A stretch of 64,000 nt of DNA. Origin: Arcobacter sp. LC1 (GTDB lineage: Bacteria > Campylobacterota > Campylobacteria > Campylobacterales > Arcobacteraceae). A program made the position numbers and the translations under genes. The DNA lies in contig JAACJU010000005.1 in the NCBI GenBank assembly GCA_021378565.1, positions 1-64,000 on the forward strand, in the 5' to 3' direction. The notes beneath the pieces were generated by a model. The model was not told the origin of the DNA. It did no database searches and saw only the letters and a program-made list of their open reading frames with translations. Below are positions 1 to 64,000 of this stretch, one piece after another (the first letter of the stretch is position 1; every line of letters begins with the position of its first letter).

Positions 1-959
1 TATTTAAGCCTTTTTGCTAATTCATAACTATAATTATCAATTTTATTTATAATATTCATAAATTTTTTATCTAAACTTATTATTTTAAATTCATCTTTGA
101 TTGTCATTGAAATCAAAAAGTCAAATATGTCATTTTTAGATAACTTAGAATGATCATAAAAGATTTTTTTAAATTTTGCAATAATAAATAATCTTCCGCT
201 ATCACTTAGATTGTTTTTGTAATAATTTGTTGCAAGATTATTTGTAATGCAAGCAATATTTTTTTCTAGTGAAGTTTTGTATTTTTTTTCTGATAAAATA
301 GAAAATATATCATTTTTTATTTTATATTTTTTAAAAAATTTATCATTAGTATTCTCTTTTATTTTACAATATTTTTTTATAAATTCGCATAGTATTTCAT
401 TTATTAATTGATAAAAAATTTCTTTAAATTTCTTATCCGTATCATTATTTTTGTATGATTTTTTTAGGGTACATTTTAATCTATTTAATACATTATCTTC
501 GTGTGATTCTACTAGACATCCTACTGATTTAGCAAATAAATCAAATTTTTCCTTTTCTTTAAAAAAATAATTTTCGTCTATAATTACTCCTAATATTATA
601 GCTATTATTTGCATAAAGATCCATCGAGCAAATTCACTTTCTTTTTGTATGCGTTTCTCAAGAATATCGTTAAGTAATGAACTTATATCTTCTAGCTTAT
701 CGGCATGATGTATTTCCAAAATACACTCATTTGCTAACGGTATATGCCCTTCTGATAATAATTCAAAATCTTTATTTATTAATGATCTGGTAATTTTTTT
801 TAAGTTAATTAAAACATCTTTATTTTTAATAATACTTTCATATAATGTTGGAGTTGTAATAAATTTTGAATAATTAATCAAATCATTTTTATTAACTTTT
901 TTATTTGGACATAATCCTAATAAAGCATAATAAATATTAGTATCAATAATAATTTTCAT
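1..959 (-). CDS. PIN-like nuclease-domain protein, 3' part outside the window
   Basis: An open reading frame of 319 codons starts at 959 and has no stop before the window edge, so the C-terminus is missing. The N-terminus MKIIIDTNIYY matches strand 1 of PIN-domain nucleases, with the metal-binding Asp at residue 6. A TLYES segment near residue 40 could give the next acidic ligand. Near the visible end, NDIFDFLISMT followed by IISLDKKF resembles the last acidic cluster of PIN domains. The middle (about residues 60-230) is a Lys-rich helical insertion larger than in a VapC toxin, so this is more likely a stand-alone PIN-like protein. An AAGGAAA ribosome site lies just upstream. Another ATG at 964 is followed by an immediate stop and cannot be used. 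No antitoxin-like gene is visible upstream. Confidence 0.7.
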   Translation of the reverse strand, partial: MKIIIDTNIYYALLGLCPNKKVNKNDLINYSKFITTPTLYESIIKNKDVLINLKKITRSLINKDFELLSEGHIPLANECILEIHHADKLEDISSLLNDILEKRIQKESEFARWIFMQIIAIILGVIIDENYFFKEKEKFDLFAKSVGCLVESHEDNVLNRLKCTLKKSYKNNDTDKKFKEIFYQLINEILCEFIKKYCKIKENTNDKFFKKYKIKNDIFSILSEKKYKTSLEKNIACITNNLATNYYKNNLSDSGRLFIIAKFKKIFYDHSKLSKNDIFDFLISMTIKDEFKIISLDKKFMNIINKIDNYSYELAKRLK

Positions 960-1002
960 TTCATTTTCCTTAGAGCTATTATATTCTTTTATTTATGATG
1001 CA

Positions 1003-1426
1003 TTGCAAAATATTTCTTTTTTCTTTTTAATTATAATAATAAGTGATGAAAATCAAAGTTCTTGCGAAATAACATATTCTATACATGATAATGCGGATTT
1101 AACATACACGACTCCTATTAGATTTACATTTTATGAAGAACACGATGTGGGCTCTTGGATTGAATTTTTAAGTGAATTTTTACTTGAGCTCAAAGAAAAA
1201 GACTCAGATAAGTTTGATTTATTATTGAGAGATGCTGCTGTTGAAAAAATTAAAAAAATTATATGTAAAAATAAAAATTTTTTTAAAAAAGCACAGAGAT
1301 AGAAAAAGATATTTATATTGAAACTCACTTGAATACGAACCAAATACTCTCAAATATAAATTTATTTATGATTCTTTAGAGATTGAAGAGCCACAATTAA
1401 ACTACTCTATAAAGGATAAACAATAA
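1003..1426 (+). pseudogene. Decayed hypothetical gene with frameshift and in-frame stop
   Basis: A 99-codon frame runs from a poor TTG start at 1003 to a stop at 1302, with no ribosome site. Coding-like sequence continues in another frame across an A/T-rich stretch near 1240-1290. That second frame contains a TGA at about 1319-1321, where a Trp codon would fit, and then reads to a TAA at 1424-1426, ending in LEIEEPQLNYSIKDKQ. The two halves look like one ancestral protein of roughly 140 residues broken by one indel and one nonsense change. The family was not recognised. It sits between the PIN-like gene and the trigger factor promoter. Confidence 0.5.
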
Positions 1427-1541
1427 GTTTGTATTTGAGTTTTAAAATAACATAAGCACTAAAATTCAAAGATGCTAATTAAAATATTTTAGAAATGGGG
1501 CTTAAAAAAAATACTTTATAAGCACTTTAGTAAGTTTTAGC

Positions 1542-1572
1542 TAGAATACTTAAAAATTTACTATTTATGGAG
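1542..1572 (+). promoter_or_regulatory. tig promoter -10 box and ribosome site
   Basis: TAGAAT at 1542-1547 follows T-rich sequence, as in Campylobacter sigma-70 promoters, which lack a clear -35 box. A GGAG ribosome site at 1569-1572 precedes the ATG at 1582. Confidence 0.5.
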
Positions 1573-1581
1573 TATTAACTT

Positions 1582-3123
1582 ATGGAATTTGATGCAAAAA
1601 AGCAAGACGGAGCAAATGTCTTAGTAAAAGCTAAAATGTCAAAACAAGATATAGAAAAACATATTGACAAGATGGCAAAAGATGCGGCTAAAACTATGGA
1701 TATAGCAGGTTTTAGAAAAGGTAAAGTGCCTGTCTCAGAAGTAAAAAAAAGACATCTTGATAAATTAAGAGAAGATAGCGAAGCTGAAGTTTTAAGAGAA
1801 ATTATTTCTAGTAGTTTTGAGGAATTAAAATTAATTGAAAGTGATATTTTAGCTCAGCCTAATATTAAAAAATATGACAAAAAAGATGATGGCGGACTTG
1901 AAATTGAGATTAGTATTTCTGTAAAACCAGAGATGGATTTAAGCGCTTATAAAGAGCTTTTACCCGAAGTTAAAGAAAAAGCAACTACAGCAAAAGATGT
2001 AAGCGACAGAATAGAAGAATTTGCAAAATCTATGGGTGAATTAGAGCCAATTAAAACTAAAAGAGCTGTTAAATCAGGCGATTTTGTAGAGATTGATTTT
2101 GAAGGTTTTATTGATGGAAAACCTTTTGATGGTGCTAAAGCGCAAAATCATTTATTAGAAATTGGTTCAAACTCTTTTATTCCAGGTTTTGAAGAGAAAA
2201 TTATTGGCTTTAATATAGGTGATGATAAAGAAATCGAAGTTAATTTTCCGTCAGAATACCAAGCTAAGGAATTAGCAGGTAAAAAAAGTATTTTTAAAAT
2301 CAAACTTAATGAGATTAAAACAAGAGCAAAAACTATAATTGATGATGAATTTGCTAAAAAAATGCTTCCAAATGAAAAAGATGCTAGTTTGGAAAAACTA
2401 AAAACACAAATAAAAGAGCAAATAAAGCATGAAAAGAAAACTAAATATTATAATGAAGATTTAAAACCAACTTTTATGGCTAAACTTGTTAAAGAACTTA
2501 AATTTGATTTGCCTCAAACGATTGTGGATCAAGAACTTGACATGGCTTTAAACAATAAAGCAAGAGAAATGAGCGAAGAAGAGTTGACTAAGCTAAAAGA
2601 TGACCCTAAAGAAATTGAAAAACTTAAAAAAACACTTGAACCAAGTGCTAAAGAAAGTGTAAAAGCTACTTTTATTATTGACGCTCTTGCTAAGGCTGAA
2701 AATGTAGAAGTTAAAGATGAAGAAGTTCAGCAAGTTATTTATTATGAAGCTATGCAAAGAGGCGCTGATCCCAAAGAATCTTTTGAAAATTATAGTAAAA
2801 ATGGTTATTTGTTGGCTATCAAAATATCTATGCTTGAAGAAAAAGTTATTACAAAATTGCTTGATGAGAAATTGGCTAAAAGTCCAAAAAGTGAAGATAA
2901 AACAAAAATAGAAAAAGAGCCTAAAAAAGAGCTAAAAGTAGAAACAAAAAAAGTAGTTAAAAAAACACCTGCAAAAGAAGATAAATCAATTAAAGAAGTT
3001 AAAGAGGTAGTCAAAAAGACACCTCCAAAAGAAACAAAAAAAGAAGTGAAAAAAGCGCCAGTAGCTAGTAAAAAAACTACAAGCACTAAGGCAAAAGTTG
3101 AAAAAAAAGAAAGTAAGAAGTAA
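1582..3123 (+). CDS. tig: Trigger factor with long Lys-rich C-terminal tail
   Basis: Ribosome-associated chaperone and peptidyl-prolyl isomerase that meets nascent chains at the exit tunnel. The ribosome-docking signature GFRKGKVP is at residues 43-50. An FKBP-type domain follows at about 155-245, including the segments GDFVEIDFEGF and FIPGFEEKI. The helical chaperone domain runs to about residue 430. The last 80 or so residues are an added low-complexity tail rich in Lys, Glu, Thr and Pro with repeated KKTP/KKAP motifs, making 513 aa where about 430-450 is usual. It is first in a forward run, 9 bp before clpP. The reading frame is intact through the tail, and codon use there is the same A/T-rich style as the rest. 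Confidence 0.95.
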   Translation: MEFDAKKQDGANVLVKAKMSKQDIEKHIDKMAKDAAKTMDIAGFRKGKVPVSEVKKRHLDKLREDSEAEVLREIISSSFEELKLIESDILAQPNIKKYDKKDDGGLEIEISISVKPEMDLSAYKELLPEVKEKATTAKDVSDRIEEFAKSMGELEPIKTKRAVKSGDFVEIDFEGFIDGKPFDGAKAQNHLLEIGSNSFIPGFEEKIIGFNIGDDKEIEVNFPSEYQAKELAGKKSIFKIKLNEIKTRAKTIIDDEFAKKMLPNEKDASLEKLKTQIKEQIKHEKKTKYYNEDLKPTFMAKLVKELKFDLPQTIVDQELDMALNNKAREMSEEELTKLKDDPKEIEKLKKTLEPSAKESVKATFIIDALAKAENVEVKDEEVQQVIYYEAMQRGADPKESFENYSKNGYLLAIKISMLEEKVITKLLDEKLAKSPKSEDKTKIEKEPKKELKVETKKVVKKTPAKEDKSIKEVKEVVKKTPPKETKKEVKKAPVASKKTTSTKAKVEKKESKK

Positions 3124-3132
3124 AGGTATTTT

Positions 3133-3717
3133 ATGAGTTATGTTCCTTTTGTTGTAGAAAAAAGTGGAAGAGGTGAGAGAAGCTATGATATTTATTCTAG
3201 GCTCTTAAAAGATAGAATTATTATGCTAAGTGGAGAGATTAATGATGCAGTTTCTTCAGCGATTGTTGCGCAGCTTTTATTTTTAGAAGCTGAAGATCCT
3301 GCAAAAGATATTTATCTTTATGTAAATTCTCCAGGTGGCGTGATAACAAGTGGAATGAGCATTTATGATACTATGAATTATATTCAAGCTGATGTTTGTA
3401 CTATTTGCATAGGTCAAGCGGCGTCAATGGGTGCATTTTTGCTAAGTTCTGGAGCTAGTGGAAAAAGATTTTCTCTTCCAAATGCTAGGATAATGATTCA
3501 TCAGCCTTTAGGTGGTGCTCAAGGTCAAGCAACTGATATTGCGATACAGGCTAAAGAGATTTTAAGAATGAAAGAAATGTTAAACGCTCTTTTGGCTAAG
3601 CAAACAAAACAAAAGATTAAAACTATTGAAGAAGACACAGAAAGAGATAATTTTATGAGTGCAGATGAGGCTTGCAAATATGGTCTTATTGATGAGGTCA
3701 TAATCAAACATAAATAA
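3133..3717 (+). CDS. clpP: ATP-dependent Clp protease proteolytic subunit
   Basis: Serine peptidase (family S14) that forms the double-heptamer chamber fed by ClpA and ClpX. The triad is visible: Ser98 in GQAASMG, His123 in IMIHQPLGG and Asp171 in TERDNFMS. The length of 194 aa is normal for the family. It lies 9 bp after tig, an order shared with other campylobacters. The adaptor clpS and unfoldase clpA are encoded about 48 kb away at 51264-53762, so a ClpAP system can be assembled from this window. Confidence 0.97.
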
Positions 3718-3741
3718 AATGCAAATAATAAAAGAGAAAGA

Positions 3742-4269
3742 ATGCTAAGAAAAATATTAACTTATCCAAACCCAATACTTAGAAAAAAGTCTGAGCCTGT
3801 TGTGGATTTTGATGATGAACTTCGGACTCTTTTAGATGATATGTATGAAACTATGATAACAAAATCTGGGGTTGGTTTGGCTGCTGTGCAAGTCGGAGTT
3901 TTAAAAAATATTTTATTAATAAATCTGCCAAATGATGATGAAGAAGGCTTGCAAGAAAAGAAAAACTTAATCGAAGCTATAAATCCCGTACTTAAGCAAA
4001 AAGATGGAGAAATTCTTTTTAAAGAAGGTTGTCTTTCAATCCCTAAATTTTATGCTGAAGTTAAAAGACCAAGTGATATCGTAGTTGAATTTTATGATAG
4101 ATTTGGCTCTAAACAAAGCATGGAAGCTAGTGGTTTTTTAGCCGTAGTCTGGCAACACGAAATGGAGCATTTGATAGGGCATTTATTCATAGAAAAACTA
4201 TCTTTCAATAAAAGACAAAAATTCGAAAAAGATTATAAAAAAATGCAAAAAGTAAAAAAGACAAGCTAG
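3742..4269 (+). CDS. def: Peptide deformylase
   Basis: Removes the formyl group from N-terminal formyl-Met of new proteins; a metal-dependent cytosolic enzyme. All three family motifs are present: GVGLAAVQVG at 43-52, EGCLSIP with metal ligand Cys97, and QHEMEH with ligands His139 and His143 and catalytic Glu140. At 175 aa the length is typical. It lies 24 bp after clpP and is followed 2 bp later by the YifB-like gene, so tig-clpP-def and downstream genes probably share transcripts. Confidence 0.97.
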   Translation: MLRKILTYPNPILRKKSEPVVDFDDELRTLLDDMYETMITKSGVGLAAVQVGVLKNILLINLPNDDEEGLQEKKNLIEAINPVLKQKDGEILFKEGCLSIPKFYAEVKRPSDIVVEFYDRFGSKQSMEASGFLAVVWQHEMEHLIGHLFIEKLSFNKRQKFEKDYKKMQKVKKTS

Positions 4270-4271
4270 TT

Positions 4272-5783
4272 TTGAAAAAAATAAAATGTGCTACTTTGGA
4301 AGGTATCGACGCATTAGCTATTGATATTGAAGCTAGTTTTATAAGGGCATTGCCAAATTTTATAATAGTTGGACTTGCTAATTCTTCGATACAAGAATCA
4401 AAAGAAAGAGTAAAATCTGCACTTTTAGTTAACTCTTTTAAATTTCCAGCTCTAAAATTAACTATAAATCTATCGCCTTCAGATATTGCAAAATCTGGAA
4501 CTTTTTATGACTTAGGAATTGCTTTATTGATAGCTTTGCATAGTGAGCCTAAAGATGATATTTTTGAAGATTTTTTTGTTTTTGGAGAAGTTGGACTTGA
4601 TGGAAGTTTAAAAGATACTAAAGATATTTTTGTTTTGGTTTTATCTCTTGCAAAAGCTGGTAAAATAAAAAATATTTTTGTACCTGAGGCAAGTGTAGCT
4701 AAGCTTTCTTTGATTCCAAATATAAATATTTATTATGCTAAAACGCTAAAAAAAGCTTGTGAGTTTTTTATAGATAAAACAAGTCTAAAGCCTTATGAAA
4801 ATACTAGTCTTGATTTTAAATTTTTTGAGATAGATAAGCAAAAATACTATTATGATTTATCATATGATGCTGATTTTAACGAAGTTAAAGGTCAAAGTTT
4901 AGGACTAGAAGCAGCGCTAATCGCAGTTTCTGGACAGCATAATATCATTTATGAAGGAAGCGCAGGGTGCGGTAAAAGTATGATTATAAAAAGAATGAAA
5001 GATATTATGCCTCCTATGAGTTTAGAAGAAATATTAGAATTTGCAAAGCTTGAATCACTTGACAACAAAGAGCCAAGTTTTCGTCCAAAAAGGCAAATAC
5101 GAAGCCCCCATCATACTTCAACAAAATCTTCAATTTTTGGTGGTGGAAGTTTTGGTGCGAAAATTGGTGAAATAGCTTTAGCTAATAATGGGATTTTATT
5201 TTTTGATGAGTTACCACATTTTCCTAAGATGATTTTGGAGGCTTTGCGTGAGCCTTTGGAAGATTTTTGTATTTTAATTTCTAGGGTAAATTCTAAAATT
5301 TTATATAAAACAAAATTTCTTTTTGCGGCTGCATTAAATCCTTGTCCTTGTGGTAATCTTTTGTCTTTAGAAAAAAAATGTAGATGTAATGAACTTGAAA
5401 TTAACAGATATAAAGCAAAATTATCTGAGCCATTTTTGGATAGAATTGATATGTATGTTGTTATGAATGAAGCTAAAATTGATGCTAAAAGTACAACAAG
5501 CTCAAGGCAAATGCATGAAAAAGTAATTTCAGCTTTTAAGAAGCAAAAACAAAGAGGACAAGAGAATTTAAATGGCAAATTAAGTGATAAAGAACTTAAA
5601 AAATATTGTGTTTTAAGCGAAGATGCTAAGAATATTTTAGCTCAGGCTAGACAAAATTTTGCCCTTTCTTACCGTTCTTTAAATAAGATTTTAAAAGTTG
5701 CTAGAACTATTGCTGATTTGGAAAATTCTGATAATATTTTGAGTTCGCATGTGCTAAAAAGTATAAGTTATAGAAAAAGATAA
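4272..5783 (+). CDS. YifB/ComM-like magnesium-chelatase family ATPase
   Basis: AAA+ ATPase of the YifB/ComM group. ComM of other bacteria is a helicase that promotes branch migration during natural transformation, so a DNA-processing role is likely by family. The N-terminal third has the ChlI fold typical of the group (about 1-170). A Walker A segment, GSAGCGKSM, lies near residues 229-237, a Walker B-like ILFFDELPHF near 310, and the motif PCPCGN near 357 is a YifB hallmark. The C-terminal Mg_chelatase_C region follows. The start is TTG, 2 bp after def; no ATG upstream fits. Length 503 aa is normal. Confidence 0.9.
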   Translation: MKKIKCATLEGIDALAIDIEASFIRALPNFIIVGLANSSIQESKERVKSALLVNSFKFPALKLTINLSPSDIAKSGTFYDLGIALLIALHSEPKDDIFEDFFVFGEVGLDGSLKDTKDIFVLVLSLAKAGKIKNIFVPEASVAKLSLIPNINIYYAKTLKKACEFFIDKTSLKPYENTSLDFKFFEIDKQKYYYDLSYDADFNEVKGQSLGLEAALIAVSGQHNIIYEGSAGCGKSMIIKRMKDIMPPMSLEEILEFAKLESLDNKEPSFRPKRQIRSPHHTSTKSSIFGGGSFGAKIGEIALANNGILFFDELPHFPKMILEALREPLEDFCILISRVNSKILYKTKFLFAAALNPCPCGNLLSLEKKCRCNELEINRYKAKLSEPFLDRIDMYVVMNEAKIDAKSTTSSRQMHEKVISAFKKQKQRGQENLNGKLSDKELKKYCVLSEDAKNILAQARQNFALSYRSLNKILKVARTIADLENSDNILSSHVLKSISYRKR

Positions 5784-5794
5784 GAGGTAAATTT

Positions 5795-6688
5795 ATGAAT
5801 AAATGTGGTTTTATTTCGGTTTTAGGTCGCCCAAATGCGGGAAAAAGTTCTTTGCTTAACTACTTATTAGGGCAAAAATTAGCTCTTGTTTCACACAAGG
5901 CAAATGCTACTAGAAAAAGAGCAAATATAATAATTATGCACAAAAAAAATCAGCTGATTTTTGTAGATACGCCAGGACTTCACAAGGCTGAAAAGTTGTT
6001 AAATCAATTTATGCTAAGCGAAGCTTTGAAGGCTATGGGTGATTGTGATTTGGCACTTTTTTTAGCTCCTGCTAGTGATAAAATATCTTATTATGAAGAT
6101 TTTTTAGAAGAATTTAAGAAGCTAAAAAAAACAACTAAGCATATTTTGATTTTAAGTAAGGTTGATACAATTTCAAGTAATGCTTTAGCACAAAAAATTA
6201 AAGAATATGAAGTTTATAAAGATTGCTATGAGGAACTATATCCACTTTGTATAAAAAATTCTAAGGGCCTAGAGCTTTTAGATACTTTAGTTAAATATTT
6301 ACCTGAGCACCCTTATTTATTTGATGAAGAGATTTTAACCAGTGAGCATCTAAGAGATATTTATAAAGAATTTATTCGTGAGGCAATTTTTGATAATATC
6401 AGTGATGAGATTCCTTATGAAAGTGATGTTTTGATAAACAAAATTGAAGAAAAAGAGCATATCGATGTAATAAAAGCCACGATAATAGTTCAAAAAGATA
6501 GCCAAAAAGGCATGATTATTGGCAAAGGCGCAAGGGCAATAAAACGGATAGGAAAAGGTGCAAGAGAAAAAATAGAGATTTTGAGTGAAAAAAAATGCTA
6601 TCTCGAACTTTTTGTATCCGTAAAAAAAGCTTGGAGTAAAGACGCAAAAGGTTTAAAAAGCTTAGGCTACGATTTAGATAAAAGGTAA
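5795..6688 (+). CDS. era: GTPase Era
   Basis: Essential GTPase that binds the 3' end of 16S rRNA and helps 30S subunit maturation. The G1 motif GRPNAGKS is at 11-18 and the G3 motif DTPG at 58-61. The G4 position reads SKVD instead of the usual NKxD; Ser for Asn here is a change from the consensus. The C-terminal KH domain is clear, with the GKGARAIKRIGKGAR segment. 297 aa is normal. An AGAGG-like ribosome site lies in the 11 bp gap after the YifB-like gene, and the purine permease follows after 3 bp. Confidence 0.96.
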   Translation: MNKCGFISVLGRPNAGKSSLLNYLLGQKLALVSHKANATRKRANIIIMHKKNQLIFVDTPGLHKAEKLLNQFMLSEALKAMGDCDLALFLAPASDKISYYEDFLEEFKKLKKTTKHILILSKVDTISSNALAQKIKEYEVYKDCYEELYPLCIKNSKGLELLDTLVKYLPEHPYLFDEEILTSEHLRDIYKEFIREAIFDNISDEIPYESDVLINKIEEKEHIDVIKATIIVQKDSQKGMIIGKGARAIKRIGKGAREKIEILSEKKCYLELFVSVKKAWSKDAKGLKSLGYDLDKR

Positions 6689-6691
6689 AAA

Positions 6692-7981
6692 ATGAAGATT
6701 TTTGATTTAGCAAAACACGGTACAAATGTTAAGACTGAGTTTGTCGCTGGTTTTACAACATTTTTGACAATGATGTATATAGTCCCAGTTAATGGATTTA
6801 TTTTAGCTGACGCTGGCATGCCTATGGCTGCAGTTGTTAGTGCTACTGCGATTATTACTATAATTGCTTGTTTAATCTCGGGCTTTTGGTCAAATACTCC
6901 GATAGCTATGAGCGTGGGAATGGGCTTAAATGTTTATTTTGCTTATGGCTTAGTTCAAGGTATGCACATGCCTTGGCAAAGTGCTTTGGGTATTGTGTTT
7001 ATGTCTGGGGTTTTGTTTGCAGTTTTATCTTTTACGAAGTTTAGAACGTGGATAATGATTTCCATTCCACTTGATTTGCGAAGAGCAATAAGTGCGGGAA
7101 TTGGTGCTTTTATTGCTTGTTTAGGGCTAAAACAACTGCATATCATAGTTCCAAATCACGATACCTTGGTAGCTTTGGGGAATTTAGGGGATAAAAATGT
7201 ACTTCTTGGACTTTTTGGGATTGCCTTAGCTTTTATTTTTTATTCTTATAGATTAAAGGGTGCTTTTATTTTATCAATTGCCTTAACTGCTATTTTGGCT
7301 TGGGCACTTGGCGCAAATATGCCTAAAGAATATTTTTCACTTCCAAATTCTATAGCACCTATATTTATGAAACTTGATATAAAAAGTGTTCTAACTTTGT
7401 CTTTGTTTCCTGTAATTGTCACTTTTTTTATCACAGATTTATTTGATACTCTTGGCACTTTGACGGGCGTTGGAGCAAGAGCAGGAATATTTCAAGGAGA
7501 TAAAAAAGATGATAAGCTAATGAAGCGAACCCTAGAAGCTGACGCTGTGGCTACAATCGCTAGTAGTATTGTAGGTGTTTGTGCAACTACACCTTTTGTT
7601 GAAAGTGCTAGTGGAATAGAACAAGGAGGGCGAACTGGATTAACTGCTGTATTTACAGCTTTATTCTTTGTTTTTACACTTTTTATGTTGCCTTTGTTTG
7701 AGTCAATTCCTGAAGTGGCTATTTATCCTGTGCTTGTAGTTGTTGGGGTTTTGATGTTTGTTGAGCTTGGAAAAATATCATTTAAAAGAAGTGATTTAGC
7801 GACAAGCGCAGCTTGCTTTTTTATAGTGCTTTTAATGCCTTTTACGTTTTCTATAACAAACGGAGTGGCAGCTGGATTTATCGTATATTCACTTATAAGA
7901 CTTGCAAAGGGTGAGTTTAAAGAGTTAAATTTAGGAGTTATTTTACTAACTATTATTTCTTTGATGATTTTTATACTTTAG
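6692..7981 (+). CDS. AzgA/NCS2-type purine permease
   Basis: Polytopic inner-membrane protein of the NCS2 family, AzgA-like branch, which imports adenine, guanine or hypoxanthine with protons. The N-terminus KTEFVAGFTTFLTMMYI and the segment TDLFDTLGTLTGVGARAG are characteristic, as is FVESASGIEQGGRTGLTA, which contains the conserved substrate-site residues of this branch. About a dozen hydrophobic segments span the 429 aa. The exact purine cannot be read from the sequence. It ends the forward run that begins at tig. apt, a purine-salvage enzyme, is in the same window at 19813. Confidence 0.88.
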   Translation: MKIFDLAKHGTNVKTEFVAGFTTFLTMMYIVPVNGFILADAGMPMAAVVSATAIITIIACLISGFWSNTPIAMSVGMGLNVYFAYGLVQGMHMPWQSALGIVFMSGVLFAVLSFTKFRTWIMISIPLDLRRAISAGIGAFIACLGLKQLHIIVPNHDTLVALGNLGDKNVLLGLFGIALAFIFYSYRLKGAFILSIALTAILAWALGANMPKEYFSLPNSIAPIFMKLDIKSVLTLSLFPVIVTFFITDLFDTLGTLTGVGARAGIFQGDKKDDKLMKRTLEADAVATIASSIVGVCATTPFVESASGIEQGGRTGLTAVFTALFFVFTLFMLPLFESIPEVAIYPVLVVVGVLMFVELGKISFKRSDLATSAACFFIVLLMPFTFSITNGVAAGFIVYSLIRLAKGEFKELNLGVILLTIISLMIFIL

Positions 7982-8010
7982 ATTTTTTATAAAAATTTAT
8001 GTGAAAATAC

Positions 8011-8050
8011 CTAAGCCAAAAATAAAAATACCTTTGGCCTTTGGTTTTAG
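8011..8050. terminator. Candidate bidirectional terminator
   Basis: Between two convergent genes. GCCAAA (8015-8020) can pair with TTTGGC (8033-8038), with A-rich sequence before and T-rich sequence after. The stem is short, so this is tentative. Confidence 0.35.
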
Positions 8051-8074
8051 TCGAGTCATAATTTTAATTTTGAA

Positions 8075-8653
8075 TTATTCTTTAAATAACTTAACTAAGA
8101 TTTTTCTTAGTTTTTTTGGCTGTACGAAATGATTTATTTGAGCTATAAATTTACCTTTTTTGTTAAAAATATAAAAATAACTTGTGTGCGCTATTGAATA
8201 TCCTAAGGCTGAATTTTTTAAATAAACTTTTTCATAGTGTGCACCATATCTTTTCACTATTTTATTTATATCTTTTGTATTTGTAGTAGCTCCTAAAAAA
8301 TGAGGATTAAAATATTTTGTATAAGAAACTAGATTTTTTAGAGTATCTCTTGTGGGATCTAGACTTATAAAAAGTCCTCTAAAATCATCTTGATCTTTTT
8401 TTGGAAAAGTTTGTAAAACTTGAGATAAGTAATGCAATGAAGTTGGGCAAACATCAGGACAAGACATATATCCAAAATAAACAACTAAGACTTTACCTTT
8501 AAAACTATCTAAGCTTAGCTTCGCATTTTGACTTTGAACCTTGAAATTATATTTTTCTTTTAGTTTATAACTTTGATAAAAAGGATTTATTAAAAAGATT
8601 AATAAAAGGGCTATGATTATACTAAGTAAGTATTTGATTAATTTTTTTTTCAT
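8075..8653 (-). CDS. SCO1/SenC family copper chaperone
   Basis: Membrane-anchored periplasmic thioredoxin-fold protein that delivers copper to the CuA or CuB site of terminal oxidases. The N-terminal hydrophobic anchor spans about residues 5-25. The copper-binding CxxxC is in MSCPDVCP, and the distal His ligand is in AHTSYFYIFNK near residue 156. 192 aa is typical. It is the last gene of a three-gene reverse cluster with the two genes at 8705-9678, the same trio found near the cbb3-type oxidase system in other campylobacters. Confidence 0.93.
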   Translation of the reverse strand: MKKKLIKYLLSIIIALLLIFLINPFYQSYKLKEKYNFKVQSQNAKLSLDSFKGKVLVVYFGYMSCPDVCPTSLHYLSQVLQTFPKKDQDDFRGLFISLDPTRDTLKNLVSYTKYFNPHFLGATTNTKDINKIVKRYGAHYEKVYLKNSALGYSIAHTSYFYIFNKKGKFIAQINHFVQPKKLRKILVKLFKE

Positions 8654-8704
8654 ATTATTTTCACTTTGTTTTTTGTATTTTCTAAATTTCTAAATTTCTT
8701 TTGC

Positions 8705-9148
8705 CTAAAACTGAAATCTAGCACCAAGAGATGATACTTTTATATCAGCATTCCATTTCATTCCACCTACGCTACAAGTTGGTAAGATAACTTTTGCTTG
8801 GTAAATTTTGTCTTTGATTTTTTTAAATTTTAATTTAAATTCTCCCATAAACATATTTGTTGCATAAATCTTTAAAGTAGGTAAATTTTTTAGCTCTTTT
8901 GTGCTTGTTATTTTAAATCTTAATGTTTTCATCAAAGGAATATTTTTAGGAAAAATTTCAAGGCTAATTTTTTGCCCTTTCCCTAGAGAAATTTCACAAG
9001 AGCCTTTGTGCAAATCGCAAGTTTTCGCCTGAGTTTTATAATCAATCTTTGGTGAAAAAGAATTATATAAACTTGTAAAATTTATAAAAAAATATCCCAA
9101 TACAATAACAAGTATAATAAGTATTGGGATAAAAGGGATTTTTTTCAC
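8705..9148 (-). CDS. Membrane-anchored periplasmic protein of the copper-delivery cluster
   Basis: Not assigned to a firm family; it corresponds by position to the small periplasmic protein between PCuAC and Sco genes in C. jejuni. One N-terminal membrane segment (about residues 5-25) is followed by a beta-rich domain. It carries Cys residues in CDLHKGSCEI and LPTCSVGGM, plus Met residues in YATNMFMGEF, all of which could bind copper. The layout resembles a FixH/YtkA-like immunoglobulin fold, but that is inference. It lies 51 bp upstream of the Sco gene and 11 bp downstream of the PCuAC gene, so all three are probably one transcript. Confidence 0.75.
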   Translation of the reverse strand: MKKIPFIPILIILVIVLGYFFINFTSLYNSFSPKIDYKTQAKTCDLHKGSCEISLGKGQKISLEIFPKNIPLMKTLRFKITSTKELKNLPTLKIYATNMFMGEFKLKFKKIKDKIYQAKVILPTCSVGGMKWNADIKVSSLGARFQF

Positions 9149-9159
9149 TTCAACTCAAA

Positions 9160-9678
9160 TTACATTTTTTTCATAGAGTTCTTCATGGAATGTTCCATAT
9201 TGCACGCTTTGCATTTTGGAGCGTTTTTCATCTTCATCTTCATATGTCCCATAGTAATTTTTTTAACAGGCAATATCAAATCTATCATTTGAGTATTTGA
9301 AAATTTAAGATTAAGTTTTATTTTTTGCCCAGCTTTTAAAAATTTAGTTTTTAGACTAATTAGCATAATATGAAAACTACCTGATTTTAAGCTTGTAGTA
9401 GAATGTGCTTTTATAAGTATTTTTGGCACTTGATACATAGCCATCATTCCATCTTTTAGGCGTACATTGTGAAGCTCAGCAAATTTTGAAATATTACTTT
9501 TTGCACTAAGCAAATAAATATCTTTATCCGAGTTATTTTTTATAAGCATAAAAGCCGCACTTGTTTTTGCTTGTGGAGGCATTGCTCTTACATAAGCTTT
9601 ACTGATTTGTATATCACTAGCAAATAAGCTAAGTAAACTTAAACTTAAAAATATTGCAATTAATCTTATAGTTTTCAT
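9160..9678 (-). CDS. PCuAC periplasmic copper chaperone with Met/His-rich tail
   Basis: Binds Cu(I) in the periplasm and passes it to Sco or directly to a terminal oxidase. A signal peptide is clear (about residues 1-20, cleavage after LFA). The family motif H-x10-M-x21-H-x-M is perfect: it begins at the His of ELHNVRLKDG, reaches the Met of MAMYQV and ends in HIM. An extra C-terminal stretch of about 30 residues, including MGHMKMKMK and CKACNMEHSM, adds Met, His and Cys ligands and may hold further copper. It is first in the reverse cluster. Confidence 0.92.
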   Translation of the reverse strand: MKTIRLIAIFLSLSLLSLFASDIQISKAYVRAMPPQAKTSAAFMLIKNNSDKDIYLLSAKSNISKFAELHNVRLKDGMMAMYQVPKILIKAHSTTSLKSGSFHIMLISLKTKFLKAGQKIKLNLKFSNTQMIDLILPVKKITMGHMKMKMKNAPKCKACNMEHSMKNSMKKM

Positions 9679-9812
9679 TTTTTTCCTTGTGTTTTTTTGA
9701 ATTTTTCAAATCTTTTGAATCTTTCTCTTTGCTGAAAATTATTCTAGCAGTTTTTTTCTTTAACTTAGATATTATTTAAAAAATCTTTTAGGCAAATTAA
9801 TAAAAAACTAGA

Positions 9813-9818
9813 TATAAT
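9813..9818 (+). promoter_or_regulatory. ispG -10 box very close to the start codon
   Basis: TATAAT at 9813-9818 ends only five bases before the ATG at 9824. Transcription from it would start at or next to the A of the start codon, giving a leaderless mRNA. No ribosome site is seen before the ATG. Confidence 0.5.
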
Positions 9819-9823
9819 CTTTT

Positions 9824-10894
9824 ATGATAAAACGAGTTAAAACAAAAAGAATCTATGTAGGTGACGTTCCTATTGGTGACGGTGCTCCTATTGCCTTGCA
9901 GTCTATGACTTTTTCAAAAACTGCTGATGTTGAAGGAACTTTGGAGCAAATTACAAAACTTCATTTTGCAGGTGCAAATATTGTGCGTCTTGCTGTGCCA
10001 AATGAAGAAGCGGCGCTAGCTTTAGCTGAGATAAAAAAAAGAAGCCCCTTGCCCTTGGTTGCTGATATTCACTTTAATTATCGCTTAGCTTTAATAGCGG
10101 CGGAAAGTGTGGATTGTATTCGAATTAATCCTGGAAATATAGGTAGTAAAGACAGAATAAAAGAAGTAGTAAAAGCTTGTAACCAAAGAAATATTCCTAT
10201 AAGAATTGGGGTAAATTCAGGAAGCTTGGAAAAACAATTTGAAAATAAATACGGACAAAGTCCAAAAGGTATGGTTGAAAGTGCGCAGTATAATATAAAA
10301 TTACTTGAGGATTTAGATTTTACAAATTTAAAGGTTTCTTTAAAAGCAAGTGATGTGCAAAGAACGGTGGAGGCTTATACACTTTTAAGACCTTTAAATT
10401 CTTATCCTTTTCATTTAGGAGTTACTGAAGCTGGAACACTTTTTCATTCAACTATAAAATCTTCTATCGCTCTTGGAAGCTTATTTTTGCAAGGTATTGG
10501 CGATACCATGAGAGTATCAATTACGGGTGAGCTTGAAAAAGAAATAGAAGTTGCAAGAGCAATCTTAAAAGATGTGGGGATTTTAAAAGATGGATTAAAT
10601 ATCATATCTTGCCCAACTTGTGGACGGATTGAGGCTGATTTGGTATCTGCTGTTAAAGAAGTTGAAAAAAGAACAAAGCATATAAAAACTCCTTTGAATG
10701 TCTCAGTTATGGGATGTGTTGTAAATGCTTTGGGTGAGGCTAAAAATGCTGATGTTGCTATTGCTTTTGGTAAAGGCTCTGGGCTTATTATAAAAAAAGG
10801 TGAAATTATCGCTAGGCTTAAAACCAATGAATTATTGGATAGATTTATGCAAGAGATTGATATTGAAGTAGACAAAGTGAAAAATGATGGATAG
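9824..10894 (+). CDS. ispG: 4-hydroxy-3-methylbut-2-enyl diphosphate synthase
   Basis: Iron-sulfur enzyme of the MEP isoprenoid pathway that makes HMBPP from methylerythritol cyclodiphosphate. The N-terminal TIM-barrel begins [20 protein letters not shown], and the C-terminal domain has the [4Fe-4S] ligands in SCPTCGR and the third Cys in [12 protein letters not shown]. The segment NPGNIG is also typical. 356 aa is the usual bacterial length. The start is fixed by the conserved N-terminus, although a -10 box sits only five bases upstream. It overlaps dnaB by 11 bp. Confidence 0.96.
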
Positions 10895-12320
10895 CGTTTA
10901 TAGTATAAATATTGAACGAGCAGTTTTAAGCTCTATTTTATTTAACCCTGAAGAGATTGAAGATGTTTTAGGGATTTTAAAATATAATGATTTTTACTTT
11001 CCAGCTCATCAAAAAATCTTCGCAGTTATGGAAAAACTTCATAAAGAAGACTTGCCTTTAGATGAAGAATTTATACGAAAAAGACTTGGCTCTAAAGATT
11101 TTGATGAAAGTGTGTTAATAGAAATTCTCTCAGCAAATCCAATCTCAAATACAAATGCCTATGTACAAGAAATAAAAGATGGGGCAATAAAAAGAGAATT
11201 AGTTTCTTTAGCAACTAGCATAAAAAATATTACAAGTGAAGATGAGCTAGGCGCTGCTGAAGCTGTTGATAGAGTGCAAAATGAGCTTTACAATATTACA
11301 ATTGATAGCGCAAATAGTGAGTTAAAAGATGGTGAAGAAGTTCTTACTAGTGCCTTAGAGTATGTAGAAAGAATGAAAAAACAAGGAGGCGAGTATTTAA
11401 CAGGTGAGACTACAGGTTTTGAAGAGTTAAATAAGAAAACAACTGGATTTAATGCTGGGGATTTAGTAATAATCGCAGCTAGACCAGCTATGGGAAAAAC
11501 TGCACTCGCTCTTAATATGGCTTTAAAAAATATTGAACTAAATAAAGGTGTTGTTATTTTTTCTCTTGAAATGCCAGCTGATCAAGTTATGCTAAGAATG
11601 TTTTCATCAAAAACATCTATACCTTTGCAATCTTTACGAAAAGGCGATTTGAAAGATAATGAATGGACTAAGCTTAATTTGGCTGTTGAGAATTTAAGAA
11701 CTAAGAAATTTTTTATCGATGATAGCGGAAGTGTAAATATTAATCAATTAAGAGCTAGGGTTAGAAAACTAGTAACCAATGATGAGAATAAAATTTCTTT
11801 AGTAATTATTGATTATCTTCAGCTTATGCAAGGAACTGGAAACAAAGATAGACACTTGGAAGTCTCAGAAATCTCAAGGGGTTTAAAAATGTTAGCAAGG
11901 GAGCTCAAAATCCCCATAATTGCCTTATCACAACTAAATAGGGGACTTGAATCAAGACCTGATAAAAGACCAATGCTTAGTGATATTAGAGAATCAGGGG
12001 CTATTGAGCAAGATGCTGATATTATTATATTTGTTTATCGTGATGATGTGTATAAAGAAAGAGATGAAAAAAGAAAAGAAAAAGAAGCTAAAGATGATGG
12101 TAAGGAATATAAATCAAAATTTAAAGAAAGCGCAATAGAAGAAGCTGAGATTATTATTGGTAAGCAAAGAAATGGGCCAATTGGAACGGTGAAATTAAAT
12201 TTTGAGAAATCTTATACCAAATTTCAAGATAAAGATAAAACTAACCCAACTTTGGAGATTATTTATAATAATATGGATACAAATAAAGATACAGACGCTC
12301 AGATGCCTGATATTTTATAA
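10884..12320 (+). CDS. dnaB: Replicative DNA helicase DnaB
   Basis: Hexameric helicase that unwinds DNA at the replication fork. An N-terminal helical domain (about 5-110) binds primase. The RecA-like domain has Walker [10 protein letters not shown] near 197-205, Walker [11 protein letters not shown] near 310 and the DnaB segment [17 protein letters not shown] Lys/Glu-rich insertion near residues 390-415 follows. 478 aa is typical and there is no intein. It overlaps ispG by 11 bp, so translation may be coupled, and pglB follows after 21 bp with its own ribosome site. Confidence 0.96.
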
Positions 12321-12341
12321 AGATTATAAGGAGTTTTTAAC

Positions 12342-14519
12342 ATGCAAGAAAAGCAAAAATTAAATTTGAAGGTTTTTTTAGGACTTATTGTCCTAGCCTT
12401 TATTTTTTCAATACTTTGTAGGTATATTTGGATTTATGAGTTTCATAATGTAAAAGAATTTACTTTTCATCATTCTTTGATGCTTACTACAAATGATAGC
12501 TATTATTGGGCTCAAGGTGCAAGAGATATTATAGAACATGCTAAAAATGCTTATCTCTCTCCTATTACTTTAGCTTTGCCAAAATTAAGTGCCTTTATTT
12601 ATAAAATAACTCCATTTTCTTTGGAGCATATTATGCTTTGGATGAGTGTTGTGCTAAGCTCTTTAATAGTTGTACCTATAATGCTATTAGCTAGAACGTT
12701 AAAAATAGAAAAAGCAGGTTTTATAGCCGCACTTTTAGCTTCTATTGCGTGGAGTTATTATAACAGAACAATGGCAGGCTATTTTGATACCGATATGCTA
12801 GTTATCGTTCTTCCTATTATTTTTCTTTGGTCTTTATCTGGGGCAGTTCTAGAAAAAAAAGATTTTTATATTTTAATAACAGCTTTAGATGTACTTTTGT
12901 ATAGAACTTGGTATCCGGCAAGTTATTCTCTTGATCTTGCTTTTAGTGGTTTATTGGCAATTTTTGTAATTTATAAATATATCAAAAAAGATAATATTGT
13001 TTATTTATTAGCTTTACTTTCTTTTATCCTTCTTGCTGTGATGGGTTTTGGAATTTTAGCAAGATTAATAATCATTTTAGTTTTTTATACACTTTACAAA
13101 GAATATAAAGCAAAATTAACTCTAAAAATTACCTTTATAATATTTATTTTAGTAGTGATTGTATTTTTACTAAGCGGAGGTTTAAATCCTGTTTATAACA
13201 AGCTTGAAACTTATGTTTTTGGTAGAAATGTTTTGCAAACAGATGTTGGATTGAAACTTCACTTTTTCGCTGTAATTCAAACGATAAAAGAAGCTAGCCA
13301 TATGAGTTTTAAAATCTTTGCAAGTAGAATTAGCGGTTCAATTCCTACTTTTGTTTTAGCTCTTATTGGTTATGTTTTACTTTTATATAGATTTAGAATT
13401 TTACTTTTTTCACTTCCACTATTAGGACTTGGAATTTTATCACTTACTGGGGGACTTAGATTTACTATTTACGCTGTGCCTGTTTGTGCTTTAGGGCTTG
13501 GATTTTTGATAGTTTGGATTTCAAGCTATATAAAAACTAAAAAATCATCTCAAGACGCTTTAATGTCAAAACTTCGTTATATATTTTTAACTCTTGCTAC
13601 TTTGGCTATTTTAGCTCCAAATATTATGCATATTTATGCCTATAAATCTGCCACAGTTTTTACACATGATGAGGTTAGAGTCTTAGATAAATTAAAAAAA
13701 GTTTCAAATAAAGATGATTACGCTGTGTCTTGGTGGGATTATGGATATCCTTTAAGATATTTTGCTGGTGTTAAAACTATAGCTGATGGGGGTATTCATG
13801 GTGGTGATGTTAATTATTTATTATCATATATTCTTACAAATCCACAAGATATTGGGGCTAAATTAGCAAGGTTGGATGTAAAATATACAGATGCAAGATA
13901 CAGAAAAAACCTACAAGCAAATCTTGATGGAACAAGTGATGCTAGAAGAAAATTAAAGCCTTTAATAGAAAAGATGACTATAAAATATGGCTTTAAGGAT
14001 ACGAATAAATTTATATCTTATTTAAAAACGAATACAGATACGATAAAAAATAAAAGAAGAATATTTTTATATCTTCCAAATCGTATGCTAAATATATTGC
14101 CAACTATTGAGCTTTTTTCAAACCTTGACTTAATGACAGGTAAAAAAAATACTTCATCATTTTTCTATCAAAGCGAGAATTACAAAGAAGATAACGATAC
14201 TATAAATTTAGGCTCAGGTATTAAAATACTAAAAAAACAAGGTATTTTGCAAGTAAGAAAACAACAAGTATTTATTAAAAATTTTGCAATAACAAGTTAT
14301 GATAAAAAAATGAATTTACATACAAATATACAACAAATACACAAAGATGGAGTCTTGTCAGTCATTTATATGAAAAACTATCATAAATTTTTAGTCTTGA
14401 ATGATAAATTATATAATTCTTTATATATACAACTTTTTGTTTTGGAGCAATATGATAAAGATTTATTTGTGCCTGTAGTGCTAAATCCTTTGGCTAAAGT
14501 TTATAGATTAAAAGACTAA
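12342..14519 (+). CDS. pglB: Oligosaccharyltransferase PglB (STT3 family)
   Basis: Inner-membrane enzyme that transfers a lipid-linked glycan to Asn in D/E-x-N-x-S/T sequons on the periplasmic side. The N-terminal half has about 13 membrane segments and includes the acidic loop TNDSYYWAQGARD. The periplasmic half holds the catalytic/sequon-binding motif WWDYGYP at about residues 463-469. 725 aa is typical for campylobacter PglB. In C. jejuni this gene lies inside the pgl locus. Here none of the other pgl genes is next to it; dnaB is upstream and a pseudopilin-like gene and pgi follow. A single-subunit enzyme is expected. Confidence 0.94.
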   Translation: MQEKQKLNLKVFLGLIVLAFIFSILCRYIWIYEFHNVKEFTFHHSLMLTTNDSYYWAQGARDIIEHAKNAYLSPITLALPKLSAFIYKITPFSLEHIMLWMSVVLSSLIVVPIMLLARTLKIEKAGFIAALLASIAWSYYNRTMAGYFDTDMLVIVLPIIFLWSLSGAVLEKKDFYILITALDVLLYRTWYPASYSLDLAFSGLLAIFVIYKYIKKDNIVYLLALLSFILLAVMGFGILARLIIILVFYTLYKEYKAKLTLKITFIIFILVVIVFLLSGGLNPVYNKLETYVFGRNVLQTDVGLKLHFFAVIQTIKEASHMSFKIFASRISGSIPTFVLALIGYVLLLYRFRILLFSLPLLGLGILSLTGGLRFTIYAVPVCALGLGFLIVWISSYIKTKKSSQDALMSKLRYIFLTLATLAILAPNIMHIYAYKSATVFTHDEVRVLDKLKKVSNKDDYAVSWWDYGYPLRYFAGVKTIADGGIHGGDVNYLLSYILTNPQDIGAKLARLDVKYTDARYRKNLQANLDGTSDARRKLKPLIEKMTIKYGFKDTNKFISYLKTNTDTIKNKRRIFLYLPNRMLNILPTIELFSNLDLMTGKKNTSSFFYQSENYKEDNDTINLGSGIKILKKQGILQVRKQQVFIKNFAITSYDKKMNLHTNIQQIHKDGVLSVIYMKNYHKFLVLNDKLYNSLYIQLFVLEQYDKDLFVPVVLNPLAKVYRLKD

Positions 14520-14534
14520 AAAATAGGAGCTAAA

Positions 14535-14942
14535 ATGCGTTTTTCTAAAGCTTTTTCTTTGCTTGAGCTTATTTTCGTACTTGTAATTATTGGAATTATC
14601 GCAGGCATTGGAATTCCAAAATTACTAGCCACTAAAGATTTTGCAAAAGCCACCAGTATTAAGCAAGATACAAAAAGTATAATATCAGCTATTAGAACGC
14701 ATTATTTATTAAATTCTAGCCTTAATAAAATATCAGATGTAATAGAGCTAAATCCTAAAATTTGGGATATTAAAGATAAAAAAGTAGAATTTATAGATAA
14801 AAAACCTTGTCTTAGTATAGAAATAAAAAGTAATCTTAATAGCCCTAGTTTAGTTCTAAGCATTAATCAAAATGCTGGTGATATTTGCACCAAATTAGTG
14901 CAAAGTGGCTTAGTGTCAAAAACATATGATTTAGGAGAATAA
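14535..14942 (+). CDS. Type IV pilin-like/pseudopilin protein
   Basis: The N-terminus is a class III signal: a short basic leader (MRFSKA), then FSLLELIFVLVIIGIIAGIG, with Phe as +1, Glu at +5 and a long hydrophobic helix. The residue before the cleavage point is Ala, not the more common Gly. The rest (about 100 aa) is a small globular domain with two Cys near residues 94 and 117. It resembles GspG/PilE-type subunits of type II secretion or DNA-uptake machinery, but the exact role is unknown. It lies 15 bp after pglB and 1 bp before pgi. Confidence 0.8.
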   Translation: MRFSKAFSLLELIFVLVIIGIIAGIGIPKLLATKDFAKATSIKQDTKSIISAIRTHYLLNSSLNKISDVIELNPKIWDIKDKKVEFIDKKPCLSIEIKSNLNSPSLVLSINQNAGDICTKLVQSGLVSKTYDLGE

Positions 14943-14943
14943 G

Positions 14944-16158
14944 GTGTTAGAAAATATTCAATACTTTGCAAAATATAAAGAAAATCCTCTTTTATTTAAA
15001 ACAATTTTAGAGCAAAGTAAAGAGGGTGCTTATTATTGCTTGCCTGATACAAACGAGGCAGATATTTTAAATATTATAGATTTTGCAAAAAAAGTTAAAA
15101 AAAATAATATTGCCTTATTAGGAATTGGTGGAAGTGCTTTGGGTGCAAGGGCAGTTTATAATTTTTTGAAATATTCAAATAAATTCTCTAGAAGTATTTG
15201 TTTTTTGGAAAGTACAGATCCTGTTTTATTAAATGCATCTTTAGAAAAAATAGATTTTGATGATACACTTTTTTTGCTTATTTCAAAATCAGGATCAACT
15301 ATTGAGACCATGTCAATTTTTAAATATCTTTTATCTAAACTAGAATTATCACAAGAAAATTTTGCTTTTATTAGTGACAAAGATTCACCGCTTGATAAAT
15401 TAGCACAAAAACACAAAATAAATTTTTTTGAAATTCCTAAAAATGTAGGAGGAAGATTTTCAGTTTTAAGTGCAGTTGGACTTGTGCCTTTGGCATTGCT
15501 TGGAGTTGACATAAAAGCCTTACTGAGGGGTGCTAAAGAAGTTAAAGATGAGTTTTTTTCTTGCGGAGAGATTTATACTAAACTTATATCAAAAGCAAGA
15601 TTTTATGTTAAAAATTCAAATAAAATAAATATTAATTGTTTATTTTCGTATTCAGAAGTTTTTAGATCTTTCAACGCTTGGTATGTTCAGCTTTGGGGCG
15701 AGAGCCTTGGGAAAAAACAAATTCACTCAGATTTAAATGTTGGTTTAACTCCTATTGGCTTGATTGGGCCTAGTGATCAGCATTCCTTTTTGCAACTTAT
15801 TATGCAAGGAAAAAGGGATAAAAGTGTTAGCTTTATTAAGATTAAAGATTTTAAATCTAAGCTTAAAATTCCTGATATTAATATTGAATTCAATGAAGAC
15901 TTAAATTTTATAAATTCTTTGAGTTTTTCTAAGCTTATAAATTTGCAAGCTGATTCAATTATACAGTCCTTAAAAGCCAATGCTGATATAGCTTTGGATA
16001 TTTTAGAAATCCCTAGGGTTGATGAACCTTCCATTGGAATGCTTTTTTATTATTATGAATTACTTACTAGTTTGGTGGCAATTTTGTTTGATATTAATGC
16101 TTACAATCAACCAGGTGTTGAAGATGGAAAGAAAATTTTGAGATCTTATTTTGATTAA
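14944..16158 (+). CDS. pgi: Glucose-6-phosphate isomerase, short epsilon-type
   Basis: Interconverts glucose-6-phosphate and fructose-6-phosphate. The SIS-domain segment GIGGSALGARAVYNF is near residues 61-75, ISKSGSTIETM near 119, and NVGGRFSVLSAVGLVPLAL is the family signature. The C-terminus has the Lys-containing QPGVEDGKK. At 404 aa it is the short form seen in Campylobacter rather than the 550-residue enterobacterial form. The start codon is GTG, one base after the preceding stop. It overlaps gmhB by 8 bp. In campylobacters that cannot use glucose this enzyme works in gluconeogenesis toward sugar precursors, which fits its place before heptose genes. Confidence 0.94.
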   Translation: MLENIQYFAKYKENPLLFKTILEQSKEGAYYCLPDTNEADILNIIDFAKKVKKNNIALLGIGGSALGARAVYNFLKYSNKFSRSICFLESTDPVLLNASLEKIDFDDTLFLLISKSGSTIETMSIFKYLLSKLELSQENFAFISDKDSPLDKLAQKHKINFFEIPKNVGGRFSVLSAVGLVPLALLGVDIKALLRGAKEVKDEFFSCGEIYTKLISKARFYVKNSNKININCLFSYSEVFRSFNAWYVQLWGESLGKKQIHSDLNVGLTPIGLIGPSDQHSFLQLIMQGKRDKSVSFIKIKDFKSKLKIPDINIEFNEDLNFINSLSFSKLINLQADSIIQSLKANADIALDILEIPRVDEPSIGMLFYYYELLTSLVAILFDINAYNQPGVEDGKKILRSYFD

Positions 16159-16681
16159 AAAAGCAATTTTTTTAGATAGAGATGGGATTATAAATATTGA
16201 TAAAGGATATGTTTATAAAATAGAAGATTTTGAGTTTTGTGAAGATATTTTTGACACTTTAAAATACTTGAAAGACTTAGGATATTTACTTTTTATTATC
16301 ACAAATCAATCAGGTATAAATAGAAAATATTACAGCGAGAATGATTTTTTAAAGCTCACAAAATATATGCTAAATGAACTTAAAAATAAAAATATCAATA
16401 TTTTAGATGTCCAGTTTTGCCCTCATACGCCTAGCCAAAATTGTGAGTGTAGAAAACCAAAGACTAAAATGATAGAAAATATTTTACAAAAATACCCTAA
16501 AATTGACTTAAATAACTCATGGCTTATTGGAGATAAGGACTCAGATATTAATTGTGCAAAAAATGCAAAAATCAAAAATACTATTTTGTTTAAAAGTAAA
16601 GATTTTGCTAAGGATTTACACTCAGCCCCAAGTTTTTGCATAAGTAATTTGAGAGAAATAAAAAGCATTATATTGTTGTAA
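16151..16681 (+). CDS. gmhB: D-glycero-D-manno-heptose 1,7-bisphosphate phosphatase
   Basis: HAD-superfamily phosphatase that removes the C7 phosphate of heptose bisphosphate in ADP-heptose synthesis. The HAD motif DRDGIIN begins at residue 9, with the nucleophile Asp9 and Asp11. A zinc-binding group FCPHTPSQNCECRKPK follows near 95-110, then GDKDSDINCAKNA. 176 aa is normal. TTG is the only start that keeps the N-terminal FLDRDG in place; it lies inside the last codons of pgi. It opens the heptose block with hldD, hldE and gmhA. Confidence 0.93.
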   Translation: MIKKAIFLDRDGIINIDKGYVYKIEDFEFCEDIFDTLKYLKDLGYLLFIITNQSGINRKYYSENDFLKLTKYMLNELKNKNINILDVQFCPHTPSQNCECRKPKTKMIENILQKYPKIDLNNSWLIGDKDSDINCAKNAKIKNTILFKSKDFAKDLHSAPSFCISNLREIKSIILL

Positions 16682-16725
16682 TGATTTTTAAGATAAAATA
16701 AGCTAAATACTAGCTAGGATAATAA

Positions 16726-17736
16726 ATGCCCGAAAAACAAGATTTTTCAGATAAAACTATTTTAATCACAGGTGCTGGAGGTTTTATAGGCTCAGCCCTT
16801 TGTTTTTATTTTCAAGAGAATTTTCCTAAAGCTAAAATAATAGCCATAGATTGCTTTAGAAATAATGAATATTTTTCAAATGGAAACCTAAAAGCACTAG
16901 GGCATTTTAAAAATCTTCTAGGTTTTAAAGGTTTGCTTTTAAGCGGAAATATAAATGACAAAACACTTTTGAAAAAACTAGAAAATGAATATAAATTTGA
17001 TTATATTTTTCACCAAGCTGCAATCTCAGATACTACAGTTAAAGAGCAAGCTTGTATGCTTCAAATAAATGTAAATGCTTACGAAGATTTATTGAAAATT
17101 GCTATTAAACACAAGGCAAATATTGTCTATGCAAGTTCAGCTGCTGTTTATGGAGATGCATCTTCGCCTCAAAGTTTAGGAAGCGAAGCACCTCAAAATA
17201 TATATGGTTTTTCAAAGCTTATGATGGACAATATAAGTTATGAATATTTAAAAAATGATTTAGATATTTCAATTGTTGGGCTAAGATATTTCAATGTTTA
17301 TGGAAAAGGTGAGTTTTACAAAGGCAAAACTGCTTCAACCGTTTTACAATTTGCTCACCAAATTTTGGCTAAAAAAGCACCTAAACTTTTTGAAAATTCA
17401 GATAAGATTTTTAGAGATTTTGTTTATATAAAAGATGTTGTGAAGGCAAATATTTTAGGCGCAAACCCAAAAAAATCTGGAGTTTACAATATTGGCACGG
17501 CAGTTGCTAGAAGTTTTCAAGATATTGCTGATATTTTGCAAGCCAAGCTTGGCACAACTTATAATTGTGAATATATTCCAAATCCTTATCTTGGACAATA
17601 TCAATTTTTTACTCAAGCGGATATTGTTCAAAGTGAGCAAAATTTAGGCTTTTCTCCAAGCTTTTCTTTAGAAGATGGAATAAGCGATTATTTAGAAGAA
17701 ATTAAAAGACTATTTGATAAAGAGATGAAAAAATAA
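16726..17736 (+). CDS. hldD: ADP-L-glycero-D-manno-heptose 6-epimerase
   Basis: Short-chain dehydrogenase/reductase family epimerase making the final ADP-L,D-heptose used in the lipooligosaccharide core. The NAD(P) motif GAGGFIGSAL is near residues 16-25. The catalytic Tyr and Lys are in YGFSKLMMDN, and the family segment RYFNVYGKGEFYKGKTAST is intact. 336 aa is a little longer at the N-terminus than usual (about 310-320). AGGA precedes the ATG. The stop overlaps the first base of hldE. Confidence 0.94.
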   Translation: MPEKQDFSDKTILITGAGGFIGSALCFYFQENFPKAKIIAIDCFRNNEYFSNGNLKALGHFKNLLGFKGLLLSGNINDKTLLKKLENEYKFDYIFHQAAISDTTVKEQACMLQINVNAYEDLLKIAIKHKANIVYASSAAVYGDASSPQSLGSEAPQNIYGFSKLMMDNISYEYLKNDLDISIVGLRYFNVYGKGEFYKGKTASTVLQFAHQILAKKAPKLFENSDKIFRDFVYIKDVVKANILGANPKKSGVYNIGTAVARSFQDIADILQAKLGTTYNCEYIPNPYLGQYQFFTQADIVQSEQNLGFSPSFSLEDGISDYLEEIKRLFDKEMKK

Positions 17737-19226
17737 TGCTAGAATTTACTAATGCTAGAAATAAGCAAGCTAAGATTTTAGTCCTAGGTGATTTGATGAT
17801 TGACCATTATTTATGGGGGACTTGTGATAGAATTTCTCCTGAAGCGCCTGTGCAAGTTGTGGATATCAAAAATGAAACTGCACTTTTGGGTGGTGCTGGA
17901 AATGTAGTAAATAATTTATTAGCACTTGAAGCAAAAGTTCATGTTATTAGTGTTTTAGGATTTGATGAAATAGCAAAAGAACTTAGTGCTTTGCTAGGCA
18001 AAAATGAAAATATTTCTTTTGATTTAATTCAAGAAGAGGATAGAAAAAGCTCAAAAAAATCAAGAGTAATGGCCTCACATTCACAAATTTTAAGATTTGA
18101 CAATGAAAGCAAAGAAAATATAAACAAGACAAGTGAAGAAAAAGTTTTGGAATGTTTTAAGGCTTGCTTGGATGATTATGATTTAGTTTTATTATCAGAT
18201 TATGGAAAAGGTGTTTTAACAAAAGCACTTTTAAAAGATATTCTTATATTTGCAAAAACTAAAAATAAAAAAGTTTTAATTGATCCTAAGGGGAAAGATT
18301 TTGTTAAATATAAAGGTGCTTATTTATTAACTCCGAATAAAAAAGAGGCAGAGTTAGTTTGTGATTTTGAAATAAGAAATAAAGAAAGTTTAGAACATGC
18401 ACTTAAAAAAATCAAAGATTTAGCAGAACTTGAAAAATCATTAATAACATTAAGTGAAGATGGAATTGGACTTTATGATGGCAAAAAAGTCCAAACTTGC
18501 AAATCTTTAGCCTTAGAGGTTTATGATGTGACAGGTGCTGGAGATACTGTTTTAGCAGCTCTTGGGTTTTATCTTTGCTTTGATGATGATATTTTATCTG
18601 CAATTAATTTTGCAAATTTAGCAGCTGGAGTTGTTGTAGCTAAATTAGGAAGTGCAAGTGCAAATTTAGATGAAATTCGAACTTATCAAGAAAATATATC
18701 TAAAGAACATATAGAAAATAGTATTAAAAGCTTAAAAGAGTTAGCTAAGATTACCAAAAGGCTAAAAAAAGCCAAGCAAAAAATAGTTTTTACAAATGGT
18801 TGTTTTGATATACTTCATAAAGGACATATTTCATATTTGCAAAAAGCGAAAAGTTTTGGTGATATTTTGATTATCGGTTTAAATTGTGATGCTTCAGTTA
18901 GGCGTCTAAAAGGAAATACTAGACCAATAAATTGCCAAGATGACAGAGCATTTTGCTTAGGCGCTTTGGAGAGTGTTGATTATGTGGTTATTTTTGGTGA
19001 AGATACTCCACTTAAATTAATAGAAACACTAAAACCTGATGTGCTTGTGAAAGGTGGAGACTATAAAAATAAAAATGTAGTTGGTAGTGAGCTAGTTTCT
19101 GACCTTCGTTTGGTTGATTTTGTTGATGGAAAAAGTACAACTTCAATCATAGAAAAAATAGGGCACTTAGAACATTCGAGCAATAGAGAAAATACAGCAA
19201 ACAAAGAAAATACAAAAAAGGAATAA
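17736..19226 (+). CDS. hldE: Bifunctional heptose-7-phosphate kinase/heptose-1-phosphate adenylyltransferase
   Basis: Two-domain enzyme. The N-terminal PfkB-type kinase (about 1-315) phosphorylates heptose-7-phosphate at C1; it contains [11 protein letters not shown] and the anion-hole [13 protein letters not shown]. The C-terminal nucleotidyltransferase (about 345-485) adds AMP and has [17 protein letters not shown]. The last 20 residues are a low-complexity Asn/Glu/Lys tail. 496 aa is close to the usual 460-480. It overlaps hldD by one base and is followed after 1 bp by gmhA. Confidence 0.95.
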
Positions 19227-19227
19227 T

Positions 19228-19803
19228 ATGTTAGATATAATAAAAAATGAATTTGACTTGCACTTTGAGACAATAAAAGCAGTACAAGAGCATAACTTAG
19301 CAGTCAAAGTGAGCAAGGCCGCAGATTTAGTGATTGCAACTTTAAAAGAGGGAAATAAAGTCTTAATTTTTGGTAATGGCGGAAGTGCAGCAGATGCTCA
19401 ACACTTTGCAACTGAATTAACTGCACGATATAAGCTAGAGCGACAAGCTTTGGGTGCACTTGCTTTGACAACTGATACTTCAGCATTAACAGCTATTGCG
19501 AATGATTATTCTTATGACGTGGTATTTAAAAGACAAGTTGAAGCTTTGGGGTGCAAAGATGATTTATTAATCGGTATTTCGACAAGTGGAAATAGTAAAA
19601 ATATTATACAAGCTTTTAAGGAAGGTAAAAAAATAGGTACTAAAATTTTAGGATTTAGTGGAAGTGATGGTGGGGCTATGAATGAATTTTGCGATATCAA
19701 TCTAGCTGTTCCAAGTTTTGATACTCCTAGAATTCAAGAAATGCATATTTTGTTTTTTCATAGTATTTGCCACTGTGTAGATTTAGCTTTTACACAAAAA
19801 TAA
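19228..19803 (+). CDS. gmhA: Sedoheptulose 7-phosphate isomerase
   Basis: First enzyme of ADP-heptose synthesis, a zinc-dependent SIS-domain protein. [17 protein letters not shown] near 48-64 and the segment [11 protein letters not shown] are hallmarks, as is the C-terminal motif [13 protein letters not shown] with metal-ligand His. 191 aa is typical. With gmhB, hldE and hldD in the same block, the whole route from sedoheptulose-7-phosphate to ADP-heptose is encoded at 16151-19803. Confidence 0.95.
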
Positions 19804-19812
19804 AGGAAGAAA

Positions 19813-20364
19813 ATGGAAGTAATTTTAAGCGAAAAAGAAAAGCAATATTTATTAAGCACAATTAGAGATATAAAAGGTTTTCCAAAACCTGGAATAATTT
19901 TTAAAGATATTACAACTTTGCTAAATGATGCTAAGGCTTTTAACTTTTTGATGGAGCATTTAGAACAAAGATATAAAAGTTATAATCTTGATTTTGTAGC
20001 AGGAATTGATTCAAGAGGATTTATTTTTGGTGCTGCTTTAGCTGATAGATTAAAAATAGGTTTTGTGCCTGTTAGAAAAAAAGGTAAACTTCCATCAACT
20101 ACAATTTGTGAAAAATATGAGCTTGAATATGGCTTTGATGAAGTTGAGATTCATATAGATGCTTTTTGTTCAATAAAAAATCCAAGAGTGCTTTTGATTG
20201 ATGATTTATTAGCAACTGGGGGAACTGCAAAAGCAGCTTCAACTATTATAAAAAAAACAAATGCAAATTTAGTTGAGATGTGTTTTTTGATTCATCTCAA
20301 AGAATTTGGAGGACTTAAAAAAGTTCAAAAAAATGCACCTGTTTACAATATTTTAGAAGTTTAG
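19813..20364 (+). CDS. apt: Adenine phosphoribosyltransferase
   Basis: Salvages adenine to AMP using PRPP. The PRPP-binding loop [17 protein letters not shown] is near residues 132-148. [15 protein letters not shown] and [15 protein letters not shown] are characteristic of the family. 183 aa is normal. It lies 9 bp after gmhA with an AAGGAAGA ribosome site. In C. jejuni, apt is likewise close to the dedA, pepA and ychF homologues. Confidence 0.95.
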
Positions 20365-20401
20365 AGATATTTAAAAAATAGATAAAGACAAAGAAGAAAA
20401 A

Positions 20402-21619
20402 ATGAAAGATTATATTCCACAACTTTGCAAATATGACCCCAATGAAAAAGGACACTTTGATATTTTTGGGGGGCGTTATGTGCCTGAGCCTTTAGTTCCT
20501 ATTTTGCAAACCCTTGAAAAAGAATATAAAAAATATCGTTTTGATGAGAGTTTTTGGAGTGAGGTAAATTCTCTTTTAAAAGATTTTGTTGGGCGTCCAT
20601 CACCTTTGTATTTTGCCAAAAACTTAAGTGATAATTATGGTATGAAAATTTATCTAAAAAGAGAAGATTTAAATCATACAGGCTCGCATAAAATAAATAA
20701 TACGATATGCCAAGGTTTGCTAGCGCAGAAAATGGGCAAATCAAAAGTAATAGCTGAAACAGGAGCAGGGCAACATGGCGTCGCGACTGCTACAATAGCG
20801 GCTTTATTAAAACTTGAATGCACTATTTTTATGGGTGAGAAAGACGCTAAAAGACAAGAATTAAATGTCTTTAGAATGAAGCTTTTAGGAGCTAAAGTTG
20901 TTTTAGTAAAAAGTGGAAGCAAGAGCTTAAAGGACGCTATGAATGAAGCTTTAAGATTTTGGATATCAAACTCAAAAGATACTTTTTATATCATAGGCAC
21001 AGTTGCAGGCCCTCATCCATATCCTATGATGGTTCGAGATTTTCAAGCGATTATCGGATATGAAGCCAAAGAGCAATTTAGGCAAAAAAATCTAAAATTG
21101 CCTGATTTTGTCTTAGCTTGTATAGGTGGTGGAAGTAATGCTATGGGGATTTTTTCACACTTTTTAAATGAGAAAAATACTACTTGCATAGGCATAGAAG
21201 CAGGAGGTTTGGGAATTGATACTAAAAAACATGCGGCAAGCCTAACTAAAGGTTCAGCTGGTATTTTGCACGGTCAACTTAGCTATTTATTGCAAGATAA
21301 AGAAGGACAAATCCAAGAAGCACATTCATTTAGCGCAGGGCTTGATTATCCTGGAATTGGACCTGAACATGCTTATCACAAAAAAAATAAAAATATAGAA
21401 TATGATTTTATAGATGACAAGCAGGCTTTGGAAGCTTTTGTGGAGCTTAGTCAAATTGAAGGAATAATTCCTGCATTTGAAAGTTCACATGCACTTGCTT
21501 ATTTAAAAAAAGCACAAAAATACTTGAGCAGAAAAAGTGTGCTTATTTGCCTCTCTGGAAGAGGCGATAAAGATATGGTTCAAGCAAAAACTTTACTAGA
21601 TTTTGATAAAAAAGCTTAG
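20402..21619 (+). CDS. trpB: Tryptophan synthase beta chain
   Basis: PLP enzyme joining indole and serine. The PLP lysine is in HTGSHKINN near residue 99, and [12 protein letters not shown] and the phosphate-binding [10 protein letters not shown] are intact. 405 aa is normal for canonical TrpB (TrpB1). It is separated from trpA (62884) by about 41 kb and from any other trp gene in this window, whereas the two are adjacent in most bacteria. A run of six G at about 20468-20473 encodes the conserved FGGR and is too short to call a phase-variable tract. Confidence 0.95.
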
Positions 21620-21626
21620 GAAAAAA

Positions 21627-22319
21627 ATGAAACAAATAATCAAATTATTAAAAGCAAATCCAGGTAAATTAATAAGTATAATTGTAATAGTTTTTTTGGT
21701 ATTTTTAGGGCTTAAACTTTATAATACTCCAGTTTCGGGCTTTGAAAATAAATTTATATACCTTTTGAAGGAATATGGTTATATAATCTTGTTTGCATGG
21801 AGCATTTTAGAAGGCGAGCTAGGTTTGATTATGGCTGGACTTATGAGCCATAATGGTTCTATGAATCTTTATTTAGCGATTTTTGTCGCTGGACTTGGGG
21901 GCTTTTGTGGAGACCAATTATATTTTTATTTGGGGCGATATAACAAAACCTATGTTTTTAAAAAATTTAGAAAACAAAGAAGAAAACTAGCTCTTGCACA
22001 CCTTATGCTTCAAAGGCACGGTTGGCCTATTATATTTATGCAAAGATATATGTATGGTATGAGAACTATCATTCCAATAGCTATCGGGATAACAGGATAT
22101 AGCAATAAAAAATTTGCATTTATAAATTTGATAAGTTCAATGTGTTGGGCAGGGGTAAGTATTACTCCTATTTGGTACTTTGGTAAAGAAGTATTTTTAG
22201 TCATAGATTGGGCTAAAGCTCATTGGTATTATGCCTTACCTTTTGTTCTTATCGCATTTGTAGTTGTAATTTTTTATGTATTAAAATTTTCAAAAAGAAA
22301 GGGAAAAAATGAATATTGA
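21627..22319 (+). CDS. DedA family membrane protein
   Basis: Polytopic inner-membrane protein of the DedA/SNARE-associated family. Members take part in membrane homeostasis, and some act as flippases for undecaprenyl phosphate or phosphatidylethanolamine. Recognisable segments are ILEGELGLIMAGLMSHNG, GGFCGDQLYFYLGRY and QRYMYGMRTIIPIAIGITG with the conserved Arg residues. The ATG at 21627 has an AGGA site seven bases upstream; a TTG at 21603 in the same frame would overlap trpB and lacks a good site. 230 aa from the chosen start. It overlaps pepA by 11 bp. Confidence 0.9.
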   Translation: MKQIIKLLKANPGKLISIIVIVFLVFLGLKLYNTPVSGFENKFIYLLKEYGYIILFAWSILEGELGLIMAGLMSHNGSMNLYLAIFVAGLGGFCGDQLYFYLGRYNKTYVFKKFRKQRRKLALAHLMLQRHGWPIIFMQRYMYGMRTIIPIAIGITGYSNKKFAFINLISSMCWAGVSITPIWYFGKEVFLVIDWAKAHWYYALPFVLIAFVVVIFYVLKFSKRKGKNEY

Positions 22320-23733
22320 ATTATTTAGTAAAAATCTTAAAGATATTGCAGGAGATTTGGAAGTTGTTTTTGTTTTTGAAAAAAAACTAAATGAACTTGA
22401 AGATAAAGATGTTTTAAAAAAAATAGGCTTTAAAGGTGAAGATGAAGAAGTTGTGCTTTTGGCTGGACTTGCTAAACTTTATGTGGGTTGTGAAAAAACA
22501 GAGCTTGACTCTTTTAGAATTGCAGCGTCTTGTGCTATTAGAAAAGTACAAAGTACAAACTATAAAAGTATGAAACTTTTAGCAAAAAATTGCAAATATG
22601 GTTTTTCTGCTTTACTTGATGGTTTGATGCTTGGAGCTTATTCTTATGATAGATATAAATCAAAAAAACCTGAAAATAAGGATATAAAAATAAATATTTC
22701 TTGTGTCGGAGATATTAAAGAATATGAAGAAAAACTAAAAGAAAAAGAAATAATTTGTAAAAATGTAAATATGGTTAGAGATATTGCAAATACTCCTCCA
22801 CAAGATTATTTTCCTCAAACTATGGCTGATGATGCAAAGAAAATTGCTAAAGAAAATAAAAACATCACTTGTAAAATCTTAGAAGAAGATTATTTAAAAG
22901 CAAATTCTATGAACGCAATGCTAGCAGTAGGAAAGGCTAGTATTCATAGATCAAAATTAATTCATCTAAGCTATAAACCAAAAAATGCAAAAATCAAAAT
23001 TGCGCTTGTTGGAAAAGGTGTTACTTATGATAGTGGTGGACTTTCTTTAAAACCTGGTAGTTCAATGGTTTCTATGAAATCAGACAAAAGTGGCGGTTCA
23101 GCTGTTATGGGTATAGTAAAAAGTGTAGCTGAACTTGGACTTGCTGTTGAAATACATGGTGTTGTAGGTGCAGTTGAGAATATGATTGGTGGAGATGCTT
23201 ATAAACCTGATGATGTATTAATCGCAAAAAATGGTACAAGTATTGAAGTGCAAAATACTGATGCTGAGGGCCGTTTGGTTCTTTGCGATTGCTTATGTTA
23301 TATCCAAGATGAACTAAAAGAATTTGATTATATTTTTGATTACGCAACATTAACTGGTGCTTGCGTGGTTGGACTTGGAGAGTATACTTCTGGGCTTATG
23401 GGGCACAATGAAGAGTTAAAATTGCAAGTGTTAAAAGATGCGTCTTTTTCAGGTGAAAATGCTACTCCACTTCATTTTAATAGATTTTTACAAAAAACGC
23501 TAAAAAGTGATATTGCTGATATTTGTAATATTTCTAGTACAAGATATGGTGGTTCAATTACCGCAGGTTGCTTTTTAGATAAATTTATTTATGAAAAAAA
23601 TAAAAATAAATGGGTGCATTTTGATATCGCGGGACCTGCGTTTACAGATAAATCTTGGGGATACAATCCAAGTGGAGCAACTGGAGCAGGGCTTAGAATG
23701 AGTGTTGAATTTATAAAAAATTTAGTTAAGTAG
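22309..23733 (+). CDS. pepA: Cytosol (leucyl) aminopeptidase, M17
   Basis: Zinc/manganese aminopeptidase of family M17, a hexameric cytosolic enzyme. The metal-binding core is intact: GKGVTYDSGGLSLKP near 237-251 and NTDAEGRLVLCD near 318-329. An N-terminal macro-like domain occupies about the first 160 residues. 474 aa is typical. The start overlaps dedA by 11 bp with GGGAAAAA upstream. Homologous PepA in E. coli also binds DNA in Xer recombination; nothing here shows whether this one does. Confidence 0.95.
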   Translation: MNIELFSKNLKDIAGDLEVVFVFEKKLNELEDKDVLKKIGFKGEDEEVVLLAGLAKLYVGCEKTELDSFRIAASCAIRKVQSTNYKSMKLLAKNCKYGFSALLDGLMLGAYSYDRYKSKKPENKDIKINISCVGDIKEYEEKLKEKEIICKNVNMVRDIANTPPQDYFPQTMADDAKKIAKENKNITCKILEEDYLKANSMNAMLAVGKASIHRSKLIHLSYKPKNAKIKIALVGKGVTYDSGGLSLKPGSSMVSMKSDKSGGSAVMGIVKSVAELGLAVEIHGVVGAVENMIGGDAYKPDDVLIAKNGTSIEVQNTDAEGRLVLCDCLCYIQDELKEFDYIFDYATLTGACVVGLGEYTSGLMGHNEELKLQVLKDASFSGENATPLHFNRFLQKTLKSDIADICNISSTRYGGSITAGCFLDKFIYEKNKNKWVHFDIAGPAFTDKSWGYNPSGATGAGLRMSVEFIKNLVK

Positions 23734-23796
23734 TTGATAGTTAAAGAAGTTAAAGCAAATGACTAAATAATTAGTTATTAAATATTATATTTAAAA

Positions 23797-23827
23797 TGCC
23801 TAGTCTTAGATTTTCTCAGACTAGGCA
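23797..23827. terminator. Bidirectional terminator between pepA and the small reverse genes
   Basis: TGCCTAGTCT (23797-23806) pairs perfectly with AGACTAGGCA (23818-23827). A-rich runs on both flanks provide U tracts in either direction, best for the reverse genes. Confidence 0.75.
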
Positions 23828-23930
23828 AAACCTAAAAAAATTTGAATCCAAATTTTTAATTTCTATAATAAGTAGATTTATATTTAGCTAGAGCTAAGCA
23901 ATGATAAGAAACCATCGCTTATGACAAATT

Positions 23931-24146
23931 CTATACAGAATAAGTACCTACAGTTCGCCCATCTGCACCAAATACATTGATTGCATGATCACCTACTTTT
24001 ACTGAAACACAGCCAGAACTAGAGCCTGTCAATTCTCCACATACGGTAAATATTTCTTGTCCTTTGGGACTATATACAAGTACGTACTCACCGCCTGATC
24101 CAATTTTGCCTCTTTGTATTGCATACCCTATTTCTTTTTTCTCCAT
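23931..24146 (-). CDS. Small hypothetical protein, paralogue of its neighbour
   Basis: 71 aa, no signal peptide or membrane segment, predicted beta-rich. It contains VYSPKGQEIF and GELTGSSSGCVSVKV, then a second VFGADGRTVGTY element, so two Y/F-x-x-x-G-R-like hairpins are joined by a GELxG turn. The neighbour at 24177-24371 has the same plan (VYDERGSRLF, GELQGFTSTTVSI, TYDAKGSSKF), so the pair arose by duplication. An AAGGAGAA ribosome site precedes the ATG. I have a vague memory of similar short proteins elsewhere but cannot name the family or function. Confidence 0.7.
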   Translation of the reverse strand: MEKKEIGYAIQRGKIGSGGEYVLVYSPKGQEIFTVCGELTGSSSGCVSVKVGDHAINVFGADGRTVGTYSV

Positions 24147-24176
24147 ATTTTCTCCTTAAATTGACTAAAAATGGTT

Positions 24177-24371
24177 TCAACTGCACTTTTTGCTGAATTT
24201 CGAACTTCCTTTTGCATCATATGTAGTTACATAAGAATCTCGTTTTATTGAAACAGTAGTAGATGTAAAACCTTGTAATTCTCCATTTTTGCTAAATAAT
24301 CGTGATCCTCTTTCATCATATACATCTACCTCAGAACCTTTTTGCACCGCACTTGCTATTTGCTTATCCAT
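24177..24371 (-). CDS. Small hypothetical protein, first of a tandem pair
   Basis: 64 aa, soluble, beta-rich. The plan is a charged N-terminus, then VYDERGSRLFSKNGELQGF, then STTVSIKRDSYVTTYDAKGS. It is paralogous to the gene 30 bp downstream at 23931-24146, and both are probably one transcript ending at the hairpin at 23797-23827. An AAGGAT ribosome site lies eight bases before the ATG. The family has no known function that I can name. The pair sits in reverse orientation inside an otherwise forward housekeeping block, which suggests insertion. Confidence 0.7.
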   Translation of the reverse strand: MDKQIASAVQKGSEVDVYDERGSRLFSKNGELQGFTSTTVSIKRDSYVTTYDAKGSSKFSKKCS

Positions 24372-24709
24372 ATTTCTATCCTTTTTTATTTATAAAATAT
24401 TCTAAATACACTAAAATATTAGACATATAGAATAATTTATAAGTTTTTATTATTAATCTTATGATGACTAATATCGGCAATCTATCCCTTTCCACTTAAA
24501 ATTTTCTTAAGTTTGCATTAAATTTTAAAAGAATTTTGTAATTTAATGTTTATAGAATAATAATTCTTATTAGAAAAAATAAAATCAAAATAATTTAAGT
24601 AAAAATTAAGTTAAAATCTTTATTTTTGTATTTAGCAAATATCTAGGGTTTTTAGCTTATAATGTGGACAATTAACTTGGACAATAAATAAAAACAACAA
24701 AGGCAGAAA
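24372..24709. other. Intergenic region between divergent small genes and ychF
   Basis: No gene was seen. It must hold the promoter of the small reverse pair (A/T-rich, no single clear box) and, near its right end, the ychF promoter. A short direct repeat, TGGACAAT, occurs at about 24665-24672 and 24680-24687, just after the ychF -10 box. Confidence 0.5.
24658..24663 (+). promoter_or_regulatory. ychF -10 box
   Basis: TATAAT preceded by TTTTTAGCT, the typical Campylobacter sigma-70 context. The start codon of ychF is 46 bases downstream. Confidence 0.6.
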
Positions 24710-25813
24710 ATGGGATTAGGTGTAGGAATAATAGGCTTACCAAATGTAGGAAAATCAACTTGTTTTAATGCTCTAACAAAAGCACAAAATGCTCAAGCGC
24801 AAAATTATCCGTTTTGTACTATTGAGCCAAATAAAGCAATAGTGCAGGTGCCAGATTTTAGACTAGCAGAGTTAGCAAAAATCGTAAATCCTGATAAAAT
24901 TCAAAACTCAGTTATTGAGTTTATTGACATTGCAGGGCTAGTGCGTGGAGCTAGTAAGGGTGAGGGGCTTGGAAATAAATTTTTATCAAATATTAGAGAA
25001 TCTGAAATAATTTTTCATATGATAAGATGTTTTGATGATGAAAATATTACTCATGTTGAAGGCGCTGTTGATCCTAAAAGGGATTTAGAGATTATCGAAA
25101 CAGAGCTAATTTATGCTGATTTATCACAACTTGAGAAAAAAATTGAAAAACTCTCCAAGCAATTAAAGGGCTCAAAAGAAGCTGGGCTTATTCTTGGTAT
25201 TGCAAAAGATTTACTTAAACATCTTGAAGAGCTAAAACCTGTGCGAAGCTTTGAGCAAAAAGATAGTGAGTATTTTTTAGAGCTAGATAAAGAGCTTAGA
25301 TTTTTGTCAAATAAAGAGATGATTTATGGAGCAAATGTAGATGAAGAAAGTTTAGCTGAGGGCTCAAATGACTATGTTGAAAGTCTAAAAGAATATGCAA
25401 AAAAACTCGACAGAGAAGTTATAGTTCTTTGCGCAAAAGTAGAAGAAGAATTGATTGGGCTTGAAGATGATGAAGCTAAAGATTTTTTAAATGAGTTAGG
25501 TGCTGAGGACTCAGGCTTAGAGCAAATTATAAAAGCTTCTTTTTCAAAACTTGGACTTATGAGTTATTTTACAGCAGGAAAAATCGAAGTTAGAGCTTGG
25601 ACTATCAAAAAAGGAATAAAAGCACCTAAAGCAGCCGCTGTTATTCACAATGATTTTGAAAAAGGTTTTATAAAAGCTGAAGTTATTTCTTATGATGACT
25701 TTATAACTTATGAAGGTGAACACGGTGCAAAAACTGCAGGTAAACTTAGACTTGAGGGTAAAGATTATGTGGTGCAAGATGCTGATGTTATGCATTTTCG
25801 ATTTAATGTTTAG
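24710..25813 (+). CDS. ychF: Redox-regulated ATPase/GTP-binding protein YchF
   Basis: OBG-family P-loop NTPase (YchF/OLA1) that prefers ATP and associates with ribosomes; linked to stress responses. G1 is GLPNVGKST at residues 9-17, followed by the switch region NYPFCTIEPN and DIAGLVRGASKGEG. The C-terminal TGS domain includes ARAWTIKKGIKAPKAAAVIHNDFEKGF-like sequence, starting around residue 285. 367 aa is normal. It has its own promoter and is followed by a strong hairpin terminator at 25890-25925. Confidence 0.96.
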   Translation: MGLGVGIIGLPNVGKSTCFNALTKAQNAQAQNYPFCTIEPNKAIVQVPDFRLAELAKIVNPDKIQNSVIEFIDIAGLVRGASKGEGLGNKFLSNIRESEIIFHMIRCFDDENITHVEGAVDPKRDLEIIETELIYADLSQLEKKIEKLSKQLKGSKEAGLILGIAKDLLKHLEELKPVRSFEQKDSEYFLELDKELRFLSNKEMIYGANVDEESLAEGSNDYVESLKEYAKKLDREVIVLCAKVEEELIGLEDDEAKDFLNELGAEDSGLEQIIKASFSKLGLMSYFTAGKIEVRAWTIKKGIKAPKAAAVIHNDFEKGFIKAEVISYDDFITYEGEHGAKTAGKLRLEGKDYVVQDADVMHFRFNV

Positions 25814-26153
25814 AATTGATATTCAAATTTATGTTTAGATTTTATTTTAAAATACAAATAATGATACTAAAAAATAATTAGATAAGAAATTTTCCAAAAA
25901 GTATTATATGTAACTTTTTGGAAAAAATATTAATAGTTTATCCTACTAAAATATAATATTAATAACATATTAACAATATTTGACTTATTCTATATAAGAA
26001 GTTTGTTGATTTAACGATTATGATATTTATTATATACTTAAGAACTACACTAAATAAGAATAAAATTATATTATCTTGATATATTATGCTGTAAATGCAT
26101 AGCGTATTGTAATTTAATTTCTCAAACTTTATTTTATTTATAAAAGGGAAAAT
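25814..26153. other. Intergenic region before the peptidase array
   Basis: Holds the ychF terminator near its left end and the promoter/leader of the first peptidase. Its last 65 bases share CTGTAAATGCAT (26089-26100) with the second peptidase (27932-27943), at nearly the same distance from the start codon. The final 33 bases match those before the fourth peptidase. No gene was seen. Confidence 0.5.
25890..25925 (+). terminator. ychF terminator
   Basis: TTTTCCAAAAAGT (25890-25902) pairs with ACTTTTTGGAAAA (25913-25925), a perfect 13-bp stem with a 10-base loop and A/T-rich flanks. Confidence 0.75.
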
Positions 26154-27272
26154 ATGTTAGACCAAAAAAGAGTTATTGATAATTTTATGGAAATGGTGAA
26201 AATATCATCTCCATCTAAAAAAGAAAGAAAAATGGCAGACTACTTAACAAAAGCTTTGAATGATTTAGGGCTTGAAGTACACGAAGATAATGCGGGTAAG
26301 ATTCAAGGTGGAAATTGTGGAAATATTGTAGGGTTTTTAAAATCAAACTCTAAAAACAAAAAAACTATTTTTATAAGTTCGCACATGGATACGGTAGTTC
26401 CTTGCGAAGCAATATTTCCAATAATCGAGAATGACATAATCAAAACTGATGGAACTTCTGTTTTAGGAGGAGATGACAAAGCTGGAGTAGCAGCTATTTT
26501 GGAACTTTTAAGAGTCATAAAAGAAGACAAGCTTGAACATCCAAATTTATTAATAATATTTACAATAGCTGAAGAAATAGGGCTTTTAGGAGCAAAGGCT
26601 TTTGAAATAGAAAAATATAATGTTTCTTACGGACTTATATTAGATTGTATAGGTGAACCTGGAAATGTAATAGTAAAAGGTCCAACATGCGCATCAGGTA
26701 AGATTAAAATCACAGGAAAAGCAGCACATGCCGGAGGAGAGCCTGAAAAAGGAATAAACGCTTTATTCGTGGCAGCAAAAGCAATAGTGTCTTTAAGAGC
26801 AGGAAGAGTAGATTTCGAAACTACAGCTAATATTGGGAAAATAACTGGAGGAGAGGCTTCTAATATTGTTATGCCTGAACTTGAAATGTCTTACGAGGTA
26901 AGAAGTCTAAGTAAAGAAAAACTTGAAAATTTACTTAAAGAAACTCTTGATATTTTTGAAAAAGTTTGCAAAGAAGAGGGTGCACATTTTTCACACACTA
27001 TAAAGAAAACAGTATTTGGCTATGAGTTAGGTAGCGATGAAGAAGTAGTAAAAAATATAAAACGAGCTTGCGAAAAATTATCTTTGCCTTTTGTCCAGAC
27101 TTCAACTCCAGGGGCTAGTGATGCAAATGTCTATAATACTAAAAATATTCCAACTTTAAATCTTGCTATTGGAATGAGTAAAGTTCATACCGTAGAAGAA
27201 TTTATTAGTATAAAAGATTTGATTTCAAATGCTAATATTTTGATAGAGTTTATAAAAGGCTACAAAGAGTAA
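26154..27272 (+). CDS. PepT-like M20 metallopeptidase, copy 1 of 4
   Basis: Dizinc M20 peptidase of the peptidase T-like group, probably a cytosolic di/tripeptidase or related amidohydrolase. Metal and catalytic residues are visible: His77 and Asp79 in SSHMDTV, the bridging Asp in LGGDDKAG (107-108), Glu140-Glu141 in IAEEIGLLG, Asp164 in LILDCIGEPG, and the distal His in KVHTVEEF. The lid domain lies at about 175-285. 372 aa. It is the first of four paralogues; copies 2-4 are each followed by a membrane-protein gene, but here only a relic of one remains. It is closest in its ends to copy 4. Confidence 0.88.
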   Translation: MLDQKRVIDNFMEMVKISSPSKKERKMADYLTKALNDLGLEVHEDNAGKIQGGNCGNIVGFLKSNSKNKKTIFISSHMDTVVPCEAIFPIIENDIIKTDGTSVLGGDDKAGVAAILELLRVIKEDKLEHPNLLIIFTIAEEIGLLGAKAFEIEKYNVSYGLILDCIGEPGNVIVKGPTCASGKIKITGKAAHAGGEPEKGINALFVAAKAIVSLRAGRVDFETTANIGKITGGEASNIVMPELEMSYEVRSLSKEKLENLLKETLDIFEKVCKEEGAHFSHTIKKTVFGYELGSDEEVVKNIKRACEKLSLPFVQTSTPGASDANVYNTKNIPTLNLAIGMSKVHTVEEFISIKDLISNANILIEFIKGYKE

Positions 27273-27276
27273 GAAT

Positions 27277-27390
27277 AAAGCTCTTATGCCCTCAGATTTG
27301 ATAGGCGATTGGGAATCTTTTTATAATAAATTCATAATGATTCTAATTTTTCTTCAAATAAAATCTAGCAAAATGCTTGCTAGATTTTAG
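27277..27390 (+). pseudogene. Probable relic of the membrane-protein gene paired with peptidase 1
   Basis: Right after peptidase 1, at 27277-27330, translation gives KALMPS then DLIGDWESFYNK. The intact paralogues read KAYIPS (29148 copy) or RAFIPS (34601 copy), then about ten residues, then FLIGYWTxFPKN. At DNA level GCTCTTATGCCCTCAG resembles GCTTTTATACCCTCAG of the 34601 copy, with a gap of about 25 bases before the next match. The rest is lost and the frame ends in a terminator hairpin. The match is short, so the call is tentative. Confidence 0.45.
27360..27388. terminator. Terminator after peptidase 1
   Basis: AAAATCTAGCAA (27360-27371) pairs perfectly with TTGCTAGATTTT (27377-27388) around a five-base loop. 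Confidence 0.75.
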
Positions 27391-27997
27391 ATTACCTAAA
27401 AACCTTAATTAGTTTCAATAAGCTATATTTTGATTTCTAAAATAAACCTACGAAATAATCTATCTAGCTTTTAAATTTATTTTGATTAGCACTAAGCCAT
27501 TAAGCAATATGTTTATTATTTCTATTGGTATCGCTAAAATTACATAAAACTTTTATAAAAATAAACTTTAATAATATTTAAATAATAGATAAGATATAGT
27601 TCTTAAATTTATATCTTTTCTAGAATATTGAGTTTAAAAGTAATGATTAGTATAGGCAATATAAGTAAATATTTAAAAGTTAATATTTTAAGTATAACTT
27701 AATATTTTTTAGCTTATAATTTTTTATGAAGCTTAAAATTTAATTTTAAGAGATGCTGATAGATTGTGGTATTTACAAAATATCTAAGAACTTGTAAAAT
27801 TTAAGAGTGAAGTGCGAAACTTGTTGATACCACTTAAAAAAATCGCTTGACTTATATTTGTTTTAAGATATTTGAAGTATTTTAAAAACTATAATAAAAA
27901 AACTACAACTTCATTATTTGTTTTTCATTATCTGTAAATGCATATTATTTTGCAATTTAATGCTTCTAACTTCATTTTTTAAAATAAGGAAAAGACT
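27391..27997. other. Intergenic region before peptidase 2
   Basis: No coding frame was seen. The left part (27391-27700) is A/T-rich without recognised signal. The right part holds a -10 box and a leader element shared with the region before peptidase 4. Confidence 0.5.
27706..27900 (+). promoter_or_regulatory. Repeated promoter-leader element, copy A (before peptidase 2)
   Basis: TATAAT at 27715-27720 opens a segment similar to 33005-33215. Shared blocks in order are AAAATTTAATTTTA, a 26-base block (27788-27813; 24 of 26 bases identical to 33092-33117), AAAAAATCGCTTG and CTTATATTT. GTGGTAT (27766-27772) can pair with ATACCAC (27827-27833), enclosing the 26-base block in a long hairpin. The leader to the start codon would be about 270 bases. 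It may be a regulatory leader RNA or a small RNA. Confidence 0.55.
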
Positions 27998-29116
27998 ATG
28001 GTGAATCAAAAAAGAGTTGTTGACAACTTTATAGAAATGGTGAAGATATCATCTCCTTCTAAAAAAGAACGGAAAATGGCGGACTACTTAACAAAGGTAT
28101 TGAATGGTTTAGGGCTTGAAGTAAGCGAAGATAATGCTGGTGAAATTATTGGTGGAGATTGCGGAAATATTACAGGATTTTTAAAATCAAACTCTAAAAA
28201 TAAAAAAACAATTTTATTAAGTGCGCATATGGATACAGTAGTTCCTTGTGAAGCAATATTTCCAAAAATTGAAAATGATATTATCAAAACTGATGGTACT
28301 TCTGTTTTAGGAGGAGATGATAAAGCTGGAGTAGCAGCTATTTTAGAATTACTAAGAGTTATAAAAGAAGATAAGCTTGAACATCCAAATTTATTAATTA
28401 TATTTTCAATTGCAGAAGAAATGGGGCTTTTGGGGGCAAATGTTTTTGATATATCAAAATATAATATTAGATATGGAATCGTTCTTGATAATGCTAGCAA
28501 ACCTGGAAGAATAGTAGTTGAAGCTTCATCGCTTGCACACGGAAAGCTTAGAATCACAGGCAAAGCTGCTCATGCTGGTTTAGCACCTGAGAAAGGCATA
28601 AATGCTTTTCTTGTGGCATCTAAAGCGGTAGGAGCTTTGAGACTAGGCAAGGTTGACTTTGAGACGACTGCTAATATTGGAGCAGTACATGGTGGAGAGG
28701 CTTATAATATTGTTATGCCTGAGCTTGAGATGCTTTATGAAGCAAGGAGCCAAAATAAACAAAAACTTGATGAATTATTAAAAGAAACTTTTGATATTTT
28801 TGAAAAAGCTTGTAAGGACGAAGGCGCAAAATTTACTCATGATGTAAAAATAATTGCAAATAGCTTTGCTTTAGATGAAAATGAAGAAATTATTGAAAGT
28901 ATTCAAAAAATTATGAAAAAATTATCCCTACCTTTTGAAAAAACTAAAAGTTCAGGAGTAAGTGATGCGAATATTTATAATAATAAAAATATCCCTACTA
29001 TAAATATGGCTATTGGTACAAGTAAAGTTCATACTGTAGAAGAATTTATAAGTATAGAAGATTTAGTTATGGATGCCAAAATTTTGGTAGAATTCATAAA
29101 AAATTATGAAGATTAA
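27998..29116 (+). CDS. PepT-like M20 metallopeptidase, copy 2 of 4
   Basis: Same family and length (372 aa) as copy 1. The zinc and catalytic residues are kept: SAHMDTV, LGGDDKAG, IAEEMGLLG, LDNASKPG and KVHTVEEF. The start ATG is followed by GTG and preceded by AAGGAAAAG. It differs from copy 1 most in the substrate-facing segment after the Asp ligand (LDNASKPG against LDCIGEPG) and near the C-terminus (SSGVSDAN against TPGASDAN), so specificity may differ. The membrane-protein gene follows after 31 bp, probably in one transcript started at 27715-27720. Confidence 0.88.
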   Translation: MVNQKRVVDNFIEMVKISSPSKKERKMADYLTKVLNGLGLEVSEDNAGEIIGGDCGNITGFLKSNSKNKKTILLSAHMDTVVPCEAIFPKIENDIIKTDGTSVLGGDDKAGVAAILELLRVIKEDKLEHPNLLIIFSIAEEMGLLGANVFDISKYNIRYGIVLDNASKPGRIVVEASSLAHGKLRITGKAAHAGLAPEKGINAFLVASKAVGALRLGKVDFETTANIGAVHGGEAYNIVMPELEMLYEARSQNKQKLDELLKETFDIFEKACKDEGAKFTHDVKIIANSFALDENEEIIESIQKIMKKLSLPFEKTKSSGVSDANIYNNKNIPTINMAIGTSKVHTVEEFISIEDLVMDAKILVEFIKNYED

Positions 29117-29147
29117 GATTATAAAAAAATTAAAATAAGGATTAATT

Positions 29148-30314
29148 ATGAGTTTAACGACTGCGTTTTTTTGCGTGATTTTTGCCCTTGCTTTGGGTGA
29201 TTTCATTTCTGCAAGAACAAAAGCTTACATACCTTCGGTTTTTATCAGTGCTTTGGTTTTTTTAATAGGTTATTGGACTGTTTTTCCTAAAAACATAGTG
29301 CAAGAAATTGGTTTTATAAAACCACTTATTATTCTTTCCATATTATTTTTAGTCATTCACATGGGAACTATGCTTAGCATAAAAGAGCTATTGAAACAAT
29401 ACAAAACTGTAATTATTGCACTTTTTGCAATATTGGGTATTTGTTTTGGAACTTTAGTTATTGGAAGCTTATTTTTTCCCAATAAAATGCTAATAGCTGC
29501 TACTCCATCTTTAACTGGGGGCTTAGTTGCAGCCTTATTAATGAGCCAAGCTGCACTAGCAAAGCATCTAGAACAATTGTCAGTTTTGGCAATCTTAGTA
29601 TTTGTTATGCAACATTTTATTGGTTACCCATTAACAGGCTATTTGTTAAGATTAGAATGTAGAAGTTTACTTAAAAAATTTCGTAAAAACAGCATTGAAA
29701 TAAAAAAAGAAATAGCTCAAGAAGAACATAAAAGATTAATACCAGCTATGCCAAAAGCTTATCAAACTACTTATATTATGTTATTTAAAGTTGCGGTTAT
29801 AGCATCTTTGAGTGTTTTTATACAACATCTTTTAGGAAACTATGTATCAAAATATATTATAGGCTTAATATTAGGGGTAATAGCTGCTGAATTTGGGTTT
29901 ATAGAAAAAAAACCATTAGAAATCTCAGGAACTTTTGGTTTTTATATAACAGCTATAATGGCATTTGTTTTTGGAAATTTATCAAAAGCAAGTCCTACTA
30001 TGTTAGCTAGTTTAGCTGTGCCTTTGGTAGGCATTATCGTTTTAGGAGTAATCGGACTTTTAATTTTTGCAATAATTAGTGCAAAAGTTTTAAAACAAAG
30101 TTTTCCTATGAGTTGCGCAATTGGATTAACAGCACTTTATGGCTTTCCTTCAAATTATATATTGACATTAGAATCATCCAATGCTTTAGGGGAAACTGAA
30201 GATGAGGTGGAATTTTTAAAGGCAGAAATCTTACCTAAGATGCTTGTCGGTGGTTTTGTTAGTGTTACTATCGTTTCAGTTATTGTAGCTGGGATTTTTA
30301 TGAAATTTCTATAA
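29148..30314 (+). CDS. Polytopic membrane protein paired with peptidase 2 (transporter-like)
   Basis: 388 aa with about ten hydrophobic segments and a cytoplasmic Lys/Glu-rich loop near residues 175-200. Conserved marks across the three copies are an N-terminal SLTTAFFCVI, LFLVIHMGT, a Gly-rich TPSLTGGLVAALLMSQAA, MPKAYQTTYI, EISGTFGFY and a re-entrant-looking GFPSNYILTLE. The Gly-rich segment and the two-half layout recall secondary transporters such as the glutamate symporter GltS, but I do not recognise the family. Constant pairing with a peptidase suggests it moves the peptidase's substrate or product. AATAAGGA precedes the ATG. Confidence 0.75.
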   Translation: MSLTTAFFCVIFALALGDFISARTKAYIPSVFISALVFLIGYWTVFPKNIVQEIGFIKPLIILSILFLVIHMGTMLSIKELLKQYKTVIIALFAILGICFGTLVIGSLFFPNKMLIAATPSLTGGLVAALLMSQAALAKHLEQLSVLAILVFVMQHFIGYPLTGYLLRLECRSLLKKFRKNSIEIKKEIAQEEHKRLIPAMPKAYQTTYIMLFKVAVIASLSVFIQHLLGNYVSKYIIGLILGVIAAEFGFIEKKPLEISGTFGFYITAIMAFVFGNLSKASPTMLASLAVPLVGIIVLGVIGLLIFAIISAKVLKQSFPMSCAIGLTALYGFPSNYILTLESSNALGETEDEVEFLKAEILPKMLVGGFVSVTIVSVIVAGIFMKFL

Positions 30315-30347
30315 ACAACTTCTATTTTTCTACATACAAATAATATA

Positions 30348-30382
30348 CTAAAGCTCTTAAAAATAAGTTTTTAGGGCTTTAG
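30348..30382 (+). terminator. Terminator after the first membrane-protein gene
   Basis: CTAAAGCTCTTAAAAA can pair with TTTTTAGGGCTTTAG with one G-U pair and one mismatch, loop TAAG. Confidence 0.6.
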
Positions 30383-30528
30383 CTAAAACTTAATCTTAAA
30401 GAAATTTATTTATTAGACAAAATATGAAAGATAGAAAATAATAGTATCTGTTATCATATCTTGTATTAAAAATAATAATATGTAAAATGCTTGAAAATCA
30501 AATTTTATGTATGAAAAAGGATAAGATT

Positions 30529-31647
30529 ATGTTAAATCAAAAAAGAATTGTTGACAACTTTATAGAAATGGTGAAAATATCATCTCCTTCTAAAAAAGAA
30601 AGAAAAATGGCGGATTACTTAACAAAAGTTTTAAATGGTTTAGGGCTTGAAGTGAGTGAAGATGATGCGGGTGAAGTACAAGGTGGAAATTGTGGAAATA
30701 TTATTGGAATTTTAAAATCAAACTCTAAAAATAAAGAAACGATTTTATTAAGTGCGCATATGGATACAGTGGTTCCTTGCGAAGTTATAAATCCAATAAT
30801 TAAGAATGATATAATCAAAACTGATGGTACTTCTGTTTTGGGCGGAGATGATAAAGCTGGAATAGCAGCTATTTTGGAGCTTTTAAAAGTAATAAAAGAA
30901 GATAAAATATCACATCCAACTTTGCTAGTTGTATTTTCAATAGCTGAAGAAATTGGGCTTTTAGGAGCAAATGTTTTTGATATTGAAAAATATAATGTTT
31001 CTTATGGGCTTGTTCTTGATAATCCTGACAATCCTGGAAAAGCAGTAGTTAAAGCTTCAGCACTTGCTCAAGGTAAACTAAAAATTACAGGAAAAGCAGC
31101 ACATGCTGGGATAGAACCTGAAAAAGGTATAAATGCTCTTGTCGTGGCAGCAAAAGCAATAGGATTCCTAAGATTAGGAAAAGTTGATTTTGAAACAACT
31201 GCAAATCTTGGAACAATAAACGGTGGAGAAGCTTATAATATTGTTTTGCCTGAACTTGTAATATCTTATGAAGCAAGAAGTCAAAGCAAAGAAAAACTAG
31301 ATATTTTGCTAGAAGAAACTTTTGATATTTTTGAAAAATATTGCAAAGAAAGTGGAGCTACTTTTGAACATGATGTTAAGCTAGTTGCAAATACTTTTGC
31401 TTTGAATGAGAGCGAAGAAGTTATACAAAAAATGAAAAAAATATCTAAAAAAATGTCTTTACCTTACGAAGGACTCAAAAGTTCAGGGCTAAGTGATGCA
31501 AATATTTATAGTGCTAAAGGCATACCTACTATAAATCTAGCTGTTGGAATGAGCAAAATCCATACTGTAGAAGAATTTATAGCTATAAAAGATTTGAGCT
31601 TAAGTGCTGAGTTTTTGATTGAATTTGTTAAAGACTTAGAAGACTAG
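30529..31647 (+). CDS. PepT-like M20 metallopeptidase, copy 3 of 4
   Basis: Same family as copies 1, 2 and 4. The frame is open from an ATG at 30487, but the ATG at 30529 gives the same 372 aa and N-terminus (MLNQKRIVDNFIEMV) as the paralogues and has AAAGGAT upstream, so it is chosen. Ligand motifs are intact: SAHMDTV, LGGDDKAG, IAEEIGLLG, LDNPDNPG and KIHTVEEF. It is closest to copy 2 (both have VLDN at the Asp ligand and end in -ED). The short upstream region lacks the repeated leader found before copies 2 and 4. The membrane-protein gene follows 70 bp later. Confidence 0.88.
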   Translation: MLNQKRIVDNFIEMVKISSPSKKERKMADYLTKVLNGLGLEVSEDDAGEVQGGNCGNIIGILKSNSKNKETILLSAHMDTVVPCEVINPIIKNDIIKTDGTSVLGGDDKAGIAAILELLKVIKEDKISHPTLLVVFSIAEEIGLLGANVFDIEKYNVSYGLVLDNPDNPGKAVVKASALAQGKLKITGKAAHAGIEPEKGINALVVAAKAIGFLRLGKVDFETTANLGTINGGEAYNIVLPELVISYEARSQSKEKLDILLEETFDIFEKYCKESGATFEHDVKLVANTFALNESEEVIQKMKKISKKMSLPYEGLKSSGLSDANIYSAKGIPTINLAVGMSKIHTVEEFIAIKDLSLSAEFLIEFVKDLED

Positions 31648-31717
31648 ACTCAAAAGTATCAAAAATAAGATTTAAATAATAAGATGAATATTCAAAATTT
31701 TAAAATAAGGATTTATT

Positions 31718-32884
31718 GTGAGCTTGACAACTGCATTTTTTTGTGTAATTACTGCCCTTGCTGTGGGTGATTTTCTTTCGGTTAGAACTAGGGGTATGAT
31801 TCCCTCGCTCTTTGTTAACGCCGTATTATTTTTAGTAGGTTATTGGACTATTTTTCCTAAAAATATTATTGAGCAGATTGGTATCGTAAAACCTATTAGT
31901 TTTTTTGCACTAATATTTTTGGTTATCCATATCGGAACAATGCTAAGTATAAGAGATTTAATAAGAGAATATAAAACTGTAATTATTTCTCTTGTTTCGA
32001 TTTTGGGCATTTGTTTTGGAACTTTGGTTATTGGAAGTTTATTTTTCCCAACCAAAACGCTAATAATTGCAACTCCACCTCTAGCAGGAGGTTTGGTAGC
32101 AACCTTACTTATGAGTCAAGCGGCTATTGCTAGGCACCTTGACCAATTAGCAGTTTTAGCAATTTTGGTTTATGTTATGCAAACTTTTGTTGGCTATCCT
32201 TTAACATCTATTGCTTTAAAATTTGAATGTAAAAGCTTGCTTAAAAAATTTCGTAACCATGAGATGGAAATAAAAAAAGAAGAGGTTAAAAAAGAGAGTA
32301 AAAAGCTAGTTCCTGCTATGCCAAAAGCCTATCAAACTACTTATATTATTTTGTTCAAAATGTCAATTTTAGCATCTTTGAGTGTATTTTTAGAATACCT
32401 TAGTGGAAATTATGTTTCAAAATATATCATAGGTTTAGTGCTTGGAGTTATTGCAGCTGAGCTTGGATTTATTGAGCGAAAACCGCTTGAGATTTCAGGA
32501 ACTTTTGGTTTTTATATGACAGCTTTGATGATTTTTGTTTTTGGTAATTTATCTAAAGCAAGTCCTACTATGGTTATGAACTTATTTTCATCTTTTGTGG
32601 GCACAATTGTTTTAGGAGTTATTGGACTTTTGATTTTTGCTTTGATTAGTGCAAAAGTCTTAAAACAAAGTATACCTATGTCTTGTGCTATTGGATTAAA
32701 TGCACTTTATGGTTTTCCTTCAAATTATATTATGAGCCTAGAAGCAGCAAATACTTCAGGAAAAAATGAAGAAGAAGTAGAGTTTTTAAAAAGTGAAATA
32801 ATACCGAAGATGCTTATCGGTGGTTTTGTAAGTGTGACTATTGTGTCTGTTATTATAGCTGGAGTTTTTGTAAAATTTTTATAA
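31718..32884 (+). CDS. Polytopic membrane protein paired with peptidase 3 (transporter-like)
   Basis: Paralogue of the genes at 29148 and 34601; 388 aa. The start is GTG, with AATAAGGA upstream as in the other two. The N-terminal half is the most divergent of the three (for example SVRTRGMIPSLFVNAVLFLVGYW). The segment from MPKAYQTTYIILFKM to the first ISGTFGFY is almost identical to the 34601 copy, which points to gene conversion between copies. About ten membrane segments; family not recognised. A perfect hairpin terminator follows at 32889-32922. Confidence 0.75.
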   Translation: MSLTTAFFCVITALAVGDFLSVRTRGMIPSLFVNAVLFLVGYWTIFPKNIIEQIGIVKPISFFALIFLVIHIGTMLSIRDLIREYKTVIISLVSILGICFGTLVIGSLFFPTKTLIIATPPLAGGLVATLLMSQAAIARHLDQLAVLAILVYVMQTFVGYPLTSIALKFECKSLLKKFRNHEMEIKKEEVKKESKKLVPAMPKAYQTTYIILFKMSILASLSVFLEYLSGNYVSKYIIGLVLGVIAAELGFIERKPLEISGTFGFYMTALMIFVFGNLSKASPTMVMNLFSSFVGTIVLGVIGLLIFALISAKVLKQSIPMSCAIGLNALYGFPSNYIMSLEAANTSGKNEEEVEFLKSEIIPKMLIGGFVSVTIVSVIIAGVFVKFL

Positions 32885-32888
32885 AAAT

Positions 32889-32922
32889 ACACAAGCTAAA
32901 TTTTAAAATATTTAGCTTGTGT
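32889..32922. terminator. Terminator after the second membrane-protein gene
   Basis: ACACAAGCTAAA (32889-32900) and TTTAGCTTGTGT (32911-32922) form a perfect 12-bp stem with a 10-base A/T loop. Confidence 0.8.
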
Positions 32923-33004
32923 GTAAAATTTGAGCTTAAAAGTACATTTTATAAAGACTATACAAATAAAATTGTGCAAAGTCTAGCCTTTTAAGAAACT
33001 TTTA

Positions 33005-33215
33005 ACCTTTTTTGGCTTATACTTTTACTGAAGTTTGAAAATTTAATTTTAGGAGCTACTTGTGGATAGTGACATGCGTATGATACTTATTGAACTTGTA
33101 AATTCTAAGAGTGAAGTATAAAACTTTTTATTCAGAACTAAAAAATAACATCTAGCAAAAAATCGCTTGTCTTATATTTTAATTTAGAATATTTAAGACA
33201 CTTTAAAACTACAAG
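33005..33215 (+). promoter_or_regulatory. Repeated promoter-leader element, copy B (before peptidase 4)
   Basis: TATACT at 33018-33023 follows TTTTTGGCT. The blocks shared with 27706-27900 are in the same order: AAAATTTAATTTTA, the 26-base block (33092-33117), AAAAAATCGCTTG (around 33160) and CTTATATTT. Spacing between blocks differs by about 16 bases, so the blocks, not the whole stretch, seem to be kept. ATACTT and AAGTAT flank the 26-base block and could pair. The leader to the start codon would be about 400 bases. Confidence 0.55.
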
Positions 33216-33430
33216 AAATCACTTTTATTATAAAAGAAAATAAAACGCGATATTAGTTTTACTTTTTGTTTATCTTGCGTTCATAATACAAGTAAGATAA
33301 AACTTTTATAATAAAATTTATATACAAAGCATAAAGGATAAGAAATAATATTATCTGCTTTGCTATATTTTAAATACATACTACAAGCAAATAAAGACTC
33401 AAACTTCATTTTATCTATAAAAGGAAAAAT

Positions 33431-34558
33431 ATGTTAGACCAAAAAAGAGTTATTAATAATTTTATGGAAATGGTGAGAATATCATCTCCTTCTAAAAAAG
33501 AAAGAAAAATGGCAGATTATCTAACAAAAGTTTTAAGTGATTTGGGACTTGAAGTAAGCGAAGATAATGCAGGCAAGATTCAAGGTGGAGATTGTGGAAA
33601 TATTATTGGATTTTTGAAATCAAATTCGAAAACTAAAAAAACTAAAAAAACGATTTTTTTAAGTGCGCACATGGATACGGTAGTTCCTTGCGAAGCAATA
33701 TTTCCAAAAATCGAAGACGATATAATCAAAACTGATGGAACTTCTGTTTTAGGAGGTGATGATAAAGCTGGAATTGTAGCAATTTTGGAGCTTCTAAGAG
33801 TCATCAAAGAAGATAAACTCGAACATCCAAATTTATTAATAATATTTACAATAGCTGAAGAAATTGGGCTTTTGGGTGCAAATTCTTTTGAAATAGAAAA
33901 ATATAATGTCTCTTATGGAATTATACTAGACTGCTCTGGTTCACCTGGAAAAGTGATTGTCAAAGCTCCATCTATTGCACAAGGTAAGCTTAAAATCACA
34001 GGAAAAGCAGCTCACGCTGGAATAGAGCCTCAAAAAGGTATAAATGCTCTAGTTGTTGCCTCAAAGGCTATAAGTGCTTTACAATTAGGAAAAGTTGATT
34101 TTGAAACAACTGCGAATCTTGGGACTATAAACGGTGGAGAGGCTTATAATATTGTAATGCCTGAACTTGAAATATCATATGAAGCAAGAAGTCAAGACAA
34201 AAATAAACTTGATGCCTTATTAAAAGAAACTTTTGATATTTTTGAAAAAACTTGTAAAAAAGTTGGTGCTAGTTTTGAGCATAGTGTAAAAATAGTTGTA
34301 GATGGTTTTATGATAGATGAAAATGAAGAAGTGGTACAAAAAGTAAAACAAGCTTGTGAAAATTTATCTTTGCCTTATGAGCAGATTGAAACTTCAGGGG
34401 CAAGTGATGCCAATGTTTATAATCATAAAAATATTCCAACGCTAAATCTTGCTATTGGAATGAGTAAAGTTCATACCGTAGAAGAATTTATTAGCATAAA
34501 AGATTTAATTTCAAATGCTAAAATTTTGATAGAATTTATTAAAGTTTATAAAGAATAA
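33431..34558 (+). CDS. PepT-like M20 metallopeptidase, copy 4 of 4
   Basis: 375 aa; three residues longer than the others because of a repeated KTKKTKK near residue 68. Ligand motifs are intact: SAHMDTV, LGGDDKAG, IAEEIGLLG, LDCSGSPG and KVHTVEEF. The first 15 codons, the ribosome site and the last 40 codons closely match copy 1, while the middle (GKLKITGKAAHAGIEP, NLGTINGGEAYNIV) matches copy 3. It therefore looks like a mosaic of the other copies. The paired membrane-protein gene starts 42 bp downstream. Confidence 0.88.
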   Translation: MLDQKRVINNFMEMVRISSPSKKERKMADYLTKVLSDLGLEVSEDNAGKIQGGDCGNIIGFLKSNSKTKKTKKTIFLSAHMDTVVPCEAIFPKIEDDIIKTDGTSVLGGDDKAGIVAILELLRVIKEDKLEHPNLLIIFTIAEEIGLLGANSFEIEKYNVSYGIILDCSGSPGKVIVKAPSIAQGKLKITGKAAHAGIEPQKGINALVVASKAISALQLGKVDFETTANLGTINGGEAYNIVMPELEISYEARSQDKNKLDALLKETFDIFEKTCKKVGASFEHSVKIVVDGFMIDENEEVVQKVKQACENLSLPYEQIETSGASDANVYNHKNIPTLNLAIGMSKVHTVEEFISIKDLISNAKILIEFIKVYKE

Positions 34559-34600
34559 AAAAGATATACAATAAATAATAAAATAATATAAGGACTAATT

Positions 34601-35779
34601 ATGAGTTTGACGACTGCATTTTTTTGCGTGATTTTTGCCCTAGCAATAGGCGATTTTATTTCTATAAAAACAAGAGCTTTTATACCCTCAGTTTTTATAA
34701 GTGCTTTAGTGTTTTTGATAGGCTATTGGACAATATTTCCTAAAAATATATTAGAACAAATTGGATTTATTAAACCAATTATTTTCTTTTCAATGCTATT
34801 TTTAGTAATTCACATGGGAACTTTGCTAAGTATAAAAGATTTGCTAAGACAATACAAAACTGTAATTATTGCACTTTCCTCAATCGTAGGTATTTGCTTT
34901 GGAGTTTTAATTTTTGGAAGTTTATTTTTTCCTATGAAAACTTTAATAATTGCTACACCACCTTTAACAGGGGGATTAGTAGCAGCTTTGCTTATGAGCC
35001 AAGCAGCAATGGCTAAACATCTTGAAACTTTGTCAGTTTTGGCAATTTTAGTTTATGTTATGCAAGGTTTTATTGGCTATCCTTTGACAGCTTTTATGCT
35101 AAGACTTGAGGGTAATAAATTACTTAAAAAATTCCGTGCAAAAGAGCTTAAAACAAAACATATAAATCTTCATGAAGAGCTTGATAAAAAAAATAAAACA
35201 TTGATACCAGCTATGCCAAAAGCTTATCAAACTACTTATATTATTTTATTTAAAATGTCAATTTTGGCAAGTATCAGTGTATTTTTAGAATACCTTAGTG
35301 GCAATTATGTCTCAAAATATATTATAGGTTTAGTGCTTGGAGTTATTGCAGCTGAACTTGGATTTATTGAGCGAAAACCACTTGATATTTCAGGAACTTT
35401 TGGTTTTTATATTACTGCTTTGATGGCTTTTATTTTTGGAACTTTAGCTAAATCAAGCCCTGCGATGTTAGCTAACCTTGCCGTGCCTTTTATAAGTATT
35501 ATTATTTTAGGAGTTATTGGACTTTTGATTTTTGCCTTAATAAGTGCAAAAGTGTTAAAACAAAGTTTGCCTATGAGCTGCGCAGTTGGCTTAAATGCAC
35601 TTTATGGTTTTCCACCAAATTATATTCTAACACTTGAAGCTGCGAACGCTTTAGGAAAAAATAAAGAAGAGGTTGAGTTTCTAAAAGAAGAAATTTTGCC
35701 TAAGATGCTTGTAGGTGGTTTTGTAAGTGTTACTATTGTTTCAGTTATTGTGGCTGGGATTTTTGTAAAATTTTTGTAA
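34601..35779 (+). CDS. Polytopic membrane protein paired with peptidase 4 (transporter-like)
   Basis: 392 aa, the longest of three paralogues owing to a few extra residues in the cytoplasmic loop near residues 180-200 (ELKTKHINLHEELDKKNK). Its N-terminal third follows the 29148 copy (SVFISALVFLIGYW), the middle follows the 31718 copy (ILFKMSILASISVFLEYLSG), and the C-terminal third returns to the 29148 type, a mosaic pattern. It keeps TPPLTGGLVAALLMSQAA and ends GIFVKFL. Function unknown; transport linked to peptidase 4 is inferred. A terminator at 35832-35863 closes the array. Confidence 0.75.
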   Translation: MSLTTAFFCVIFALAIGDFISIKTRAFIPSVFISALVFLIGYWTIFPKNILEQIGFIKPIIFFSMLFLVIHMGTLLSIKDLLRQYKTVIIALSSIVGICFGVLIFGSLFFPMKTLIIATPPLTGGLVAALLMSQAAMAKHLETLSVLAILVYVMQGFIGYPLTAFMLRLEGNKLLKKFRAKELKTKHINLHEELDKKNKTLIPAMPKAYQTTYIILFKMSILASISVFLEYLSGNYVSKYIIGLVLGVIAAELGFIERKPLDISGTFGFYITALMAFIFGTLAKSSPAMLANLAVPFISIIILGVIGLLIFALISAKVLKQSLPMSCAVGLNALYGFPPNYILTLEAANALGKNKEEVEFLKEEILPKMLVGGFVSVTIVSVIVAGIFVKFL

Positions 35780-35831
35780 GTTTTTGTAAAATGCTTTTAA
35801 AATTTTAGCTTATTGAGGATTTAACAAGTTT

Positions 35832-35863
35832 GGCAAAATGTAGATTTAACGCTATATTTTGCC
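35832..35863. terminator. Bidirectional terminator closing the array
   Basis: GGCAAAATGTAG (35832-35843) pairs with CTATATTTTGCC (35852-35863), 12 pairs with one G-U, between convergent genes. Confidence 0.7.
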
Positions 35864-35918
35864 TATATAAATATAAATAATTTGATAAAAATATATTAAG
35901 AATTTAAGCTACTTAATC

Positions 35919-36395
35919 TTAATCGTATAATTCTTCTTTTCGAACTACCATTTCTATATCCATTATCACAAGCATTTGATTGTTAGCTAGTCTTACATAA
36001 CCTTTAAGATATTGTGATGGAATGGCTGAACCCATTTGCGAAACAGGCGCTAAAGTGCTAATGTCTATCTTTTGAACATCATCAACTTTGTCAACTACTA
36101 TGCCCATCATTCGTTTATCGCTAGTTACTACTGCAATCACGGCTGTATTGGTGTCATAAACTATATCTCCTGTGCAAAATCTAATTCGTATGTCTAATAT
36201 TGGTACAACTTCACCTCTTAGATTAATCAAGCCTTTTACCCATTTTGTAGTATTTGGTAGTTTTGTTACCGCTTCAGGATATGTTAAAATCTCTCTAATT
36301 TTTGGTAATTCTATAGCGTATTTCATACTTCCTAGTTCAAAAGTCATATATTCATAAGTCGCCATTTCTGCTTTATCTAAAATATTATTTGCCAT
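35919..36395 (-). CDS. CheW-like chemotaxis coupling protein
   Basis: Single CheW domain of 158 aa. The signature is clear: YAIELPKIREILTYPEAVTKLPNTTKWVKGLINLRGEVVPILDIRIRF, which is the part that contacts receptors and the CheA P5 domain (described here by its start at about residue 27 and end near 75). Residues 80-150 form the second beta barrel, with GIVVDKVDDVQKI. No other chemotaxis gene is near. It may be the main coupling protein or a second one; the window cannot decide. Its own promoter should lie in 36396-36595. Confidence 0.88.
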   Translation of the reverse strand: MANNILDKAEMATYEYMTFELGSMKYAIELPKIREILTYPEAVTKLPNTTKWVKGLINLRGEVVPILDIRIRFCTGDIVYDTNTAVIAVVTSDKRMMGIVVDKVDDVQKIDISTLAPVSQMGSAIPSQYLKGYVRLANNQMLVIMDIEMVVRKEELYD

Positions 36396-36595
36396 AAGGA
36401 CTCCTACTTTTAAGACTTACATTATACGAAATATTTGCAAAATTTAGCTTAAGGTTCTGAAATAAGTAAAGGTATTTTATTTCTAAATATTTTAGATATT
36501 TTTTATTTCTTGCATTTTAAATGATTTCAAATATTATTATACCTTAAACGTTGTGCTTGTTATGTCTTATATTTATCTTTTTTTGTATATCTTCT

Positions 36596-37240
36596 TTAAA
36601 ATGCCATGATGTGCAAACTATCACAATTTACTAAGTGATTTTTTAGCTTATCTTTTTTTGTAATAATATTAATTTTATTTTTATAATAATAGCACTGTTT
36701 AAAACCTTTATCATTATAAAGTTTTTTATAATATGCTATTGGCACTGCTATTTTATCTTTTCCTATTTTCTTTGGATTGTTGCCATATATTACTCCAATT
36801 ACTACTTTTATATTCCCAAATTTAACTGCAAGTTTTCGCTCTAACTTCTCTGTTTTAATCCAAGTATATCTATTTATAGATGGATATTGTGGGATAATAT
36901 TAGCCATACTATAAGCTTTGTGAAGTGATTTTTTGCTGTAATCTGCACTTGCATCAGATAATAAATGCCCTCTGTCAAATCCACTTTTTATATAATCTTT
37001 TGGACTATTTCTATATTTGATTGGTATAATTTTTTCAGTATAAAAATTTTGTCTTTTTTTAATATTTAAACTATTAACTAACTTTCCATTTAAAGTATAT
37101 GATACAAATAAAGCACCCTTGTTTTTGTAGCTATAGCAAACTTTATAAATTTTCTTATTTATAATTAGACTACAGTTTTTAAATTTATTATTTGCAGATA
37201 CTACTAAAATAAATGCAAATAATATAGTTATAACTTTCAT
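36596..37240 (-). CDS. Secreted DNA/RNA non-specific endonuclease
   Basis: 214 aa with a signal peptide (about residues 1-16, MKVITILFAFILVVSA). The catalytic DRGH motif is in SGFDRGHLLSDA at about residues 91-94, and the metal-binding Asn is in NRYTWIKTEKLERKL, with the family segment YSMANIIPQ between. This is the NUC1/Endonuclease_NS fold of Serratia nuclease and NucA. Likely periplasmic or secreted, degrading foreign or environmental DNA and RNA. In C. jejuni, related dns-type nucleases carried on integrated elements block natural transformation. The start is 1 bp from the stop of the upstream gene. Confidence 0.9.
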   Translation of the reverse strand: MKVITILFAFILVVSANNKFKNCSLIINKKIYKVCYSYKNKGALFVSYTLNGKLVNSLNIKKRQNFYTEKIIPIKYRNSPKDYIKSGFDRGHLLSDASADYSKKSLHKAYSMANIIPQYPSINRYTWIKTEKLERKLAVKFGNIKVVIGVIYGNNPKKIGKDKIAVPIAYYKKLYNDKGFKQCYYYKNKINIITKKDKLKNHLVNCDSLHIMAF

Positions 37241-37241
37241 A

Positions 37242-38189
37242 TTATTTTAAATTGCAATATCTGTACCAAGTATCTAGTGCTTTTCTTTCTTTTGTATTTA
37301 TAAAAATTTTTTTACTACAATAAGTATGAATATCTCTTTCATCTGATAATATATTCCATATGTTTCCACAAATATTTTTTCTTTTTGTGAGCTTAATCTT
37401 AACCATTAAATTCATCTGTTTCTTGTCCATGTAAAATATTTTTTTCTTTTCGTTGCATTGTTTATTATTTTTTTTGATTTTAAACTTTTTTGTTAATAAA
37501 GTAAAATTTTTACCCTCTAATACAACTTTGATATTTTTTAATACCATAGTATCATCTTCATTGTCAGCGTTAGTAAGCGTAGTGTTGATGACAATCACAG
37601 CTTTTTTTGCTATTTTATTGTATTCCTTAAATCTTATTTTTAAGTCATATTTATTGTCAGTGTAATTGTACCTTTTATCATTAAAAACAGATGAAATATC
37701 TATAGGATGATTAAAATTTTTACGCTTTTTACTGTCATATTCATATCCTTTTTTTATTACATTTTTTTGGATAGATAATGAAATCCAATCAACATTATCT
37801 TGCAATAAAGTTATGGTGACTGCTTGCCTTCTGTATAGTGTATTTGCATTATCACTTACAGTTATTGAATTAATTTTTATATTATCATTTTTTATATTAT
37901 CATTTGAATCTTCTGAATTTGTGCCGATAACTATCATAAGAATAATAAACAAAATTAAAATAAATATAGTTATTAATAATATTTTTTTAAATGACATATT
38001 TGTTGATGCTTTCTTTTGCCTGTCTTCTAATTTTATTTTAAATCTAGCATAGCTAGAAAAACCATTATCTTTATATTCGACAAATTCCCAACCATTTAAA
38101 GCATAATCTTCTTTTGTTTGCTCCAATAATTCCAATCTGCTATTTTCTCTGAATGCCGTAATTGCAACTTTTTTAAATTTCCAACCCAT
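37242..38189 (-). CDS. Membrane protein with DUF4177-like N-terminus
   Basis: 315 aa. Residues 1-45 (MGWKFKKVAITAFRENSRLE then LNGWEFVEY) fit the small DUF4177 pattern, in which a beta hairpin is followed by GWE. A single membrane segment spans about residues 69-90. The remaining 225 residues are probably extracytoplasmic, Lys/Asn-rich and beta-rich, with several Cys toward the C-terminus (CNEKKK, CGNIW, CSKK, YCNLK). Function unknown. It lies 1 bp upstream of the secreted nuclease in the same orientation, so the two are probably co-expressed. Confidence 0.7.
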   Translation of the reverse strand: MGWKFKKVAITAFRENSRLELLEQTKEDYALNGWEFVEYKDNGFSSYARFKIKLEDRQKKASTNMSFKKILLITIFILILFIILMIVIGTNSEDSNDNIKNDNIKINSITVSDNANTLYRRQAVTITLLQDNVDWISLSIQKNVIKKGYEYDSKKRKNFNHPIDISSVFNDKRYNYTDNKYDLKIRFKEYNKIAKKAVIVINTTLTNADNEDDTMVLKNIKVVLEGKNFTLLTKKFKIKKNNKQCNEKKKIFYMDKKQMNLMVKIKLTKRKNICGNIWNILSDERDIHTYCSKKIFINTKERKALDTWYRYCNLK

Positions 38190-38213
38190 CTTAAACTCCT
38201 AAGATAATATAAA

Positions 38214-38269
38214 AACTAACCATAGTTAGTTGTATGAAAATTATATATTTTTTATACTTATAGTTAGTT
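38214..38269. promoter_or_regulatory. Candidate operators in the divergent promoter region
   Basis: AACTAAC-CATA-GTTAGTT at 38214-38231 is a perfect dyad. The half-site ATAGTTAGTT recurs at 38260-38269, just before the XRE gene, and TATAG/CTATA flanks it. The region separates the XRE gene from the membrane protein/nuclease pair, so the XRE protein may control both. Confidence 0.5.
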
Positions 38270-38289
38270 TAGCTATAGGTAGGTAAAAT

Positions 38290-38544
38290 ATGAAAAATTG
38301 TAATATCTCAGATGATAAAATGATTAAAATCTATAAAAATATAGGCTTAAATGTAAAAAGAATTAGAAACGAAAAAAAAATATCTCAGTTAGCTTTGTCT
38401 CTAGCTATTGGGCATAAGGCTGTGGGAACTGTGTCAATGGCTGAAATATATTTAAATAATAAACATTTTAATGTTGAGCATTTAGTAAAAATTGCCGATG
38501 TGCTAGAGGTGGATATTTGTGATTTTTTTAAATTTCCCGATTAG
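38290..38544 (+). CDS. XRE-family (Cro/CI-type) transcriptional regulator
   Basis: 84 aa, essentially one helix-turn-helix domain. The segment GLNVKRIRNEKKISQLALSLAIG covers helices 1-2, and VEHLVKIADVLEVDICDFFKF is the typical end of an HTH_3 domain. It is divergent from the membrane protein/nuclease pair with a dyad repeat between them, so it is likely an autorepressor and controller of that pair. Small XRE regulators of this kind are common on mobile islets. Confidence 0.85.
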   Translation: MKNCNISDDKMIKIYKNIGLNVKRIRNEKKISQLALSLAIGHKAVGTVSMAEIYLNNKHFNVEHLVKIADVLEVDICDFFKFPD

Positions 38545-38662
38545 TATTGGTAAAAATTTTAAGGAGAAGGAATAGAATTTATAGTTTATTTTTTTATTGA
38601 AAAGTCAAGATTATTAATTCATTAAGTTTTTGTTTTAGATGATATTATAGAAATAGTATATA

Positions 38663-39055
38663 TGGTGGAGGTGTGGGAAATCGAATCCCAGTCCTAAACC
38701 CACTACTACTAGCGTCTACATGTTTAGAGGAGTTGTAAAATTTCACTTTCTTCAAACACAACTCGCAAAGCAGAGAAAAAAGCTAAGATTTTAAATGTCC
38801 CTAAAAAGTCAAATCAAGTCTTTAAAGGTAATCTATCAAGGATGAACCTCTGTAATTCTGCTTAGATAGAATATGCAGCAAAGGTCTCCTGGTCTCAAGC
38901 CCCTAAGGGCGAGTCCATGATAAACCTACGCGATTCTCGCGTAAGCTGGAGCGTAATTTTTATTATTTGCGTCTAAAAAATTTGAACTTTTTAAAAGTAG
39001 TTCACACTTACATGCAACTAATCCTCGTGACTCCAGTCGAAGCCAAGTCACCCCC
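38663..39055 (-). ncRNA. ssrA: Transfer-messenger RNA (tmRNA)
   Basis: Rescues stalled ribosomes. The 5' end reads GGGGGTGACTTGGCTTCGAC and the 3' end CACCTCCACCA; these pair as a seven-base acceptor stem with one G-U, and the T-arm contains TTCGATT. CCA is encoded. The tag frame is 38970-38926 and encodes ANNKNYAPAYARIA followed by TAG, close to the C. jejuni tag ANNVKFAPAYAKAA as I recall it. The length is about 393 nt, one-piece form. The 3' end faces the XRE/nuclease islet. Confidence 0.95.
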
Positions 39056-39205
39056 ATAAAAAATAATTGTACAATAATTTTGCTAAAATTTAAAAGGCTT
39101 TTTGGATTTAGTATAAAAAGAATACAAAAAGTCAAATTATGACTAAGATTTTGATTCTGTATGAACTTAAGGCTTGCTTTTACTAAAAATTTACTAAAAA
39201 TTAAA

Positions 39206-39211
39206 TATAAT
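39206..39211 (+). promoter_or_regulatory. -10 box of the spermidine genes
   Basis: TATAAT in A/T-rich context, 27 bases before the ATG at 39238; an AGGA ribosome site lies in between. Confidence 0.55.
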
Positions 39212-39237
39212 CTTATCAAAGATAAATAGGATTGTAA

Positions 39238-40431
39238 ATGCAAGAGGGAATTTTAATTATTGGTGCGGGTGGAGTCTCAAGAGTTGGTGTTTATAAATGT
39301 GCAGAAAATATAGATACTTTTAAAAAAATCACCTTAGTTTCAAGAACCTTAAAAAAATGCGAAATTATACAAAAAGAGATAAAAGATAAATATAAAATTC
39401 ATATCGATATAGCTAAGCTTGACGCTGATGATAGTGAAGCTACTTATAAACTTATTGAAAAAATAAAACCAAAAATAGTTTTAAACCTTGCCCTTCCTTT
39501 TCAAGATTTGAGCATAATGGACGCTTGCATTAAAGCAAAAGTCTCTTATATTGATACAGCAAATTATGAGCCAAAAGATGAGGCTAAATTTGAGTATAAA
39601 CTCCAATGGCAAAAAGATAAGGCTTTTAAAGACGCTGGAATTTGTGCACTTCTTGGCAGCGGGTTTGACCCTGGCGTTACGGGTGTATTTTGTGCTTATG
39701 CACAAAAGCATCATTTTGATGAGATTTTTAATATTGATATTTTTGATTGTAACGCTGGAGATAACGGGCATGCTTTTGCTACAAACTTTAACCCTGAAAT
39801 TAACCTAAGAGAAGTAAGTGCAAAAGGGCGATTTTGGCAAGAGGGCAAGTGGATAGAAACGAAGCCTTTGGAGCAAAAAATCATTTGGGATTATCCAAAG
39901 ATTGGAAAAAAAGCTTCATATTTACTTTACCACGAGGAGCTTGAGAGTCTTTGTAAAAATATAAAAGGAGTAAAAAGGATTAGATTTTTTATGACTTTTA
40001 GTGATTCTTATATAACTCATATGAACTGCTTGCAAAATGTAGGAATGCTTGGAATAAAAGAAATAAATCACAAGGGGCAAAAAATTATACCCTTAGAATT
40101 TTTAAAAACTCTTTTGCCTGAGCCTGCTAGTCTAGCTTGCAAAACCAAAGGACTTACAAATATAGGTTGTGTAATTGAGGGTAAAAAAGATGGCAAAAAT
40201 AAAAAGATTTATATTTATAATATTTGCTCTCATGAAGAATCTTTTAAAAAAACCAACTCAGGAGGGGTGAGTTTTACGACAGGAGTACCTGCAATGATAG
40301 GTCTTAAGATGCTGTACTTGGGGCTTTGGGATAAAAAAGGTGTTTTTAATATCGAAGAATTTGACCCTGATCCTTTTATGGATGAATTAAATACGCAAGG
40401 ACTTCCTTGGCAAATAAAAGTTATGAAATAA
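39238..40431 (+). CDS. Carboxy(nor)spermidine dehydrogenase, saccharopine dehydrogenase-like
   Basis: NADPH enzyme joining aspartate semialdehyde to putrescine or diaminopropane to give carboxy(nor)spermidine. The Rossmann motif IIGAGGVSRVG is at residues 6-16. LGSGFDPGVTGVFCAYA and GHAFATNFNPEINLREVS are characteristic of this branch. 397 aa is typical. The decarboxylase gene follows directly, so the alternative spermidine route used by campylobacters (no S-adenosylmethionine decarboxylase) is encoded as a pair. In C. jejuni the product was shown to be spermidine. Confidence 0.92.
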   Translation: MQEGILIIGAGGVSRVGVYKCAENIDTFKKITLVSRTLKKCEIIQKEIKDKYKIHIDIAKLDADDSEATYKLIEKIKPKIVLNLALPFQDLSIMDACIKAKVSYIDTANYEPKDEAKFEYKLQWQKDKAFKDAGICALLGSGFDPGVTGVFCAYAQKHHFDEIFNIDIFDCNAGDNGHAFATNFNPEINLREVSAKGRFWQEGKWIETKPLEQKIIWDYPKIGKKASYLLYHEELESLCKNIKGVKRIRFFMTFSDSYITHMNCLQNVGMLGIKEINHKGQKIIPLEFLKTLLPEPASLACKTKGLTNIGCVIEGKKDGKNKKIYIYNICSHEESFKKTNSGGVSFTTGVPAMIGLKMLYLGLWDKKGVFNIEEFDPDPFMDELNTQGLPWQIKVMK

Positions 40432-40433
40432 TA

Positions 40434-41588
40434 ATGCCAAAATCTTTAAAATCTTTAAAAAGATTTAAAAATCTTGAAGATTTGCTTACGCCTTGTTTCG
40501 TTTGTTATGAGCAATTGCTAGAAAATAATCTTAAGATTTTAAAAAAAATTGAAGATGAAAGTGGAGTAAAAATACTACTTTCCTTTAAAGGTTTTGCTTT
40601 GCCCGCTAGTTTTGAACTTTGTAAAAAATACCTAAGTGGCATAAGTGCCAGTGGACTTAACGAAAGTATTTTAGGCAAGCAATTTGGCAAGCAAGTGCAT
40701 ACTTATTCTCCTGCTTTTAAAGATGAAGAGTTCAGTGATATTTTACAAAATAGCAATAAAGTTATTTTTAATTCTTTTTCTCAATGGGAAAAATTTAAAA
40801 AACGGGCTTTAAAAAAAGTTTCTTGCGGACTTAGAATAAACCCTGAATATTCAAGTGTTGAAGTAGATTTATATAATCCTTGTGCAAGATATTCAAGGCT
40901 TGGAATCACAAAAGCACAGTTTCAAGCTGAGGATTTAGAAGGTATTGAGGGGTTTCATTTTCACGCTCTTTGTGAGCAAAATCTTGACGCCTTAGAAAAA
41001 GTTTTAGATAAGTTTGAGCAAAATTTTTCTCCGTATTTTAAAAATATAAAATGGCTTAATTTTGGAGGTGGCCATCATATTACAAGAAATGATTATGATG
41101 CGGATGGGCTTATAACTTTGCTTCAAAAATTTAAATCTAGGTATCCAAATTTGCAGATTTATTTAGAGCCTAGTGAAGCTGTAGCTTGGCAAAGTGGAAT
41201 TTTGTTAACTAAAGTTTTAGATTTAGTAAAAAATGAAAAAAATATCGCCATACTTGATACTAGTGTTGAAACACATTTGCCTGATATTTTGGCTATGCCT
41301 TATAGGGCAAAAATTAGAGGTGAAATTTTAAAATCAAGGGAAAGCTATGATTATATTTTGGGTGGAATTTCATGCTTAGCTGGGGATTTTTTGGGTGAGT
41401 ATAGTTTTGAAGATGAGCTTAAAATTGGTAAAAAACTTATTTTAGAAGATATGATTCACTATACTTTTGTAAAAACTACTACTTTTAATGGGATAAATTT
41501 GCCTTCTTTGATTTATGCACGAAAGACAGGTGATTTTGAAGTTCTTCGAGATTTTGGATTTGATGATTATGTTATGAGATTACTTTAG
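40434..41588 (+). CDS. nspC: Carboxynorspermidine/carboxyspermidine decarboxylase
   Basis: PLP decarboxylase of the alanine-racemase fold that makes (nor)spermidine from its carboxy form. The PLP lysine is in LLSFKGFALP; GFHFHALCEQN and WLNFGGGHHITR are family motifs, and a CLAGD Cys-containing segment lies near the C-terminus. The ATG at 40434 gives 384 aa and sits 2 bp after the dehydrogenase stop. An in-frame TTG at 40407 with AAGGA upstream is an alternative start adding nine residues, so the start is uncertain. Confidence 0.92.
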   Translation: MPKSLKSLKRFKNLEDLLTPCFVCYEQLLENNLKILKKIEDESGVKILLSFKGFALPASFELCKKYLSGISASGLNESILGKQFGKQVHTYSPAFKDEEFSDILQNSNKVIFNSFSQWEKFKKRALKKVSCGLRINPEYSSVEVDLYNPCARYSRLGITKAQFQAEDLEGIEGFHFHALCEQNLDALEKVLDKFEQNFSPYFKNIKWLNFGGGHHITRNDYDADGLITLLQKFKSRYPNLQIYLEPSEAVAWQSGILLTKVLDLVKNEKNIAILDTSVETHLPDILAMPYRAKIRGEILKSRESYDYILGGISCLAGDFLGEYSFEDELKIGKKLILEDMIHYTFVKTTTFNGINLPSLIYARKTGDFEVLRDFGFDDYVMRLL

Positions 41589-41597
41589 GATTTAATT

Positions 41598-42425
41598 ATG
41601 AAAAAAAAAGCGCACAAGAAAAAAGTACAAATTTGGATTAAAAAAGAAGACTTGGAGTATCAAAAAGAATTAAGAGTTTTGCAAATTGAACTTTTAAAAC
41701 TACAAAGGTACTCAAAAGAAAAAGGGCTTAAAATGCTTGTGCTTTTTGAGGGGCGAGACGCTGCTGGTAAGGGTGGAACTATCAAAAGAGTGATGGAGCA
41801 TTTAAATCCAAGGGGCGCAAGAGTTGTAGCTTTGGAAAAGCCAAATGACAAAGAGCAGGGGCAATGGTACTTCCAAAGATATATAAGCCATCTTCCAAGT
41901 GCTGGTGAGTTGGTATTTTTTGATAGGTCTTGGTATAATAGGGCAGGAGTTGAGCCTGTTATGGGATTTTGTACACCAAAAGAGCATAAGGAATTTTTAA
42001 TTCAAGTTTGCGAATTTGAAAAAATGCTTGTAAATAGTGGGATTATTTTATTGAAATTCTATATTTCAGTGTCAAAAGAAATACAAGCTAAAAGATTTAA
42101 AAAAAGAGAGCTTGACCCTTTGAAGCAGTATAAATTGTCTCCTGTGGATAAGAAATCTCAAAAATTGTGGGATGAATACACTAAGGCTAAGTATTCTATG
42201 TTAAAGGCAAGCCATACAAATATAGCGCCTTGGATTGTGCTTAAAAGTGATGATAAACAAAGAGCTAGACTAGAATGTATAAAGTGTATCTTGGATAATA
42301 TAGCTTATAAAGATAAAATAGAAAAAATAAAGTTTGATAAAAATATAATATCTTCAGGAGAAGATGAGATTAAAATTATGGAAAAAGAAATTAAAGCATT
42401 GAAGGGCGCAGATGAAATTAAGTGA
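41598..42425 (+). CDS. Polyphosphate kinase 2 (PPK2), single domain
   Basis: Transfers phosphate from polyphosphate to nucleoside diphosphates (or the reverse). The Walker A motif FEGRDAAGKGGTIKR is near residues 50-64, followed by the lid module YFQRYISHLPSAGELVFFDRSWYNRAGVEPVMGF, in which Walker B is FDRSWYNR. 275 aa with one PPK2 domain fits class I. The C-terminus has an extra Lys/Glu-rich stretch of about 35 residues. It overlaps the next PPK2 gene by 14 bp, so the two are coupled. Confidence 0.93.
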   Translation: MKKKAHKKKVQIWIKKEDLEYQKELRVLQIELLKLQRYSKEKGLKMLVLFEGRDAAGKGGTIKRVMEHLNPRGARVVALEKPNDKEQGQWYFQRYISHLPSAGELVFFDRSWYNRAGVEPVMGFCTPKEHKEFLIQVCEFEKMLVNSGIILLKFYISVSKEIQAKRFKKRELDPLKQYKLSPVDKKSQKLWDEYTKAKYSMLKASHTNIAPWIVLKSDDKQRARLECIKCILDNIAYKDKIEKIKFDKNIISSGEDEIKIMEKEIKALKGADEIK

Positions 42426-43539
42426 TTTTGAAAAAACTAAGTATTCTGGTCTTTATGTATCAAAAAAAACACATCCTATTTATGGCGATAAATTTATTTT
42501 GCGTTTTCAATACAATAGAAAAAGACATGTAAAAGTCATAGGATATACAAATAAAGATAGCCTAAGTTTGGAAAAAGCTTATAAAGTTTTGCAAGATTAT
42601 AAAACTTCTTTGCAAAAAGAAGAACCTATGGGACAGTTTTTAAATGCCAAAGAAGGGCTTGTTAGATTTAGTAAAAATTCGCAAAATCTTGATAATATCG
42701 TAAATGAATACAAAAAAATGAAAGGTATTTTAGGAACTTATAAAAATCTAAATACCGTAACATTAAGAGAAGGTATTCAAAAAATATATGATTTGGAAGA
42801 AATAAAATCTTACCAAATTGAGCTTATAAAGATGCAAAATTATTTAGAAGCTACAAATAAAAAAGTGATTATTTTGTTTGAAGGAAGAGACGCATCAGGT
42901 AAGGGTGGGGCGATTAGACGGATTACAAGATATATGAACAACAAACACTACAGAGTTGTCGCTCTTGGTAAACCAAGCGATACACAAAAATCTCAGTGGT
43001 TTTTTCAAAGATATATTGAACATTTTCCAACAGGTGGGGAAGTGGTTTTGTTTGATAGGTCTTGGTATAATCGAGCTATGGTTGAGCCAATTTTTGGTTT
43101 TTGTACTAAAAAAGAATATGATATTTTTATGGAAGATGTAAATAATTTTGAAAGAGATTTAGTTCGTCAAGATATTATTTTGGTTAAGCTGTATTTCTCA
43201 GTTTCAAAAGATGAACAGTTGCGAAGGTTTGAGCGAAGAATGAGTGACCCTCTTAGGCAATGGAAACTAAGTGAGGTAGATTTGCAAGCTCAAGATTTAT
43301 GGAAAGAGTTTTCAGATAAAAAATATGAAATGCTAAAAAGAACAAGTTCAAATCTTAGTCCTTGGCATATTGTAAGAAGTGATGACAAGCATAAAGCTAG
43401 GGTTGAAGCTGTAAAAATTATTTTAAATTCGTTAGATTATGATGAAAGAGATGTAAATCTTGATTATAAGGCGAATGAAAAAATAAATATTTCTATTCAA
43501 AAAGAATTAGCAAGAATGAGAAAAAATCAAGATTATTAA
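42412..43539 (+). CDS. PPK2 with extra N-terminal integrase-arm-like domain
   Basis: 375 aa. The kinase part (about 125-360) has Walker A FEGRDASGKGGAIRR, FDRSWYNRAMVEPIFGF and the C-terminal SPWHIVRSDDKHKAR, so it should be active. The first 80 residues are not part of PPK2. They read GLYVSKKTHPIYGDKFILR, then YNRKRHVKVIGY and LSLEKAYKVLQDYK, a beta-beta-beta-alpha plan like the arm-binding domain of tyrosine recombinases. Residues 80-125 form a helical linker. The ATG lies inside the end of the first PPK2 gene. Confidence 0.92.
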   Translation: MKLSDFEKTKYSGLYVSKKTHPIYGDKFILRFQYNRKRHVKVIGYTNKDSLSLEKAYKVLQDYKTSLQKEEPMGQFLNAKEGLVRFSKNSQNLDNIVNEYKKMKGILGTYKNLNTVTLREGIQKIYDLEEIKSYQIELIKMQNYLEATNKKVIILFEGRDASGKGGAIRRITRYMNNKHYRVVALGKPSDTQKSQWFFQRYIEHFPTGGEVVLFDRSWYNRAMVEPIFGFCTKKEYDIFMEDVNNFERDLVRQDIILVKLYFSVSKDEQLRRFERRMSDPLRQWKLSEVDLQAQDLWKEFSDKKYEMLKRTSSNLSPWHIVRSDDKHKARVEAVKIILNSLDYDERDVNLDYKANEKINISIQKELARMRKNQDY

Positions 43540-43584
43540 AATCTTTTTCTCTCAATATTTATTTTATATCGCCTTAGTTTTGTT

Positions 43585-43929
43585 TTAGTCTAGAAAAGTT
43601 TTTTTATAAAGTTCTTCATTAAAGCCAACTAAAAGCTTGTCATTATATTCTATGACAGGTCTTTTAAAAAGCATAGGCTCTTTATTTAGCCAAGATATTT
43701 TGCCTTTTTCATCTAAGTTCAACTCTTTTAATTTTAAGGTTCTGTATTTTAGCCCCTTTGTGTTAAAAAGTATATTTATATCAGATTTTTGCACCCAAGA
43801 GCTTATCTTATCAGTATCTAAATCATCTTTTCTAAAGTCAAAAAATTTAGCTTCGATACCATTAGTTTTAAAAAACTTAAGAGCTTTTTGGACACTTTGA
43901 CAGGTTTTAATGCCATAAACTATAAGCAT
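43585..43929 (-). CDS. ArsC/Spx-family thioredoxin-fold protein
   Basis: 114 aa. The N-terminus MLIVYGIKTCQSVQKAL has a single Cys at residue 10 (CxxV rather than CxxC). KGLKYRTLKL and EPMLFKRPVIEY match the second half of the ArsC/YffB/Spx family, with the conserved Arg before PV. Whether it reduces arsenate, acts as a glutathione-dependent reductase (YffB-like) or has another role cannot be told. It is 8 bp downstream of gatC with AAGGA before the ATG. Confidence 0.85.
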   Translation of the reverse strand: MLIVYGIKTCQSVQKALKFFKTNGIEAKFFDFRKDDLDTDKISSWVQKSDINILFNTKGLKYRTLKLKELNLDEKGKISWLNKEPMLFKRPVIEYNDKLLVGFNEELYKKTFLD

Positions 43930-43937
43930 AAAAATCC

Positions 43938-44228
43938 TTATTCTATAATTTTTGGCACAATAAAATAGCCATTTTCACTTTTTGGCGCATGCTCTAAAAC
44001 ACTTTTTGCGATACTTCTATCTTGACTTGGAATATCTTCTCTTAAAGGACTTGCTCCATCTTCTTGATTGTAATTTTCATCAATATCGCCTAAATCTACG
44101 CTATTTAAATTTTCTACAAAATCAATAGTTTTTGCAAGCTGTTCTTTGATACTTTCTTTTTTATTTTCATCAAGTTCTAAAGAGCTTAATTTTGCCAATT
44201 TGTTTATGAGTTTATCATCAACAATCAT
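43938..44228 (-). CDS. gatC: Aspartyl/glutamyl-tRNA amidotransferase subunit C
   Basis: 96-residue subunit of GatCAB, which converts Glu-tRNA(Gln) and Asp-tRNA(Asn) to Gln-tRNA and Asn-tRNA. It shows the family pattern: an N-terminal helix LINKLAKLSSLELDENKKE, then FVENLNSVDLGDID, a loop with PLREDIPSQ, and the C-terminal APKSENGYFIVPKII. gatA and gatB are not in the window. The ArsC-like gene follows downstream. Confidence 0.92.
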   Translation of the reverse strand: MIVDDKLINKLAKLSSLELDENKKESIKEQLAKTIDFVENLNSVDLGDIDENYNQEDGASPLREDIPSQDRSIAKSVLEHAPKSENGYFIVPKIIE

Positions 44229-44283
44229 TTTTATCCTTTATTTGTGATACTGCTAAGATTATACCATTAAAAATTAAAATCTT

Positions 44284-44661
44284 TTAAGCTAGGGTGTTTT
44301 TGACTATCTGTTTTAGCTCATTTTCTAATTTTTTAGCACTTTGTTCAAGTTTTGGATTTAGCATTGTTAAAACTTTAGCAAGCTCTATAAATCCTAAATA
44401 AAGCTTAGATTCTTTTTTATAAATTACCAAAGAGCAAGGTAAAAGCACGCAAGCATTCGTATCAATATCTAAAAGTTCTTTTGCTATAAAAGGATTACAA
44501 ACATCAAAAATCTTGCAAGTATCAAGACTTAGATTTTTTATTTCTAGTTTTTCTTGCAAATTATGCTCATGTTGCAGGGCAAAAGTTGATTTTTCTAAAA
44601 TCTTTAATAAAGAAGTTCTAAGCTCATCTTCGCTTTTTTCTGTTGATTTTGAATAATACAT
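44284..44661 (-). CDS. DUF302 family protein
   Basis: 125 aa, no membrane segment or signal peptide. The pattern CNPFIAKELLDIDTNACVLLPCSLVIY near residues 55-81 (two Cys, then LPC) and the later helix match the DUF302 fold. The family has no settled function, although some members bind small ligands. It begins directly after murC (zero to one base gap) and precedes gatC, so it is probably in the murC transcript. Confidence 0.75.
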   Translation of the reverse strand: MYYSKSTEKSEDELRTSLLKILEKSTFALQHEHNLQEKLEIKNLSLDTCKIFDVCNPFIAKELLDIDTNACVLLPCSLVIYKKESKLYLGFIELAKVLTMLNPKLEQSAKKLENELKQIVKNTLA

Positions 44662-45960
44662 TTAAATCCTTAATTGATAAGTAATATCTCCAGCACCAAG
44701 CCCTAGAATGATACCTTTTGAATATGTTTTTATAATTTTGTTATTTTTTTGTATCGATATTGATTTTTCTTTAGTGACTAAACTATCAGCAAAGCAAGGC
44801 TCATAAATCTTAAATTCTTCTTCAAAATCTATATCTATCTTTTTCTCTCCAGTGCTCCAAACGGGTAAAATAATAAGCTCATCACAGCCTTTGAAACATT
44901 TTTTAAAATGCTCAAGATTGTCCTTTAATCTTGAATATTTGTGTGGTTGCCAAATAATTATTATTTTATCAATATTTTTAAGTTTGGCGTATAAATTTGT
45001 CGATTTTATCGTAGCTTCTATTTCTGTTGGATGGTGAGCGTAATCATCAATAATCACAAAATCATCAAATTTTTGTACCAAATCAAAGCGTTTTTTTATA
45101 CCTTTGTAAGAGCTTAGATTTTTTTTAATACTGACTAAATCCATCTCATTTAAAGATGCTAAAATTGCCAAAGATGCATCTATTGCGATATGTTGCCCAA
45201 ATCCCCAAACCTCAAATTCTCCTAAACCTTTTAGGATAAAGCTTGTAAAAGGCTCATTTTCTTTCAAAGTATAAGAAATATTTGTTATGTCTTTACTAGG
45301 ATAGAGCTTGATGCCTTTTACATCTAAGTTAGAAATAAAGTCATCTTCAGCATTTAAAACTTTGATTTTTGCCATAGAAATAAATTGCTCGTAAGCATGA
45401 TAAAATCTTTTTAAATCGTGATTATAGTATTCCATATGCTCAGGTTCACAGTTTGTGATTAAGGCACAATATGGATTGCTTAACAAAAAACTCCCATCAC
45501 TTTCATCTGCTTCAAAAGCTAATAATTCATCAACATAACGAAAATTTGAATTAAAATCTTTTGAAATTGCACCTATTAATGCTGAGCTATTTAGGATTGA
45601 AGCTAGAATTGCTGTTGTCGTACTTTTGCCGTGTGCCCCGCAAACACTATAAACTTTTTTATCCCCTAGGATAAATGGCAAGGCTTCTTTTCTTGAATAA
45701 GTTTTTATATTTTTTTCACAAGCTTGAACGAGTTCTTCATTTGTAGCTTTAATTGCAGCTGAGTAGATTATAAAATCAAAATCATCTTTTATATTAGATT
45801 TATTATGTGGACAGTTTATTTTTATGCCTTGAGCTTCAAGCGATTTTGTTATAGGAGTAGTTTTTATATCTGAGCCACTTACTTCATGCCCACTATGTTG
45901 CAAACATCTTGCAAGAGCTGAAACACCAATCCCACCTATGCCTATAAGATATATTTTCAT
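44662..45960 (-). CDS. murC: UDP-N-acetylmuramate--L-alanine ligase
   Basis: Adds the first amino acid of the peptidoglycan stem peptide. The N-terminal Rossmann motif GIGGIGVSALA is at residues 7-17, the ATP loop GAHGKSTTTA near 108-117, and the substrate motif DDYAHHPTEI near 303. 432 aa is typical. The start overlaps the aminotransferase gene by 4 bp (ATGA), so the two are translationally coupled. This gene order (aminotransferase then murC) also occurs in Helicobacter. Confidence 0.95.
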   Translation of the reverse strand: MKIYLIGIGGIGVSALARCLQHSGHEVSGSDIKTTPITKSLEAQGIKINCPHNKSNIKDDFDFIIYSAAIKATNEELVQACEKNIKTYSRKEALPFILGDKKVYSVCGAHGKSTTTAILASILNSSALIGAISKDFNSNFRYVDELLAFEADESDGSFLLSNPYCALITNCEPEHMEYYNHDLKRFYHAYEQFISMAKIKVLNAEDDFISNLDVKGIKLYPSKDITNISYTLKENEPFTSFILKGLGEFEVWGFGQHIAIDASLAILASLNEMDLVSIKKNLSSYKGIKKRFDLVQKFDDFVIIDDYAHHPTEIEATIKSTNLYAKLKNIDKIIIIWQPHKYSRLKDNLEHFKKCFKGCDELIILPVWSTGEKKIDIDFEEEFKIYEPCFADSLVTKEKSISIQKNNKIIKTYSKGIILGLGAGDITYQLRI

Positions 45961-47123
45961 TCTTTTTTACCTTTACCTTTACCCTTGTCTTCACTCTTAA
46001 AAGAATCTAAAAAATCTTTTAATCTCAAAAGGGTTTCTTTTGTTTTTTCTGGATTTTCGACAAGTGCAATTCGCACATAACCTTCTCCCTTGCCAAGTCT
46101 ACCTAAAAATCTTCCAGCTAAAACTTTGATGGCTTTTTGCTCAAATAAAGCTTTGCAAAAACTTAAATCATCACCAACTTCAAGCCAAAGATAAAAGCTA
46201 GAATTTGGGATTTTGATATTTAAAATTTCTTTTGCTAGAGCGAAATTCTTTTTATAAATTTCCCTAAAATATTTATTTGCTTCCAAATCATTCCAAGCAC
46301 TAGCACTAGCGTGTTGTAAAGGCACAGGAGAAGCGCAACCTGTATAAGTTCTGTATTTTGCGTAAGAGCTTAAAATATCTGCGTCACCTGCGATTAATCC
46401 ACTTCTTAAGCCTGGTGCTGAGCTTCTTTTTGAGATGGAATTTACCACTAAAATATTTTTAAAGTTTGAATTTCCTATATTTTTACTAGCTTGAAGCAAA
46501 GATGGAGGTTTTGCGTCAAAATAAATATCGCTGTAGCATTCATCATTTAAAAGCACGAAATCATATTTCAAAGCGTCTTTTGCCCAATTTTCAAGCTCTT
46601 CTAAGCTCAGCTCTTTGCCCGTTGGATTGTTTGGAAAATTTAAAATAACCAAGTGGCACGCTTGCATTTCTTCTTTACTAAGCTTTGGAGTAAAGTTATT
46701 TTTTTTATCTAAATCTATATAAAATACTTTTGCTCTAGATGCAATAGCCGCACCTTCATATATTTGATAAAAAGGATTTGTAAAAGCCATGCAAGGATTT
46801 TGTTTTGAAAAAAGTAAAAATTGCGGAAAGTTAAAAAGTACTTCTCTAGTGCCAAAAGAGCTAAGTAATTGATTTTTATCTAGTGATATATCAAAACGAT
46901 TTTTTATAAAATTTAACATACTTTTAAGTAAAAAATCTTCACCTGAAGTTTTTGGATATTTGTTTAGAGTGCTTGCAAATTCGCAAAGTTTTTTTTGAAT
47001 AAACTCTGGAGTTTGAAATTGTGGTTCTCCAATAGTTAGATTGCTTAAAGTATAATCTTCGCTTGGCTTTGAGTCTTTTAAAAAATCGTTAAGTTTTTCA
47101 AAGGGGTATTTTTCAAAATCCAT
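45957..47123 (-). CDS. Class I/II aminotransferase, probably succinyldiaminopimelate transaminase
   Basis: PLP enzyme of the AspC/DapC group. The PLP lysine motif is SISKRSSAPGLRSGLIAGD near residue 237, preceded by LNFPNNPTGKELSLEEL and NDECYSDIYFD. The position just upstream of murC fits diaminopimelate synthesis for peptidoglycan, which supports a DapC-type role by inference. The last ten residues are a Lys/Gly-rich tail. 388 aa. An AAGGAAAAA ribosome site precedes the ATG. Confidence 0.85.
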   Translation of the reverse strand: MDFEKYPFEKLNDFLKDSKPSEDYTLSNLTIGEPQFQTPEFIQKKLCEFASTLNKYPKTSGEDFLLKSMLNFIKNRFDISLDKNQLLSSFGTREVLFNFPQFLLFSKQNPCMAFTNPFYQIYEGAAIASRAKVFYIDLDKKNNFTPKLSKEEMQACHLVILNFPNNPTGKELSLEELENWAKDALKYDFVLLNDECYSDIYFDAKPPSLLQASKNIGNSNFKNILVVNSISKRSSAPGLRSGLIAGDADILSSYAKYRTYTGCASPVPLQHASASAWNDLEANKYFREIYKKNFALAKEILNIKIPNSSFYLWLEVGDDLSFCKALFEQKAIKVLAGRFLGRLGKGEGYVRIALVENPEKTKETLLRLKDFLDSFKSEDKGKGKGKKE

Positions 47124-47152
47124 TTTTTTCCTTTTTCTTTGTTTCTTTTTTC

Positions 47153-48583
47153 TTAATCTTCTACAACGGGTATAAAGATTTGATTAATACCCTTTAAGTC
47201 AAAGCTTAAAATATCTTGATTAGTATAAAAAAATCTAGGCAAGAAACGCTTTTTAAACATTTGTTTCTTAAGAGGCAAAATCTGTAAGATATTTCCTTGT
47301 TTCTTTAGCTCTTTTATAGGATTTTTATCCCCTTTGATTGTTTCTAAACTTTGATTGAATATTTTAGCTAAATTTATAAAATGTTCCAAGGTTTTTTGAC
47401 TAACATAATCTTTATCAAAAGGTTTATAATCGCAAATTTTAATTTTTAATTTTATTTGTGAAGAAATATCAAAAATCATAGGAGAAATTTGTTCATAAGA
47501 TTTCTCATCATTTACTAGAACAAAAGAAGATTTTGAAGCGCTAATATGCCTAGATATTTTCATGATTGGAATTTTGAGATTTAGAATTCTTTGAAGTTTA
47601 TTTTTGTATTTTTTTAGAATATTTTGCTCTAAAATTATCAAGCCAATATTAAAAAGATTTGTATCTGCTTTGATATTTTTTTCAAAGCCTAGATTTGCAT
47701 AGTCTATTTGTAAGCTAGAATTTTCTATAGTTTGTATTTTATTTTTTAGTTTATTTAATAATATTGGATTTGAAGGTCTTGTGATTTTTATTAGTAATTT
47801 TTTATTTTTTAGTCTTAGGTGTAAGATTTTTGCATTTTCAAGACTCTCTATCGCTTGCTTTGCATTTATCACATATAAGTCTAAATAAAGATAAATATTT
47901 TCTCCAAAGGGCATAGGAAATTGCCCACTTGTTTTTTTGATGGCTTTGTAAACTTGCATCAAAACTTGAGGTTGTCCTATTATCAAAATAATATCATTTG
48001 GTTTTATGATTAGATTTAATCTTGTATTTATTAATTGTCCATTTCGATACAAGCCAAATATTTTCCAATTTTTTTGCTCGATTGAGCCTATATATCTATA
48101 AGCGTAAGAGCTACCAAAAGGAATACTAAGCTCCATTATCTCACCTTGTCTAAGCCCAATATTTTGAGCAGTTACTGGAGTATTTGGAAGTTTTTCAAGC
48201 ATTCCATTTGCCAAAGCTTCTAGAGCGTCATATCTAGTAATATGACTATCATTTTTAAAATCTATGCCCCAAAAATCATAAATGCAAAGATTTAGATTTA
48301 AGTGTTTCGTTCTGATATTTTTAACAACATCTTTGGTTTCATCTTGATTGTCAAGCACAATTAGCCCAAAATTATGAATATTTTTATCTAGCACTAGATT
48401 TAGCTTAGATTGCGAACTAGGGTCAAAATGATAAAAAGTGAAATGCTCAGGTCTGCTTTGCGGTAAAATTTGCTCATTTAGATAAACAATATCGTAAGTA
48501 TTTTCGTTTGTATCTGGTTCTAAGATTCTTTGTAAGATTTTTTTTGCGATTGGTCCATCTAGGATAAGTAAAACTTTTTTCAT
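47153..48583 (-). CDS. TrkA-C/RCK-like domain protein of the COG3400 type
   Basis: 476 aa. The N-terminus MKKVLLILDGPIAKKILQRI is a Rossmann-like start, and residues 145-215 (GEIMELSIPFGSS to NDIILIIGQPQVL) fit a TrkA-C domain, which senses ligands in potassium-transport regulators. The rest contains further alpha/beta segments (about 245-400). Similar proteins are conserved in epsilonproteobacteria, but no defined role is known to me. It ends 29 bp before the aminotransferase gene and diverges from tgt. Confidence 0.75.
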   Translation of the reverse strand: MKKVLLILDGPIAKKILQRILEPDTNENTYDIVYLNEQILPQSRPEHFTFYHFDPSSQSKLNLVLDKNIHNFGLIVLDNQDETKDVVKNIRTKHLNLNLCIYDFWGIDFKNDSHITRYDALEALANGMLEKLPNTPVTAQNIGLRQGEIMELSIPFGSSYAYRYIGSIEQKNWKIFGLYRNGQLINTRLNLIIKPNDIILIIGQPQVLMQVYKAIKKTSGQFPMPFGENIYLYLDLYVINAKQAIESLENAKILHLRLKNKKLLIKITRPSNPILLNKLKNKIQTIENSSLQIDYANLGFEKNIKADTNLFNIGLIILEQNILKKYKNKLQRILNLKIPIMKISRHISASKSSFVLVNDEKSYEQISPMIFDISSQIKLKIKICDYKPFDKDYVSQKTLEHFINLAKIFNQSLETIKGDKNPIKELKKQGNILQILPLKKQMFKKRFLPRFFYTNQDILSFDLKGINQIFIPVVED

Positions 48584-48633
48584 TTTGGCATTATATCTTT
48601 TTTGTATTAAAGCGTAGCATAATAAGGATTTGA

Positions 48634-48639
48634 TATAAT
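48634..48639 (+). promoter_or_regulatory. tgt -10 box
   Basis: TATAAT at 48634-48639, 23 bases before the ATG at 48663, with AAAGGA as the ribosome site between. Confidence 0.6.
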
Positions 48640-48650
48640 TTGCCTTTTAA

Positions 48651-49787
<1,137 letters not shown>

Positions 49788-49940
49788 AAAAGGAGGGAGA
49801 GTTGAGTCAAAAAAAATTCTAAAAATAAGCTTCAAAATTTCTTATTAAACTAATTTATATTTTTTAATAAATACTATATTTTTAAATTTATGATAAAAAG
49901 TCACTTAATATTTTAAATATTAAAAAAATAAGGAAAACAA

Positions 49941-50348
49941 ATGAAAGTAACAATTAAAAAAATAGTAAGCGGTTTAGTTTTGGTAGGTATTTTAGGGTTT
50001 AGTGCTTGTAGCCCAAGTGCTAATGATTATACGAACAAACAGTTATTGACAATTTTGAATAAAAGTCAATCATTAAAAACGGAGTTAATACAAGCATATA
50101 AATCTAAAAATACAGAACAAATAAAAAGTACAACTTTGGCGATGGAAAAAATGCGAATTAAAATAGAACCATACTATAAAAGTGCAAAAAAAGCATACTT
50201 AGATAATGTAAGTAAAATTTATGCAAATCTTAGCAACGAGAGCAAAGAAAAAGAATTAAATAAATTAGATAAAGAATTAAATAGAAAAAGATATTTAAGT
50301 TTAGGCATTTTAGACAACCTAAAAAAAGCTAGGGAAAATATAAAATAA
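49941..50348 (+). CDS. Small predicted lipoprotein
   Basis: 135 aa. A lipoprotein signal peptide ends in GFSAC at residues 19-23, with Cys23 as the lipidated residue. The mature part is almost all helix, rich in Lys, Glu and Asn, with heptad-like Leu spacing (KQLLTILNKSQSLKTELIQ, LNKLDKELNRKRYLSLGIL), so it may form a helical bundle or coiled coil. No family was recognised. AAGGAAAA precedes the ATG and a perfect hairpin terminator follows at 50354-50382. Confidence 0.8.
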   Translation: MKVTIKKIVSGLVLVGILGFSACSPSANDYTNKQLLTILNKSQSLKTELIQAYKSKNTEQIKSTTLAMEKMRIKIEPYYKSAKKAYLDNVSKIYANLSNESKEKELNKLDKELNRKRYLSLGILDNLKKARENIK

Positions 50349-50353
50349 TACAA

Positions 50354-50382
50354 TTTTTAAGCTAGAAAACCTAGCTTAAAAA
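50354..50382. terminator. Terminator after the lipoprotein gene
   Basis: TTTTTAAGCTAG (50354-50365) pairs perfectly with CTAGCTTAAAAA (50371-50382), five-base loop. Confidence 0.8.
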
Positions 50383-50384
50383 TA

Positions 50385-50517
50385 TTAGTCTAAAAAATCT
50401 TCTCTTGCTTCAATCAAGGCTTTTATGCCAAGTCTTGATTCTTCCCAAGTTCTTGTTTTTAATCCACAATCTGGATTTATCCAAAATTGCTCTTTTGGAA
50501 TCACTCTTAAAGCTCGT
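50385..50517 (-). pseudogene. metE C-terminal relic
   Basis: On the reverse strand the last 43 codons or so of cobalamin-independent methionine synthase remain. The frame reads [20 protein letters not shown], then [18 protein letters not shown] and a TAA at 50387-50385. [11 protein letters not shown] is the MetE C-terminal zinc-site signature, including its Cys ligand. The reading begins almost exactly at the bioD stop codon (50522) and no other part of metE is present, so a rearrangement or deletion has fused bioD to the end of a former metE. Confidence 0.85.
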
Positions 50518-50521
50518 TATT

Positions 50522-51121
50522 TTAAATAAATTTTAAGTCATCAAAATATTTTTTATAAAAAGGCAAAGTTAGTTCGCAAAATTCTTCTTTGTTATTGTGC
50601 AGATTAATATACCATTCAAAGCTAAGTTTTGCTTTTTTAAGCATTTCAAGGGACAATAAAGTATCATTTATACAGCCAAGTTTTGCTGGAGTTATTAGTT
50701 TTATCGGAGCTTGTAAATCTTTGGCAAGGTCAATCATAAAATAATCAAGTGTAAGAGGCACCATAAGCCCACCTGCACCCTCAATAATCAAAATATCACA
50801 AAACTTTAATAAAAAATCTTTTTTTTCTTTAATAAAATCAATGCTAAGTTTGGTATCACCTTTGGATACAAAAGGACTAGCTGGGAGCTTAAATTGGTAA
50901 GGTACGACATCGGCAATGCTAGCTTTAAAATCAGGGTTTAGCTTTTTGCAAAGCTCAAGCATCTTTCCGCCATCTAGGGGCACTTCGATTACACCTGTTT
51001 CTATGGGTTTAAAATATCCTACTTTATACCCAAGTTTGGTATATTTTTCTAAAAAATGTGCGCTTGCATAGGTTTTTCCTACATCAGTATTTGTAGCGCT
51101 AATAAAAAAAGTTTTTTTCAT
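50522..51121 (-). CDS. bioD: Dethiobiotin synthetase
   Basis: Makes the ureido ring of dethiobiotin from diaminopelargonic acid, CO2 and ATP. The P-loop is ATNTDVGKTY at residues 9-18, with the catalytic Lys in YFKPIETG and the switch region IIEGAGGLMVPL. 199 aa is within the family range (200-230), slightly short. No other biotin gene is adjacent. Its stop codon is followed within five bases by the metE relic, so its 3' end marks a rearrangement junction. Confidence 0.93.
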   Translation of the reverse strand: MKKTFFISATNTDVGKTYASAHFLEKYTKLGYKVGYFKPIETGVIEVPLDGGKMLELCKKLNPDFKASIADVVPYQFKLPASPFVSKGDTKLSIDFIKEKKDFLLKFCDILIIEGAGGLMVPLTLDYFMIDLAKDLQAPIKLITPAKLGCINDTLLSLEMLKKAKLSFEWYINLHNNKEEFCELTLPFYKKYFDDLKFI

Positions 51122-51221
51122 CTTCTTACCTTTGTTAAGTAATCGTGTTAAGTTTAGTCAATTATACAAAATTATTCAAGGATTTTGCAAGAAATTTTTC
51201 TTATAAAAAATATTTTTTTGG

Positions 51222-51227
51222 TATAAT
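51222..51227 (+). promoter_or_regulatory. clpS -10 box
   Basis: TATAAT preceded by a T-rich run, 36 bases before the clpS start. Confidence 0.6.
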
Positions 51228-51263
51228 TTACTTTAGGTTTAAAAATACACAAAAGGCTAGTAA

Positions 51264-51563
51264 TTGGCAAGTGAAGTAGAAGAGCAAACAAAAACTAAAG
51301 ATGAGTTAGAATATCCAAAAAAATATAAGGTAATTTTGTTAAACGATAATTATTCTACTATGGAATTTGTTATCGATATTTTAATCAAAATTTTTAGAAA
51401 AAGCATAAAAGAAGCAGAAGAGATTATGTTAAATATTCATAATATTGGGCAAGAAGTTTGCGGGATTTATACATATGAAATAGCACTTACTAAGATAAAT
51501 CAAGTAAAAATTTTAGGCAAAGAGCAGGGCTATCCGCTAAAAGCCATAACAGAAGAAGAGTAA
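51264..51563 (+). CDS. clpS: ATP-dependent Clp protease adaptor ClpS
   Basis: Adaptor that binds N-degron substrates (N-terminal Leu, Phe, Tyr, Trp) and hands them to ClpA. The substrate-binding region YKVILLNDNYSTMEFVIDIL is at about residues 22-41, with the conserved Asn-Asp. The C-terminus has GICGxYTxEIA-like sequence (VCGIYTYEIALTK). 99 aa. The start is TTG. clpA begins 4 bp later, so they are co-transcribed. Confidence 0.95.
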   Translation: MASEVEEQTKTKDELEYPKKYKVILLNDNYSTMEFVIDILIKIFRKSIKEAEEIMLNIHNIGQEVCGIYTYEIALTKINQVKILGKEQGYPLKAITEEE

Positions 51564-51566
51564 AAA

Positions 51567-53762
51567 ATGATAAGTAGAGATTTAAGAAACGTTTTTGCAC
51601 AAGCACTAAATTATGCAAAAACTTCAAAACACGAATATTTAACGATTGAGCATATTTTTTTGATGCTTTTAAGTAATAATAGTATTTTAAAAATTCTAAA
51701 AACATTTGATGCAAATATTGCTTTTATCCATAAAAATACAAAAATATACATAGATGAAAATACGCCAATATTGCCTAAAGAGATAAGTGAAGAACCTCTG
51801 GAGAGCGTAGGGCTTGCTTACATCATAGAATATATGGTTGCTCATATTTCAAATATTGGCAAAAATGATGCCCAAGTTGAGGATATGTTGGCCGCTATTT
51901 TGCAAGAAGATAAAACTTTTGCAAGCTATATTCTAAAATCTCAAGGTATTGACAAGGTAGATATTTTAGAAGAAATTTCTTTTAATGACAATCAAAAAAA
52001 AGAAAAAGTAAGTAATAAAAAAAGTATTTTAAAAGAAAATAGCCTTGAGTTGGTGGCTTTGGCTAAGCAAGGGAATATTGACCCTATTATAAATAGAGAT
52101 AAAGAGATTTTAAGAATAAGTGAGATTTTGCTTAGAAGAAAGAAAAATAATCCTATTTTAGTGGGTGAACCTGGAGTTGGAAAAACAGCTTTAGTTGAGG
52201 GTTTAGCCTTAAAAATAGCGCAAAAAGATGTGCCTAAAACTTTGCAAAATGCCAAGATTTATTCGCTAAATATGTCTTCTTTGATAGCTGGAACTAAATA
52301 TAGAGGTGATTTTGAAAAGAAAATAAAAGCATTTTTAGATGAGCTTTTAAAAGTAGAGGACGCTATTTTATTTATTGATGAAATTCATACCATAGTTGGT
52401 GCAGGAAGTGTGAGTGGTGGTTCAATGGACGCATCAAACATCTTAAAGCCAATGCTAGCTTCTGGTAAACTTCGTTGTATTGGCGCTACTACTTTTGCAG
52501 AATTTAGAAATGATTTTTCAAAAGATAAGGCACTTTTTAGAAGGTTTTGTAAGATAGATATTAGTGAGCCTAGCATTAGTGATACTGTTTTGATTTTAGA
52601 AGGGCTTAAGTCTAAGTATGAAGATTTTCATAAGGTAAAATACCAAGAAGGGGCTTTGCAAAGTGCTAGTGAGCTTGGAAAAAAATATATTCAAGATAGA
52701 TTTTTGCCTGATTGTGCTATCGATATTTTAGATGAGGCAGGGGCTAAGAAACGAATACAAAATACCAAAATAAAAAAGCCTAAAATAGAAGTGAGTGTTA
52801 AAGATATAGAACAAACTTTGGCTTTTATGGTGGGGATTCCTGTAAAAACAGCTAGTAAAAGTGATATTTCAATGCTAAAAAATCTTGAAATGAACCTAAA
52901 GAAAAAAATCTTTTCTCAAGAAGATGCAATTTCGCACATTACACAAGCTATTAAAATAAGCAAAGCTGGGCTAAATGATGATGCTAAACCTATCGCTTCA
53001 TTTCTTTTTACTGGTCCAACTGGCGTGGGGAAAAGTGAGTTAGCTAAGGTTTTAAGCGAAGAACTTGCTATTCATTTTGAGCGTTTTGATATGAGTGAAT
53101 ATATGGAACCACATTCTCTGAGTAGATTAATAGGTGCACCTGCTGGGTATATAGGTTTTGAAAATGGTGGGCTTTTGACTGAGGCTATAAGAAAACATCC
53201 GCATTGTGTACTTTTGCTTGATGAGGTAGAAAAGGCGCACCAAGATTTGATGAATATTTTACTTCAAGTTATGGAAAATGCAAGTTTGACTGATAACAAT
53301 GGTGCTAAGGCTGATTTTAAAAATGTTATTTTGATAATGACTTCAAATCTTGGCACAAAAGAAGCTAATGTTATGGGATTTAACAAAGATGAGAGCTTAA
53401 AAGAGCAAAAAGCTATCGAAGCATTTTTTGCCCCTGAATTTAGAAATAGGCTTGATGGGATTATTGATTTTAAGACTTTGGATTTAAATACGATTATAAA
53501 AATCGTGCAAAAAAATATAAATGACTTGGAATTTAAATTAAAAGATAAAAATATAAGTATTAAGATTGATAATAAGGCTAAAAAATATTTAGCAAAAAAA
53601 GGCTTTGATAAAAAAATGGGTGCAAGACCTTTGCTTAGACTGATTGATACTGAGATTAAAAAAGAGCTAACTGACGAGATTTTATTTGGTAAGCTAAAAA
53701 GTGGCGGAGAAGTAAAAATCACTTATAAAGATGGGCTTGTTTTTGAGTATTTAAGCATTTAG
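51567..53762 (+). CDS. clpA: ATP-dependent Clp protease ATP-binding subunit ClpA
   Basis: Two-ring AAA+ unfoldase that feeds ClpP. An N-domain (1-145) is followed by D1 with Walker A GEPGVGKTAL (about 202-211) and the Walker B LFIDEIHT. D2 has Walker A GPTGVGKSEL (about 484-493) and LLLDEVEKAH. The C-terminal D2-small domain ends near 731. There is no long middle coiled coil, so it is ClpA rather than ClpB or ClpC. It runs with clpS; clpP is at 3133. A terminator at 53810-53835 follows. Confidence 0.95.
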   Translation: MISRDLRNVFAQALNYAKTSKHEYLTIEHIFLMLLSNNSILKILKTFDANIAFIHKNTKIYIDENTPILPKEISEEPLESVGLAYIIEYMVAHISNIGKNDAQVEDMLAAILQEDKTFASYILKSQGIDKVDILEEISFNDNQKKEKVSNKKSILKENSLELVALAKQGNIDPIINRDKEILRISEILLRRKKNNPILVGEPGVGKTALVEGLALKIAQKDVPKTLQNAKIYSLNMSSLIAGTKYRGDFEKKIKAFLDELLKVEDAILFIDEIHTIVGAGSVSGGSMDASNILKPMLASGKLRCIGATTFAEFRNDFSKDKALFRRFCKIDISEPSISDTVLILEGLKSKYEDFHKVKYQEGALQSASELGKKYIQDRFLPDCAIDILDEAGAKKRIQNTKIKKPKIEVSVKDIEQTLAFMVGIPVKTASKSDISMLKNLEMNLKKKIFSQEDAISHITQAIKISKAGLNDDAKPIASFLFTGPTGVGKSELAKVLSEELAIHFERFDMSEYMEPHSLSRLIGAPAGYIGFENGGLLTEAIRKHPHCVLLLDEVEKAHQDLMNILLQVMENASLTDNNGAKADFKNVILIMTSNLGTKEANVMGFNKDESLKEQKAIEAFFAPEFRNRLDGIIDFKTLDLNTIIKIVQKNINDLEFKLKDKNISIKIDNKAKKYLAKKGFDKKMGARPLLRLIDTEIKKELTDEILFGKLKSGGEVKITYKDGLVFEYLSI

Positions 53763-53809
53763 AATTTTTTTGGTTTGTGTTCAATTTTGTAATAAAAAAT
53801 AGTTCTGGC

Positions 53810-53835
53810 ATTATGCTTACGGCTTAAAGCATAAT
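53810..53835. terminator. Bidirectional terminator between clpA and the phosphatase gene
   Basis: ATTATGCTT (53810-53818) pairs with AAGCATAAT (53827-53835), followed by a T-rich run in the clpA direction. It overlaps the last codons of the reverse gene. Confidence 0.65.
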
Positions 53836-54413
53836 TCTTTTTGATTTTTGTAAGTATTTAAAATATATCTGTTTGAAGTATTTAAGGTGTTTAAATATTT
53901 CAAAATCTCTAATTTTGTTAAATCTAAATAAAATCCTTCTAGAAAACCTAGAAGTTCTTCTTTCTTGAAATGATTTTTTTGGAGTAAATTTGCAAAAAAA
54001 GTATTTATAATAATATCATGAGAAATGCATAAAGCATTTTTATTTTTATTTTTTAAAAAAAATTTGCAAAATTTGCCACTTGCTTGATTTATTTCACAAA
54101 ATCCAAGTAAAGTCTTATTTTCTAAATGTTTGGAAATAATATCTTCTAGAATAAATGGTGGAGTGAAGATTTTTTTTACTTTTTCACTATCGCAGATATA
54201 AATACTTGGTTCACCTAGAAGCTTTGTTTTAGAAATCACAATATCTACATATGATTTAGCTATTTGCTGAGCAGTTTGCAAACATCTCTGCATAGGGCTA
54301 GAAAAAATATAGTTAAGGTTCATTTTTGAAATTTTTAGGCTTTTGCCATATTCAAACGCATTTTTTAACCCTTCTTCACTCATTTTTTCGGCATGTCTTA
54401 TAGCATATATCAT
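53817..54413 (-). CDS. Histidine phosphatase superfamily protein
   Basis: 198 aa with the phosphoglycerate-mutase-like fold. The catalytic motif is IRHAEK at residues 4-9 (RHA in place of RHG), with the second Arg in SSPMQRCLQTAQQIA and the second His in LCISHDIIINTFF. It lacks the extra features of true phosphoglycerate mutases and is more like broad phosphatases (SixA/CobC-like). It is the last gene of a five-gene coupled operon; its start overlaps the repeat-protein gene by 4 bp. The substrate may be a sugar phosphate from the pathway, but that is inference. Confidence 0.85.
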   Translation of the reverse strand: MIYAIRHAEKMSEEGLKNAFEYGKSLKISKMNLNYIFSSPMQRCLQTAQQIAKSYVDIVISKTKLLGEPSIYICDSEKVKKIFTPPFILEDIISKHLENKTLLGFCEINQASGKFCKFFLKNKNKNALCISHDIIINTFFANLLQKNHFKKEELLGFLEGFYLDLTKLEILKYLNTLNTSNRYILNTYKNQKELCFKP

Positions 54414-55102
54414 ATTTTTCTTACTGAAAAATCATCTTCGCTTAGGATTATATCATTAGATGATAAATCTTTACCAAGAGCTAGGCCATTATAAAATGGT
54501 TCTAATCGTAAAAATTTTTGTTTATAAACAGCTATTGCTTTTTTGTCTATATGAAAATATCCATCTTTATCTTTAGCAAGAGCAAAACCTTTATGAAAGA
54601 CATCTACGAAATCAAAAGTTTTGACATAAAGTGCCTCACCATTTTCTCTTATATGCTGATATTTTTTATTTTCTAAAATTGCAACAGCAAGACAGTATTT
54701 AAAATCTCCTACATATTTAAAATTTTGCTTATAGATTCGCTTGCCTAGAGTATTTATATGAAAATAGTTATTTTTTATATCTTTAGCTACACATTTACCT
54801 TCTTGAAAATTACCAAGCCAAGCAAATCTAGCCTTATAGGCATCTTCACCTTGTTCATTTATGTGAAAAAAACCTTCGTCATCTTGAACACTTGCTAGTC
54901 CTTCATAAAATCCAAAAGTTTTTTTAAATTTTCTATTAAATAAGGTTTTTCCCTCTTTGTTTATAAAAAAGGCACAGTTCTTATTTTTTACGCTTGCAAT
55001 ATTTTTATGAAAATTTGTAACTTTTTCAAACCTTATATCATAAAGTGGAATATTATTTTTTATATGGTGTGTTTCATCAAGAGATATAGTTATGCCTAAC
55101 AT
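54410..55102 (-). CDS. WG-like repeat protein
   Basis: 230 aa made of about six repeats of roughly 35 residues from residue 20 onward, with consensus Y-x-x-x-F-x-x-V-x-x-F-x-x-G-x-A-x-x-x-D-x-x-G-Y-F-H-I-x-x-x-G. Clear units are FYEGLASVQDDEGFFHINEQ, FQEGKCVAKDIKNNYFHINT and FHKGFALAKDKDGYFHIDKK. This resembles the WG repeat family, which is predicted to form a beta-rich scaffold. No signal peptide or membrane segment is seen, so it should be cytosolic. It follows the radical SAM gene with no gap and may be its partner or substrate carrier. Confidence 0.8.
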   Translation of the reverse strand: MLGITISLDETHHIKNNIPLYDIRFEKVTNFHKNIASVKNKNCAFFINKEGKTLFNRKFKKTFGFYEGLASVQDDEGFFHINEQGEDAYKARFAWLGNFQEGKCVAKDIKNNYFHINTLGKRIYKQNFKYVGDFKYCLAVAILENKKYQHIRENGEALYVKTFDFVDVFHKGFALAKDKDGYFHIDKKAIAVYKQKFLRLEPFYNGLALGKDLSSNDIILSEDDFSVRKI

Positions 55103-56101
55103 TTATTTCCTTAATACGCAAGTTTTGCAAGTTGCTCTAGTTTGATAACTAATACATAAATCTTTATAAATATCAGAGTTAAAAGTATTTAAGATTGTTC
55201 TATTTTTTATATTTCCAAAATTGCCTAAGTCTTTTCTTGTTTTGTCAGGTGCACAGCAAACATTAAAATCACCTTTATGATTTATCCACAATTCTTTGCC
55301 CAAGAAAGGACATTTTAATTCTAGGTTTATTTCCTCGTTTTTTGTCTTATCTTCAATACTTAATTTTTCAAAGTTTTCTAGCCTTATTTTTTTTCTGTAG
55401 GCTTTTTTGTCTATTAAGTCTATAAAATCATTCCATTTTTTTCTAGCTTCTTTTGTTTCAACCAAAGATTCTTTTCTAACTTCTTCTGAGGTTATCGATA
55501 ATTGGTGTCCTTTTACTCTATCAAGTTTATTATCAATCGCAAAGCAAATTAGTTCTTCTAGGTATGGAAGATTTGTTTTTAAAAATGCAACTTGCAAAGT
55601 GATTGTAATTTTACCTTTTTTTTCATAATTCCTTTTGTTTATTAATTCTTTAATTTTTTTTATATTTTCTAACTTTTTCTCGGTATCATCTCCTTTCATA
55701 ATATATTCATTTATTTTAGGATTTATTGAATTAATTGAAATTTTTATATCGCTTAGAATTGGTAATAATTTTTCTGCCCAAGATTTGACGCCTTTAATAT
55801 CTTTGCTATGAAATGTACCATTTGTTGTAAGATTTAATTTTTTGTTTGTACCTTTTATTTTGTCAATAAAACATGAAAAATATTTATACATTAAAGGCTC
55901 ACCCATAGTAGTCGGTATTAATTCTTTTATTGAATCTATTTTAAGCGCTTGGTCTAAAATGCTAATTAAAAGTTCTTTTGACATATCAGGTCTTTTTGCC
56001 ATATTTTTTTTATTTACTTCGCTGTGTGTATCACAAAAAATACAGCTTAGATTGCATCTATTGGGATTTGTATCTATTGTTATTCTTTTTGGTGTTTGCA
56101 A
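55103..56101 (-). CDS. Radical SAM protein with SPASM-like C-terminus
   Basis: 332 aa. The [4Fe-4S]/SAM motif CxxxCxxC is in RCNLSCIFCDTHSE (Cys16, Cys20, Cys23). LNLTTNGTF and IKISINSINPKI follow as in the radical SAM barrel. The C-terminal region has further Cys: LKCPFLGKELWINHKG, then FNVCCAPDKTRKDLGNFGNI, and a terminal CKTCVL, the pattern of an auxiliary cluster of the SPASM/twitch type. Such enzymes modify peptides or sugars. Its start overlaps the glycosyltransferase gene by 22 bp. Confidence 0.88.
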   Translation of the reverse strand: MQTPKRITIDTNPNRCNLSCIFCDTHSEVNKKNMAKRPDMSKELLISILDQALKIDSIKELIPTTMGEPLMYKYFSCFIDKIKGTNKKLNLTTNGTFHSKDIKGVKSWAEKLLPILSDIKISINSINPKINEYIMKGDDTEKKLENIKKIKELINKRNYEKKGKITITLQVAFLKTNLPYLEELICFAIDNKLDRVKGHQLSITSEEVRKESLVETKEARKKWNDFIDLIDKKAYRKKIRLENFEKLSIEDKTKNEEINLELKCPFLGKELWINHKGDFNVCCAPDKTRKDLGNFGNIKNRTILNTFNSDIYKDLCISYQTRATCKTCVLRK

Positions 56102-57282
56102 ACTAGCTCCTTGTAAATTTTTTTAAGTTTTTTAACATCATCTTCTATCGAAGCGACACTAGATTTTCTTTTTTTATCAAGTTTAGTACAGAGTTTAGGA
56201 TTTTGACTTAGTTTTTTAATAACGGCTATTAAATCGCTAGTATCATTTGCTTTAAATGTAAAACCATTTACTCCATCTTGAATTAGCTCAGCCATGCCTC
56301 CTAGTTCTGAAGTTAGGACAATAACTCCTGCTAAAAGTGCTTCTTGGATAACCAATGGTGAATTTTCATACCAAATCGAGGGCACTATTAAAATATCAAT
56401 ATTTTCTAATACTGCATTTATATTATTGTTGTTATATTTGCCTTTAAAAATAATATTTTTTGCTTCTAAAAATCGCTTATTGCTTCCTATATTTCCATAG
56501 ATTTCTAGTTTTTCTTCAGGTAAAGATTTGAAGGCCTCACTTAGGATTTTTATTCCTTTTGAAGGAATGAGTCTGCCCATAAAAGCAAACCTTAACTTTT
56601 TATTTTCTTGTAAAATAAATTTTTTTTCTTTTATTTTTTTTGTTTCAAAGCCATATTTTTGATAAATAATTTTTTCTTTATCAACTCCATTTTCTATAAA
56701 GAAATTTTGAAGAAATCTTGAAGGACTTATAAAAATATCAATGGATTCTCTTAGCTCTTCCATGAGTTTAAAACTTTTTTTAACTTGTTTTTTATTTGTA
56801 GGATAGTTGGAACATTTCAAGCAAGCTTCAATACTGGGCTTTGGACAAATTTTACCTTCTTTGTTTAGCATTTGTCCTTTTACACAAAAAAGCCAAAAAT
56901 CGTGAATAGTAAACACTAGAGGTAGATTAAAAGTTTTTGCAATTTTAGCTAAGTTAATGCTTAGATGGCTTAAGTGCCCAAAATGTATCAAATCAGGTTT
57001 GATGTTTTTTAAGTGTTCAGTAAAAATTTTTTCGATTTTTTCATCATAAAATTTATCTTCATAGCAATAATCTTTTTGAGGCTTGTTGATTCTATAAATA
57101 TTTATATTATTAAAAACTTCTTCATAGATTTTATAGGGTTTATCAAATTCATTTTCAACTCGTGTAAAAACACTAGTATTTATTCCTTGCTTGTTTAACT
57201 CTTTAGTTAAAATAAAAGAATATACTTCACTTCCTGCCATATAATCAGGTGGAAAGCCATGAATCACTTTTAATATTTTCAT
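56080..57282 (-). CDS. Glycosyltransferase family 4 protein
   Basis: 400 aa GT-B fold enzyme. The N-terminal domain starts MKILKVIHGFPPDYMAGSEVY, typical of GT4. The donor-binding half has GRLIPSKGIKILSEAF and ENSPLVIQEALLAGV, the E-x7-E motif, followed by GGMAELIQDGVNGF. An inserted Cys group, CPKPSIEACLKC near residues 158-169, is seen in some GT4 members. The acceptor and donor sugars are unknown. It overlaps the epimerase gene by 4 bp and the radical SAM gene by 22 bp. Confidence 0.9.
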   Translation of the reverse strand: MKILKVIHGFPPDYMAGSEVYSFILTKELNKQGINTSVFTRVENEFDKPYKIYEEVFNNINIYRINKPQKDYCYEDKFYDEKIEKIFTEHLKNIKPDLIHFGHLSHLSINLAKIAKTFNLPLVFTIHDFWLFCVKGQMLNKEGKICPKPSIEACLKCSNYPTNKKQVKKSFKLMEELRESIDIFISPSRFLQNFFIENGVDKEKIIYQKYGFETKKIKEKKFILQENKKLRFAFMGRLIPSKGIKILSEAFKSLPEEKLEIYGNIGSNKRFLEAKNIIFKGKYNNNNINAVLENIDILIVPSIWYENSPLVIQEALLAGVIVLTSELGGMAELIQDGVNGFTFKANDTSDLIAVIKKLSQNPKLCTKLDKKRKSSVASIEDDVKKLKKIYKELVCKHQKE

Positions 57283-58274
57283 TCTATATTTTTTAAATAT
57301 TTCGGCAAAGCAAGTTTTAATCCTTCATGGAGGCCTAAAAAATTTCTAGTTTTTAATAAAGATTTTATTTTGCTATCATCACCTATAAATTTTTCTACAT
57401 CATAATCTCTTTTAGCTCTAGTTTTTATTTTCGCTTTTTTATCCATAAGTTGCTCAAGAGAAAAAATTAGTTCTTGTAAAGTCCAACCTTTAGCAGGCAA
57501 GATATGAAAATCATTTATAATATTTTGATTATTTGAATTGGCATTTTCTAAAAAAGCCATAGCTTTAAAGATACTATCAACCGTGTCATCAACATGCGTA
57601 AAATCAATAACTTGTCTTCCACCTTCCAAAATAAGCTCCTGATTATTTTTTAGAGCATTTATGAATTTTGGGATTACTCTTTGTAATAAATCATATTCAT
57701 TTCCGTAAACATTTGAAAATCTTAAAATGAATAAATTTAGTTTATTCGCTTTAGCAAAATCTTCGAAAATTTTCTCACCTTTTATTTTTGAAATTCCATA
57801 ATTGTTTATCGGTAATTTTTGTGCATTTTCTTTAACTGGTAAAATATCTTGTTTTCCATAAACTTCTCTACTTGAACCAAAAATAAGCCAAGGTTTGTGA
57901 GTTCTTTTTGAGCTTTGAATTTGAGAGTTATTTTTAAGATACAAGTCAATACTTGAAAGCAAAGATTTTCCACCTTGAATATTTACACGCTCGCATTCCT
58001 TTGGATTTTCATGTGCTATTTTTACTCTAGAAATCGCTGCTAAATGGATTATGCCTTCAATGTAAAATTTTTTTAAAATTCCATCTATTGAATTTGAATC
58101 CTTTTGGATATCTCCTTTAACAAGTGTGATATTTTTGTGTTCATTTTGAGGCTTGAAGCCTTTGTTGTTATCTTCTTTGTCAAAAATAATAATGCTATAA
58201 TTTTTTTCAATCAAGTGTAATGCAAGGTTTAGCCCTATGAAGCCCATGCCGCCAGTAATCAAAATGCTTTTCAT
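57279..58274 (-). CDS. NAD-dependent sugar-nucleotide epimerase/dehydratase
   Basis: 331 aa, extended short-chain dehydrogenase fold. The NAD motif GGMGFIGLNLA is at residues 8-18, the catalytic YxxxK is in INNYGISKIKGE, and RFSNVYGNEYDLLQRVIPKF matches the UDP-glucose 4-epimerase/dehydratase group. The exact sugar is unknown. It is the first gene of the five-gene operon, with AAGGAGTG before the ATG and a -10 region (TATAATTTTATAAT on the reverse strand) about 30-45 bases upstream. Confidence 0.88.
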   Translation of the reverse strand: MKSILITGGMGFIGLNLALHLIEKNYSIIIFDKEDNNKGFKPQNEHKNITLVKGDIQKDSNSIDGILKKFYIEGIIHLAAISRVKIAHENPKECERVNIQGGKSLLSSIDLYLKNNSQIQSSKRTHKPWLIFGSSREVYGKQDILPVKENAQKLPINNYGISKIKGEKIFEDFAKANKLNLFILRFSNVYGNEYDLLQRVIPKFINALKNNQELILEGGRQVIDFTHVDDTVDSIFKAMAFLENANSNNQNIINDFHILPAKGWTLQELIFSLEQLMDKKAKIKTRAKRDYDVEKFIGDDSKIKSLLKTRNFLGLHEGLKLALPKYLKNIE

Positions 58275-58326
58275 AAAACACTCCTTTTGAACTAAATAAA
58301 AAATATATTATAAAATTATAACAAAT

Positions 58327-58352
58327 AATACTTAAAATATAATTTAAGTATT
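58327..58352 (-). terminator. Hairpin downstream of the PerM-like gene
   Basis: AATACTTAAA (58327-58336) pairs with TTTAAGTATT (58343-58352). It could end the PerM-like transcript or act as an operator, because the operon promoter is just downstream. Confidence 0.5.
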
Positions 58353-58359
58353 ATTTTAT

Positions 58360-58387
58360 AAAAAAGAAAAAAGAAAAAAGAAAAAAG
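58360..58387. repeat. Four perfect tandem copies of the heptamer AAAAAAG
   Basis: Four uninterrupted heptamers lie at 58360-58387, then AAAAA. They are about 86 bases upstream of the epimerase start and just upstream of its likely promoter. Copy-number change by slippage could shift promoter spacing. Confidence 0.85.
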
Positions 58388-58435
58388 AAAAATTATTAAA
58401 ATTAAATTATATTTTTAATGAGCAAAAAGATAAAT

Positions 58436-59467
58436 TTAACTTTTATGTCCGTATTTTTTAAGAAGTTCTAAAATAGAGATAAAAAAAGTTACCAAGCTAG
58501 GTCCTATTATCATGCCCCAAAAACCAAAGGTGGAAAGCCCAGCGATTATTGAGAAAAATATAAGCAACTCATTTAGTTGTGTTGGTGCTTTTATGATTTT
58601 TGTATTTATGTACTTTATAATCATAGGCTTGATGAAAGTATCAGCAATAATAGAAATAACTATAATGCTATAAGCAACAATAACAATAGCGCTTGAAGTA
58701 TTCCCATGATAAAGCTGAAGTCCTGCAATAGGCGCCCACATTATCATACCTCCAATCACGGGAACTAAGGAAGCAAAACCATATAAAATACCAAGTAAAA
58801 GTGCATCATTTGAAAAAAAGTTCATTAAGATACCAAACAAAATACCTTCAAAAATAGCAGTTGCTAAAATAGAATATAAAACTAAACTCATAACATTTGA
58901 GGATTCTTTGAATAATTTCTCTCCATCTTTAGCTTTTATTGGCAAAATGTCTTTGACGAAGTTGGAGATTTGCTCTAAATAAAAATTAATAAAAAAGTAA
59001 AATACTAAAATCATCATCATATCTATGACAAAATTTGCTGAATTTTTCCCCAAATATCCTCCAAGAGAAACTAAATCTTGCATCAAATCGCTAATATTTA
59101 CTTTGCCAAGCAATAAAATAAGTTGATGCTTAACGGGCAAATATTTATCAGGAATATTTAAAATAAAAGCTTTTAATGTTTCATAAAGATGTATTATCAA
59201 AGTTTTGTCAATATTGCTTAAAAAACTAGCAATTGAAATGATAAAATACACTAAAGGTACAAAAAATATCACAGCAATCAAAAAGCTAAAAAGCAAGGAA
59301 GTTAAACTTGCTATTTTGATTTTTTTGTAAACAAAAGCATACAAAGAACTTGTTGCCATCGTAAGAAGTAAAGCTACAAGCATAGCTTTTAAAAATGGGC
59401 TAAATAACTCTAATAAAAAAAATAATGTTAGTAGGGCTAGACCTATCAAAAAATATTGTGGCTTCAA
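58436..59467 (-). CDS. AI-2E transporter family (PerM-like) membrane protein
   Basis: 343 aa with about eight hydrophobic segments, first pair at the N-terminus ([20 protein letters not shown]). The C-terminal half has the family segment [24 protein letters not shown] and [18 protein letters not shown]. Family members export small molecules or act as Na+/H+ antiporters; the substrate here is unknown. It overlaps ruvB by 4 bp, an order also found in C. jejuni. Confidence 0.9.
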
Positions 59468-60474
59468 AACAAAGCTCCTTCATCTCCAAATTTCATATCA
59501 AAAACTTCATAGCTTTTTGGCGTAGCTATTCTTCCTCTTGCTGTTCTTTCTATATAACCATTTGCTAATAAATATGGCTCAAGGGCATCTTCAATAGTTC
59601 CCTCATCTTCGCTTAGTGCTGCGGCCAAAGTTGATAAGCCCATAGGTCTTTTTTTATTTGAGATTAGAAGTCTTAAAAGTCGTATATCCATTTCATCAAA
59701 GCCTTGATTGTTTACACCTAGCTCATCAAGAGCGTATATACATCTTTTGATATTTATTTTATCTTCATTTTCAACTTCGCTAAAATCTCTAATTCGTTTA
59801 AGCAATCTTAAGGCTACTCTTGGAGTTCCTCTGCTTCGTTTTGCGATTTGCTCTGCTGCTTTGTCTTCGCATTCTTTGCCTAGTTTTATGGCTGCAAGTT
59901 GTATGATTTTAGCTAAGTCTTTGGGAGAATAAAAAGCCATACGAAAATGCATACCAAAACGCTCTCTTAGAGGATTGCTTAGCATTCCAGCTCTTGTAGT
60001 AGCTCCTATTAGAGTAAATTTTGGTAAGTCTATTTTTACACTTTGCGCAGCGGGCCCACTTCCTATAATAATATCAAGTCGATAATCTTCCATAGCGGGA
60101 TATAAAATCTCTTCAACTGCAGGACTAAGTCTGTGAATTTCATCAATAAATAAAATATCCCCAGCTTCAAGGTTTGTTAAAATCGCCGCTAAATCTCCAG
60201 ATTTTTCTATCATAGGTCCAGCAGTTACTTTTATATTTGCATTCATTTCGTGACTAATCAAATAGCTAAGTGTAGTTTTTCCAAGTCCAGGAGGTCCAAA
60301 AAATAAGATATGGTCTAGCGCTTCTTCTCTTTTGTTTGCAGCTTGGATAAATACTCGTAGGTTTTTTTTGATTTTTTCTTGACCTATGTATTCATCCCAA
60401 ACATTAGGGCGTAAAGATATATCAGATTTTTGCTCCTCAAAGTCTATTTGCTCTACTTCAACTATTCTATCCAT
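59464..60474 (-). CDS. ruvB: Holliday junction helicase subunit RuvB
   Basis: AAA+ motor driving branch migration with RuvA. The N-terminus [17 protein letters not shown], Walker [11 protein letters not shown] (near 60-69), Walker [11 protein letters not shown], and [18 protein letters not shown] are diagnostic. A C-terminal winged helix includes [18 protein letters not shown]. 336 aa is normal. ruvA is not in the window. It begins 3 bp after panB. Confidence 0.96.
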
Positions 60475-60477
60475 ATT

Positions 60478-61314
60478 TTAGTATTGCTCATCTTTTGAAG
60501 GAAATTTTTCATTTTCTACATCTTTTACATAAGTTTGCAAGGCTTTTTTGACTTCACTAGCACCTGATAAATAATGTCTTACAAATTTTGGTTTAAAGTC
60601 TTCAAAAAATCCAAGCATATCAGACCAAACTAAAACTTGCCCATCAGTATCAAGTCCTGCGCCTATGCCAATAGTTGGGATTTTAATACTTTGCGTAATT
60701 TGCTTAGCGACTTCACTTTTTACACCCTCAACTACAAGACAAAATACACCAGCATCTTCAACTGCTTTGGCATCTTTGTGAAGTTGTTTTATATCAGCTT
60801 CATCTTTTCCTCTTACTTTGTATCCGCCTTCACCTCGTACACTTTGAGGCATTAAACCAATATGACCTACTATTGCTATACCGTTTTTTACAAGGTACTC
60901 GATAATATCAGCTTTAAATGCTCCACCCTCAAGCTTAATAGCGTCAGCTTTAGTTTCTTTATAGATTTTAATACAAGATTCTAAGGCTTGCTCTTTTGTA
61001 TTGTAAGTTCCAAAAGGTAAATCACAGATTATAAAAGTATTTTTAGCTCCATTGCAAACTGCTTTTGTATGATAAATCATTTGTTCAAGGGATGCATTTA
61101 AAGTATCATTTTCTCCAGCAAAACTTTGATTTAGGCTATCGCCTATTAGAATCATATCTACATTTTTATCAAATATTTTTGCAAATAATGCGTCATAAGC
61201 AGTTATCATCGTAATCTTTTTTTGCCCTTTAAATTTTTTTATTTTTGATATATTTAGCTTAGCTTTTTGTGGACTATTTTGTGAATCGTCTTGTAAATTA
61301 TTTATTATGCTCAT
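60478..61314 (-). CDS. panB: 3-methyl-2-oxobutanoate hydroxymethyltransferase
   Basis: First step of pantothenate synthesis, adding a hydroxymethyl group to 2-oxoisovalerate. Motifs: ITMITAYDALFAKI, ILIGDSLNQSFAGENDT, LPFGTYNTKEQAL, KLEGG and GHIGLMPQSV. The catalytic Glu is in LVVEGVKSEV. The ATG at 61314 has GGAG five bases upstream; an in-frame TTG at 61326 overlaps that ribosome site, so the shorter 278 aa form is chosen. The first 20 or so residues are an N-terminal extension before the conserved barrel. Confidence 0.95.
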   Translation of the reverse strand: MSIINNLQDDSQNSPQKAKLNISKIKKFKGQKKITMITAYDALFAKIFDKNVDMILIGDSLNQSFAGENDTLNASLEQMIYHTKAVCNGAKNTFIICDLPFGTYNTKEQALESCIKIYKETKADAIKLEGGAFKADIIEYLVKNGIAIVGHIGLMPQSVRGEGGYKVRGKDEADIKQLHKDAKAVEDAGVFCLVVEGVKSEVAKQITQSIKIPTIGIGAGLDTDGQVLVWSDMLGFFEDFKPKFVRHYLSGASEVKKALQTYVKDVENEKFPSKDEQY

Positions 61315-61448
61315 AAATGCTCCCAAATTTTTATAAAATTTTATTGTATTTACTTGTATTTTATCTAATTATTTCTTTATAGTTTCAAAATTTCAAAATT
61401 CTTTATAAAAAACAAGCTCCTTAAAGAGCGATTAAATGAGACATTGGC

Positions 61449-61454
61449 TAGAAT
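61449..61454 (+). promoter_or_regulatory. Candidate -10 box of the ClC gene
   Basis: TAGAAT at 61449-61454, 41 bases before the ATG at 61496. TATAAA at about 61463 is an alternative. Confidence 0.4.
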
Positions 61455-61495
61455 AGGGCTATATAAAACTAATTTACCTCAAATAAAGTGATTTC

Positions 61496-62887
61496 ATGAG
61501 AAAAAAAACTAGAGTTAGAACTCATCTAACAGAACAAACAATTATGTTTGCGACTATTACAAAATGGATTTTGTTGTCTTCAATTATTGGTGCTATGGTA
61601 GGAGCTATGGTATCAGGATTTTTAAAGCTCTTAGAATATACACAAGAACTTAGGGCACCTCTAGGATTTCACTATTATTATTTATTACCTTTTGCTTTGG
61701 TATTTTCAGTTTTCATGATTAAGAAATTTGCTCCAAATGCTGAAGGGCATGGGACTGAAAAAGTTATTGAAGCTATACACAAGCGTTCAGGAAAAATTGA
61801 TATTGCTGTAATTCCTATAAAAGTTATTACTACTCTTGTTACTATTTTTGCAGGTGGTTCAGTAGGTAAAGAAGGCCCTGGTGCTCAAATAGGAGCAGCT
61901 ACGGCTTCAGTTTTTGCAGGGATTTTTAAATTTAGTGACAAAGATAGAAAAAAAGTTGTAATGTGCGGAATAAGCGCAGGGTTTGCTACTGTGTTTGGCA
62001 CTCCTTTAGCAGGGGCTATTTTTGGAGTGGAGATTTTAATCGTTGGTGCTTTGATGTATGATATTTTATTGCCTTCGATAATAGCTGGATTTACTGCTTT
62101 TTTTGTAGCTAGAATGTTTGGGATTGATTATACTTATTTTGATATTGCTTATTATTCAACTTTTCATTTTAACTATATTTTGATTTTAAAAGTTATTTTA
62201 GGCGGTATATTTTTTGGACTTGTGGCTGATTTTTTAATCACAACTTTGACAGGCTTCCATGAATACATAGCTTCAATAAAACTACATTTTTTAGTAAAAG
62301 CTTTTTTAGGCGGGCTTATTATAATTGGACTTACTTTGATTTTTGGCGAACATTATTTAGGGCTTGGTTTTGGCACTATTAAAGATGCACTTTCAGTTAA
62401 TCCGCATTTAAATGAAAATATACCTTGGTATTCTTTTATTCTTAAAACTGTTTTTACATCTTTAAGTTTAGGTTTTGGTGGAAGTGGGGGGATTATTACT
62501 CCTGTATTTTATGTAGGCGCTGTTAGTGGAAATTTATTTGGACATTTAGTAAATGATTATGTTCCTTTGTTTGCTGCTCTTGGATTTGTTTCAGTTTTAG
62601 CAGGAGCTGCAAATGCACCAATTGCTGCTATGATTATGGCAGTTGAACTTTTTGGAGTAAATGTAGCACATTATGCAGCGCTTTCAATCATCATAGCCTT
62701 TTTAATGACAGGGCATAGAAGTGTTTATCCTTCTCAACTACTTGCTATGAAAAAATCAGATGCGTTAAATGTAAATTTAGGCGAGGAGATTGTTAATGCT
62801 AGGGCAACTTATACGTCTAGATTTTTCTCAAATATACAAGCTATTTTTAGGCTAATCATACATAAACTAAAACATAGAAAAAAATGA
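61496..62887 (+). CDS. ClC-type chloride channel/transporter
   Basis: 463 aa, about ten or more membrane helices. The selectivity motif GSVGKEGPGAQIG near residues 121-133 keeps the gating Glu, which is expected in chloride/proton exchangers. GFATVFGTPLAGAIFGVE and GSGGIITPVFYVGAVSGNLFG are the next family segments. No CBS domain follows. The C-terminus is basic (IHKLKHRKK). It overlaps trpA by 4 bp, so the two are probably transcribed together. Confidence 0.92.
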   Translation: MRKKTRVRTHLTEQTIMFATITKWILLSSIIGAMVGAMVSGFLKLLEYTQELRAPLGFHYYYLLPFALVFSVFMIKKFAPNAEGHGTEKVIEAIHKRSGKIDIAVIPIKVITTLVTIFAGGSVGKEGPGAQIGAATASVFAGIFKFSDKDRKKVVMCGISAGFATVFGTPLAGAIFGVEILIVGALMYDILLPSIIAGFTAFFVARMFGIDYTYFDIAYYSTFHFNYILILKVILGGIFFGLVADFLITTLTGFHEYIASIKLHFLVKAFLGGLIIIGLTLIFGEHYLGLGFGTIKDALSVNPHLNENIPWYSFILKTVFTSLSLGFGGSGGIITPVFYVGAVSGNLFGHLVNDYVPLFAALGFVSVLAGAANAPIAAMIMAVELFGVNVAHYAALSIIIAFLMTGHRSVYPSQLLAMKKSDALNVNLGEEIVNARATYTSRFFSNIQAIFRLIIHKLKHRKK

Positions 62888-63645
62888 AAAAACTAATAGG
62901 ATATTTAACTCCTTGCTTGCCTTCAAAAGAGTTTACCGTGGATTTAGCCCTTTCATGTCAAGAAGCGGGGCTTGATGGCTTAGAACTTGGTTTGCCATTT
63001 TCAGATCCAATAGCAGATGGCAAAATCATTGAAGTTGCTAGTAAAAAAGTTTTACAAAATGGCTTTAAGTTAAAAGATTTGTTTGAAATCTCAAATTCTA
63101 TAAATAATTCGCAAAATAATTCAAATCCTATGGAGCTTTTTTGGATGGGTTACGCAAATACTTTTTATAAAAATGGCTTTGAAAATATGCTAAAACAAGC
63201 ACAGCAAGCAAATGTAACTTCATTTTTAATACCTGATTTACCTTTTGAAGAAGCTAAGGAATATTTTGAACTTTTTGAAAAATATGATAAAAGTTTAATA
63301 AGTTTTGTGAGTCCAAATGCTAGTGAAGATAGACTAAAAAAAATACTAAAAAATTCAAAAGGCTTTATTTATTTACTAGCTTATTTAGGAATTACAGGAG
63401 CAAATAAACCTCAAGAATTTGATAAAGATTTAGTTTTAAGCTTAAGAAAAATTACAACTTTACCTATTTATTTAGGATTTGGAGTTGATGAATTTAATGC
63501 AAGAGGAAAATCAAAAGATGTAGATGGTGTGATAGTTGGTTCAGCTTTTGTTAAAAATTTGCTTGATGAAAGTTTGAATTACCAGCAAAAACTTAAAAAA
63601 ATTTCAAAGCAAGTTCAAATAATCAAAGAACAGATTAATAGCTAA
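62884..63645 (+). CDS. trpA: Tryptophan synthase alpha chain
   Basis: Cleaves indole-3-glycerol phosphate to indole, which passes to TrpB. The catalytic Glu and Asp are in LELGLPFSDPIADGKII near residues 36-52 (DGK where DGP is usual). SFLIPDLPFEEA and AYLGITGAN are recognisable, and the phosphate-binding segment is LGFGVDEFN. 253 aa is normal. It starts inside the end of the ClC gene and is followed by bpt; its partner trpB is at 20402, about 41 kb away. Confidence 0.93.
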   Translation: MKKLIGYLTPCLPSKEFTVDLALSCQEAGLDGLELGLPFSDPIADGKIIEVASKKVLQNGFKLKDLFEISNSINNSQNNSNPMELFWMGYANTFYKNGFENMLKQAQQANVTSFLIPDLPFEEAKEYFELFEKYDKSLISFVSPNASEDRLKKILKNSKGFIYLLAYLGITGANKPQEFDKDLVLSLRKITTLPIYLGFGVDEFNARGKSKDVDGVIVGSAFVKNLLDESLNYQQKLKKISKQVQIIKEQINS

Positions 63646-63666
63646 GCTATATGAAATTTAAATGAA

Positions 63667-64000
63667 ATGCTAAAACAACAAGATGATTTAGAGTTTTTAG
63701 AGCAAGATAGGGCTTGTTCTTATTTTTGCGATAAAAAATCAGATTTACGATATAGATATATAAATAATTGTACCCAAAATGACTATATGAAAATGCTTGA
63801 GCGAGGTTGGCGGCGTTTTGGTAAAATATATTTTGTACCTGAATGTAAAGATTGTTTTGAGTGTGTTAGTATGAGAATTGATGTTCAAAAGTTTGAATTT
63901 TCAAAAAATCAGAAAAAGATTTTATCGAAAAATAGAAAAACTAAGATTTTGATTCAAGCACCAAGTATTTCAAAAGAGCATTTAGAATTATATGATAAAT
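63667..64000 (+). CDS. bpt: Aspartate/glutamate leucyltransferase, 3' part outside the window
   Basis: The first 111 codons are present; the rest lies beyond the window. MLKQQDDLEFLEQDRACSYF, then LRYRYIN, LERGWRRFGKIYFVPECKDCFECVSMRI and NRKTKI match bacterial arginyl/leucyl-tRNA protein transferases, which use the Cys cluster CxxC. Bpt adds Leu to N-terminal Asp or Glu, making substrates for ClpS-ClpAP, whose genes are also in this window. The ATG at 63667 lacks a clear ribosome site; an out-of-frame ATG at 63662 is not used. Confidence 0.88.
   Translation, partial: MLKQQDDLEFLEQDRACSYFCDKKSDLRYRYINNCTQNDYMKMLERGWRRFGKIYFVPECKDCFECVSMRIDVQKFEFSKNQKKILSKNRKTKILIQAPSISKEHLELYDK

Follow-up and report, generated by a model that had tools for sequence, protein, structure and literature searches.

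In E. coli, the AbgT carrier of the abgABT system takes up an amide-linked amino acid, which is cleaved in the cytoplasm (PMC6002978). We analysed a window of 64,000 nucleotides from Arcobacter sp. LC1 (contig JAACJU010000005.1, positions 1 to 64,000) and detected a tandem array of M20 peptidase genes (P1-P4) and membrane protein genes (T2-T4), which follows a similar logic, with a putative secondary carrier and a cytoplasmic hydrolase of the M20 clan. AbgA/AbgB of E. coli we take to be an M20D amidohydrolase. The array differs from abgABT in several ways: AbgT is of another family and fold (PF03806, no match in T2-T4), the array enzymes are PepT-like, and the array genes are organized in tandem units.

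The second described group is the PepT-like family TIGR01883, whose curated cut-off (274.25 bits) is passed by all four peptidases (332-340 bits); the array is set apart by the transporter neighbour and by unusual residues in two loops. P1-P4 fail the peptidase T equivalog TIGR01882, with 72-84 bits (curated cut-off 285.75 bits). For the carrier, the predicted T4 structure shares ten helices and two re-entrant hairpins in two repeats with the 2HCT (CitS) and Glt_symporter/ESS families, but the hairpin motifs are different, and neither T2-T4 nor 73 members of their family match PF03390 (2HCT), PF03616 (Glt_symporter) or PF03806 (AbgT) at E<=1. The re-entrant CPA/AT fold type is listed for DUF819 (PF05684) and Glt_symporter (PMC8396727). 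DUF819 is alike in fold type and a PepT-like/DUF819 gene pair is present in one Clostridia genome, but T2-T4 do not match DUF819 at E<=1 and hhalign of the family against it gives a probability of 30% only. The abgABT-like logic is known, whereas the carrier family has no name yet and the tandem multiplication is unusual.

Array layout and gene integrity

The initial annotation reported four M20 paralogues and three copies of a membrane protein, and the ORF list places all seven ORFs, intact and on the plus strand, at 26154-35779. The features are:

26154..27272, plus strand: P1, PepT-like M20 metallopeptidase, 372 aa, without a transporter partner (TIGR01883 339.5 bits; metal ligands invariant)
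27359..27389, plus strand: RNA hairpin after P1, terminator-like (-14.5 kcal/mol, z -4.2)
27584..27898, plus strand: spacer between P1 and P2, homologous to the spacer 32886-33218 after T3 (86.9 bits)
27998..29116, plus strand: P2, PepT-like M20 metallopeptidase, 372 aa (TIGR01883 335.1 bits)
29148..30314, plus strand: T2, CPA/AT-like transporter by predicted fold, 388 aa, 31 bp after P2 (no Pfam family; family profile)
30348..30382, plus strand: RNA hairpin at the end of the P2-T2 unit (-13.4 kcal/mol, z -2.3)
30529..31647, plus strand: P3, PepT-like M20 metallopeptidase, 372 aa (TIGR01883 332.3 bits; start by alignment and RBS)
31718..32884, plus strand: T3, CPA/AT-like transporter by predicted fold, 388 aa, GTG start, 70 bp after P3 (73% identical to T2)
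32887..32924, plus strand: RNA hairpin at the end of the P3-T3 unit (-19.6 kcal/mol, z -6.5)
33431..34558, plus strand: P4, PepT-like M20 metallopeptidase, 375 aa (TIGR01883 340.2 bits)
34601..35779, plus strand: T4, CPA/AT-like transporter by predicted fold, 392 aa, 42 bp after P4 (AlphaFold2 model pLDDT 87.8; Foldseek to CitS)
35832..35863, plus strand: RNA hairpin at the end of the P4-T4 unit (within the fold of 35780-35870, z -3.6)

The P3 start at 30529 was assigned by paralogue alignment and is preceded by AAGGATAAG; the mechanical ORF start is 30487. The gaps within pairs (31, 70 and 42 bp) agree with the range of 31-70 bp given earlier. The arrangement described there, always a peptidase and then a membrane gene, holds for three pairs but not for P1, which is followed by 725 bp that contain no membrane gene and in which no transporter remnant was found by tblastn.

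Pairwise identity is 69-80% among P1-P4 and 73-77% among T2-T4. The copies are under purifying selection (dN/dS 0.19-0.32) and the dS between them is substantial (0.5-0.9), so they are old and maintained. An assembly duplicate was ruled out by the nucleotide identity between copies of merely 76-83%, and pseudogenes by the intact state of every ORF and the dN/dS values. Contamination was ruled out by the location of the array behind pepA-ychF in ordinary Campylobacterota sequence; the pepA-ychF adjacency recurs in relatives.

Stable hairpins are located 3' of P1, T2, T3 and T4, and RNA folding of the array detected none inside the P-T pairs, suggesting that each pair is probably one transcription unit. 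Terminators had been proposed between the pairs; a hairpin does end every unit, but most of these hairpins have no good T-tract and the consensus terminator scan flags one only, in minus-strand orientation. Consensus promoter and terminator scans alone are uninformative in the AT-rich DNA here. The Rfam search of the array found no RNA.

The carrier family and its gene neighbourhoods

The membrane protein was initially described as an unrecognised protein of about ten helices, in agreement with our results. T2-T4 gave no Pfam match at E of 1 or less (including DUF819), and none of the 73 family members had a Pfam match above threshold. DUF819 was weakly matched by one or two members (1.2e-4 at 21.7 bits, and 2.4e-4), its gathering score of 27 bits being reached by no member tested. 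The family, having no Pfam model, carries no unrelated known role. The AlphaFold2 model of T4, built from the 73-homologue alignment, has a pLDDT of 87.8, while the three window copies alone gave an unusable model (pLDDT 38). The predicted structure has two repeats, each with five helices and one re-entrant hairpin (10 helices and two hairpins in all), and the hairpins are broken at the conserved motifs TPPLTGG and ALYGFP. In Foldseek, this model matches CitS structures best among PDB entries (E 3.4e-5, TM up to 0.62) and NhaP/NapA antiporters next; Foldseek against viral structures gave nothing and the PDB sequence profile search gave chance matches only. By the predicted model, T2-T4 are of the CPA/AT re-entrant fold type, with weak sequence links to named families.

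A profile scan of candidate stretches from one genome collection (GTDB) detected 438 relatives of the transporter; when genome contigs were scanned with a single sequence, there was no match, as the patterns were too specific. An M20 hydrolase gene adjoins 76 of the best 80 of these 438 relatives. An M20D and/or hydantoinase-type M20 gene is directly downstream in 75 of the 80, and one relative (L080) has a Sapep/PepV-type M20 dipeptidase gene directly upstream. The four exceptions without an M20 neighbour are from Puniceibacterium (one) and Paenisporosarcina (three). Collapsed by genus label, the same set has an M20-type hydrolase in 37 of 39 genera.

As close relatives are over-represented among the best 80, we also used an evenly sampled set of 291 Clostridia genomes and found 20 full-length transporter copies in it. 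Fifteen of them adjoin an M20 gene (one separated by a YitT gene), with p < 1e-18 even at a chance adjacency of 3%, the estimate being about 1% per gene. Three copies adjoin Amidohydro_1 enzymes resembling Xaa-Pro dipeptidase, and two have neither neighbour. The neighbour is a hydrolase of small amides in 18/20 Clostridia copies, and T2-T4 are each located directly after an M20 gene. The constant pairing noted in the array is conserved across phyla, and the homologues in other genomes are mostly M20-paired (76/80 and 15/20), so the mostly unpaired state that had been named as a refuting outcome was not observed. The pairing rule also holds for second transporter copies, present in several genomes, except for one Fusibacter copy; plasmid records agree on the hydrolase pairing. 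One more distant Cetobacterium homologue has no hydrolase neighbour.

The usual partners elsewhere are M20D amidohydrolases and enzymes of the hydantoinase/carbamoylase type, not PepT-like enzymes, and the gene order is different, with the peptidase first in the array and the transporter first in nearly all relatives. Outside Campylobacterota, this transporter was found beside PepT-like genes at 0/31 loci; in Clostridia, a PepT-like gene is adjoined by AbgT in 3/31 loci and by DUF819 in 1/31. One Clostridia genome (L153) contains PepT-like, YitT and transporter genes in a row as an operon, and in Fusibacter a PepT-like gene is convergent beside a transporter-M20D pair. The PepT pairing is an exception within the transporter family. 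As the usual partners are other enzymes, it is the transporter rather than PepT that defines the module, with an exchangeable enzyme beside it. The literature that we searched contains no description of this carrier beside M20 or hydantoinase partners, although one may exist elsewhere.

Proposed function and alternative explanations

We suggest that the array is an import-and-hydrolyse module, acquired horizontally and then amplified, by which short peptides or N-acyl amino acids would be imported and cut in the cytoplasm (probability roughly 0.68). T2-T4 are predicted secondary transporters, probably elevator carriers like CitS or GltS, for which the fold suggests ion coupling, and they would bring in small carboxylate-bearing amides, namely short peptides or N-acylated amino acids. 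In the cytoplasm, the dizinc M20 enzymes P1-P4 would then cut the amide bond, and the released amino acids would be directed to catabolism.

N-acyl and N-carbamoyl amino acid hydrolases (M20D, carbamoylases), dipeptidases (PepV) and PepT-like enzymes act on small R-CO-NH-CHR'-COO- compounds, with the amide next to a free alpha-carboxylate. Import-then-hydrolysis of short peptides or N-acyl amino acids is proposed because the characterised partner classes cleave such compounds, and from this common chemistry we infer the substrate class. A carrier of the predicted CitS/GltS type, a mover of small carboxylates, would fit such cargo. Short peptides are favoured here, because the partner is PepT-like; no POT/PTR2 peptide transporter was found in the host genome.

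The zinc ligands were noted before as intact in all four peptidases, and we found H77, D79, D107, E140, E141, D164 and H345 (the M20 dizinc ligands and catalytic acids) invariant in the four copies and in 31 homologues. The residues after the Asp ligand differ as originally quoted (LDCIGEPG, LDNASKPG, LDNPDNPG, LDCSGSPG). G167 in this loop, otherwise invariant or nearly so in the 31 homologues, is replaced by S in P2 and by D in P3. Other positions with little or no variation in these homologues are also changed: P177 to S in P2 and P3 and E198 to Q in P4, and the copies differ at positions 319 and 321 of the motif that precedes SDAN. At several variant positions P2 and P3 share states, as do P1 and P4. 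Family-invariant positions of the transporter are changed in T2 (P121S) and T3 (Q84E). These changes at family-invariant positions support, without proof, the functional divergence of the peptidase copies and suggest their specialisation; the earlier hint at different substrates is supported in this indirect way only.

A wider reading is offered tentatively: the carrier family may comprise widespread dipeptide/N-acyl amino acid importers with freely exchanged hydrolase partners (M20D, hydantoinase type, PepV, PepT-like, Amidohydro_1), the pair having been multiplied in this Campylobacterota lineage into parallel channels for different cargo, with carrier and enzyme co-diverging.

Gene-dosage amplification, in which four units serve one substrate and the copies only raise the flux, appears rather unlikely. 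The copies are all intact and alike in architecture, with dN/dS about 0.2, and tandem arrays often serve dosage, but the identity goes down to 69%, residues invariant in the families are changed (G167, P177, 319, 321; P121S in T2 and Q84E in T3), and every unit carries a separate leader and end hairpin.

The module was initially proposed for uptake or export plus hydrolysis. The pairing survey and the predicted secondary-transporter fold support such a module, and uptake is much likelier than export: P1-P4 begin with MLDQKRV.., without a signal sequence, so the peptidases would act in the cytoplasm and the substrate must enter. Export or detoxification is improbable; in this reading, a toxic acyl amino acid or hydrolysis product would be pumped out by the carrier, and the peptidase would give protection against its precursor. 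Direction is unreadable from sequence and some CPA/AT relatives, among the weaker Foldseek matches, are exchangers (AspT, NhaP); against export, the partners across several phyla are catabolic amide hydrolases, and a Na+-coupled importer gives the best fold match.

Folate-fragment salvage, with p-aminobenzoyl-glutamate imported and cleaved as in abgABT, is very improbable. AbgT does adjoin PepT-like enzymes in 3/31 Clostridia loci, and AbgT together with a hydrolase carries out this salvage in E. coli (PMC6002978), but T2-T4 are not AbgT carriers (no PF03806 match), a vitamin-level need hardly explains four units, and N-carbamoyl-type and PepV-type enzymes are among the partners. Adjacency from shared duplication history only, with an unrelated role of the membrane protein, would agree with the lack of the transporter at the 31 PepT-like loci of other genomes, but is highly improbable given the M20-type hydrolase neighbour in 37/39 genera of the closest relatives and the unrelated M20 subfamilies that fill the partner role.

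Origin of the module and the orphan peptidase P1

Among 397 Campylobacterota genomes, the transporter (family profile) is present in this genome only, and so is a TIGR01883 enzyme above cut-off. In the tree, T2-T4 form a clade sister to the Cetobacterium transporters (98 SH-aLRT; 56-62% identity), whose partner is M20D, and P1-P4 form a clade of their own, which has a long stem. The module is of foreign origin; it was probably acquired horizontally, with Fusobacteriota or a common donor as the source, and then amplified. With it, a trait for acquiring amino acids would have entered Campylobacterota from a Fusobacteria-like source.

The constant gene neighbours suggest a function that can be tested for a carrier family that is so far uncatalogued, with 438 relatives and without a Pfam model. 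Dipeptides and amino acids with acyl or carbamoyl groups may be among its cargo, and, to our knowledge, few bacterial importers of such compounds have been described. In the array, naturally varied carriers and enzymes lie next to each other, which is useful for reading specificity.

The sequence from 27584 onward, between P1 and P2, aligns with the spacer that starts 1 bp after the T3 stop (32886-33218), with 68% identity over 337 columns and 86.9 bits; the best score in 500 dinucleotide shuffles was 39.2 bits. This homology suggests the loss of the transporter of P1, a copy of which probably once stood between P1 and 27584. The alternative is the insertion of a spacer-P-T unit behind P1. The spacer 27584-27898 opens with a weak hairpin at 27586-27622 (-10 kcal/mol, z -1.8).

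Carriers beside PepT-like peptidases

In the Clostridia genome G530 (L200/L182), a DUF819 transporter is the partner of a PepT-like peptidase, and this pairing suggests that DUF819, too, may be a carrier of peptides or acyl amino acids. AbgT-family carriers adjoin PepT-like peptidases at three further loci (L160, L161 and L163), each in a different Clostridia genome.

The contigs of two members of the transporter family of T2-T4, L052 and L116, are labelled Lokiarchaeota and Chryseobacterium. The family tree placed both among Clostridia or Bacillus relatives, and the contigs are probably mislabelled.

DNA downstream of the array

The region downstream of the array (window 35919-39055) has a GC content of 25%, is possibly an island at the tmRNA gene (ssrA), and contains the following:

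cheW
gene for a non-specific DNA/RNA endonuclease (PF01223)
gene for a 315 aa protein without a family
small HTH gene adjoining ssrA

Other regions of the window

The interval of about 1 kb between pepA and ychF (23734-24709) contains no listed ORF of at least 100 aa, and the two genes are near each other in several related genomes. The protein encoded at 54410-55102 is made up of WG repeats (PF14903), and its gene adjoins radical-SAM and glycosyltransferase genes. At 41598-43539 lie two neighbouring genes, identified by eye as coding for PPK2-like polyphosphate kinases; they are paralogues and share a 14 bp overlap.
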